DNA of 40,884 nucleotides from a virus, in IMG/VR virus record IMGVR_UViG_3300033153_002296, positions 1 to 40,884 of that record; one strand, 5' to 3'. Of the stretch, positions 1 to 40,884 are shown in pieces. Made by a program: the position numbers and the translations under genes. The notes below the pieces were generated by a model. That model was not told where the DNA came from. It ran no database searches and saw nothing but the letters and a program-made list of their open reading frames with translations. The first letter of the stretch is position 1. Every line of letters starts with the position of its first letter.

Positions 1-426
1 CCTGTTTATAAATATAAGTACATAGATAGAGTAGACCCTATTACCAGAGATACAACCAGAATTTACAGAACTCCAATAGAGGATTCTTTAATCTCAGGAA
101 CTATAATTACTGAGCTCAATAAAGATTCTTGTATAATAGGAAAACAACTTTTAAGCTATACACCAAAATTTCCTCAGTATATTTTTAAGACTGATACTAT
201 AAGAATTACACAAGAAACAACTATCTTGAAAAATAAATTAAAAATTTTTGCAGGATTAGAGATAGGAGGAAGCAAAGAACAGTTTAACTTTGGGCCAAAG
301 GTTTGTATATTAAGTAAAAAAGATTTATTATATTCTTATAATTATGATATAATAAATAGAACCCACAACCTAAGTTTTGTGTATAAGATAGTTAACCCTT
401 TTAAGAAAAAGATATGGTCACCTTAA
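1..426 (+). CDS. C-terminal part of an unidentified structural-block protein (5' end outside window)
   Basis: The frame is open from the first base of the window to a TAA at 424-426, giving 141 residues without a start, so this is the end of a gene that begins upstream. An internal TTG near 226 could be mistaken for a start but is not needed. The tail is rich in beta-type residues and aromatics, with GLEIGGS and NFGPKV stretches followed by LLYSYNYD, which loosely resembles a small beta-barrel or membrane-associated envelope protein; I do not recognise a family. It overlaps the next gene by 13 nt and lies just upstream of ring/adaptor genes, so a virion or lysis-related role is possible. The function is unassigned. 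Confidence 0.7.
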   Translation, partial: PVYKYKYIDRVDPITRDTTRIYRTPIEDSLISGTIITELNKDSCIIGKQLLSYTPKFPQYIFKTDTIRITQETTILKNKLKIFAGLEIGGSKEQFNFGPKVCILSKKDLLYSYNYDIINRTHNLSFVYKIVNPFKKKIWSP

Positions 427-1121
427 ACCAATTAGCATATGATCTTTTAGAACTTGTTCGTCCTAATATAGCAGATGATGAAGCAATAGATCTAAGACAA
501 GTAAAATTCTGGATACATAATCAAAGAGCATTATGGTTAAGAAATGAATTAAATCGTTTCAGAACTATAGATGATAACATAATTCAGGATTTAGGATGTG
601 TAGAGCTTGAAGTAGCCGATAGATCCACCTGTGCCGACCTCCCTATAGACTGTGATATCTTGAGAACTAAAAAAGAGATACCTAATACTATAGAACTACA
701 TAACAAAACTGCGCTAACAAGAATAGGACCTTTAGATAAAACCATGGCTCCCTATAGTATTGTAGAATACAACAGGGCTATCTTTTCAGGAAATGGAAGA
801 TTTAATCGTCAACAGATCTTTGCTTTCTTACTTAACAATAGAGTTTATTTAAAAATAAGCCCATTAAATAAAGATGGAAAGTATTTAGAATACCTCAATA
901 TAAGAGGAGTATTTGAAACTCCTACAGATGTAGCAGGTTTTAACGATCCCGAAGGAGTTCCTTGTTATACTGATAATACCAAATATCCAGTTAATAGATG
1001 GATGATTGATTATATGAAAGATGCAATTGTCAAATCAAACTTGATTTTGGAACAACAAGCTATAGGAGATACCGTGAATGATTCACAAACTTTAATTCCT
1101 AGACCTCAACCTGTTAAATAA
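414..1121 (+). CDS. Putative ring/adaptor structural protein (crAss-like)
   Basis: This 235-residue protein starts at ATG 414, inside the end of the preceding gene. The N-terminus is helical (LAYDLLELVRP, then a charged IDLRQVKFWIHNQRALW segment), followed by a beta-rich middle and a helical C-terminus ending in a proline-rich tail. This architecture and its place just before the HU/IHF-like, adaptor and stabilisation genes match small neck or tail-ring proteins in the structural block of crAss-like phages. The role, a ring between portal and tail, is inferred from context and overall similarity; no catalytic motif is visible. Its stop overlaps the next start by one base (TAATG), which implies translational coupling. 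Confidence 0.55.
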   Translation: MVTLNQLAYDLLELVRPNIADDEAIDLRQVKFWIHNQRALWLRNELNRFRTIDDNIIQDLGCVELEVADRSTCADLPIDCDILRTKKEIPNTIELHNKTALTRIGPLDKTMAPYSIVEYNRAIFSGNGRFNRQQIFAFLLNNRVYLKISPLNKDGKYLEYLNIRGVFETPTDVAGFNDPEGVPCYTDNTKYPVNRWMIDYMKDAIVKSNLILEQQAIGDTVNDSQTLIPRPQPVK

Positions 1122-1618
1122 TGAAAAAGAATTTAACTGACTACGGAATAAGAGATGCTTTTAAATTTTACAAGCTAAAGCATAATTCAGAAAGTAATGT
1201 AAACTCCACTGAGTTTTCTACTATTTGTAAAGAATTTAATGATAAAATAAGTGACTTGATTGTTTACGAAAACTTTTCCTTTCTTCTTCCTTTCAGATTA
1301 GGGCGTATTAGAATTAGAAAATATAAACCTAAAATGTATTTACAAAAGGATGGAAGTTTAGATAAGAGTAGATTGAGACCAGATTGGAATGCAACTAAAA
1401 AATTATGGGAAAGTAATACTGAAGCAAAAAAAGAAAAGAAATTAGTATTCCATTTAAATGATCATACAAATGGATATCAACATAGATGGTTCTGGGAAAA
1501 GTTAACCTCTAACGTAAAAAATAATTCTGCTTATAGTTTTATTCCTTCAAGAAATAATAAAAGAACATTAGCTAAAGTATTAAAGGATGAAGAACTTGAA
1601 GTAGATTATTTTGAATAA
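1121..1618 (+). CDS. HU/IHF-like DNA-binding protein
   Basis: This 165-residue basic protein has ATG at 1121 within the previous stop. Around residues 45-70 it carries LIVYENFSFLLPFRLGRIRIRKYKP, in which hydrophobic residues, a glycine and alternating Arg/Lys follow the pattern of the beta-hairpin DNA-binding core of HU/IHF proteins (GFGTFxVRxRxAR type). A second conserved-looking element is RLRPDWNATKKLWESN. Crass-like phages are known to encode an IHF-subunit homologue in this position, next to the tail tubular and stabilisation genes, which is the main support. It may bend DNA for packaging or be part of the neck; the sequence does not decide which. The protein is longer than host HU (about 90 residues) because of a C-terminal extension. 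Confidence 0.55.
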   Translation: MKKNLTDYGIRDAFKFYKLKHNSESNVNSTEFSTICKEFNDKISDLIVYENFSFLLPFRLGRIRIRKYKPKMYLQKDGSLDKSRLRPDWNATKKLWESNTEAKKEKKLVFHLNDHTNGYQHRWFWEKLTSNVKNNSAYSFIPSRNNKRTLAKVLKDEELEVDYFE

Positions 1619-1629
1619 AATTAGAAATT

Positions 1630-2535
1630 ATGGCACTAAGCGGAAAACATGTAAAATTAGAAACTATACTAGAGAAAGTATATAGAGACTACGGTTTTGA
1701 AACAGACCTTGATTGGAATGACGCCATTGAGTGGGCTGCGGAGGCCTTAGACTTAATAGGAGCGCCTAGGGTATACTCACCCTTCGTCACGGACGGAAAC
1801 GACCTTAAAGGGCATCCAGATCCAATTTTAATAAATGATCATAGAGGAAACTTGCCATGTAATCTTCATCAAATTGTTCAAGTACGAGAATTTTGTTCAA
1901 AATATCCTATGACTTATGCTACAGATACTTTTCATGTAGGAGCTTCAGGTAGTTGTAATTCTAATGTAGATTGTACAACTGACAATTGTGATACAAATGC
2001 TGTAGATGTTGTTCCTTCAACTACATTAGATGATAATACAAACTGTAATCCTTTCTTTAATTTTAATCCTAATGCTGCAGCTAACACTCCATACGGAGCT
2101 AATCTTCCCACGGTAGGAGGGGTGCCTGATGGAGACACCTTTACTTATCAAGTATCAGGAGATAAAATCTTTACATCTTTTAAATGTGGACAAGTAGAAA
2201 TGTCTTACTTAGCTTTCGCTGTAGATGAAAAAGGATTACCAATGATACCTCAAGAAACTCGTTTTCAAAATGCAGTAAGAGACTATATTGCACACAGGCT
2301 TTCTTTTAAATTATCTATTCAAGGAAAATTTCCCCCAGCAATGTCTGATAAACTAGAACAAAATTGGTTATTCTACTGCCAATCAGCTGCTAACAAATCA
2401 AGAATGCCTTCAATTGATCAAATGGAATCATTAAAAAATCAATGGTTAAGAAGCATTCCTAAAATAAATGAACATGATAGTAGCTTTAGATATCAAAATG
2501 TAGAGGAACGTAGATATACAATTAATTCTAGATAA
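1630..2535 (+). CDS. Tail tubular / head-tail adaptor protein (ring protein)
   Basis: This 301-residue protein begins with a helical segment (LETILEKVYRDYGFETDLDWNDAIEWAAEALDLIG, residues 10-44) and ends with another helical region containing YIAHRLSFKLSIQGKF. Between them lies a low-complexity insert of about 80 residues rich in Cys, Asn, Thr and Asp (residues about 108-165). Long helices flanking a beta-rich centre are typical of T7 gp11 / P22 gp4-type adaptors, and crAss-like phages encode such a tail tubular protein directly before the large stabilisation protein, as here. The start ATG at 1630 follows an A-rich leader, 11 nt after the previous gene. The stop and the next start overlap as TAATG. 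The Cys-rich insert (CNSNVDCTTDNCD) is unusual and may be surface exposed. Confidence 0.65.
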   Translation: MALSGKHVKLETILEKVYRDYGFETDLDWNDAIEWAAEALDLIGAPRVYSPFVTDGNDLKGHPDPILINDHRGNLPCNLHQIVQVREFCSKYPMTYATDTFHVGASGSCNSNVDCTTDNCDTNAVDVVPSTTLDDNTNCNPFFNFNPNAAANTPYGANLPTVGGVPDGDTFTYQVSGDKIFTSFKCGQVEMSYLAFAVDEKGLPMIPQETRFQNAVRDYIAHRLSFKLSIQGKFPPAMSDKLEQNWLFYCQSAANKSRMPSIDQMESLKNQWLRSIPKINEHDSSFRYQNVEERRYTINSR

Positions 2536-5500
2536 TGGCGCAAAGCAAAAATACATATGCGGGAGGGCTTAATAAAGATCTTTCCAAAAATAAATATCCT
2601 AAAGATAAATACTTTGACGGAAGAAATGTAAAAGTAATTACAGAAGGAAGCATGTCTAGCGGAGCTATTGAGACAGAAAGAGGAACAAGACTTTCTTTTA
2701 CAATTCCAGCTCTTTCAAGTATATATACAATAACAAGAACGGATAGAATAGCTCCACCAGGAACCGACACAATTACTATTATAACTTCTTCCTCCACTAT
2801 TACATTTACATATGGAACTGGAGATTTAGTAATTACTAATAAAAAATTATACGAGGCTCTTATTGCTGATCCACAAATACAAACCTCAATAGCGAATGGA
2901 GAATTTAATCTCTATCTAAATGAATTAGAAAATCAAATTTTTATAGTTGGATTAGATTCTTCTTTAGTAGTATCAATAATAGGAACTGATTTAACTTTAG
3001 TTCAAAAAACTACACCACAAGCAGGCCCTTTTCTTATAGGAGCAGGATTGATCAGAGATAAATTAGTTTTATTTACAACTAGAGAAACTGCTGAAATACC
3101 AAGCTCGAGTATTCCTGGACAAATTTGGGTCGTAGAATATGATGAATATACAGATACTGTAAAAGATTTATCCTCTAATAATGAACTCGTTCCTTCTAAA
3201 CATCTAAGATACAATAACAATGTAGAATTTTCTACTTATAATAGATTAGATGAAGGTGTAGGTAGATATGAAAATCAAGATATTCAAAGAGTTTATTGGA
3301 CAGATTATTACAACCAAATAAGATCCTTCAATATAATGGATCCGCTTGGATTTACCATAGACCCCTCCAATCTCAATCTTATTTCTGATGTGAATCTTTC
3401 ATTGCCTATAGTAAAAAGTATTGGAACAGGGTCTTTAATGACAGGTGGAGTTGTACAATACGGATATAGATTAATTTCTCAAGCAGGTGGATCTGAAACA
3501 GCAGTCTCTCCTTTATCCGCTCCTATAGTCTTAACAGAAATTGACCCTAATAGTTCTATTCTTAATGGGGGAGATTTTTCAAGTGGTACTGCTTTTAAAG
3601 GAAATGAAACTGCAGGAGCAGTAGCTGCGAGATCTGTAACTTGGACAATAAAAGATTTAGATTTAGACTTTAATGTAATAGAACATATTGCAGTTTATTG
3701 GGATACAATTAATGTTCCTCAAATTTATAAATTTGATGAAGACTTTATTCCTTTAGATGGAACTATAGATGTGACTCTTACAGGAACTGAAACAGAAACT
3801 TTACCTTTAACAACAGACGAATTTAATAACATACTTTCTGCATTCATCTGTAAAACAATTACTAATAAAGATGATAGATTATTAGCAGGTAATATAAAAG
3901 AAAAACTACTAATAATAGATGATTATGACGCAAGAGCGTATAGATCTAAAGATCCTCTTTCTAATAGTTTTGATATATGGACTACTGATGATGTTCAATT
4001 TACTTTCAATACAGGAAATTGGGATACAATTCCTGAAGAACATGACGCTATTAATCCTTTTAATGATCAAAATCCTGTTACTAACCCTAACTGGTATACA
4101 GATGATCAATACAAATATCAACCAGGAACTAATGTACTCGGAGGAGCAGGTCCTAATATCTCCTATAAATTTGTCAATTTTACTCATCCAGGAAATTTCA
4201 ATTTTCAACCGTTTGAAGCATATTCTCCTAGTCCTGCAGAAATATATGATGGTTCTGCTCCTTATGTTTGGGGAGTAAATGACCCTTCCAATCCAGGGAG
4301 ACTAGATAGAAATACTTTTGTTGAATTAGGGGGTAATGGTAGATATGCTATTGCCGATGGCCCATTTACAAAGGGAGAAGAAGAACTAAACAATTCTGAT
4401 TTAGAATATCCTTTAGGATTACAACAGAATTTTAAAAATATGGCGGGCCCTATAACACAATCTACATATACAGGATATGCTAGAGGAGAAGTTTATAGAT
4501 TTGGAATTGTATTTCATGATTTACAAGGAAATCCAGCTTTTGTAAATTGGATAGGAGATATAAAATTTCCAGAAGCTTATGATGAAGGGTTTGAATTATC
4601 TACCGTACCAATAAAAACAACCTCAGATGCTTATCACGGTGTAGATTTAAGACAATTAGGGATAGAATTTACTGTAGATGTGAGTTCTGTGGCTTCTAAA
4701 ATATCAGGATACTCCATAGTTAGAGTGGAAAGAACTCCAGAACAGAAGACAAGATTAGGTACAGGAGTATTAAGTATGTGGGATTTTACACAGAACGGTA
4801 CTCCTGACGGAGTAGTATTTATAACTAATAAGCCGCAAAATATGGCGCCTTATGTTAGATTTTCTAATACTATGGCTGATTCGGGTACTCCTAATATTGA
4901 TTATGCTCAGGGAGTTGGGGCCTTTAGTGGTATTGAAATTGATGATTGGGACGGTAAATTTGGACAAACTTATATACATCCTAGTATGATGTCAGGTTTT
5001 ACATGGCTATGCCAAAAAGGACCAACCCAAGACTGGGGAAATAAAGTTACTACCTTCGGACTAAGATCATTAGTTACATTACACAGTCCCTTAAAAATAA
5101 TGGATTCTAATAACTATTCTTTTAAAGATGGAGATCATTTAAAAACAATAGGATATTATACTGCATTACCTATGTGTAGTGAAAATCCATTAATAAAACC
5201 TGCCCTCCAATCAAAGGCTGATTTATATAGATTTGGAACTTATTATAAATTAAAACATTTTATAAAAATAAATGACCCATGGTTAGCGCATGCAGTATCT
5301 ACTGGGACTGATCCATATGCTGGACCTACTGGTGATAAAAATATAGGATTTGGTAGTTTTCCAGGCACTAACTACTTTCCTCTTACAGGAGCTTTAAGGA
5401 TAAGAAAAGAAAAGACTATGGAGCAAGCAGAAGCTATACCTTTTACCGATAGTTTTTTTGCAGGAACCTCTTTTGTTAATGAACCTCTATTTAGAAATAA

Positions 5501-7688
5501 AGAAGCCTTTGCTAATGATGAAGCTTGGTGGATGAATACACAATTTGCATTAAATATGGCGCCTATCTTTAGTGAATTTGCTGGAGGAGGAAAAGATTTT
5601 GCTCTTACAGGTTTTGGTGCTCGAAAACATGTTCTTATACTTGAAGAAGAAGCTGATCCTAGCGATTGGTGGTATAAAGCTGGTGATATGAAATATTTTG
5701 GTAAAAGTGTTTTTATTAGTGGATTTGCAAATCAAAATAGTCCTTCTAGTATCCATCCAGAGTACGATTCTAATACCAACTCAGGATATAGGGAAGAGTT
5801 TAACTCTCACGCATATCAATTACCTAATATTCAATCATTTAATCCTAATACTGTACAATCAAGTACAACAGGATCAGGAGGAGCTAATACCAGTGATATG
5901 TGGAATTATTTTAAAGTAGTAAGTTATGATAGATTCTTAGAAAAACAATATGGAGGAGATTCATATTTAACTAGACAAAAAAATTACTATATAGGAACAG
6001 GACATTTTCAAGCAATGGGACCAGATTCTACTACAACAAAAACCTTTCAAGTATTTGGTGGGGATGTATATGTAAATTATTATACTGATGAATATATAGC
6101 TCCTGCAATTAATAACGATCAAAATATAGCAGGCACAAATTTTACTGGTTATTCATCAGTTGAAAATGATGAAACCGCAACAGACGGAGGTAGAACTGTT
6201 TTACATATGGCATTAGGTTTTCCTTGTGAATCTCCTGTAAATACTGAATTAAGAGCGGGTAAGAAATGGGAAGCAGATAGATGGACTCAAGATTGGGATC
6301 CTGAACTTATATCCATGAAACAACAAGACCTTACTTTATTAGATGTTTATCAACAAGAAACTAATGCAAAAACTCACTATACTGCACAAGATGCTTTAAC
6401 TAATTTCTCAGATGAATATTCTCATAGAATAAAAGTTTCTGAAGCAAAAACAGATGGAGAGTTATTAGATAACTGGAGGAACTTTTTAATTCAAAATAAA
6501 ATAGAAGTAGAAGGAACCCACGGACCTATTAATGATATGATTAATTTCAAAGGTCAAATAATGTTTTTCCAGGATTCAGGAATTGGCATTCTTCCTATAA
6601 ATGAAAAAGTATTAGCATCATCTCAAACAGGATCATCTGTTACTTTAGGAACAGGAGCGCTAATAGAAGATTATAACTACATTACAAATGTTTCAGGAAC
6701 CATACACCAACATTCTGTAGTATATACTGGAGATAGCGTTCTTTACTGGGATGACAGACATAAAAAGGTATATAAAATAGGAGGAGAAGGAGGAGTACAG
6801 CCCATATCAGATATCAAAGGACTTTCCTCATACTTCCCTACTCTCGATGGAAATATGAATGTAGGAGATAAAACTTTAAGTAGAATAATTGACAGTAAAG
6901 GAGTTAAAGGATCCTATGGAGTACATGGAGTTTTTGATATTAGAAATGAAAGAGTTTTAATGACTTTTCTTGACTCTAATAAAATATTAACAATACAACC
7001 AGATACAAAATACTATCCAGGAGATATAATTACCTTTGGATATCCTGTTTCATACTATTATGAGGCAAGCGAGATAATCATAACAGGTAATCCTGCTATA
7101 GATCCTGATGTAGATTTAAGATGGATTTGGTTGGTAGATAAAGACGGTCTCAGTACTTTTGAAAATGCAGTTACTATATCTTTTAATGAATATATACAAG
7201 CATTTGAATCCTTCTTAGATTACAAACCAAGAATTTATATTAATGCAGGAAGAAGATTATTATCTGAAAGTAGAGAAGTTAGTCAAGATATTCATGAACA
7301 TAATATGGGAACCTATGGAGAGTTTTATGGAAAGTTTTATGACTCGGAGATTACAATAATATTAAACCCTCATGCAGATATTACTACAGTATTTAACAAT
7401 TTAGAATTAAGTTCAGAAGTTAGTATTAATGATGTAGATCAAGCTAATTCTACTATAACAGAAATGGAACTCTGGAATGATTATCAAGATACTGGAGCAA
7501 TTCCTTTAGTAGTGAATGATTCTATTAAAAGAAGAATGAGAAAATGGAGAATTACTTTACCTAGAGACCAGCAAGGAGCTCGTCTTAGAAATCCATATGT
7601 CTTTTTAAGATTAAAATTTAATAATACCAACAATAAAAGATTAATACTACATGATATAATACTACATTCCATACCAACTAATGGATGA
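2535..7688 (+). CDS. Tail stabilisation / muzzle protein, 1717 residues
   Basis: This is the largest pure structural gene in the window. It starts at ATG 2535 overlapping the adaptor stop and opens with MAQSKNTYAGGLNKDLSKNKYPKDKYFDGRNV, an opening that recurs in the large tail stabilisation (gp12-like, 'Stab', later called muzzle) proteins of crAss-like phages. The body is beta-rich, full of Gly/Asn/Thr/Tyr, with beta-propeller-like blocks (for example DSVLYWDDRHKKVYKIGGEGG near residue 1400) and a C-terminal strand region rich in Arg (RRMRKWRITLPRD). No signal peptide or membrane segment is visible. It most likely forms the tail tip below the adaptor ring. Its position between adaptor and cargo genes is the conserved order. 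The assignment is by family knowledge and length; a database profile search would settle it. Confidence 0.75.
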   Translation: MAQSKNTYAGGLNKDLSKNKYPKDKYFDGRNVKVITEGSMSSGAIETERGTRLSFTIPALSSIYTITRTDRIAPPGTDTITIITSSSTITFTYGTGDLVITNKKLYEALIADPQIQTSIANGEFNLYLNELENQIFIVGLDSSLVVSIIGTDLTLVQKTTPQAGPFLIGAGLIRDKLVLFTTRETAEIPSSSIPGQIWVVEYDEYTDTVKDLSSNNELVPSKHLRYNNNVEFSTYNRLDEGVGRYENQDIQRVYWTDYYNQIRSFNIMDPLGFTIDPSNLNLISDVNLSLPIVKSIGTGSLMTGGVVQYGYRLISQAGGSETAVSPLSAPIVLTEIDPNSSILNGGDFSSGTAFKGNETAGAVAARSVTWTIKDLDLDFNVIEHIAVYWDTINVPQIYKFDEDFIPLDGTIDVTLTGTETETLPLTTDEFNNILSAFICKTITNKDDRLLAGNIKEKLLIIDDYDARAYRSKDPLSNSFDIWTTDDVQFTFNTGNWDTIPEEHDAINPFNDQNPVTNPNWYTDDQYKYQPGTNVLGGAGPNISYKFVNFTHPGNFNFQPFEAYSPSPAEIYDGSAPYVWGVNDPSNPGRLDRNTFVELGGNGRYAIADGPFTKGEEELNNSDLEYPLGLQQNFKNMAGPITQSTYTGYARGEVYRFGIVFHDLQGNPAFVNWIGDIKFPEAYDEGFELSTVPIKTTSDAYHGVDLRQLGIEFTVDVSSVASKISGYSIVRVERTPEQKTRLGTGVLSMWDFTQNGTPDGVVFITNKPQNMAPYVRFSNTMADSGTPNIDYAQGVGAFSGIEIDDWDGKFGQTYIHPSMMSGFTWLCQKGPTQDWGNKVTTFGLRSLVTLHSPLKIMDSNNYSFKDGDHLKTIGYYTALPMCSENPLIKPALQSKADLYRFGTYYKLKHFIKINDPWLAHAVSTGTDPYAGPTGDKNIGFGSFPGTNYFPLTGALRIRKEKTMEQAEAIPFTDSFFAGTSFVNEPLFRNKEAFANDEAWWMNTQFALNMAPIFSEFAGGGKDFALTGFGARKHVLILEEEADPSDWWYKAGDMKYFGKSVFISGFANQNSPSSIHPEYDSNTNSGYREEFNSHAYQLPNIQSFNPNTVQSSTTGSGGANTSDMWNYFKVVSYDRFLEKQYGGDSYLTRQKNYYIGTGHFQAMGPDSTTTKTFQVFGGDVYVNYYTDEYIAPAINNDQNIAGTNFTGYSSVENDETATDGGRTVLHMALGFPCESPVNTELRAGKKWEADRWTQDWDPELISMKQQDLTLLDVYQQETNAKTHYTAQDALTNFSDEYSHRIKVSEAKTDGELLDNWRNFLIQNKIEVEGTHGPINDMINFKGQIMFFQDSGIGILPINEKVLASSQTGSSVTLGTGALIEDYNYITNVSGTIHQHSVVYTGDSVLYWDDRHKKVYKIGGEGGVQPISDIKGLSSYFPTLDGNMNVGDKTLSRIIDSKGVKGSYGVHGVFDIRNERVLMTFLDSNKILTIQPDTKYYPGDIITFGYPVSYYYEASEIIITGNPAIDPDVDLRWIWLVDKDGLSTFENAVTISFNEYIQAFESFLDYKPRIYINAGRRLLSESREVSQDIHEHNMGTYGEFYGKFYDSEITIILNPHADITTVFNNLELSSEVSINDVDQANSTITEMELWNDYQDTGAIPLVVNDSIKRRMRKWRITLPRDQQGARLRNPYVFLRLKFNNTNNKRLILHDIILHSIPTNG

Positions 7689-7702
7689 CATTAGATAATT
7701 TA

Positions 7703-7734
7703 TTTGTTATGTATTAGATAAACCATTATTTTTA
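7703..7734 (+). promoter_or_regulatory. Weak candidate Bacteroidota-type promoter before the cargo operon
   Basis: The 51-nt gap at 7689-7739 is the only real break in the plus-strand block. It contains TTTG at 7703-7706, a 20-nt spacer, and TATTTTTA at 7727-7734, which matches the Bacteroidota -33 TTTG / -7 TAnnTTTG pattern except for the last base. A transcript from it would start almost at the ATG at 7740, leaving little or no leader, and the region is AT-rich enough for chance matches. It may separate expression of cargo proteins from shell and tail proteins. Confidence 0.22.
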
Positions 7735-7739
7735 CAAAT

Positions 7740-10187
7740 ATGCCAGAGCCAACAGACCCAATAAAATATATCCTACAGGGAAAGGAATTAAAAAATATGA
7801 CAGAAGACGAGTGGAACGCTCTTACCTCTGCATATTCAGCCATGACAGAAGCTCAAGGTCCACTACAAGCTGAGTACTTAAAAAGACAAAATAATCCTAA
7901 TTTCGTAGGATATATTCCTGAAAACGAAATGTCTTCTATATCTCCACAATATCAGGATGCAATGAGTAATTGGCTTACCTATGCAAAAAAATATGGAATA
8001 GGAGACCCGTCTTTAATAGGAAGTTCAGAAACAACGGGCAGTTCAACAGGAGCTTATGGTACACAAAATGCACAATATGCAAATTTATTATCTCCAGGAA
8101 ATAGTCCAGTAACTTTTCAAAGAGAAGAACCTACCATTCCTAAAATAAATACTAGGGGATATAATGTTAATCCTAATGTGAATATGGGTCAAAAGCAAGT
8201 TATTGGCCAAGACCCAGTAACTGGAAGACCTTTATATAGCAATGTATCTACTGAACAAACCACTTTACAAGGAGGTGTAGATCCTACAGATGCTAGTATA
8301 ATGTACGATGAGCAGGGAAACCTTCTACAACCTACAACTGGAGGAGCCGTAGGAGGGAGCGGAGAAAGTTTTGTTTTTCCTGAAGCTAAAGATATAATAA
8401 ATAATGCTTATGGAGGTAGGAGAAAAAATAAAAAATATTCCCACGGAGGGCCCCCACCACATCCTGAAGATCTTGATGTAGTAAGAAATCAAAGTAATAA
8501 AGAAGTATTATCAAAACAATTAACTTCGTTAAATAATCCTAATTTAATTGAAAACACCTATGTTAGTGAAGATACTAGCGATCCGTATGCATTATTTGAA
8601 AAAATAAGAAGTGCAAGTATACAAGAGAACGCAGGTAATCCTTCACAATTAAATACAACTTTTTTGACTAAGGCAGGAGTAACTCCTTTTAATATTAGAA
8701 GTGAGGATTATTCGGGAGAGATTACAGGTTCAGGAGAAAAACAAGTTTACGAAAAAGGAAATTTTAATCCATATCTTTCAAATAATCCTTTTCAAGGCCC
8801 AACGGCAGGTACAGGAGTTCCTGAACCTATGCCCACTTTTCCTTATGGAGGACAACCTCAACAACAAGGAGGACAGGGAGATCAAATTCAACAAATTATA
8901 ATGGCTTATGCTCAAATAAGTAATCAAGATCCTCAAACTATAATGCAACAATTGGAACAAAGTCCACCAGAACAACAACAACAAATTATTCAACAAATGG
9001 TTATGGCTGTTCAAGAAGGAGGACAAGGAAATGTACCACAGATGGGTATAGGAGGAACTATAAATCAAGGTATAGATGCTGGCGTTGATTTATTTGGGGG
9101 AGATTCGAATAGTGCTCTTTGGAAAGGAATTAGTGGAGGAGTAGGGGCTATTGTTGATGCTTATACGGGAGATTATGCAGGAGCGGCAGGACAAGCAGGA
9201 CAAGTAGTAAGCGCTGTAGGGTCTACTAGTAAGAACGAAGATGTTCAGAAAGCTACAAATATTGTTGAAACAGGAACAGGTCTTATAGATACTTTTTCAA
9301 ATCTTAAAAAACCTGAAGGAGAGATAATAAATGAATCAACTGTAAATCCTAGTGGAATGCCTGATTTAACAAATCAAGACTTTTTTAATACGGGATATTC
9401 TGAATTAGGAGCAGAAACTGGACAACCTGCTTTTAGTCTTGGACAAAACTACAAACAATTACCTGCAGCTTATGGAGGAAGAAGAAGAAGAGCTACAGGA
9501 GGAGTGGAACCAATGTATAACGAGGCTTATGAAGAATGGAATCAATCACAAATACAAGATAATATAAAAGATGCAGAAACTGGAGATAAAGTAAATCAAG
9601 CTACAGAAGGAGTTGTTGGTGCTATTTTTCCTTGGTTTGCTGCTGCTAATATGGCCTCTGACTTAGGAACTTCTTTCTTAGGAGCTGAAGAAATAAATCC
9701 AAATACAGGAAAAAAAGAGTTTGTAGAAAATGAAGGAACAAGAGGATGGGGATCAGAAGCAGCAAATGTAATAAAACCTGTACATGAAAAAGTAATTGAT
9801 GAAATAGCATCAGAAGATACAAATTGGGGAAAAGTCGCTGGAGATGTTCTTCTTCCAGGTATAATGCCCTTCATGGAAAATGCTGGCTTAAAAACCGCTT
9901 ATGGTGGTCCAAGAAATCCATATGCTTGTGGAGGTTCAAAACCAATGCTTCCTTATAAAAGAGCAATGGGAGGACCAAGAGAAGATAATACTAACGTATA
10001 TAGAGGAGCAACTCACGAACAGGGAGGCATTCCTATAGGATATGATTATGGAGGCAAAGTAAATCCAAATAAAATTGAAGTAGAAAATAATGAAGTATCT
10101 TGGATAAATCCTAATGGCGGAGAAGAATATATATTTTCAGATAGAATAGAATTTAAATCTGGTGGAAAAACCAAACGTAAAAAATAA
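7740..10187 (+). CDS. Putative virion cargo/ejection protein with YGG-Arg repeats, 815 residues
   Basis: This is a low-complexity Gly/Gln/Asn-rich protein. It has a glutamine-rich segment (about residues 375-430), a Gly/Ala-rich hydrophobic stretch (about 445-500) that could enter a membrane, and three copies of a Tyr-Gly-Gly-Arg type motif: YGGRRKNKK at about 224, YGGRRRR at about 578 and YGGPRNPYA at about 721. The C-terminus carries THEQGGIPI, then EVENNEVSWI and YIFSDRIEF before a basic tail, a module I recognise from packaged proteins of Bacteroidota phages (HEQGGI ... EVExxE ... YxFSDR). No enzyme motif is seen. Position between tail and RNA polymerase genes points to a protein packed in the capsid or tail and ejected with DNA. 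The start ATG follows the only sizeable gap in the block. Confidence 0.55.
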   Translation: MPEPTDPIKYILQGKELKNMTEDEWNALTSAYSAMTEAQGPLQAEYLKRQNNPNFVGYIPENEMSSISPQYQDAMSNWLTYAKKYGIGDPSLIGSSETTGSSTGAYGTQNAQYANLLSPGNSPVTFQREEPTIPKINTRGYNVNPNVNMGQKQVIGQDPVTGRPLYSNVSTEQTTLQGGVDPTDASIMYDEQGNLLQPTTGGAVGGSGESFVFPEAKDIINNAYGGRRKNKKYSHGGPPPHPEDLDVVRNQSNKEVLSKQLTSLNNPNLIENTYVSEDTSDPYALFEKIRSASIQENAGNPSQLNTTFLTKAGVTPFNIRSEDYSGEITGSGEKQVYEKGNFNPYLSNNPFQGPTAGTGVPEPMPTFPYGGQPQQQGGQGDQIQQIIMAYAQISNQDPQTIMQQLEQSPPEQQQQIIQQMVMAVQEGGQGNVPQMGIGGTINQGIDAGVDLFGGDSNSALWKGISGGVGAIVDAYTGDYAGAAGQAGQVVSAVGSTSKNEDVQKATNIVETGTGLIDTFSNLKKPEGEIINESTVNPSGMPDLTNQDFFNTGYSELGAETGQPAFSLGQNYKQLPAAYGGRRRRATGGVEPMYNEAYEEWNQSQIQDNIKDAETGDKVNQATEGVVGAIFPWFAAANMASDLGTSFLGAEEINPNTGKKEFVENEGTRGWGSEAANVIKPVHEKVIDEIASEDTNWGKVAGDVLLPGIMPFMENAGLKTAYGGPRNPYACGGSKPMLPYKRAMGGPREDNTNVYRGATHEQGGIPIGYDYGGKVNPNKIEVENNEVSWINPNGGEEYIFSDRIEFKSGGKTKRKK

Positions 10188-10192
10188 AAGTT

Positions 10193-11584
10193 ATGGCAAC
10201 ATTTGCACAAAGAGCTCAAGCTATTATAAACAAGTATGATATACGACCTGGAGATTCAGCATCACAAAATGCTAAGAATGCCGAATTACAAGCTTTAAAA
10301 GAACAACAAGAGCAAGTGCGGGAGCAAATGGCATTAGATGAAATGGGTAGCATACAAAATTCATGGGATAAGATATCAAGTTTAGGGATAGATCCTACAC
10401 AAATGATGTCACAAGCACAGCCAATGGATCTTTATCCCGACATAGAACAAAGAGCAGAAGAAAATTCACAAGTTTCACAAGCTAAATATGGAGGTATCCA
10501 CATTAAAGACAAAAATAAAGGAAAGTTTACTAATTGGGTAGCTAATAATAAAGCGAAATTAGGTGGAAAGACTACTGTTCCTGGAGCAGCTGATCACATA
10601 ATGAAGGATGAAAACAAATCTAAATTCTCTCCAGAAGTAGTTAAGATGGCAAACTTTGCAAAGAATGCAAGAGGCTGGGCTGGCTATGGTGGAAATAGAA
10701 ATCCTTATGCACGTCCTAAAGCTCAATTTGGAAATCCTCCTCCTATTGATCAATCTACTTTAGATTATATAGCAGGATTAAACCCACAACCTCTTCATAC
10801 AAGAGACGAAAACCAAGCATACTTTGAAAGTTTATTAGGAACTCCAGATTGGGGCGATTCTAAAAATTTAGCTGCTGATTTAGACTTACAAAAAAAATAC
10901 CCAAAATTAGGACCAACACCATATGAACAAGAAAATCAACCTTATAAATTTGTAACTCCTGATCCAACCCGAATAAAGAAAACAGAAGATGACGATGATG
11001 ATGACGATGATGATAAAAATAATAAAGTATCTGGTGACGGCATAAATCCTTGGATAGCAGCTGCTCAAGGAGCAGGAGACCTATATGGAATAATTCAAAA
11101 TCTTAGAAAGAAAGAGGCTAGAAGTCCAGGATTAATGGGAGATGCTCAAAAATATGATACTACTCTTCAAAAAAATATAATTAAGAGAGGTAGAGCAGAT
11201 TCTTTGGGAGCTTTAAGATCTATTGCAAGAAATAATCCTAATTTGCCTTATCCATCAATGGTTGGAGATATAGCTATAGATTCTGCTATAGCAGAAGCTG
11301 GCATAGACACTGCTGCAGATACTAATCGAATCCAAAGACAAGATGTTATAGATGCTTCAAATATTGCTGCTAAAAATAAAGCGGCAGAATTAGATATAGC
11401 AGCTGATGATGCAAGAAAAATGGCACTCTCAACTCACCTAACAAATATAGGGGGAGATGTAGCAGGTTTATATAAAGATAAGAAAGCTATGGATTATCAA
11501 AGAGATATTATTCCATTACTACAAACAGGTAATTATAAGCTGGAAAAAACAAAAGACGGTTGGACCGTTGTACCTATCACTTAA
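10193..11584 (+). CDS. Putative virion cargo protein with KYGGIHIK module and poly-Asp run, 463 residues
   Basis: This gene starts 6 nt after the previous stop. The N-terminal third is helical. At residue 98 begins KYGGIHIKDKNKGKFTNW, continued by KFSPEVVKMANFAKNARGW and YGGNRNPYARP at 165; this GG-IHIK...GKFT...MANFAKNA block recurs in virion proteins of crAss-like phages. A run of nine aspartates (residues 266-274, encoded by a GAT/GAC microsatellite at 10988-11014) separates it from a helical Ala-rich C-terminal half (for example DAIAEAGIDTAADTNR-like repeats) suggesting a coiled or bundle structure. There is no signal peptide. The YGG-x-R-NPYA motif is shared with the preceding 815-residue protein, so the two probably have the same fate in the virion. 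Confidence 0.5.
   Translation: MATFAQRAQAIINKYDIRPGDSASQNAKNAELQALKEQQEQVREQMALDEMGSIQNSWDKISSLGIDPTQMMSQAQPMDLYPDIEQRAEENSQVSQAKYGGIHIKDKNKGKFTNWVANNKAKLGGKTTVPGAADHIMKDENKSKFSPEVVKMANFAKNARGWAGYGGNRNPYARPKAQFGNPPPIDQSTLDYIAGLNPQPLHTRDENQAYFESLLGTPDWGDSKNLAADLDLQKKYPKLGPTPYEQENQPYKFVTPDPTRIKKTEDDDDDDDDDKNNKVSGDGINPWIAAAQGAGDLYGIIQNLRKKEARSPGLMGDAQKYDTTLQKNIIKRGRADSLGALRSIARNNPNLPYPSMVGDIAIDSAIAEAGIDTAADTNRIQRQDVIDASNIAAKNKAAELDIAADDARKMALSTHLTNIGGDVAGLYKDKKAMDYQRDIIPLLQTGNYKLEKTKDGWTVVPIT
10988..11014 (+). repeat. GAT/GAC microsatellite encoding nine aspartates
   Basis: A triplet repeat of GAY codons within the 463-residue cargo protein gene encodes nine aspartates in a row between a Lys/Thr and a Lys/Asn stretch. 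Such runs can change length by slippage. A similar acidic DDDDDED run occurs in the 1206-residue protein near 30205-30225. Confidence 0.85.
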
Positions 11585-11595
11585 GAACATAAGAA

Positions 11596-12606
11596 ATGCC
11601 AGGAGCTAATTTATATTATAGAGCACGTCCGAGAAATTATCAATCTCAATTTGTTCCTCTCCCATTGAGTGCAATGGCAGGAGCATTAAATGCTAAACAA
11701 AAAAGATACGATACCAATAAAGCTTTAATAGACCAATATGCCGACTATGAAATTAATGCATTACCTGGAGATGATACAGGATACGCAGATAAAAAAGAAA
11801 AAGAAGTACAAGCTTTTGTGAATGAGTCTGTAAATCAAGATCTATCTGATCCTGAATACATGAGGAAGTTTACTCAACTTACAAGAAGTCTTCAAGATGA
11901 TAAGAATATAGAGAAAATTGAAAATCACTATGCTCACCATCAAAAGGAATTAGCAAGAATGGAGGAGCTTACTAAAAAAGGAGGACATGCTTTATCAGGA
12001 CATTGGGATTTTAAATATAATGACTTATATAAAAAATACACTACTCCAGGCTCTGGAGGATGGAGAAGTAATAACTTAGGCGATTACAATATTCATCAAG
12101 GTATTAATGTAAGAAAGGAAGTAGAACCTCTTTTCAATAACATACCTGCCGCTACGATAGAAAATGTAAAACAGTATACAGACCCAACTACAGGTAGACA
12201 GTTTGCTTATGAAACAAGTGTAACAGAAGTAAGCAAAGCAAAGATAGCCAATGCTGCTATGCAAGGATACCAGACATTCTCTGCTCCTGGACATCCAGCA
12301 GGAGGACAATTAAGAAATGAATATGATTATTTAATAGCTAATGGAGTTACTCCAACAGTAAATGATGAAGATGTTGCCAAACTTCTTAATAAAAATGTAG
12401 GGGATCCATTAGACCAAGGAGAATTTATATTCCAACATCTTTATGATATAGGAATGGAAAACCATAATCCTTCTTATAAGAGTGATATAGCCACAGCAAT
12501 AAGGACAGCACAAAAAACAAATTATGAAGAACAAATGCTGTATCCACAAGATATTTCATTAAATGTAAAAGGTACTCCACAAGAATTAGATCCAAGATTT
12601 AGATAA
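11596..12606 (+). CDS. Putative virion cargo protein, 336 residues
   Basis: The N-terminus contains FVPLPLSAMAGALNAKQKRYDTNKALIDQY-type sequence (residues 20-50), a hydrophobic Pro-rich start followed by a long amphipathic helix, which resembles the beginnings of packaged proteins in crAss-like phages. The remainder is mainly helical, charged and free of membrane segments. It starts 11 nt after the preceding stop and is followed after 4 nt by the next gene in another frame. No enzymatic motif is visible. It is probably a subunit or linker of the ejected RNA polymerase/cargo assembly, inferred only from position. This gene and the next may correspond to one longer protein in relatives. Confidence 0.5.
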   Translation: MPGANLYYRARPRNYQSQFVPLPLSAMAGALNAKQKRYDTNKALIDQYADYEINALPGDDTGYADKKEKEVQAFVNESVNQDLSDPEYMRKFTQLTRSLQDDKNIEKIENHYAHHQKELARMEELTKKGGHALSGHWDFKYNDLYKKYTTPGSGGWRSNNLGDYNIHQGINVRKEVEPLFNNIPAATIENVKQYTDPTTGRQFAYETSVTEVSKAKIANAAMQGYQTFSAPGHPAGGQLRNEYDYLIANGVTPTVNDEDVAKLLNKNVGDPLDQGEFIFQHLYDIGMENHNPSYKSDIATAIRTAQKTNYEEQMLYPQDISLNVKGTPQELDPRFR

Positions 12607-12610
12607 TGGA

Positions 12611-14308
12611 ATGGCAGATATATTATCTGCAAAAGGAAATTATATAGCCGCTTATAATAAATATCAACAAGAAACTGGTAGTACAGATCCTAATGTAATA
12701 CATCAAGCAATCACAGGAGATCCGAATTTAGGACTAAATGAAGATGAAAGAAACATATTTGTTAGTGAAACTCCAGAAGAAATGTTAAATCCAGACTATC
12801 TTCCTGTTGAATATCGTAACATTAAATATTCTAAAGAAAATTATATTGCAAGTGTTGCAAATGCTAATAATCATGCGGAGTCTGCTGTATCCCAAAACTA
12901 TGAAGGAGGATCGGAAGTATATAATAAACAAAAGAAAATATATGAAGATAATAAGAAGTACAGTACAGCAAATACGATATCTACACAAGCTTTAAATAAC
13001 TTAAGAAATGATGATATTACTAATTTGGAAATTTTAGCAGATCAAGTTCAAAACGGGGGATTAACAACTGGTGGTAAAGGTTTATACTACAATTTAAATT
13101 CAGACGGAACTATGAATATTTATCATTCTGATGATACTAAACAAAGCAAAAAATTATTTACTCCCCAAGCTAAAAATTTATGGCAAGCTGTATTTGGTGT
13201 AGATCCAGTATTAGTTACAGGTGAAGGTCAAGAGGTTAACGGAGAACGAGTATTACCTTTACATGACTTAATAGAAGCTGATGGCTCTGTTAATATTGGA
13301 AATACTAAACTTGGAGGAAGATATAATGGACGTTCTTTAAATGAATTTTTAAACTTAAGAGGAGTACCTACTGGAGGAGACTCGGATGGAGATAGAATTT
13401 ATGCTTGGTATTTAAATGGAGAAGCGCAAGCTAAATTTTTAAACAGTCAAAAAAGACTAGAAGCCTTTAAAAATGGAGCAACAAATAAATTAACTAATGC
13501 TGAACAACTTACATTTAATGAAGTATCAACAGCATTCCCAAGAGGAAGAGCTTTAAATGAAGCAGATAAAACCTATGTACCAAAAACAGTAAATGCTCAA
13601 GGAAATATAGTAAGTCTTCCAGCTTCAGAAAATACCAATGCAATTTTAGATGATCTTAAAGGACACTTAGACTTATGGGAAATAAGAGATAATGCTACTG
13701 GAAAAATAATAGATAAGAATGATATTGATGCATCAACTATTAAGTTTGCTATGGAGTTAACAAATAAACTTAGAGATGAAGCACAATTTGAAGGAACTGT
13801 TAAGAGAATAGTAGATTATGGCATTTCTGCTACTTCAGATAAACCAATAACAGGAAAAGAAGATGTAAGTGTTACAATGACTCTAACAGGTGCTGAGGCT
13901 GTAGAATACAACTTAATTAGAGCTAGAGAATTATATTCAAATTATTTATCAGATCCTACTACTGTAAGTGGTAGAAATGATTATATAAACTTTGTTGCTT
14001 TTGATAATCCAGACCTTTCCAGAAAAATGTATAAACTAGAAAACAATAATCAAAATCTATATTATAAAGAATCTGGTGTTACCTTTGAAGCTACTCCTCT
14101 AGATAAAGGTAGGTATACTATGAATGTAAGTTATGAAGATAATTTTGGAGTAACGGAGAGTCAAACAGTTGTTGCAAAAACTATTGCAGACGTAGGAAAA
14201 ATAATAAGAGCAACTGCTAAATATGAAAGACTTTTAGAACAAAGTGAAAATCATAGTTGGACAGTACAAGATTTTGAAAACTTCATGTTACAGGAAGAAA
14301 ACTACTAG
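12611..14308 (+). CDS. Putative virion cargo protein, 565 residues
   Basis: The chosen start is ATG 12611, because the ATG that overlaps the upstream stop (12606) opens only a very short frame. The protein is Asn-rich and mixed alpha/beta with no signal peptide or transmembrane segment. There is no recognisable catalytic motif. A helical N-terminus (NYIAAYNKYQQETG) is followed by a beta-containing middle and a helical C-terminal end. It ends at TAG 14306-14308, three bases before the giant polymerase gene, so it is almost certainly co-translated with it. Its position immediately before the virion RNA polymerase suggests it is another component of the ejected complex. I cannot assign a specific role. 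Confidence 0.5.
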   Translation: MADILSAKGNYIAAYNKYQQETGSTDPNVIHQAITGDPNLGLNEDERNIFVSETPEEMLNPDYLPVEYRNIKYSKENYIASVANANNHAESAVSQNYEGGSEVYNKQKKIYEDNKKYSTANTISTQALNNLRNDDITNLEILADQVQNGGLTTGGKGLYYNLNSDGTMNIYHSDDTKQSKKLFTPQAKNLWQAVFGVDPVLVTGEGQEVNGERVLPLHDLIEADGSVNIGNTKLGGRYNGRSLNEFLNLRGVPTGGDSDGDRIYAWYLNGEAQAKFLNSQKRLEAFKNGATNKLTNAEQLTFNEVSTAFPRGRALNEADKTYVPKTVNAQGNIVSLPASENTNAILDDLKGHLDLWEIRDNATGKIIDKNDIDASTIKFAMELTNKLRDEAQFEGTVKRIVDYGISATSDKPITGKEDVSVTMTLTGAEAVEYNLIRARELYSNYLSDPTTVSGRNDYINFVAFDNPDLSRKMYKLENNNQNLYYKESGVTFEATPLDKGRYTMNVSYEDNFGVTESQTVVAKTIADVGKIIRATAKYERLLEQSENHSWTVQDFENFMLQEENY

Positions 14309-14311
14309 AGT

Positions 14312-17300
14312 ATGGCTAAGAAAAACATTCCAGTTGTAGAGGTAGAGGAGAAATTGGACCCAATAACACAGCTTCCCGAATCTTTAGAAAAGCAGAAATT
14401 ACGCAAACCAAGTATTTCTCTCCCTAAAGGAAACTTTAATTATGGAAGACAGGGGACTGGTGTAGGGAAAAATGGAGATAAGAAGAAAAATGAACGTATA
14501 GTTATCCCTGATTTTAAAAGTTATGTACAAACAATAGATAAGTACAAAGATCATTTACCGCAAAATTATCTTGAGCAGAGAGGAATGCCTCAAGGAACAG
14601 GCGTAAGTTTTGAAGAGTTTTATAATAAATTAGGAAATGAGTTTAGGCTAAGTAGTACAACTAATGAATACGACCTTCTTTCTAAATACAATACAGCAGT
14701 ACAGGCAGCAGAAGAAGCCAGAAGAAGAAACCAACCTATAGGAGACCAAATTTTAGGATTTGTAAACCAAACTTTAGTAGGAGAAATACTTGGAGGAACT
14801 TTAGAGGGAATAGGATATCTTTTAGATTGGCAAGATGTAAAGGACGCTTCTAATAATGTTCAAAAAGAATATGGAAATTGGTTGTCAGATATAGGAATAG
14901 GCTTAAAAGAATGGACTAGAGAAGCTACTCCTATTTACGAAGATGATCCTGGCACATATGCTCCCTCTGATTTGGGATGGTGGCTATCAAATGGTGTTTC
15001 CGTAGCATCCACTTTATCTATAATGATACCTGCAGCTGGTTGGGCTAAAGGAACAAGTATGCTTGCAAGAGGAGGTGCTAGATTATCTAGAGCAATTGCT
15101 CCTACTGGAAGATTAGGAAAAGGACTTAAAACATTAAGTAAAGCAGAAAATCCAGCGTCCTATGGTTGGATTACCACAGGATTAAATCAAGCTATTGCCT
15201 CCAGACATGCTGAAAGTATGATGGAATCTTCTGGAATATTTGAACAAGAATATGAGAAAATGATATCTCTCGGTAAGTCAGAAGAACAAGCCACGGAAGC
15301 AGCTGCAAGAGCTGCAACTTTTACATATAATGCAAACTGGGCTATGCTTGCTCAGGATATTCCTCAATATTTATTATTAGGACGAAGCTTTAGGGCAGCT
15401 AAAAAAATTAGAAGTGTAAAGCAAGCAGCAATTGAAGGTACTTCTAAAACTGCCGCTATAAAAAACTATGCAGCTCCTATAGGCTTTGATATGATCAGTG
15501 AAGGTGCGGAAGAAGCTTACCAATTTATGGTTGGAGAAGAGGGAATGTATATGGCTGATATAGAAGCAGGTATAAGAGGAAAAGAGGGTTTTGGAGAAAG
15601 ATATTCAAAATATCTAACAGACGGTCAATTATGGACAGCAGCTACATTTGGAGCTTTTGGTGCGGGTGTAATGCAAACAGCAGGAAGAAAAGTCAATGAT
15701 TACATACTTAAGTCAAAAGGAGGAACTACTGAAAACGAAAGAAGAGTTCTTGAGGCACAAAAGAGAAGTGAGAATATATCATACCACTCAAAACAGATAG
15801 AAGCAGCCGCTGAATCAGGGAATGAAGCTGCTTATTATCAAGCAAAGGCTAATGCTGCTTTTGATCTTGGATTAAATGCTGCTCAGGCTGGTAACCTAGA
15901 TCAACTTATAAGCAACCTTGAAGAAATGAAAGGAACTACTGCTGAAGAAAAAGCACAGTATAACTTAGGAAATGATTTTGCTCTAGGAATTGATGAACTT
16001 ATTGAGGATGTAAAACAAATTGGGGAACTCTATGAAAAGAATGGTCCCAAATATTCAGCTAATTTAATTGCCCCTATTACACAAAGTGAGTTTATGGTAA
16101 ATAAACTTAGTAAGCAAAGACCTCTTTTAAAAGCTGAAATAGAGGAAGCTTATAATAACTTTCCTAGAATAACTGAGCTTTCTGCTAACGGACGTGCAAT
16201 ATTTGATATGCAAATAAATCTGTCTGCTGCTGAAAAAAGAATAGCTGGAGCTGAGTTTATATTAAAAAATAAACAAGGTTTATCTGCTGAAGAAAAAGAA
16301 AAGCTTGAGAAGATAGTTGAAGAACAAAAATTAGCCATAGAAATAGGAAAGACTGCTTTAAAAGCTAAAATACAAGCCCAAGAAACTGAGCTAACAGATA
16401 TTGATAAAAAGATATTAGATAATATAGGAGACAATCCACTAACCAATAATATAGTAGGAGCACAGACTGCTCTAGGTTGGGCTGATGAGCTATTAGATGC
16501 TCATACTCAAAGACTTAAAAAGTTAGGAAGTAAGGAATTTAATAAAGAAGCGCAGGGTATAGAAGTTAGAGAACAAAGAAATGAACAGTTCGCAGATAGA
16601 TTAAGAGAAATTACCACATTACTTACAGAAGGAGCCCAAAAGAAAGAAGTTAAACTTCCTGATGATATAGACTCAAGAGGAGAATTTGTAGCAGGTAAAC
16701 TTGTAGAAGAGTTAGTACCTCTAACTCTACAAGAGAAAAACGAACTTCTTAAAGAAGCTTGGGAACTCTGGTCAGAAATGGGAGGCTTAAGTATTCTTGA
16801 ATTTACAGACGGAAAAAAGAATACATATGATGAATTAACTGCTTCTGAAAAAGAGCGATATAATGAAGAATCTAAAAAACTAAGAAATGATAGAGAAGCG
16901 CTAAGACCTTTCCTTGAAAAACTTAGTGAGGTAGTTAGAAAAGAAAAAGATAAATACTCCAGAAAAGAACGTAGAAGATTAGGAGCAGAAAAAGCTAAAC
17001 TTACAAGACGAAGAAACCAAGTGGCCAGAGACTTGGATGATGAAAGAGCTCGAAGAAAAGAAATTGAGGATATGAAAGATCCTCGTTATGATGATCTTAC
17101 CTTAGCTGAACTATTTGTAGATCCTACAGATGTAATACCCGTAATATTTAAAGGAGAGTTAGCTACATTAAGTATAGACCCTGAAACAAATGAATACTTA
17201 GTTAATGATGAGATTATAATTGCAGGAGGAGGTAATCAAGAAGCATTATATAATCATGATATAGCCATTCCAAAAGATGGATACTATCCTATATCTCTTT

Positions 17301-20300
17301 CAAGTGAAGGAGATAGAGTAGTAATGTATATTGGAGATCATCTTATGATGATCGACACAATTAGTCCTGCAGACTCTATTATAACAGATGAAGCAGGCAA
17401 TATCACTGGAGTTAAACTAATTGATTCTAGAGGAAATGAAGTACTATTTGAAGGAGAACTTAGATATGACATTGCAGATTATTTGCTAATCTATGATGCC
17501 TTATTAGAAGAATTTGTACAGAATCCTTCAAATATGATTATCCCTCTTAAAGATGGTAATTATTTAGTAGAATTTAATCAAGCAGATCCTTTCTCTTCTA
17601 AAGTATATAAAGAGGACAAAAATGGAAAACTTAGGGAAATTTTACCTAAAAGCAAACTTAGAAAAAAAGATGGAAGTTATAACAAGAAAGGACGTATAGT
17701 AAATTCTATCTTAACTAAGTTTAAAGAGGAAGTACTTACTCCTCTAAAAGGAAACCCTTTAAATAAAAATTCAAATGAAACAAACTACGAAAACTCGCCT
17801 TCTGAACAAATTGCAGGACAAGAAATTAATGAAGGACTTGATGAAGATGTCTCCGAAGCAGAGGAGCCAATTCTTGCTGGATCGGAAGAATATCTCCAAC
17901 TCCTTGAGAAAATAAAAGTAGCTAATGACGCAGAACTTGGAGATCTAATTGCTAATATAAAAGAATTAAAAACCACTCTTAATCCTGTAGAAGGAGGTCA
18001 ACTTATGGTGGCCATAGCAAAAAGAGTAAAAGAATTAAAAGTATCTACAGGAGAAGACACAGGCGCTTTAGCCCAAAGCTCAACTGGGAAGGAAATACAA
18101 AACCAATTAGATGATCAATTAACTGCTTCAAGCTCTATAAACGAAGAAGTAAATGGAATTGAGGATGCTTCTACGGTAGTGAGCTCAGACGGTACAGAAA
18201 AGAATTTAGTAGGAACAACTGAAGATGGTAGTAAAGTTTATCAAACTGACGATGGGGTATTAATTTATGAACAATCTGAAGAAGCTAAACAAAAAGCATC
18301 AGAAATAGAGATTCAAGAAATAAAACCAGAAGGACCAACTATAGAAGAACTTGCAGGTATAAGCCCTCTTGCTTCAATTACTGAAATAAATCCTGGGGCA
18401 GAGGCTGTAGGAAAAGGAAAAACTTTGGGAGAAGTAGAATTATCTCCTAAAGAATTAGAATTAACAATTATAGATGGAGAATATACCTTAGTTCTAGACC
18501 CTGTTACACAAGAACCTATATATACAGACGAAAACTATCAACCTGATCTTTCATTATTAAGCAATCCTAATATAGGTGAAGATGCAGAAGTTAGGGTATT
18601 CATTGATGAAAAAACTAAATATTGGGACGAAAAAAAGGATACAATATCTCCGATGAATCATTACTTGGAAGTTCCTATGTATGTAGAAATTAAAGATCCT
18701 GAAAGTGGAGAATTTAAAGTAATAGGTAAATTACGAGCTGGAGAAAAATTTAAAGCAGAAAGACAAGCTATCTGGAGTAATTATCAGAAGGGAGAAAAAA
18801 CTGATGCCCAGGTAAATCTTGTTAGTTATGACTACGCTAATTACAGCAATACTACGAGTGTTCATAATCTAAGGAACGCAAGGACACCACAAGGACTCCC
18901 ATTATGGCAGTCTGGATTTGATGCGTTCAACACTGCATGGAAAGATAATGGAGATGGAACTTTTAGTTTAGAAAGAAAAAATGCTCCTCTTTTTGTATTT
19001 AGTACAATAGGCTCTACAACATTTTTAGGAGAAAACTCATCCACACCTCAACTATATTTAGAAGAAACTTCTGATAAAATGAGGAGAGAGCTTGGATCAA
19101 TTAATTTAACAGGGGCTAAAGGAAATCAAGATGGACAAGTTTGGACAACTGTTATAAATCCAAGTGGACACTACGTTCCAGTAAAACTATCAACATCTAA
19201 TCTATCTCAGGCTGCAGTAGACTATGTAATGTCTCAAATAATATTAGGAAATTTTGAAGAAGCACAAGAAGTAATATATGCAAACTATGAAGACGATCAA
19301 GCTTTACTTTTTGATACATTCATTCAATTAAATGTAAATAAAGCTACAAACGAAAAATACATCAAGTTTAAACCAAACGAAGAATCAGAGGTAATTTACT
19401 CTATAGAATACAAAAGCTTTAGAGAAGCTATAGAAAGCAGTTCAGGTTTAGTAGATGTAAATATAGAAGAACCTAGAATACATAAAGGAAAAACTACACT
19501 CCATAAGGTACCTGGAAAAACTGTTAATATAGAAATAGGGACTGTTCTGCGTAAAATGATTGAAAATAAGAAGTATAATATAAAGAACACAGAACTTAGA
19601 ACAGGAAGAACATATAAAAGTCTTGTAACAGAACAAGAATACCGTAGTTATGAACATTACTTAATGGGTGCTCCAGACATAAATGGAAATCCTAATGAAG
19701 AAGTAGCAGATGCTAGAGACGGGAGACCGACTACAATACTAGCATCAGATGTAAGAGGAACTGATGGTAATTTCTTTTTTGATGTAGGAATGACTTTTAG
19801 TTTAAAAGACTCATTTGCACAAGGTCAAATTCCAGATTTAGCGGCTAAAGAAGAATATGAATTATATCTAGCTGAAACTAAAGAAAGTGATCTTACAGGA
19901 AGAGAAATACCAGAAAAAGGAACAGGTTATACAAAAGGTAAATCAGATGATTTATTTGGTGAGGGCGATCTTGCGCCTAATCCTCTAAAAAATGATAACA
20001 ATTTAGAAGAAGGTGAATTAGGAGATGGTTCCTTTAGTCTAATAGATACTGGAGGAGAACGTATTAATATGGACTTAGCGGCTGCTTGGTTGAATAAGAG
20101 AGGTCTTACATTCAATGAGTCCAGACAAGTGCTTAAATTGGGACATTTAGATGCCTCTACAGCTGGTGTTTTTCATGAAGGTCTAATTTACTTAAGTAAG
20201 AATGCAGAAATAGGAACTGAATACCACGAAGCATTTCATGCTGTATTCAGATCTTTTTTAACAGATGCACAGCAAGAACAAATTTTAAAAGAAGCTGGAA

Positions 20301-23300
20301 CAGTAACTGCAGCGGAGTTAAAACAAAGAGAATCAGAAGGATACTTTACTAAAAAGGGTGGTAAAATATTTAAAAAAACTATAAGAGGAGAACAAGAAAT
20401 AAGCAAAGAAGAGCTTAACAATATGATTCTAGAAGAACGACTAGCAGAACAATTCAGAGGCTATGTTACATCTAATCAAAAACCTTCAGGATTATTAAGC
20501 AGAGTAGCAAAATTCTTTAAAGATTTATTAAACTATATCAAAACTTACCTTACCAAAGGAAGAACAATCGATCAACTTTTCTCTAATATAGAGTCTGGAA
20601 GAATTAATCGCAGATATACAAACAAAAGATTCCAGAGAGAAGCTGCATTTTCTCTTAAGAAAGGATTTACTACTTCTGAACAGGAAGAAGTATTGGATAC
20701 TATAAATATTGAATTTAAAAAACTATATGAAGAACTCGAACAAGGAGTAGATCCTAATATAATCTACAATAATATTAGAAATCAATTCTTGACCTCAATG
20801 TTTGTTACCAAAGATTCTACAGGACATGTAACAAACCCTCCAATTAATATAGCTAAGAAACATTACGACCTTCTTTCGGAGGGAGGTAAAAATTTCACAG
20901 CTAAAAAAGATGCTAATATAAATGTTAGTGCTAAATGGAAGATATTTGGAAGTATATACAAAAATTGGAATACTCAATTTTCTAAAGATGAATTAGAAAA
21001 TCCTGTAGAAAATGGTTGGGTATATTTAGCTAAAAGACAGCTTCCTAAACATGGATTAAAAGTACACGGAGATCTTACCTCAGAACTTGAAGATGATATA
21101 TTTGAAGAACGCATATATGGAAGAAACTATGCAGAAGAGAGCAGAAAAGATTCTTTATCAGGAAAAGTAAAATCTTTCTTAAGCAGAGTTCCTATGTTAA
21201 TAGACGGAAAACCTGTAAAAAATATCTTAGGTACTAATAAAACAGTTCCTTTTGATGAAATATATCAAGAAGTAGCATATACTATCATCAATTCCGTAAC
21301 ATTTAACGACATGTTAAATAAGCTTAGATTTTCTGGAAACAATAAAGAAGTTCTAAACACTGTAGCTGATATGTTAGATCAGGAAGTAAGTAATAAAAAC
21401 TGGGAATTTATAGCGGACTTCTATAAGAATATGTCTCTGACTTATTTAGACTTTGTAGGAGCTATAGAAGAAGTAGATATTGTAGAATTAGAAGGTGGAA
21501 ATCAGGATGTTACAATCAAGATAAGATACTTTAATACCAATACTAATAAGTCTGAAAATAGAATCTTTAAAAAATGGAATTTAGAATCCAAAAGAAGTGA
21601 TAATAAAGGATTATTTAGTAAAGATGATTTTGGTACATTAAAAATAAACCAGACTAAGGCTGCCAATATGAAGAAGGCTTTAGATATAATTCAAGAAATA
21701 AAGAACGATATAGCTGTTCCCGAAATGAGACATATAACTGCTCTTTCTTCTTTTCTAGATTCAATGTCAATAGATATACCCTCCTCTATCTTAAGAAATG
21801 CTTTAGATAATGGAATAAAGGTGGGCAATAAAGTTCTTAAATCAGGTGAGCTATATAGATATTTAACTTCTGGAACCTCTTCTCATAGTAATAATAATGT
21901 AGGAATTGATACTTTATTAAAAAATATAGAAAATGGAAAAGATCCATTTGTAACAGATAGAAGTGTTATAAATAGATTTTTAAAAATATCTAAAGAATTT
22001 GAAGCTTCTGTGCAGGGATCCTTTATAAACGGAGAAGGAAAGTCTATACATCCTATAAATATGCATACAACTCTAACTAGAATGTTTGCAAGCTTTAAAA
22101 ACTTTAACCCCGATTCAACAGAATTTTGGAATCTATGGGTTAGAGATTTTATGGAAGATCCATTTTATTTTCCTGAAGGGGCTTTAGTAGATAGTCCCAA
22201 TAACTCCTTATTCTTATCTTCAATAGTTTCTAACAAATCTAAGTTCAAAAGTATTCTAGCATATGAAGAATTTGACACGTATAAGAAAAAGAATGAAATT
22301 ACTTCTCAAAATACCTTTGAGAATATGTCTCCTTTATTATCAAAATTACATAGATTAAATTCTTTTGCTAATAATGGTAGTAAAAGACAAATGAAAATTG
22401 TTCTACCTACATTGGCAGACAGATCTAAAATGGCACTTCTAACTATTCCAAGAATAAGTTATAATAAAAAACTACACCAATATAAAACCAAAAATATTGA
22501 AGAAATATTCCTTGGATACGTAGTACAAGACCTAAAAAGGGCCCAAAGAGTACAAGCAGACATTCAAGCGGGAGCTCTTAAAATAGAAAGTTTACATAAA
22601 CATAAAGAAAGTCCTAGAGGATTGAGATTCAGTCAGTTTGAATTTTTAAATGAGACCGAAGCAGGACAAGAACTTCTAAAGTATGCATTAGATAACTCTG
22701 ATGATCAACTATTATACAGTAGTAATGATTCAGCTAGAAAAAAACAAGGAGAACAACCCAAAGTTTATTCTTTATTTAAAAATGTTTTAGATGAGATAGA
22801 TACATATGTTAATAATCAAGTACAAGAACAGCTTAAAGATATAAGAGAAAAAAATATAAACTCTACACAGGGTAGAAGAAAAGTAAATCAAATAGATCCA
22901 GGAGGACTTGCCCTTTATGAAAATAGTGTAGAAGACTTTATTAAAGATTATGTTGCGGCTAATATAATAGCTAAAAATGAGATTATAAAAATGACTGCAG
23001 GAGATTTAGCTCTCTATAAAGACTATGCAACAACTTCAAAAAGATATGGAGGATTAGCTACTCCAGGACTTGAAGCCTTCTTGAAAGAATTTGCAGATGG
23101 AGCTACTTATGGCGACATGGCAACCTATCAAATGGGAGCCGTAGAAGATATCTTTAAATTAGATTCCAAAAATCTAGATGCTTTAGAGGAGCTAGCAGGA
23201 AAAGCAGCTGTAAAAGCTTATAGAAAAGGGTCCAATAAAACAGATGCAATGGGCCTTACAACTTTAGCTAAACATAAAGCTAAGATGGAAGGTCAGGGAA

Positions 23301-26300
23301 CTTGGGGAGATAATCATGATATGGCTTATAAGAACTATCTTAATACTGGAAAGTTCTCATTTACAGACATTGAAGGAAATACTATAAAACCTAAACTAAG
23401 TCCAATTAAAACATACCACGATGGCCTTTATTTACAAAACGGTAGAATAGTAAGAGTTTTAGTTAAACACTCTACAATGCCTCTACTTGAAGAATTTACT
23501 AAAAACCATCCAGCATTTGATTCTTTAAGAGAGCATATGGAACTTAATAAAATAGATGAAATTAATATGGATTCTGGTATTAAGGTAGGACTTACTGCTC
23601 CTCTTAAACTTAAGTTTGATGAAAATGGTTACATAACTAACCTAAAAGATTTATATTCTATGGAATTAAATACAAGATTTCAAAGAATACCTCAGATAAT
23701 TCCTGAAAGTGGTAAAGAAGGAAAAATAGGATCTCAGTTTATGAAACTTCTTCCTGCTAACATTAAAAATAATTTAGATGGGAAGTATGATGTTGCTGGA
23801 GTATCTATGACAGGGGAAGAACTACTGGAAGCATATCAAGATACAATAATAAAAATGATAGCTAATGGTAGGAACCGTTTATATGGGGAATTAGGTTACT
23901 CTGAATATCTCAAATCTAATAAAGATAAAGGAGCTAAACTTAGCTTTCTTAAAAAACTAAGACAAGTTTTAAGAAAATCTGCAGAAAGTAATGACTTACC
24001 AGATAATTACATCAACGCCCTTGACTTAAAACCAATAGTTAAATATCTAGAAACAGGACCTATAAATACCTATGACTTTGCAACTCCATTAGGAATGCCT
24101 GCTTATCAGAAGAAATATGAACAAATCATATTCAGTTTATTCAAAAAAAATCTATTAAGATTAGGTATAAATGGAAATGCTTTAGTACAGATTGCTGAAC
24201 TTGGAGGTTTTAGAGAACAGAATGGCCCCGTTCAAGATTTAAATTTTGTTAAAAATGAAGAAGGAAGAATAATATCTGCAGAAGTAGCATTACCTTATCA
24301 TCTAGCTGAGAAGCTAAATCTTCCTAAAGATGAAAATGGAGAATTTGATTTATCTAGTGTAGACCCAACTCTTTTAGAAATTATAGGATACCGTATACCT
24401 ACACAAGGTAAGAACTCAATGCTTCCTCTTAAGATAAAAAGAGTTCTTCCTGAAGCAATGGGTAAAGCTATATTAGTTCCTGGAGAAATCACAACTCAAA
24501 TGGGGTCGGATTTTGATATTGATAAGTTATTCTTAATGTTCCCTAATGCAGATATACGATATACTACAGAGAGTGGAGAAAAATGGAATGAACTTGGAGC
24601 ATTTAAATCTCAACTCAAAGAATCAGGATTTGATTTAAGTGACAAAGAAGCAGATCTAATTTTAAAAGATCCTATACATAGTGATGAGGTTTTAAGATAC
24701 AATACAGTAGAACTGGATGAAGCAGCGACTAAGGCTAGAGACTATATAAATAGTAAAAAGAAAGAACTTGGAGTTAAAGCAAAAGCAGTTAAAGTCAGAT
24801 ATGATATTAAAAATCTTAAAACAGGAAATAAAAGAGGATTAGAAAATGCTTTTATTGATATATCTAATGCAGTTCTTACAAATCCTGCACATCTTTCTGA
24901 AATGTTACAAACTGTTGATTCTCAGACTCTACCTGATGCCGTTAAGGAAATAAGAAAATCAGATCCAGCAGCATTCCCAGAAAATCTAGATCCACAGAAT
25001 GTAATGACTGAAGAGAAACTGGAGTATAGAAATAAAGTAGGAAAGACGGGAATAGCTATAGAAGCAACCGCATTAACAGGAGCAGCTATAGGACAGAACT
25101 CAAAGAATCTTAAATTAGAAGGAAAATCAGCTATTAAATTTGATAGTAAAAAGAAAACTGCATTAAACAGAACAGAAGATGACTCTGGAAATCTTATTAC
25201 ATATCTCATAAATAAATACCTTAACCTTGCTGTAGATAATGGTAAGAATCCTATGATGGATGTTATTGAGGCTAACCCATTTACATTTCCTGTAATTAAT
25301 CTTATCATGAGAGCAGGTCCTACTAACAAAAGACTTGCAGTAAAAGGAACTGAGCTCACTGGAGACGCCTCTGAAGTGGCTACCTGGTTTGTAACTCAAC
25401 CGATTATAAGAGAATTGCATGAAACTTATTTAAATGAAGAAGGAAATCCAGGATTACTCTACAATTTTGTACAAAAAATTGGTATGAAGCATTTTGGAAA
25501 AGACTGGAAAATGAGTGATCATAAAAGAACTGTGAATATTAATTCTGTAGCAATGAAGGATTTTGTTCTTGAAAATAAGAAAATAGAAGATGATTTAATG
25601 TTCCAGGAAAATGTACTTGTTAATTTCTTCCATTACCATAAAGCAGGTAGTATGCTTAATAAATTAAATAGAGCCTATAATTCTGATAGAATAAAGGATA
25701 TGAGCTCCATGGCAGCCATAGAAGAATACATGCAGGTAAGAGAAGAACTGCAGGACCCTATAAGAAACAAATATTTAGAAGGCTTTGATGATATACTTGA
25801 GGGAAGAACATGGCCAATAAGCAATGCCTTTAATGATGCTATAATGGATGCAGTTACTTTCGCAGATGAATTTTTTCCTTTTATGAAAGAGGGAATATTA
25901 AGCGCTAAAAGAAATATAAGAAAAGATCTTAATAAAAATAACTTAACTAAAGATCAAATTCAAGCAATTAATAATGCTTCAATGACTTGGTTCTATAGTC
26001 AAAAACAAATACCAAGCCCATTAAGTCCATTATTCAGTACAGAATGGGAGTATAATCTACTAACAGGTCCTAATAATATAGAAATACAATATCTCCACTT
26101 AAGAGATTTAATAGAAGATGCTGTTAAAATAGAACCTAATTCTGAACTAGCTAAACTTGCTGATAATAAAATGTTCTTGTCTTTAGATACTCATCTAGAT
26201 AATAGTAAAGTAATAGACTATAATGTAGAAAGAAAAAGCGAAATAAAAGAAAAATTTAAACATAAAATTCTCTCCTTCGATTACTCATATACTCTAAGCG

Positions 26301-26941
26301 CAGCTGAAGTTTCTGCTATTTCTGATGATTTCGGAAAACTTATCTATCATGAAAGTGAAACTGTAAGAAATTTTGCCAAAAATTTAGTGTATTACAATAT
26401 ACTAAGTAAAGGATTTGTTACAGGAATAGACTCTTTTACTGATATAATTCCTAATGAAGTATGGAATGATGCAGAATTTTCTTTACAAGATGATAAAATA
26501 TCTATATCTGAATTTTATGAAACTTATCAAGAAGCATTTGATAATCCTAATTTCTGGTACGGCTTTTCAGAAGAATTTATAGAGAATAATAGTCATTTAA
26601 GAAATTTAATTCCTACTTTAAGGTCAGGAAAGACTATTAATGTAACTAAGGAAGAAATTATTATGAATGAAAAATCTCAAGTACATAATAGAGATCTTAA
26701 TTCTTTTGTAAGATACTTCAAAATATTTGATAATAACAATAAACAATATGTACTTTATAAGAAAGTAAGAGATAGAGCATCTACTGCAACTTATAAGAGA
26801 ATGGATCGTCCAACAGGAGTTCCTTTTAAACTTCAACAATATAATTTTGAAGCAATAACGGGAGCAACAGTATTTAAAGCAATTAAAAAGAGTAATACTC
26901 CTGCAGAAAGACTGAAAGCTCTTAGAAAAATTTGTCCATAA
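14312..26941 (+). CDS. Giant virion RNA polymerase polyprotein (4209 residues) with embedded zincin-like protease
   Basis: One continuous reading frame of 12.6 kb. Visible regions: residues about 150-260, hydrophobic segments (LVGEILGGTLEGIGYLL, VSVASTLSIMIPAAGW) that may help ejection; about 470-930, long coiled coils; about 1150-1400, acidic low-complexity linker; His1972-Glu-x-x-His1976 (EYHEAFHAV) with a downstream EERLAEQF at 2041-2048, a zinc-metalloprotease (zincin) pattern with a plausible third ligand; and at 3400-3404 the DFDID triad in MGSDFDIDKLF, preceded by RIPTQGKNS, the catalytic signature of the double-psi beta-barrel RNA polymerase of crAss-like phages (phage phi14:2 type, related to eukaryotic RNA-dependent RNA polymerases). 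About 800 residues follow the triad, as in the family. It is inferred to be packaged, ejected and used for early transcription. The protease may process this or neighbouring proteins. Start ATG 14312 lies 3 nt after the previous stop. Confidence 0.85.
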   Translation: MAKKNIPVVEVEEKLDPITQLPESLEKQKLRKPSISLPKGNFNYGRQGTGVGKNGDKKKNERIVIPDFKSYVQTIDKYKDHLPQNYLEQRGMPQGTGVSFEEFYNKLGNEFRLSSTTNEYDLLSKYNTAVQAAEEARRRNQPIGDQILGFVNQTLVGEILGGTLEGIGYLLDWQDVKDASNNVQKEYGNWLSDIGIGLKEWTREATPIYEDDPGTYAPSDLGWWLSNGVSVASTLSIMIPAAGWAKGTSMLARGGARLSRAIAPTGRLGKGLKTLSKAENPASYGWITTGLNQAIASRHAESMMESSGIFEQEYEKMISLGKSEEQATEAAARAATFTYNANWAMLAQDIPQYLLLGRSFRAAKKIRSVKQAAIEGTSKTAAIKNYAAPIGFDMISEGAEEAYQFMVGEEGMYMADIEAGIRGKEGFGERYSKYLTDGQLWTAATFGAFGAGVMQTAGRKVNDYILKSKGGTTENERRVLEAQKRSENISYHSKQIEAAAESGNEAAYYQAKANAAFDLGLNAAQAGNLDQLISNLEEMKGTTAEEKAQYNLGNDFALGIDELIEDVKQIGELYEKNGPKYSANLIAPITQSEFMVNKLSKQRPLLKAEIEEAYNNFPRITELSANGRAIFDMQINLSAAEKRIAGAEFILKNKQGLSAEEKEKLEKIVEEQKLAIEIGKTALKAKIQAQETELTDIDKKILDNIGDNPLTNNIVGAQTALGWADELLDAHTQRLKKLGSKEFNKEAQGIEVREQRNEQFADRLREITTLLTEGAQKKEVKLPDDIDSRGEFVAGKLVEELVPLTLQEKNELLKEAWELWSEMGGLSILEFTDGKKNTYDELTASEKERYNEESKKLRNDREALRPFLEKLSEVVRKEKDKYSRKERRRLGAEKAKLTRRRNQVARDLDDERARRKEIEDMKDPRYDDLTLAELFVDPTDVIPVIFKGELATLSIDPETNEYLVNDEIIIAGGGNQEALYNHDIAIPKDGYYPISLSSEGDRVVMYIGDHLMMIDTISPADSIITDEAGNITGVKLIDSRGNEVLFEGELRYDIADYLLIYDALLEEFVQNPSNMIIPLKDGNYLVEFNQADPFSSKVYKEDKNGKLREILPKSKLRKKDGSYNKKGRIVNSILTKFKEEVLTPLKGNPLNKNSNETNYENSPSEQIAGQEINEGLDEDVSEAEEPILAGSEEYLQLLEKIKVANDAELGDLIANIKELKTTLNPVEGGQLMVAIAKRVKELKVSTGEDTGALAQSSTGKEIQNQLDDQLTASSSINEEVNGIEDASTVVSSDGTEKNLVGTTEDGSKVYQTDDGVLIYEQSEEAKQKASEIEIQEIKPEGPTIEELAGISPLASITEINPGAEAVGKGKTLGEVELSPKELELTIIDGEYTLVLDPVTQEPIYTDENYQPDLSLLSNPNIGEDAEVRVFIDEKTKYWDEKKDTISPMNHYLEVPMYVEIKDPESGEFKVIGKLRAGEKFKAERQAIWSNYQKGEKTDAQVNLVSYDYANYSNTTSVHNLRNARTPQGLPLWQSGFDAFNTAWKDNGDGTFSLERKNAPLFVFSTIGSTTFLGENSSTPQLYLEETSDKMRRELGSINLTGAKGNQDGQVWTTVINPSGHYVPVKLSTSNLSQAAVDYVMSQIILGNFEEAQEVIYANYEDDQALLFDTFIQLNVNKATNEKYIKFKPNEESEVIYSIEYKSFREAIESSSGLVDVNIEEPRIHKGKTTLHKVPGKTVNIEIGTVLRKMIENKKYNIKNTELRTGRTYKSLVTEQEYRSYEHYLMGAPDINGNPNEEVADARDGRPTTILASDVRGTDGNFFFDVGMTFSLKDSFAQGQIPDLAAKEEYELYLAETKESDLTGREIPEKGTGYTKGKSDDLFGEGDLAPNPLKNDNNLEEGELGDGSFSLIDTGGERINMDLAAAWLNKRGLTFNESRQVLKLGHLDASTAGVFHEGLIYLSKNAEIGTEYHEAFHAVFRSFLTDAQQEQILKEAGTVTAAELKQRESEGYFTKKGGKIFKKTIRGEQEISKEELNNMILEERLAEQFRGYVTSNQKPSGLLSRVAKFFKDLLNYIKTYLTKGRTIDQLFSNIESGRINRRYTNKRFQREAAFSLKKGFTTSEQEEVLDTINIEFKKLYEELEQGVDPNIIYNNIRNQFLTSMFVTKDSTGHVTNPPINIAKKHYDLLSEGGKNFTAKKDANINVSAKWKIFGSIYKNWNTQFSKDELENPVENGWVYLAKRQLPKHGLKVHGDLTSELEDDIFEERIYGRNYAEESRKDSLSGKVKSFLSRVPMLIDGKPVKNILGTNKTVPFDEIYQEVAYTIINSVTFNDMLNKLRFSGNNKEVLNTVADMLDQEVSNKNWEFIADFYKNMSLTYLDFVGAIEEVDIVELEGGNQDVTIKIRYFNTNTNKSENRIFKKWNLESKRSDNKGLFSKDDFGTLKINQTKAANMKKALDIIQEIKNDIAVPEMRHITALSSFLDSMSIDIPSSILRNALDNGIKVGNKVLKSGELYRYLTSGTSSHSNNNVGIDTLLKNIENGKDPFVTDRSVINRFLKISKEFEASVQGSFINGEGKSIHPINMHTTLTRMFASFKNFNPDSTEFWNLWVRDFMEDPFYFPEGALVDSPNNSLFLSSIVSNKSKFKSILAYEEFDTYKKKNEITSQNTFENMSPLLSKLHRLNSFANNGSKRQMKIVLPTLADRSKMALLTIPRISYNKKLHQYKTKNIEEIFLGYVVQDLKRAQRVQADIQAGALKIESLHKHKESPRGLRFSQFEFLNETEAGQELLKYALDNSDDQLLYSSNDSARKKQGEQPKVYSLFKNVLDEIDTYVNNQVQEQLKDIREKNINSTQGRRKVNQIDPGGLALYENSVEDFIKDYVAANIIAKNEIIKMTAGDLALYKDYATTSKRYGGLATPGLEAFLKEFADGATYGDMATYQMGAVEDIFKLDSKNLDALEELAGKAAVKAYRKGSNKTDAMGLTTLAKHKAKMEGQGTWGDNHDMAYKNYLNTGKFSFTDIEGNTIKPKLSPIKTYHDGLYLQNGRIVRVLVKHSTMPLLEEFTKNHPAFDSLREHMELNKIDEINMDSGIKVGLTAPLKLKFDENGYITNLKDLYSMELNTRFQRIPQIIPESGKEGKIGSQFMKLLPANIKNNLDGKYDVAGVSMTGEELLEAYQDTIIKMIANGRNRLYGELGYSEYLKSNKDKGAKLSFLKKLRQVLRKSAESNDLPDNYINALDLKPIVKYLETGPINTYDFATPLGMPAYQKKYEQIIFSLFKKNLLRLGINGNALVQIAELGGFREQNGPVQDLNFVKNEEGRIISAEVALPYHLAEKLNLPKDENGEFDLSSVDPTLLEIIGYRIPTQGKNSMLPLKIKRVLPEAMGKAILVPGEITTQMGSDFDIDKLFLMFPNADIRYTTESGEKWNELGAFKSQLKESGFDLSDKEADLILKDPIHSDEVLRYNTVELDEAATKARDYINSKKKELGVKAKAVKVRYDIKNLKTGNKRGLENAFIDISNAVLTNPAHLSEMLQTVDSQTLPDAVKEIRKSDPAAFPENLDPQNVMTEEKLEYRNKVGKTGIAIEATALTGAAIGQNSKNLKLEGKSAIKFDSKKKTALNRTEDDSGNLITYLINKYLNLAVDNGKNPMMDVIEANPFTFPVINLIMRAGPTNKRLAVKGTELTGDASEVATWFVTQPIIRELHETYLNEEGNPGLLYNFVQKIGMKHFGKDWKMSDHKRTVNINSVAMKDFVLENKKIEDDLMFQENVLVNFFHYHKAGSMLNKLNRAYNSDRIKDMSSMAAIEEYMQVREELQDPIRNKYLEGFDDILEGRTWPISNAFNDAIMDAVTFADEFFPFMKEGILSAKRNIRKDLNKNNLTKDQIQAINNASMTWFYSQKQIPSPLSPLFSTEWEYNLLTGPNNIEIQYLHLRDLIEDAVKIEPNSELAKLADNKMFLSLDTHLDNSKVIDYNVERKSEIKEKFKHKILSFDYSYTLSAAEVSAISDDFGKLIYHESETVRNFAKNLVYYNILSKGFVTGIDSFTDIIPNEVWNDAEFSLQDDKISISEFYETYQEAFDNPNFWYGFSEEFIENNSHLRNLIPTLRSGKTINVTKEEIIMNEKSQVHNRDLNSFVRYFKIFDNNNKQYVLYKKVRDRASTATYKRMDRPTGVPFKLQQYNFEAITGATVFKAIKKSNTPAERLKALRKICP

Positions 26942-29900
26942 TGGCATGTAAAATTAAAACTATACAAGGAGAAGATAGTTCTTTATACACAGAACTGGAA
27001 CAAAAATTCGGTACTAAGATTGCTGATAATACTTATGCTTTGATCATAGGCAATGACTTTCGTGCGACTTTTGGTAATTGGGAATTATATCACAACTTTG
27101 ATTACATTAAGAAAAACATACTTAAGCCAGAGCATGCTACCATGGAAGAAGCAGAGAAGCATGTTAAAGAATTAGATAAAAGATTTGGACCAGGTACTGC
27201 ATTTACAAGAGCTGCAAAGGTAGCTAAAGGAGAAAAAGAAGAGTACGGTTGGAGAGTCTCCTTAATTAAACCTAAAGCTAAAGATGTATCTTATGCAGTA
27301 AATAAACAAGGAGAGCCTAGTTTAATGTATATGATAGGATACGATAAAAACTTTTCACCCGATGGATTCATATTTTCTAGTGATATAAACAAAGCAGGAT
27401 GGCAAGAAAAATTTGATATTGCTGAATTAGAAGGATATGAAGGGGAAGTTCCAATTCCAGGAGCAGAAGAAGCATTACCTGTATTTTTAAATGTCAGAAA
27501 TCCAGAAGAAAATAGAAGAATGGGGAATGCCCCAATAGATAGTAAAGCAAGAGAAGGAGAAATAACAATAGAGAATGATAAACAAGTTATATTGGCTACA
27601 CAAGGTATCAGTGAGGATACTGCGAAAGCAAGCGAAGAAGTCCCTACGCAACCTGAAACCACGGACGAGGCTATAATAAGAGCAGAGACAGAGGGATTAA
27701 CAGCCAAAGGTAAGGAAGAATTAGAAAACAGAAAAAAACTAGCTAAAAAGGCAGTTGCAATACTTAAAAAGAAATTAACTTTCTTTAAAAGAAAAGAAGG
27801 TAAAAAGAGTTCTGTAGCTAAAGGTCTAGAAAAACAAATTCTAAATATTCAAAAACAGATAGCCAAAGGAGAGCATATGCTTGCTATCATGTCTTTCTTA
27901 GAGTTTGCTTATGCTGAAGCTGAAGGTGCTGTGAAAGTAAATATACCAGCAATAGTAGATGCTATTAACGACCCTAAAACGGATACTAGAGAAAAGAGAA
28001 TGCTTCTTAAGAAACTTTCAAGAGCAGCTGATTATCTAAGTGCTTTTGATTTAGTTCAAGAGATCTACGATGACTTAAAAAACCAGAGTTTTTCTAGTAG
28101 TGAAGTAGAAGGCGAAGTAATTGATCAAGCTTTTAGAGACGCCTATATTTCTCCTGTAATTACTACGATAAGAGAAGTAAAAAGGGACTATATTAAAGCA
28201 TCTAAAGGAATAGTAGTAGACTTTCTAATGGAATATAATACTAATCCTAATTTAACATCAGATAAGTTAACACAGCTTTTTACCCATGTCCAAGATGATA
28301 TAAGTTGGTTTCAAACAAATCTAGATTCTATGGCAGAATCTCCTGATCAAGTATTGGCATTAATCGATAGAGTTATTTCTACAAAGCAAGCAGAAATAAA
28401 CTACAATATGGAAACCTTTAAGAATACTGAATTTAAAAAGGCTATTACTGAACTAGAAACTTATAAAAAAAGACAAGGGGTTTCCATAACTAATTATGAT
28501 AGGCTCTATGACTTTATGCTTGCTAAAGATAAAAGTGGAAAACTTACTGGATATTATATAGATCCTGATTCTAAGCAAGGTAAAGCATTAGCTGCTCCTG
28601 AAAAGGCCTTTCTAAAAATGTTCCATGAACAGTATGCTAAACATCAAAAAATGCTCCCTGTAGGGTTTAGAAGAGGCTATCAATTAATACCTATTCTTAA
28701 ATCAGGAGCTCAAAGAGCTTGGGAAGATGTAAAAGGGTTTAAATCTGGAGCTCGTGCTGCTAAAAAGTATATGGGAGACCAAGTTAAAATGAGGTCAGAT
28801 GAGACTGAATTTGGTGAAGTATTTGTAGATGAACAAGGGAAAGAATACAATTTTATTCCTATACACTATTCTGCTAGAATAAACAATAATGAAAAGGAAT
28901 CAGGCTTATATATAGATGATGTATCTATGAATATGGGAGGCAGTCTTCTTCAATTTATGACCATGGCTAAAAATTATGCAGCTATGAATAGTGTAATAGT
29001 AGAATTAGAAGCTGCTAAAACACTAGTAGGAGAAAGAGATGTTACAGTTAAAAGAGGAAAACAAACTTTAGTTCATAAAGGAGAACCTGATAGGATATTA
29101 ACTGAAAAAGGAGAAAAATCTAGAGCATATGAAAGACTTACTACATTCTTTGATATGATAGTTTATGGTAGAAGAAAAGTAGATACAGGAAATCTTGGAA
29201 ATACTGATATTAGCAAAGATAAAGTTGCAGACGGTTTAACTCGATATACAGCGCTTACCCAATTATCTTTAAACCTTTTCTCAGGAATTAATAATGCGGC
29301 TATAGGTGCTGTAATGAATGCGGTAGAATCAGCTGGAGGTCAATTTTACAATAGAAAACAGTTTGCAGGAGCTGTAGCAGAATATACTAAAATGTACCCT
29401 GAATTTATAAGAGACTCTACAGCAAGATTCTCTAAGAACTGGTTAAATCTCTATATGGAGTCATATGATATATACCAAGAGTTTGATCAATTTGGCAAGC
29501 CTATAGAATCTTCTTCAAAAACTGGTAGAATCCTTTCAAAAGCTTCATATTTCTTACAAACATCTGGAGAACATATGATACAATCAGAACTTACCTTGGC
29601 CATGATGAGATCTCACAGATTAATTGGTAAAGAAATAATGAATCATAGTGATTGGGCTGTTAAGCACAATAAACCTATTAATAAAGAATCTTTAAAAGAG
29701 TTTGAAGCATCTGGAAAAACAGTAAAAGAACTTATAGAGATAAAAGAAGGTAAGGTTTGGACTAAAGAAAAAGTAACAAGAGAGCAAATGATTAGATTTG
29801 CTGAAAGAATTAAAGGAGTTTATCAAAGACTGCATGGTAACTACGCTACTAAAGATAGAGCAGCTTTACAAAGATATGCTTTAGGGAGAATGGTGCTACT

Positions 29901-30561
29901 GTTTCGTAAATGGTTAAGGCCAGGGTGGAATAGAAGATACGCAGCCGCTACTTTTGATAATGAAGATACATTTGATCAAAGATTAGGCGCCAACATTGCA
30001 GGTAATTATACAATAGCGTGGCAATTTATAAAACAAATAAGACACGATCTTAAAGGAACAGGAATAGGGTTAGCTATTCTTAACAAAGATAAGAATGGTT
30101 GGAACAACTTACCTGAATGGAAGAAACAAGGAATCAAAAGAACTTTTGCAGAAATAGGATGGTTTACAGGAGCATTATTACTCATATCCATATTAGGAGC
30201 TCCAGATGACGATGATGACGAGGATGGTTTAATAGCTGGAGCTAAAAATATGGCAATTTATCAAGCATATAGACTAAAATCTGAAATAGCATTTTATGCC
30301 TTACCCTTCTCACTAGGAGAAGCTGGAAAAATATTAAAATCTCCTTCTGCAAGTGTATCTACAGTTGAGAAGCTAGGAAAAGCTCTTTGGTATACGACTG
30401 AACCTATGTTCACTTTTGAATTTGATAGATACAAAAGAGGAAAAAGAAAAGGAAAAACTAAAGCATCACGTTACTGGTGGGAACTTTTACCTTATGGAAA
30501 CCAAATACAAAGACTTGAACATACAAAAGAAAGTGCTAAATTTATGCAAAATCTATGGTAG
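26941..30561 (+). CDS. RNA-polymerase-associated virion protein with degenerate ART-like domain, 1206 residues
   Basis: The ATG at 26941 overlaps the polymerase stop (TAATG); a TTG nine bases upstream is less likely. Residues 118-190 read AVNKQGEPSLMYMIG, then GFIFSSDINKA and PVFLNVRNP, matching the pattern of ADP-ribosyltransferase domains found in phage polyvalent proteins (GEPxxVYHGT ... FFxSxxxA ... VFLNIRNP), but the YHGT histidine position holds Met131, so activity is doubtful. The middle (300-500) is helical. The C-terminal 230 residues contain a basic YALGRMVLLFRKWLRPGW block, a likely membrane helix (GWFTGALLLISILGA, about 1073-1087), then DDDDDED and a basic end; this tail is typical of the last protein of the virion polymerase block in Bacteroidota phages. 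It is the last gene of the plus operon, ending in TAG. Confidence 0.6.
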   Translation: MACKIKTIQGEDSSLYTELEQKFGTKIADNTYALIIGNDFRATFGNWELYHNFDYIKKNILKPEHATMEEAEKHVKELDKRFGPGTAFTRAAKVAKGEKEEYGWRVSLIKPKAKDVSYAVNKQGEPSLMYMIGYDKNFSPDGFIFSSDINKAGWQEKFDIAELEGYEGEVPIPGAEEALPVFLNVRNPEENRRMGNAPIDSKAREGEITIENDKQVILATQGISEDTAKASEEVPTQPETTDEAIIRAETEGLTAKGKEELENRKKLAKKAVAILKKKLTFFKRKEGKKSSVAKGLEKQILNIQKQIAKGEHMLAIMSFLEFAYAEAEGAVKVNIPAIVDAINDPKTDTREKRMLLKKLSRAADYLSAFDLVQEIYDDLKNQSFSSSEVEGEVIDQAFRDAYISPVITTIREVKRDYIKASKGIVVDFLMEYNTNPNLTSDKLTQLFTHVQDDISWFQTNLDSMAESPDQVLALIDRVISTKQAEINYNMETFKNTEFKKAITELETYKKRQGVSITNYDRLYDFMLAKDKSGKLTGYYIDPDSKQGKALAAPEKAFLKMFHEQYAKHQKMLPVGFRRGYQLIPILKSGAQRAWEDVKGFKSGARAAKKYMGDQVKMRSDETEFGEVFVDEQGKEYNFIPIHYSARINNNEKESGLYIDDVSMNMGGSLLQFMTMAKNYAAMNSVIVELEAAKTLVGERDVTVKRGKQTLVHKGEPDRILTEKGEKSRAYERLTTFFDMIVYGRRKVDTGNLGNTDISKDKVADGLTRYTALTQLSLNLFSGINNAAIGAVMNAVESAGGQFYNRKQFAGAVAEYTKMYPEFIRDSTARFSKNWLNLYMESYDIYQEFDQFGKPIESSSKTGRILSKASYFLQTSGEHMIQSELTLAMMRSHRLIGKEIMNHSDWAVKHNKPINKESLKEFEASGKTVKELIEIKEGKVWTKEKVTREQMIRFAERIKGVYQRLHGNYATKDRAALQRYALGRMVLLFRKWLRPGWNRRYAAATFDNEDTFDQRLGANIAGNYTIAWQFIKQIRHDLKGTGIGLAILNKDKNGWNNLPEWKKQGIKRTFAEIGWFTGALLLISILGAPDDDDDEDGLIAGAKNMAIYQAYRLKSEIAFYALPFSLGEAGKILKSPSASVSTVEKLGKALWYTTEPMFTFEFDRYKRGKRKGKTKASRYWWELLPYGNQIQRLEHTKESAKFMQNLW

Positions 30562-30634
30562 AAAATATTAAATTTGTTATATAAACACGAACAATCTTCT
30601 GAAATCGCTCATGTCATATAAGTTCGTAGAAAAT

Positions 30635-30660
30635 AGCCCTCTTTTGAGGGCTTTCTTCTT
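30635..30660 (+). terminator. Rho-independent terminator of the plus-strand operon
   Basis: A perfect 7-bp stem AGCCCTC / GAGGGCT (30635-30641 and 30646-30652) with a TTTT loop is followed by TTCTTCTT. It lies 73 nt past the last plus-strand stop codon, where the late operon should end. Confidence 0.8.
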
Positions 30661-30701
30661 CATAAGCCACAAGTAAAAAAAAATTATAAACCTTTAAAAT
30701 A

Positions 30702-30730
30702 AAAAAGAGCACCATAAAGATGCTCTTTTT
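30702..30730. terminator. Bidirectional terminator hairpin between convergent operons
   Basis: A perfect 10-bp inverted repeat AAAAAGAGCA / TGCTCTTTTT (30702-30711 and 30721-30730) encloses a 9-nt loop. The A-run on one arm and the T-run on the other make it work as a terminator in both directions. For the minus strand it follows the uracil-DNA glycosylase gene by about 50 nt. Confidence 0.8.
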
Positions 30731-30779
30731 AAAGAGGGTGCAGAGCATTTACTGCTAGGTACCTTTTACTTTCCCTCTA

Positions 30780-31451
30780 TTACTTTTCCCAATTTATAGT
30801 AAATTCAGGACCATTCTGACCTTCTATTATCTTATTAACTGCGCTAAAACATCTGCATCCTTTAAAAGGATTACTTGTGTTTAAGGGACTGGGATGTCCC
30901 GTCTTAATAATATGATTAGCATTTTCATCAATAAGAGAAGCATAGCTCTGTGCATGTGCTCCCCATAACAAATAGATCAATCCAGTCTTTTCTGAATTTA
31001 ATTTTGAAATTACATTAGTAGTAAATTCGTCCCAAAGCTTGCTATGAGAACCAGGTCTATTCTTTTCTACAGTAAATGCTGTATTTAAAAGAAGTACTCC
31101 TTGCTCTGCCCAGCCTATTAAACTCCAACTAGAAGCTCTTTCTAAATTTAAACCATCATAACAATCATCCTCTACCTCAAGAATAATATTCTTTAAGGAA
31201 GGAGGGCAGCGTTTAGCATTAGGCCCTGCACTAAAGGCGAGACCGTGAGCTGATCCGTCATGATAAGGATCCTGGCCTATAATGACCACTCTAACCTCAT
31301 CCCATGGAGTATATTTAAAAGCATTGAAACAATCATCAAAACTTGGGTAAATAATCCGAAATGTTTTTTGCGATTTTAAATAAGCAAAAACTTTCATCAT
31401 CTTGTCTGAAGACAAAAATGGCCAGAGCTTGTCTAGCCACTTTTTATCCAT
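30780..31451 (-). CDS. ung: Uracil-DNA glycosylase (family 1)
   Basis: This enzyme cuts uracil bases from DNA at the start of base-excision repair. The protein (223 residues from ATG 31451; E. coli Ung is 229) has GQDPYH at 59-64 with catalytic Asp61, the LLLNTAFTV strand, LLWGAHA, and HPSPL at 186-190 with the catalytic His186, all in normal spacing. A GTG at 31493 would add 14 basic residues and overlap the upstream gene by 35 nt; the ATG lies 7 nt after that gene's stop and aligns better with known enzymes, so I chose it. It is the last gene of the minus operon, followed by a bidirectional terminator. The likely role is phage DNA repair; all catalytic residues are intact. Confidence 0.96.
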   Translation of the reverse strand: MDKKWLDKLWPFLSSDKMMKVFAYLKSQKTFRIIYPSFDDCFNAFKYTPWDEVRVVIIGQDPYHDGSAHGLAFSAGPNAKRCPPSLKNIILEVEDDCYDGLNLERASSWSLIGWAEQGVLLLNTAFTVEKNRPGSHSKLWDEFTTNVISKLNSEKTGLIYLLWGAHAQSYASLIDENANHIIKTGHPSPLNTSNPFKGCRCFSAVNKIIEGQNGPEFTINWEK

Positions 31452-31458
31452 TTTATCT

Positions 31459-32274
31459 TCAAACTTTTTCTTTAACTTTTCCGAATTTAACACTAGGTTG
31501 TATAGAATTTTTAATTAAATATCTATTATAAAAAGTTTCTGTACACATACGAGGGATATCATAAAGTTCTGCTGATTCACTAATATGAACTAACAAATCT
31601 TTTTTTAACTTTTCCCTCCTTTGTGGAGCTTTAAATAATATCTGACTTAATTCAGAATCATAAGGAGCGCTATGAAAATCAATTATACGTTCCTTATAAC
31701 TATTATCAAGTTTAGAATATTTTCCTTTTCTAAAGAAATTAAAATTCTCATGGTACTCTTCTGGAATACTAAAAACATACATAACTTGATATGGATCAAC
31801 ATCAAATGTTTTAACATAATGAGGATTATCTTCCAATTTAGTTTCAAAATCCTGATAAAATCTTTGTCCACTGAATCTATAAAGTAAATAAATGTGGGGT
31901 CCACATAATTTATACTTTATATCTTCTACATCAACATAGCAGTTGGTAAACAAAGAGTTCCACCAGAAATAAGCTCTATCCTCCCCTAATACAGGGAGGA
32001 TAAAGTAACTAGATTTAGATAATTCACACGCATGAAGAAAGAATCCATCTTCTATCTCTTGAATACTAAAAACCTTAAAAGGCTGTTTGAGATGAATCTG
32101 TTTTCCTATTTCAAATGATATATCATTAAATTCAACTTTTGTAATGTTATCTCCTTTCTTGTGTAGTTTTGCTTTATATTTTTTTTTACATAATAGTTTT
32201 ACTACACGAGCATTAATAGGATCTAATGTTACAAAAGAATCGTCATCTATTTTAAAACTGATCTTTTTCATCAT
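31459..32274 (-). CDS. Conserved-looking hypothetical protein, 271 residues
   Basis: No family is recognised. The protein is soluble and mixed alpha/beta, rich in Lys, Phe and Tyr, with no signal peptide or membrane segment. The N-terminal 90 residues look beta-rich (FVTLDPINARVVKLL; FNDISFEIGKQ), and the C-terminal 70 are helical and basic. Its start ATG overlaps the upstream nuclease stop as ATGA, so translation is coupled, and its stop lies 7 nt before the uracil-DNA glycosylase ATG. Being wedged between a PD-(D/E)XK nuclease and a repair glycosylase, it may have a role in DNA processing, but the sequence shows no catalytic signature. A second ATG three bases downstream is also possible. 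Confidence 0.75.
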   Translation of the reverse strand: MMKKISFKIDDDSFVTLDPINARVVKLLCKKKYKAKLHKKGDNITKVEFNDISFEIGKQIHLKQPFKVFSIQEIEDGFFLHACELSKSSYFILPVLGEDRAYFWWNSLFTNCYVDVEDIKYKLCGPHIYLLYRFSGQRFYQDFETKLEDNPHYVKTFDVDPYQVMYVFSIPEEYHENFNFFRKGKYSKLDNSYKERIIDFHSAPYDSELSQILFKAPQRREKLKKDLLVHISESAELYDIPRMCTETFYNRYLIKNSIQPSVKFGKVKEKV

Positions 32275-33335
32275 AAATAATCTTCAAAAACATTTAAAGT
32301 AATCTTTCCTTTATCAAGATAAACCTTTTTTGGATAATCCCAAATATCTGTTTCTTGATGCCAAGCTAAATCCTCTAATAATTCTTGATAACCTCTTACA
32401 AGTTTACCGCTAGACTTTAAAGATCCACCATCCAATCCAACTCTTAAATCCATAGCACTCATTTGATAAATGAATGGAGGATTATAGTCATTTTGTTCAG
32501 CTACTATAAACATTGTATTTTGTACAGAATAATCCTTAAAATCAGGATTATCACCAAAAACACGTACTGCTCCATGAAAATACATAGATCCCTGTAAATA
32601 ATATCTAAATTTAATATAACTATGCTCGAAGCTATAAACACTCTTAGCTGTAGTTTTTAAATCTATAATATAAATTATTTTATTTACATGGTCTATTAAA
32701 AGAAGATCTATAAGACCTTTACAAGTCATGCCTTCCTCTTTCCATACTATAGGAACTTGCCACAAATGTTCAATACCTTCACGCTCAACATCAGTAAAAT
32801 ATTCACAAGTAAAGTCATTAGTTTTAAGAGTTTCAACACAAGCTACAGCTTGTTCGTAATTCTCAAAGCTAATCATTTCCTTCCCTATAGAAGATAGTAA
32901 AGACATAAAGAAATCTTGACCTCCTGTTTTTACTTTATTGAACAAGGTGTCTTCCTTCCAGGTCTGCCCATATCCCTCAAATTTAGCGTGTTTTAATATA
33001 TCAGATTTAAAATCATCTAAAGCCAAAAAGGCTACTGTACCATTTTTACCTTTAGGATCATTTATATTTTCCACATATTCATTGAATACCCCAGTAACAA
33101 TATTCTTAATATTGTCACTAGGAAATTCGATAGAACATATATTATACTTTTTATCAAACTTTTCAGGTTCAGTTAATAAACAATCAACTAAACTTCCAAA
33201 TCTCATAAAAACTGTGGCTTCTTTATCACTTGATTCTTTCTTTTGCTTATAAAGTAAAGGAGAATAATCAAGATCACCGAGACGAGAAGGAGAGGCTGCC
33301 TCTGTCTCTCTGAACTTATCGAACTCTACAATCAT
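32271..33335 (-). CDS. PD-(D/E)XK exonuclease-like protein (RecE/Cas4-type fold)
   Basis: The 354-residue protein (ATG 33335) shows the ordered motifs of the PD-(D/E)XK superfamily: an N-terminal SPSRL ... DYSPLLYK helix, FGSLVDCLL (G47-D51, where many members have a His), CKGLIDLLLID with Asp210, IIDLKTT with Asp225 and Lys227 (the D-x-K catalytic pair), and YYLQGSMY with Gln248 in the final helix. This order is that of phage RecE-like and putative exodeoxyribonuclease VIII families. It probably resects DNA ends for recombination with the SSB and Sak4-like ATPase encoded upstream. An upstream TTG at 33359 would overlap the rIIB-like gene by 20 nt; the ATG is 4 nt after that gene's stop and is preferred. 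It ends in ATGA overlap with the next gene. Confidence 0.85.
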   Translation of the reverse strand: MIVEFDKFRETEAASPSRLGDLDYSPLLYKQKKESSDKEATVFMRFGSLVDCLLTEPEKFDKKYNICSIEFPSDNIKNIVTGVFNEYVENINDPKGKNGTVAFLALDDFKSDILKHAKFEGYGQTWKEDTLFNKVKTGGQDFFMSLLSSIGKEMISFENYEQAVACVETLKTNDFTCEYFTDVEREGIEHLWQVPIVWKEEGMTCKGLIDLLLIDHVNKIIYIIDLKTTAKSVYSFEHSYIKFRYYLQGSMYFHGAVRVFGDNPDFKDYSVQNTMFIVAEQNDYNPPFIYQMSAMDLRVGLDGGSLKSSGKLVRGYQELLEDLAWHQETDIWDYPKKVYLDKGKITLNVFEDYL

Positions 33336-33339
33336 TGTT

Positions 33340-34551
33340 CTATAATTCTTCGATTTCAAACATTTCTTCTTGCTCTATCTTATCGATATGCTCTCCAAAA
33401 GTTTTTATTATCTCTTTCTTCATTTCCAACCACTGACTATCAGTTAAAGCTGCATATTCAGAAGAATGATAAATAGAACCATTAACTCCAGCAAACGAAG
33501 AATGAACAAAATATTGAAGACATCTTATAGCTCCATCTGATTCATGAGATGCAGCAGGAACAGCTCCGACATGCATAGGATCAACAAAAACATTATGCGT
33601 TACCGTAGTATCATGTTGATATCCTCTTATATAAGATAATCCTCCAACATGAAGCCCTTTAACACAAGAAGAATGATTAGAAGTATTAACACAACTCCAA
33701 TTTGGAAGTCTATGTGTACAACCAACTTTGATATGATGACCTGGTAGATCATTTTCTCCTCCTAATTCCTCACAATAAAAAGAATCTCCACTTCCACCCA
33801 TAACTGCAGGTTCAAATAATCTTTGTTCTACAAATTTAGGCTCATCATAACTGACAATTCCTGTATCTGGATCAACTGTTTTTTTATATCTGTTCATTTC
33901 TACCACTTCTTCATCCTCATCAAGAGCATATTTTTTAAAGAGTTCTCGGGAAACCTTATAAGTACATAGTAAACCCTCTTGAGTTATTTTGACTTGGTAA
34001 ACTGTAGCTCTTTCAGTAGCTACTTCTTCAGATAAACCTTCTTCTTCCATTAAATTCTTTACTACATCAGCGTGTACATAAATAGCATTAATATAAGTAA
34101 ATATTCTATCGGAAAAATCTGATTGAGCTTCCTTATTATATTTACGAAGAATTGGGTTTCTTAACCATCTTATCCAAAATTTAATCAAAGGTTGATGGTC
34201 TATTCCTTTATCTATAGAATCCTTAATTCTATTTACTAATTCAGTAGGCATAACAACTGAACTTACTATACCTTCCCCACCTCCTACTTTTAAATGGAAG
34301 TTTCCAGAAGCTTGGTTTACATAGATATCAGGACATTCAGATTCAATCATCTCTTTAAAGTTCTCTATAGTTAGAGCTTTAAATTCTTCAAGAATCTTAT
34401 TCAACTTCTTTATAGAAGAAGCTTCATTGGCTTTCTTTTCCAGATCTAACATAGCAGAATATCTTTCGGGGCTATAAGACACCCCGAAAGTTTCATTACC
34501 ATAAGATCCAGTTAAAGAATCGCCTATACGATTAACTGTTATCATAGACAT
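33340..34551 (-). CDS. rIIB-like protein (main domain)
   Basis: This 403-residue protein resembles the C-terminal domain of T4 rIIB. It has a helical FKxMIESxxPDIYVN-like N-terminal region, a segment of helices (PLIKFWIRWLRNPIL, residues about 122-136), then LLCTYKVSREL matching the rIIB FLAYKKVRD block, CVKGLHVGGLSYIRG matching NGLHFASYGYV, and VFVDPMHVGAVPA followed by RCLQYF matching VVKVNPRDVVSIPS...RCRYTV. It is encoded just downstream of an rIIA-like gene and a small HTH gene. In T4 the rIIA and rIIB proteins act together at the membrane and exclude or permit phage superinfection-related growth; the role in this phage is unknown. It ends at TAG 33340. Confidence 0.75.
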   Translation of the reverse strand: MSMITVNRIGDSLTGSYGNETFGVSYSPERYSAMLDLEKKANEASSIKKLNKILEEFKALTIENFKEMIESECPDIYVNQASGNFHLKVGGGEGIVSSVVMPTELVNRIKDSIDKGIDHQPLIKFWIRWLRNPILRKYNKEAQSDFSDRIFTYINAIYVHADVVKNLMEEEGLSEEVATERATVYQVKITQEGLLCTYKVSRELFKKYALDEDEEVVEMNRYKKTVDPDTGIVSYDEPKFVEQRLFEPAVMGGSGDSFYCEELGGENDLPGHHIKVGCTHRLPNWSCVNTSNHSSCVKGLHVGGLSYIRGYQHDTTVTHNVFVDPMHVGAVPAASHESDGAIRCLQYFVHSSFAGVNGSIYHSSEYAALTDSQWLEMKKEIIKTFGEHIDKIEQEEMFEIEEL

Positions 34552-34556
34552 TAGTT

Positions 34557-34790
34557 TTATTCATTAACTTCTGCTAAATCTTCTACAGGAGTTTCATTAA
34601 AATCATTTACTAACTCTATTTGATACTCTTTTGGAGTTCCTTTTTTCATTCCAAAAGCAATTAAAGCATCATTTATCTCTGACGGTTTAACTTCAAATTT
34701 AGTAGCTAATTCAGCATTAGTCATACCAAGTCCTCTGTAAGTTGCTAGTTCTGTTTTTTTAAGAACTACTTTTCTAATTTTTGTTGCCAT
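34557..34790 (-). CDS. Small HTH protein (matches position of rIIB N-terminal HTH)
   Basis: This 77-residue protein consists of a basic N-terminus and a helix-turn-helix: TELATYRGLGMTNAELATKFEVKPSEINDALIAFG (residues about 13-48), in which NAELATKFEVKPSEINDAL has the classic ELA...xV...I pattern. The rest is acidic. T4 rIIB starts with a similar HTH segment, but here it is a separate gene in a different frame, ending 5 nt before the rIIB-like ATG. It is preceded by an A-rich leader typical of this phage. It could regulate transcription or pair with the rIIB-like protein; this is inference. Confidence 0.75.
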   Translation of the reverse strand: MATKIRKVVLKKTELATYRGLGMTNAELATKFEVKPSEINDALIAFGMKKGTPKEYQIELVNDFNETPVEDLAEVNE

Positions 34791-34840
34791 TTTTTTTAAT
34801 TTTTAGCGATTAATAATTATATATAAATATACGAAAAATA

Positions 34841-34853
34841 AGGGACTTTCCCT
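34841..34853 (-). terminator. Short hairpin with T-run after the rIIA-like gene
   Basis: In minus orientation, AGGGA-AAG-TCCCT forms a 5-bp stem with a 3-nt loop followed by TATTTTTC. It sits about 10 nt after the rIIA-like stop and before the AT-rich leader of the HTH gene. The stem is short, so it may be an attenuator or partial terminator that lowers rIIB expression relative to rIIA. Confidence 0.5.
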
Positions 34854-34863
34854 CATATAAAGG

Positions 34864-37509
34864 CTACGTATAAGCCAGTTTATTTGTTTCTAAAATCTGC
34901 TTAATAAGTCCTTCTTGTTGCATAGTAATTTCTGCATAAGAAGAACCCTTATTAACAAGGTTATTAACATTGTTAAAAAGATCTTTTACAGGTTCAGCAT
35001 ACTCGATTAAAATCTGCAATTTATTATATATCTCTTGCTCTACAGCGATTGCGTTTTTAACATCGGGAATACCAAACAACTCTTTACTCATTTTTAAAAT
35101 GCCTTTATCATCTTCAGGATTTCCCTGAACATAAAGTTGCATCTCAAGAAGCTTATCAAAGAAAGGCATATGTTTTTTTGTAATATACTCTCCTCCATAG
35201 GAATGTCTACTATACTCAGTATAATGTTTAGTCCTATATTCTTTAAGCTCCTTATATATCTCTGCCATCTCAGCATTAATACCAGAATAGTTATTGAAAA
35301 ATTGTAAATCACTATCAATAACTTCATTTATTAAATTGGCCGTATGCCATTTGGTTAATCTATAATCCATAACTATTGTATCTTTTATTAGGGTTTTGAA
35401 AAATCTATCTACATGACTAAATTCTTTTACATACTCAAGATTAGATAAACTCATCTTAAGTAATTTAAGATCGTCTCCATTGAAATCTTTCCCTCCACTC
35501 CAACTATGTATTTCATGACTTTCATAAAATCTTAAAAGATGTGCAACAGCATGTATCTTCTCAGTATCCTCATTAGAACCATAATAAATATCAGCATCTT
35601 CTTCCATAAGATCTGTTATTCTAGGCTCTATTTTGGTAAAAGTCCACCTCTTATTATCAGATCTTTGCTCATATCTTGGATACTGCGCTACTGTTCTTTT
35701 TTCAAACTGTCTTCTAAGCTCAGGAGTAAGTTCATCCTCCTCCTCTAACTTGCCTTCAGTCTCTTCAAAGTTTTCAGCCCAATCTTTAGGAACTTCATAA
35801 GCATCATAATCATATATATTAGGATGTTTTTCCTTCAAAGCTTTCTCAAAATACTTTTTCAAATATTCAAAAACTTTAATGTACTTATCTTCTATTTTCT
35901 TAGTCCATTCCTTCCTCTGTTCTTTATAAGTCTCCGCTACTTTGTCTAAAGATTTATCAAAATCATTGATTTCAATAACAGTCATATCTCCCTTTATAGA
36001 AGTTATATACATATCCTTAGTACGAGCAGTTGTTCCTTTCTTAATAAAAACATGGTCTGCTCTAAAGCCACTCCAATATTCTACAACATCTCGCTGAATT
36101 ATATCTCTCTTTTTCTGATGATCATAGACTTTACGAAACTTCTTCACAGTAAATCCCCAAAACAAATCTTTAACATTACGATAAGTTATATTGGGAAATT
36201 TAGGAAACTTAGGTTTAAGGCTGCTAGCCTCAACCAATCTACACATTCTAGATAAAGTTGGATCATTACTCACATTAGATATAACTTGTATACAATTATT
36301 TAACCAGTCAAGAAAATCTTCTTGATCTAATTTAGAACTAATTATATCATTAGCTTCTTCAAGAACCTCATTAAATTTACTCTTTATAAATTGTCTGGTA
36401 TGATCATCCCAAATAACAGCTTCTCTAGATGGTGTAACACTTACTCCATCTTGAAGAACTATTTCTTTTTGAGTTTTTTCATCAAACATAGTAGATCTAA
36501 TTGGACACTTTACTCCCACATTACCATAGAGTTGTTCCATTTCTAATTCTCTAAAATCAATATAACCATAACATACACCAGTTCTATTCTCAGCATCATC
36601 ACCTTTTACAATAATAATATGAGGTCTACTGAATTGTCTGTTATCTGAAATAATAATGTTATCAGAATTATATGTAACATCCGCAAGAAAATCTATATCT
36701 GTTTCATCTCCATCCTCTTCAATATATTGAAATCTTACATCTTTAAAATAAAGTAGCTGAGATTTTACAGCATCTTTAAATTTAGATCTATGATGTCTTT
36801 TTGCTGGAACTATAACTTTAGTAAAGTTCTTATGCTTAACCTCTTCATAATATACTTTAGTACCATCAGAAAGAGTAATAAACTTATTTTTCTTTTTAGT
36901 TGCCAAATTGAATTTACCTATAACAAAATCTGTCTTATAGGCATAACAATTCATTGCGAATTTTTTACCATTATGAACAGTTATTATAGAAAAGTAATCA
37001 CATCTTAAAGATAAAGCAGCCTTAGCTCCTAATCCCCAAGCACCTAACACAGCTCTATTATTTCTTTTAGTAGAAAATCCTAAAGAAACAATTCCCTCTA
37101 ATCTAGACTCTCCAATTCCTACTCCATAATCTGTAACCGTAAACTCATCACAAAATCCAACTCCTTCTTTTTCTATATAAACGATATCAACGTGATTATT
37201 ACTTTGATCAAGATGATCTAAATTGTAATAGGTTGGAGCCCAGTTACTATCTTTATATTGATCTCCATCTCTTGTAATAAAATACTTTCCTGGATTTGCT
37301 TTCCTTTTAAGTATTTCTGTAGCAATCTCTTTTTCTCTTTGAGAATCGACAGCATTAGATACTAGCTCTCTTACTGTACTCTCTTCAGGCTTTTGATATT
37401 GAGTTGCTTGTAAAATATCAAAAACCATTTTCTTAGCGCCTTCGTCAATCTTCTTTTTATGACCAACTGCACCTTGAATCTTATTAATTTCTATCTCTTG
37501 TATTGCCAT
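34864..37509 (-). CDS. rIIA-like protein with GHKL ATPase domain, 881 residues
   Basis: Residues 40-165 carry an intact GHKL (HSP90/gyrase/histidine-kinase type) ATP-binding fold: N-box VRELVSNAVDS with Glu48 and Asn52, DYGVGIG with Asp127 and two glycines, GFSTKR at 144-149 and GAWGLGAKAAL at 156-166. The VRELxxNxxDxx opening is nearly the same as that of T4 rIIA (VRELITNMIDAH). The remaining 700 residues are mainly helical, acidic and basic alternating, without clear motifs; total length is close to T4 rIIA (725) but longer. It is followed by the HTH and rIIB-like genes, which supports the rII assignment. The start ATG at 37509 lies inside the end of the preceding gene (26-nt overlap) after an A-rich leader. 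The function in crAss-like phages is not established. Confidence 0.85.
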   Translation of the reverse strand: MAIQEIEINKIQGAVGHKKKIDEGAKKMVFDILQATQYQKPEESTVRELVSNAVDSQREKEIATEILKRKANPGKYFITRDGDQYKDSNWAPTYYNLDHLDQSNNHVDIVYIEKEGVGFCDEFTVTDYGVGIGESRLEGIVSLGFSTKRNNRAVLGAWGLGAKAALSLRCDYFSIITVHNGKKFAMNCYAYKTDFVIGKFNLATKKKNKFITLSDGTKVYYEEVKHKNFTKVIVPAKRHHRSKFKDAVKSQLLYFKDVRFQYIEEDGDETDIDFLADVTYNSDNIIISDNRQFSRPHIIIVKGDDAENRTGVCYGYIDFRELEMEQLYGNVGVKCPIRSTMFDEKTQKEIVLQDGVSVTPSREAVIWDDHTRQFIKSKFNEVLEEANDIISSKLDQEDFLDWLNNCIQVISNVSNDPTLSRMCRLVEASSLKPKFPKFPNITYRNVKDLFWGFTVKKFRKVYDHQKKRDIIQRDVVEYWSGFRADHVFIKKGTTARTKDMYITSIKGDMTVIEINDFDKSLDKVAETYKEQRKEWTKKIEDKYIKVFEYLKKYFEKALKEKHPNIYDYDAYEVPKDWAENFEETEGKLEEEDELTPELRRQFEKRTVAQYPRYEQRSDNKRWTFTKIEPRITDLMEEDADIYYGSNEDTEKIHAVAHLLRFYESHEIHSWSGGKDFNGDDLKLLKMSLSNLEYVKEFSHVDRFFKTLIKDTIVMDYRLTKWHTANLINEVIDSDLQFFNNYSGINAEMAEIYKELKEYRTKHYTEYSRHSYGGEYITKKHMPFFDKLLEMQLYVQGNPEDDKGILKMSKELFGIPDVKNAIAVEQEIYNKLQILIEYAEPVKDLFNNVNNLVNKGSSYAEITMQQEGLIKQILETNKLAYT

Positions 37510-37840
37510 TTTTTATTAAATTAAATAGTTTATCATATATTATTTGCCGTGTTTCTGGAAGTGATTCTTTACTTATTATTACTAATCTACATTTTCTATA
37601 AGCTTGTATACGTTCAGGATATATTCTTCCATTCTTCTTTATAGCTTCTATCATATATTCTTCTAACCCAATAAACTCAGGATTTCCTATCCAATGTATT
37701 AGTTTACCATCATTATCTTTATAGCTAGAACTACTATATCCTAAAAATAGATTAATTGTCATTCCTCCACCACTCCAACCTACAGCAACGATATCCCCAA
37801 ATTTTAAGGGCCTATCGCATAAGTCTAACATTTCTTTCAT
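37484..37840 (-). CDS. Small hypothetical protein, 118 residues
   Basis: A soluble protein without a recognised family. Residues 13-35 (FGDIVAVGWSGGGMTINLFLGYS) form a beta-hairpin-like Gly-rich stretch, followed by HWIGNPEFIGLEEYM and a basic C-terminal helix with YRKCRLVII. The start ATG at 37840 overlaps the RusA-like stop by one base, and the end overlaps the rIIA-like start by 26 nt, so it is translated within the same operon. The overlaps and codon use make it a convincing gene; I cannot name its function. Confidence 0.7.
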   Translation of the reverse strand: MKEMLDLCDRPLKFGDIVAVGWSGGGMTINLFLGYSSSSYKDNDGKLIHWIGNPEFIGLEEYMIEAIKKNGRIYPERIQAYRKCRLVIISKESLPETRQIIYDKLFNLIKNGNTRDRN

Positions 37841-38277
37841 TATTTATAAATTTTAATCCATACTCCTGGATTCTCTTTATTATAAGAATACCAGACATTT
37901 TCTTTCTTATAAGGAAAAGGAATTAAATTATCCATATCATCTTCAGGTATAAAATCATGCGCTACCATAAGATCTGCAAGAATCTGAACTGCATTATGAA
38001 AATCAAATTTATGTTTTGATCCTCTTACAAAATGAAATCCTATCTTATAAGGAGGTTCTCCAATCATTATAGGACGAAAGAATTTTCTATTTTTAGCAAA
38101 TTCATTGTCCCGTGTTTTATAACCTGTCACTGTCTTCTCTCTAACAGAATACTTTACTATACCTTGTTTCTGAAGGTATTTTCTAACTGTCTTTGATGCA
38201 AATACTCCTCTAGTAGTCTTTATCTTACTATTCTTTAGAGAAGGGACGTTTCCTGGTACGAATAACTCGTGCTTCAT
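37840..38277 (-). CDS. RusA-like Holliday junction resolvase
   Basis: The 145-residue protein has a family-typical start (VPGNVPSLKNSK), a basic N-terminal half and the metal-binding pattern of RusA endonucleases: KFDFHNAVQ (Asp92, with His94 at the position of the second acid of E. coli RusA), ADLMVAHDFIPEDDMDN with Asp102 and Asp113-Asp114. The D-x-H-N variant is, from memory, common in Bacteroidota phage homologues. RusA proteins resolve four-way junctions made by recombination, which fits the neighbouring Sak4-like ATPase, SSB and nuclease. Its start overlaps the upstream small gene by 50 nt, but the VPSLKNS opening requires that start. E. coli RusA is 120 residues, so the size is normal. 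Confidence 0.8.
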   Translation of the reverse strand: MKHELFVPGNVPSLKNSKIKTTRGVFASKTVRKYLQKQGIVKYSVREKTVTGYKTRDNEFAKNRKFFRPIMIGEPPYKIGFHFVRGSKHKFDFHNAVQILADLMVAHDFIPEDDMDNLIPFPYKKENVWYSYNKENPGVWIKIYK

Positions 38278-38470
38278 TTCCTATTATATTTTTTTGTGCT
38301 AAATCTTGCCACTCAGTATAAAGTTGATTCTTTTCAACATCCGCCCCCCTGGTATCATCCAGCATACGGCCCACAAGAGGGTCTCCCCTCTCAGCCATTT
38401 CCTGTATTCCAAAAGGATTGTTAGGGTATAGATCTACTACCTTCTGTATAAAAGTATTTGTATACTTCAT
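38228..38470 (-). CDS. Small hypothetical protein, 80 residues
   Basis: No family is recognised. The protein is helical and charged (FIQKVVDLYPNN; MAERGDPLVGRMLDDTRG) with a basic C-terminus. It overlaps the primase gene by 50 nt at its start and the RusA-like gene by 50 nt at its end. A start at the internal Met25 (38398) would avoid the first overlap, but the first 24 residues look protein-like. It may be an adaptor or regulator in the replication operon; nothing more can be said. Confidence 0.6.
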   Translation of the reverse strand: MKYTNTFIQKVVDLYPNNPFGIQEMAERGDPLVGRMLDDTRGADVEKNQLYTEWQDLAQKNIIGNEARVIRTRKRPFSKE

Positions 38471-39452
38471 TTTTTACTATTTTTAAAGAATTAATACCAT
38501 ATTTCTTAACATAATCACTTACATCTTTCGCTCCAAATTCTGGAGTAAACATAAAAGGAGTTATGTCATACAATTTTTTCATACGATTAGCAGAAACTAT
38601 TCCTCTATAATCGTAATCATAATTTGAAATAATTATTTCAAACCTTTCTTTTAATTCAGATATAATCTCAACTGAAGGAATGGTCCCCTCACTTTGTGGA
38701 GCTATAGAGGGTACCCCTATAGAATCTAATACTACAATATCCTTCATACTTTTAGTGATGACTACTACCTTCCCTGTTTGGGGAAGTTGTTTCCATCCTT
38801 GTATAATATCCGTTGAGGCATTAGACAACCATTTGAACTCTTCATTATACGGTTGATATATCTTATAGACATAATCACCGAAATGATAACAATAAATACA
38901 TTCATCTTTTTTAAATTTAAACCATTTGTTATTTACTTTTAATGCTTCTACAGGGCTGATATTAAACTTTCTTAACTGAGCTACAGTAACTCCATAACTT
39001 CCCCAAAATTTTTTATCAGAACTAGCATTCCATTCTCTTCGACAAACTCGTATACTACATGTTATTTGTAACTTATCTACGTCTACTCCAGAAGCTTTTC
39101 CCACATATCCTTTAGTAAGATTTCTTTTAGGTAAGGGTCCATCATTAAGACCTAAATTGAAATCATAATCTATGCATTTCAAAGCTCCTATAAAGCTCAA
39201 ATTATACATCTGCATTACAAGATCAAAGCAACTTCCGCTATCTCCTGTTCCATGGTCTTTAAATAAGATTTTCCTTACTGTATTAGGACTTCTATAAATA
39301 TCAAAGGAAGGTTGAGAGTCCTTTCTCAAAGGAGAACGGACAGTACCCAATTTAAAACCTTTTCCTATATAATATTTAAAGATATCATACTCTGTCACAC
39401 ACTTGAGAATCTCTTGAATTGTAAGTTGCTTTACATTTTTAGTTCCATACAT
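38421..39452 (-). CDS. DnaG-like primase (TOPRIM domain)
   Basis: This 343-residue protein makes RNA primers for DNA replication by family. The N-terminal 90 residues align with the CHC2-type domain (RSPLRKDSQPSF at 39-50; FKDHGTGDSGSCFDLVMQM at 64-83), but the zinc-binding Cys/His ligands are absent. The TOPRIM core follows: VVVITKSMKDIVVLDSIGVPS (about 229-249) and IIISNYDYDYRGIVSANRM (273-291) with the D-x-D-x-x-G acidic pair at Asp279 and Asp281. The usual Glu of the first TOPRIM strand is Lys234, giving ITKSxKD; I recall this as a family trait in Bacteroidota phage primases. No helicase domain is fused. It is 55 nt after the SSB gene, across a terminator hairpin. Confidence 0.82.
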   Translation of the reverse strand: MYGTKNVKQLTIQEILKCVTEYDIFKYYIGKGFKLGTVRSPLRKDSQPSFDIYRSPNTVRKILFKDHGTGDSGSCFDLVMQMYNLSFIGALKCIDYDFNLGLNDGPLPKRNLTKGYVGKASGVDVDKLQITCSIRVCRREWNASSDKKFWGSYGVTVAQLRKFNISPVEALKVNNKWFKFKKDECIYCYHFGDYVYKIYQPYNEEFKWLSNASTDIIQGWKQLPQTGKVVVITKSMKDIVVLDSIGVPSIAPQSEGTIPSVEIISELKERFEIIISNYDYDYRGIVSANRMKKLYDITPFMFTPEFGAKDVSDYVKKYGINSLKIVKNEVYKYFYTEGSRSIP

Positions 39453-39460
39453 ATTTGTAG

Positions 39461-39486
39461 AAAAAGGAAAGGGGCCGAAGCCCCTT
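39461..39486 (-). terminator. Strong UUCG-loop terminator after the SSB gene
   Basis: In minus orientation the sequence is AAGGGGC-TTCG-GCCCCTT followed by TCCTTTTTC. The 7-bp GC-rich stem capped by the very stable UUCG tetraloop and trailed by a T-run is a textbook intrinsic terminator. It starts about 22 nt after the SSB stop and lies just before the primase ATG, so it should reduce or block transcription from SSB into the primase gene. Confidence 0.9.
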
Positions 39487-39507
39487 AAACAAACAAATAA
39501 AACTTAA

Positions 39508-40083
39508 CTAGAAAGGATCCCCATCAGTTACAGCTTCAGGAGTATCTACTCCATTCATTTCAAAATCTGCAGTAGGAAGAGCTTTATAATCCCATTTATT
39601 ACTTCTATCGAATTTAAGCTTACTTACCTCATCAGTTACAGGAGTATATTCAGCTCCGTCTTTCGTAGCTTCAGCAAATGGAGGTAAACCAATATTTGCT
39701 TTATCCCAACTACCTTTTCCTTCTTTTCCTTCTATCTCTTCACCAATAAACTTAACTCTAAGAACTTTATTCTTAAGAGCTTTAGTTAAATTAGTGCCGT
39801 AATCTTCAAGATTATCTGCCTCAATTTTATCAAGAGTCTCTGCCTTGATACACTTAGTAGCTAGATGTTTAATCTTCTCTAAAGATTTACCCATAGCTTT
39901 CTCTGACATATAAAAAGCCGCTTCAGCTATTTTACCTTCTTTGGTTTCAAAAAAGAAAGTTAACCGTGGAGAATATCCTTCTGGTTCTTCTCCCTTAACG
40001 TCCTTTACCTTTACGATATGGACTCCTGGTTCGAGAAATTTACTTTCGAACACTTTTTCTTCTGTGTTTTTTGTACTATACAT
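39508..40083 (-). CDS. Single-stranded DNA-binding protein (crAss-like SSB)
   Basis: The best start is ATG 40083, giving 191 residues: the longer frame from 40134 has an unlikely 17-residue lead-in that overlaps the upstream gene, whereas ATG 40083 follows a run of eight A residues. The protein has a beta-rich N-terminal half (PGVHIVKVKDVKGEE; SPRLTFFFETKEGKIAEAAFYMSEKAM) like an OB fold, a helical connector, and an acidic tail ending in DGDPF, resembling the DDDIPF tip by which SSBs recruit partners. It lies between the Sak4-like ATPase and primase. Its role is to coat single-stranded DNA during replication and recombination. Assignment rests on fold pattern, tail and neighbours; no direct catalytic residue can be used. 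Confidence 0.7.
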   Translation of the reverse strand: MYSTKNTEEKVFESKFLEPGVHIVKVKDVKGEEPEGYSPRLTFFFETKEGKIAEAAFYMSEKAMGKSLEKIKHLATKCIKAETLDKIEADNLEDYGTNLTKALKNKVLRVKFIGEEIEGKEGKGSWDKANIGLPPFAEATKDGAEYTPVTDEVSKLKFDRSNKWDYKALPTADFEMNGVDTPEAVTDGDPF

Positions 40084-40108
40084 ACACTTTTTTTTAAAAA
40101 TTAATAGT

Positions 40109-40884
40109 TTAACGATAAATTGATTTCCAATCAAAGCTAATATTCTGTCCCTTTAGATGTTCACATCTAGAGCCACAATTAACTTCATCAGAAGTATTAA
40201 AATTGATGAATACTTTATCTTCATCACGATATAAATAACCAATTGCATCTGCGTGAGCACACACAATTCTTTTTAATTTGCCTGTTAGATCTAAATCCTT
40301 AGCGCTTACTTCTTTTCCTTTCTTTTCTATTTGTTTGTCTAGAAGGTGACCAACTAAAATAATATGGTCAGCTAAAGTATAGATCTTATCAAGCCACTTT
40401 TTCATTGCAACTCTAAGCCAAAAATAACCACCTCCGTTAGGGAGTGTTAATACAGAAGACCATTTAGAACGAGGAAGTACAAGACCATCCTTAGCTCTAT
40501 TAAATTAAAGTTCTTTCCTGTTCCGCTGCGCATGTAAAGTTGAGTTCCTTCCCATTCACACCACTCTTCTAACTTGGTTACTGTGTCTAAAGCTACATAT
40601 TTATAAGGCTTCCCTGCCTTATGTATTGCTCTTCCAATTTCAGAAAGATAATATTTCCCTTCTTTTACTCTCTCTTTTTCCTGGTCTTCCTTTTCTCCTA
40701 CAGGAGGTTCAAGACCGAGTACATTAGTTTTTAGAGCATCAAGGAATTTACTACCATTTTCTAAATCCAGAATAAGACAATTAGGTAATTGACTCAATAC
40801 GGTTGTCTTACCCACCTTTGGCGGACCGTATATCAATAATATATGAGGACTTGTATAAGTCGCCTTTGTTTTTTTACTTGGTAA
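40109..40884 (-). pseudogene. Sak4-like RecA-type ATPase, frameshifted by a 5-bp duplication (5' end outside window)
   Basis: Two ORFs are halves of one ATPase. The first frame is open from the window edge (40884) to a TAA at 40447-40449 and holds Walker A GPPKVGKTT, a NCLILDLENGS strand and KYVALDTVTKLEEW (Walker B region). The second holds KKWLDKIYTLADHIILVGH, GKEVSAKDLDLTGKLKRIV and ADAIGYLYRD, the C-terminal half of the same family. The intervening frame reads RAKDGLVLPRSKW and LPNGGGYFWLR, joining them. A tandem ATTAA-ATTAA at 40499-40508 shifts the frame; removing one copy gives one uninterrupted protein (GKNFNRAKDG). Sak4-type ATPases assist annealing and recombination with SSB. It may be a real mutation, a sequencing error, or less likely programmed frameshifting. 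As read, the gene is broken after the ATP-binding half. Confidence 0.85.
40499..40508 (-). repeat. 5-bp tandem duplication (ATTAA x2) causing a frameshift
   Basis: Plus-strand ATTAAATTAA, which is TTAATTTAAT on the coding strand. Deleting either copy restores the open frame of the Sak4-like ATPase gene across the junction, with plausible family sequence on both sides. It is therefore the likely lesion. Confidence 0.8.

What the first reader, a model, noticed from the sequence alone, without database searches (positions are those of the whole stretch)
14312..26941. Virion RNA polymerase fused behind a zincin-like protease in one 4209-residue protein
The same frame contains HEAFH (1972-1976) with a downstream EERLAEQF and, 1400 residues later, DFDID (3400-3404). 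The protease sits between an acidic low-complexity linker and the polymerase, so it is well placed to cut the giant protein into a separate ejection part and polymerase. Self-processing or cleavage of neighbouring cargo is an attractive hypothesis; the known crAss-like polymerase is a much shorter protein.
Basis: partly seen in the sequence, partly recalled or inferred. Interest (0 to 1): 0.65.

Follow-up and report, generated by a model that had tools for sequence, protein, structure and literature searches.

The report
Phage polymerase train, linked by end-cysteines
This giant phage protein is one stretch of a roughly 5,500-residue chain that crAss-like phages inject into bacteria, and wherever that chain is split into separate genes the broken ends carry a cysteine on each side, as if the pieces were stapled back together by disulfide bonds, which would be a new way to deliver a polymerase in single file.

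Summary
In detail: one 4209-aa ORF holds HEAFH (1972), EERLAEQF (2041) and DFDID (3400). The window is a crassvirus. The polymerase is a homologue of phi14:2 gp66 (PDB 6VR4). The protease-like domain is a conserved zincin whose close relative folds like ArdC/PPEP-1. The pairing is not new: p-crAssphage gp45 is already annotated as fused to a zincin protease, and crAss RNAP genes reach ~6000 aa. Self-cutting is not supported: fused chains without the zincin exist, split chains with it exist, and presence does not follow fusion on the tree.

Comparing 157 crassvirus loci showed something else. Head, zincin, RNAP and tail form one modular chain that is nearly cysteine-free. As one ORF it can hold zero Cys in 5,641 aa. 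At nearly every tested break the upstream piece ends in a Cys and the downstream piece begins M-x(1-5)-C. True chain ends lack Cys. The window protein has exactly one Cys, at its second-last residue; the next gene starts MAC. The ends carry homologous modules that recur at different break positions.

Best explanation: pieces are disulfide-linked head to tail and ejected as one thread. The cysteine rule is strong; the disulfide is inferred.

The parts
14312..26941 (+). 4209-aa chain piece: gp47-type head + zincin + virion RNA polymerase in one frame; exactly one cysteine (residue 4208)
14612..15751 (+). head region (aa ~100-480), hydrophobic; profile shared with gp47-type proteins of other crassviruses
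20057..20641 (+). zincin-like domain (aa ~1916-2110)
   Evidence: homologues at the C-terminus of crAss001 gp47 and others; fold of a homologue
20225..20239 (+). HEAFH motif (aa 1972-1976)
   Evidence: invariant H, E, H in alignments A5 and A6
20432..20455 (+). EERLAEQF (aa 2041-2048); E2042 the likely third zinc ligand
   Evidence: second Glu kept in all 17 genomes and invariant in A6
20642..26938 (+). RNA polymerase part (aa ~2111-4209)
   Evidence: homology to crAss001 gp50, phi14:2 gp66 and 6VR4
24509..24523 (+). DFDID catalytic motif (aa 3400-3404)
26933..26935 (+). TGT codon of the only cysteine (aa 4208, ...LRKICP*)
26941..30561 (+). next chain piece, gp49-type 'tail' protein, 1206 aa from ATG 26941 (overlaps the stop as TAATG); the ORF caller began at TTG 26932
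   Evidence: same position as crAss001 gp49 / phi14:2 gp65; N-terminus MACK, its only cysteine at residue 3
26947..26949 (+). TGT codon of the N-terminal cysteine (residue 3) of the gp49-type protein; predicted disulfide partner of Cys4208
12611..14308 (+). preceding cargo-type gene; ends without cysteine (true head end of the chain)

Best explanation
The 4209-aa protein is the first part (head + zincin + RNAP) of a modular cargo chain of about 5,400-5,700 aa that crassviruses package and eject; the neighbouring 1206-aa gp49-type protein is the rest. Shown: across crassviruses the chain is one to three or more ORFs, it is strongly depleted of cysteine, and each gene break is marked by a cysteine near the C-terminus of the upstream piece and one within a few residues of the N-terminus of the downstream piece, often on homologous end modules. 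Inferred: these two cysteines form an intermolecular disulfide in the virion, docked by the end modules, so that peptide bond and disulfide are interchangeable ways of keeping one continuous chain. The chain is then pushed head-first and partly unfolded through the narrow tail in single file, and the reducing host cytoplasm opens the disulfides so that the polymerase pieces refold and transcribe early genes. In the window the predicted bond is Cys4208 to Cys3 of the gp49-type protein. The zincin is a conserved, probably active metallopeptidase whose target is not the junction as such.
For: Border test without selection on Cys, 157 non-redundant loci: RNAP-ORF/next ORF both Cys 104, neither 6, only downstream 5, only upstream 0; previous ORF/RNAP ORF 53, 31, 4, 0. 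The five downstream-only cases have their last Cys 16-50 residues from the end. Background gene pairs in the same loci: both 7 of 205; Cys 1.55% there against 0.137% inside the chain. Homology-defined classes: head domain inside the RNAP ORF, N-terminal Cys 0/35; separate head, 26/26; separate tail, RNAP-end Cys 63/63 in the last 50 residues; tail fused, 0/4. Separate heads end in Cys 27/29, heads begin with Cys 0/58, separate tails begin with it 66/66 (looser N-terminal test), tails end with it 0/51. Complete chains: minimum Cys count 0, 2 and 4 for 1, 2 and 3 pieces, with 3/6, 10/34 and 8/13 exactly at it. At least 13 and 8 changes of junction state on the tree; independent contrasts 6/6 and 6-7/7 agree. 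L095 (unbroken) versus L064/L098 (broken inside the RNAP): the split adds an end module with Cys on each side. N-modules are homologous between break positions, 52% over 62 aa, E 1e-16. C/N module pairs learnt at one junction recur together at the other, p = 4e-6, uncorrected for kinship. Seven loci where gp47 lies on the opposite strand keep both Cys. crAss001 virions contain other disulfides and must unfold cargo to eject it (PMC10172136).
Against: No biochemical evidence of the bond. Assembly happens in a reducing cytoplasm, so oxidation must be late or catalysed. Some lineages (Suoliviridae, Intestiviridae, some code-15 phages) carry up to 27 further Cys in the RNAP ORF, only some of them explained by inteins. 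C-terminal modules are not detectably homologous by profile across all junctions. Whether each Cys pairs with the neighbour or with itself is inferred from co-loss on fusion. One split RNAP ORF (L205) lacks the N-terminal Cys. Part of the 'fused' calls for the tree used absence of an N-terminal Cys when the head profile gave no hit; the homology-only subset does not.
Confidence: 0.72

Rival explanations
1. One reading: the zincin cuts the giant protein between the ejection part and the polymerase (self-processing or cleavage of neighbouring cargo).
For: The zincin sits at the gp47/RNAP boundary, where the genes are split in crAss001, Dulem virus 41 and p-crAssphage; catalytic residues are conserved; raw counts favour fused forms, 55/74 versus 27/60, p = 7e-4. 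Zincin autoprocessing is proposed for polyvalent phage proteins (PMC5512222).
Against: No association once kinship is allowed for. Fused chains without the zincin exist (e.g. L024, L027, L033, >5,400 aa). It is kept in split gp47 genes, where that cut is already made. N4 vRNAP, also with a zincin, is packaged unprocessed (PMC5512222).
Confidence: 0.15
2. The terminal cysteines link like with like (homodimers of gp47, RNAP or gp49) or bind a metal or virion wall site, not the neighbouring piece.
For: Any exposed terminal Cys could do this; copy numbers of several per virion are estimated (PMC10172136).
Against: It does not explain why both Cys of a junction are absent when the neighbours are fused, nor why break positions that differ all carry a pair.
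Confidence: 0.12
3. The paired cysteines are traces of joining at the level of translation, RNA or protein splicing (ribosome hopping between matched codons, frameshift, trans-splicing), giving one polypeptide.
For: Cys codons are the same on both sides in 86 of 104 junctions; gene borders are tight (median 2 nt).
Against: 18 of 104 codon pairs differ; all three relative frames occur; gp47 on the opposite strand follows the rule; no intein halves at the ends; crAss001 virions yield gp47, gp49 and gp50 as separate entries by MS.
Confidence: 0.04
4. Terminal cysteines are packaging or processing tags unrelated to linkage.
For: Short terminal motifs often are tags; T7 gp14 has one Cys at residue 2.
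Against: Fully fused chains, which are presumably packaged too, lack any tag and can have no Cys at all; tags would not need to come in pairs at breaks.
Confidence: 0.07

Closest known systems
PhicrAss001 gp47 / gp50 / gp49 (Steigviridae cargo proteins)
   Same: Same three modules; gp47 ends in a zincin and ...RCNS, gp50 begins MSKRC and ends ...KICGANTLYEL, gp49 begins MAKKC
   Different: Three genes on two strands; in the window gp47 and gp50 are one ORF without junction cysteines
Cellulophaga phage phi14:2 gp66 virion RNAP (PDB 6VR4)
   Same: Homologous RNAP core, E 2e-37; Cys near both ends
   Different: 2180 aa, separate gene; its gp67 has no HExxH
p-crAssphage (Carjivirus) gp45 and gp44
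   Same: gp45 annotated as RNAP-associated protein fused to zincin protease; gp44 is RNAP fused to the next subunit
   Different: Fused at the other junction: RNAP with tail instead of head with RNAP
Suoliviridae RNAP (cr4_1, cr50_1, cr118_1)
   Same: Same head-zincin-RNAP fusion, 4272-4946 aa, with C-terminal Cys
   Different: More internal cysteines, some with code 15
N4 virion RNAP and T7 gp15/gp16 (ejected proteins)
   Same: Also cysteine-free (0 in 3500, 747 and 1318 aa); N4 vRNAP also carries a zincin (PMC5512222)
   Different: Single polypeptides without terminal cysteines; N4 enzyme is of another polymerase type (own knowledge)
Zincin metallopeptidases of polyvalent proteins (ArdC)
   Same: Top fold match of the zincin homologue
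   Different: Not fused to a DxDxD RNAP; match is weak by E-value
Docking domains of split polyketide synthases (own knowledge)
   Same: Works alike: C- and N-terminal modules that order separate giant proteins head to tail and are absent when fused
   Different: Non-covalent; no cysteine pair; no sequence relation tested

Membership tests
Crassvirales | crass-specific ring, muzzle and cargo proteins next to the giant RNAP genes | tested here: met
   Pfam ring 1 (2e-54), ring 2 (2e-35), muzzle (1e-140)
crAss-type virion RNA polymerase | sequence homology to phi14:2 gp66 around the DxDxD loop | tested here: met
   tblastn 7e-19; profile versus 6VR4 2e-37
crAss-type virion RNA polymerase | packaged in the virion and active on early genes | not testable with these tools
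   Shown for relatives only (PMC10136315)
Zincin metallopeptidase | HExxH plus Glu on the next helix, conserved | tested here: met
   (A5 was chosen with a motif filter; the 17 genomes were not chosen for the Glu)
Zincin metallopeptidase | zincin fold | tested here: inconclusive
   Window segment: poor model, no match. Homologue L233: core pLDDT >90, top hits ArdC and PPEP-1, best E 0.12
Zincin metallopeptidase | peptidase activity | not testable with these tools
   needs expression and assay
Self-processing polyprotein | protease kept wherever the parts are fused | tested here: not met
   absent in 19 of 74 fused forms; no phylogenetic association
Cysteine-linked cargo chain (proposed here) | Cys on both sides of each gene break, none at true chain ends | tested here: met
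Cysteine-linked cargo chain (proposed here) | disulfide between consecutive pieces in virions | not testable with these tools
   needs non-reducing gels or disulfide mapping

The most novel reading that the evidence does not exclude
Crassviruses deliver their early polymerase as one covalent, head-to-tail protein thread in which peptide bonds and cysteine-capped docking modules are interchangeable links; the disulfides hold it together in the virion and are opened by the reducing host cytoplasm, so the redox step is the release switch.
Probability: 0.68. Interest if true: 0.92.

Novelty: categorically new. Interest (0 to 1): 0.85.

Why it matters
How phages push megadalton-scale folded cargo through a tail channel narrower than 50 Angstrom, and in the right order, is open (PMC10172136). 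A conserved cysteine pair at gene breaks says that continuity of the chain matters, and it gives exact residues to mutate or map in culturable phages. It also offers a reason why the RNAP genes of the commonest human gut phages look so different in size, and would be a natural redox-released protein-linking system. The parts (RNAP, zincin, cargo) are known; the linking rule was found in no held paper, but two key papers (Yutin 2018, Drobysheva 2021) are not held.

Tried and rejected
(1) Pfam and PHROGs on the whole protein gave nothing useful. (2) AlphaFold2 on the window's own zincin segment was poor and matched nothing; a homologue without the window's insertion worked better. (3) Zincin as cutter of the fusion: rejected as a general rule. 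(4) Translational hopping or frameshift: rejected. (5) C-terminal modules as one family: profile not significant, only pairwise cases such as L014/L076, E 2e-6. (6) Different N-module types within one genome as address labels: no significant avoidance. (7) A control counting M-x-C near the start of 'other long ORFs' was contaminated by unrecognised chain pieces and is not used. (9) The paper text does not give the reduced/non-reduced mass spectrometry tables.

Full report
CHECK OF THE OBSERVATION. The frame 14312-26941 (+) is open for 4209 codons and holds HEAFH at 1972-1976, EERLAEQF at 2041-2048 and DFDID at 3400-3404. HExxH is expected 0.05 times by composition, D-x-D-x-D about 0.9 times, so only homology makes the second meaningful. 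It does: the region matches the polymerases of crAss001, phi14:2 and many others, and a 16-sequence profile finds the solved phi14:2 enzyme 6VR4 at E 2e-37. Ring proteins 1 and 2 and the muzzle protein identify the window as a crassvirus. An IMG/VR contig (L001) encodes the same protein at 100% over aa 8-4209.

WHAT THE PROTEASE PART IS. The segment aa ~1916-2110 is homologous to the C-terminal end of gp47-type proteins. HExxH and the second Glu of E-E-x-x-A-E are kept in 17 genomes covering three families. The AlphaFold2 model of the window's own segment was weak (mean pLDDT 72) and matched nothing. The homologue from L233, 35% identical, gave a confident core with helix, sheet, HExxH helix and Glu helix; its six best PDB matches are the zincins ArdC and PPEP-1/Zmp1, with weak E-values from 0.12. 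So the zincin reading is well supported by conservation and moderately by fold. It is not new: p-crAssphage gp45 is annotated as fused to a zincin protease, and zincins in ejected phage proteins, with proposed autoprocessing, are described (PMC5512222).

WHY THE FUSION IS NOT SPECIAL BY ITSELF. In crAss001 the same parts are gp47, gp50 and gp49 on two strands. In Dulem virus 41 and cr111_1 they are three genes in a row. In Intestiviridae RNAP and tail are fused. In Suoliviridae head, zincin and RNAP are fused as in the window. In environmental relatives all three can be one ORF of about 5,500-5,700 aa. The zincin follows none of this: 55 of 74 upstream-fused and 27 of 60 split chains have it, with no association in independent contrasts, and the fused chains L024, L027 and L033 lack it.

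THE CYSTEINE RULE. The window protein has one cysteine in 4209 residues, at position 4208, and the next gene begins MAC. In 20 annotated crassvirus genomes each separate gp47-type protein ends with a Cys, each separate RNAP has one near the N-terminus and one near the C-terminus, and each gp49-type protein has one near its N-terminus where the frame could be read; fused forms lack the pair at the fused joint. To test this I fetched 219 IMG/VR loci by the RNAP core and reduced all loci to 157 at 85% core identity. Taking borders by position only, the RNAP ORF and the next ORF both carry a terminal Cys in 104 cases, neither in 6, only the downstream one in 5, only the upstream one never; for the previous ORF and the RNAP ORF the counts are 53, 31, 4 and 0. 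The five downstream exceptions have the Cys 16-50 residues from the end. The 'neither' cases at the upstream border are the true head of the chain. Among 205 gene pairs outside the chain only 7 have both.

NON-CIRCULAR CLASSES. With profiles for the head and the tail: head inside the RNAP ORF, N-terminal Cys 0/35; head in a separate ORF, 26/26. Tail separate, RNAP ORF with Cys in its last 50 residues 63/63; tail fused, 0/4. Separate heads end in Cys in 27 of 29; of the other two, one has it 25 residues from the end (L147) and the other (cr108) is an intron-interrupted fused form. No head begins with a Cys (0/58) and no tail ends with one (0/51). Chance of a Cys in 11-14 residues at the interior density is 1.5-1.9%. 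The head profile finds only half of the long fused ORFs, so tree labels for the rest used length together with absence of an N-terminal Cys; on that tree the upstream joint changes at least 13 times and the downstream joint at least 8 times, and 6/6 and 6-7/7 independent contrasts agree with the rule.

COUNTS. For complete same-strand chains the smallest number of Cys is 0 for one piece, 2 for two pieces and 4 for three, and 3 of 6, 10 of 34 and 8 of 13 chains sit exactly there. Chain interiors hold 0.137% Cys against 1.55% in neighbouring genes. Some extra Cys lie in an intein, as in L095. N4 vRNAP (3500 aa) and T7 gp15 and gp16 have none, so avoiding Cys may be general for ejected proteins, and the terminal ones in crassviruses stand out.

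NATURAL EXPERIMENTS. L095 is unbroken where L064 and L098 are broken inside the polymerase, 266 codons before DFDID: homology runs to fused residue 2727 and resumes at 2742 (46% and 56% identity to L064), while the broken forms add about 90 residues ending in Cys and about 60 residues beginning MAC. The window's nearest relative in the set, L154/L023 (60% core identity), is broken just before the zincin, at the place corresponding to aa ~1891-1917, and shows ...IINCN and MALGC there; the window is unbroken there and has no Cys.

END MODULES. The first ~60 residues of downstream pieces are homologous between break positions: L051 RNAP and L175 gp49-type share 52% over 62 aa, E 1e-16, and the two profile searches (residues after the Cys only) found 14/67 and 29/109 with 0 and 1 of 628 decoys. 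C-terminal modules are shared in single cases (L014 gp47 end and L076 RNAP end, E 2e-6). Profiles trained on nine upstream C/N pairs predicted which downstream joints carry the matching pair (8/11 against 8/98, p 4e-6, uncorrected for kinship). That C- and N-modules travel together suggests that they touch.

MECHANISM. Shown: the sequence rule, repeated gain and loss with fission and fusion, exchangeable end modules. Inferred: a disulfide between consecutive pieces, single-file ejection, and release by reduction in the host. Two thiols per joint fit a disulfide. The pair persists where gp47 is on the opposite strand, codons often differ and all frames occur, which speaks against joining during translation. 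crAss001 virions do contain disulfides, and its cargo has to unfold to pass constrictions under 50 Angstrom (PMC10172136).

LIMITS. All evidence is sequence-based. No held paper mentions the rule, but the 2018 and 2021 papers that defined these polymerases could not be read.

Noticed in passing
L064 (about codons 378-620 of the second piece), L095 (aa 3059-~3413): An intein-like insertion with LAGLIDADG motif inside the RNAP; it accounts for all but one of the Cys of L095 (the one left is the C-terminal one).
   Followed up: partly
L013 (cr108) 16256-16549; also L012 (cr116), L022 (bajarodcaudo virus 1): The RNAP gene is interrupted exactly inside the catalytic DFDID loop (...AGSD* then LYDIDK...), as if by an intron.
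   Followed up: no
gp49-type proteins, e.g. L026, L035, L036, L044, L054: A second HExxH (often HEF[GS]H) recurs about 1250-1520 residues before the C-terminus of the tail protein: possibly another metal site.
   Followed up: no
L242 (N4) and L243 (T7): N4 vRNAP, gp51 and gp52 and T7 gp15 and gp16 contain no cysteine at all: cysteine avoidance may be general for ejected virion proteins.
   Followed up: partly
window 33340-37509 (-): RIIA-like (with HATPase domain) and RIIB-like genes in a crassvirus.
   Followed up: no
window 30780-33359 and 38421-39452 (-): Uracil-DNA glycosylase, PD-(D/E)XK nuclease and a primase with a weak DnaG zinc-ribbon match.
   Followed up: no
L064, L098: The polymerase itself is split a few hundred residues before its catalytic loop, so two polypeptides would have to reassemble into one enzyme after ejection.
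   Followed up: partly
L077, L091, L101: Chains in further pieces; in L077 and L091 a middle piece carries Cys at both ends.
   Followed up: partly
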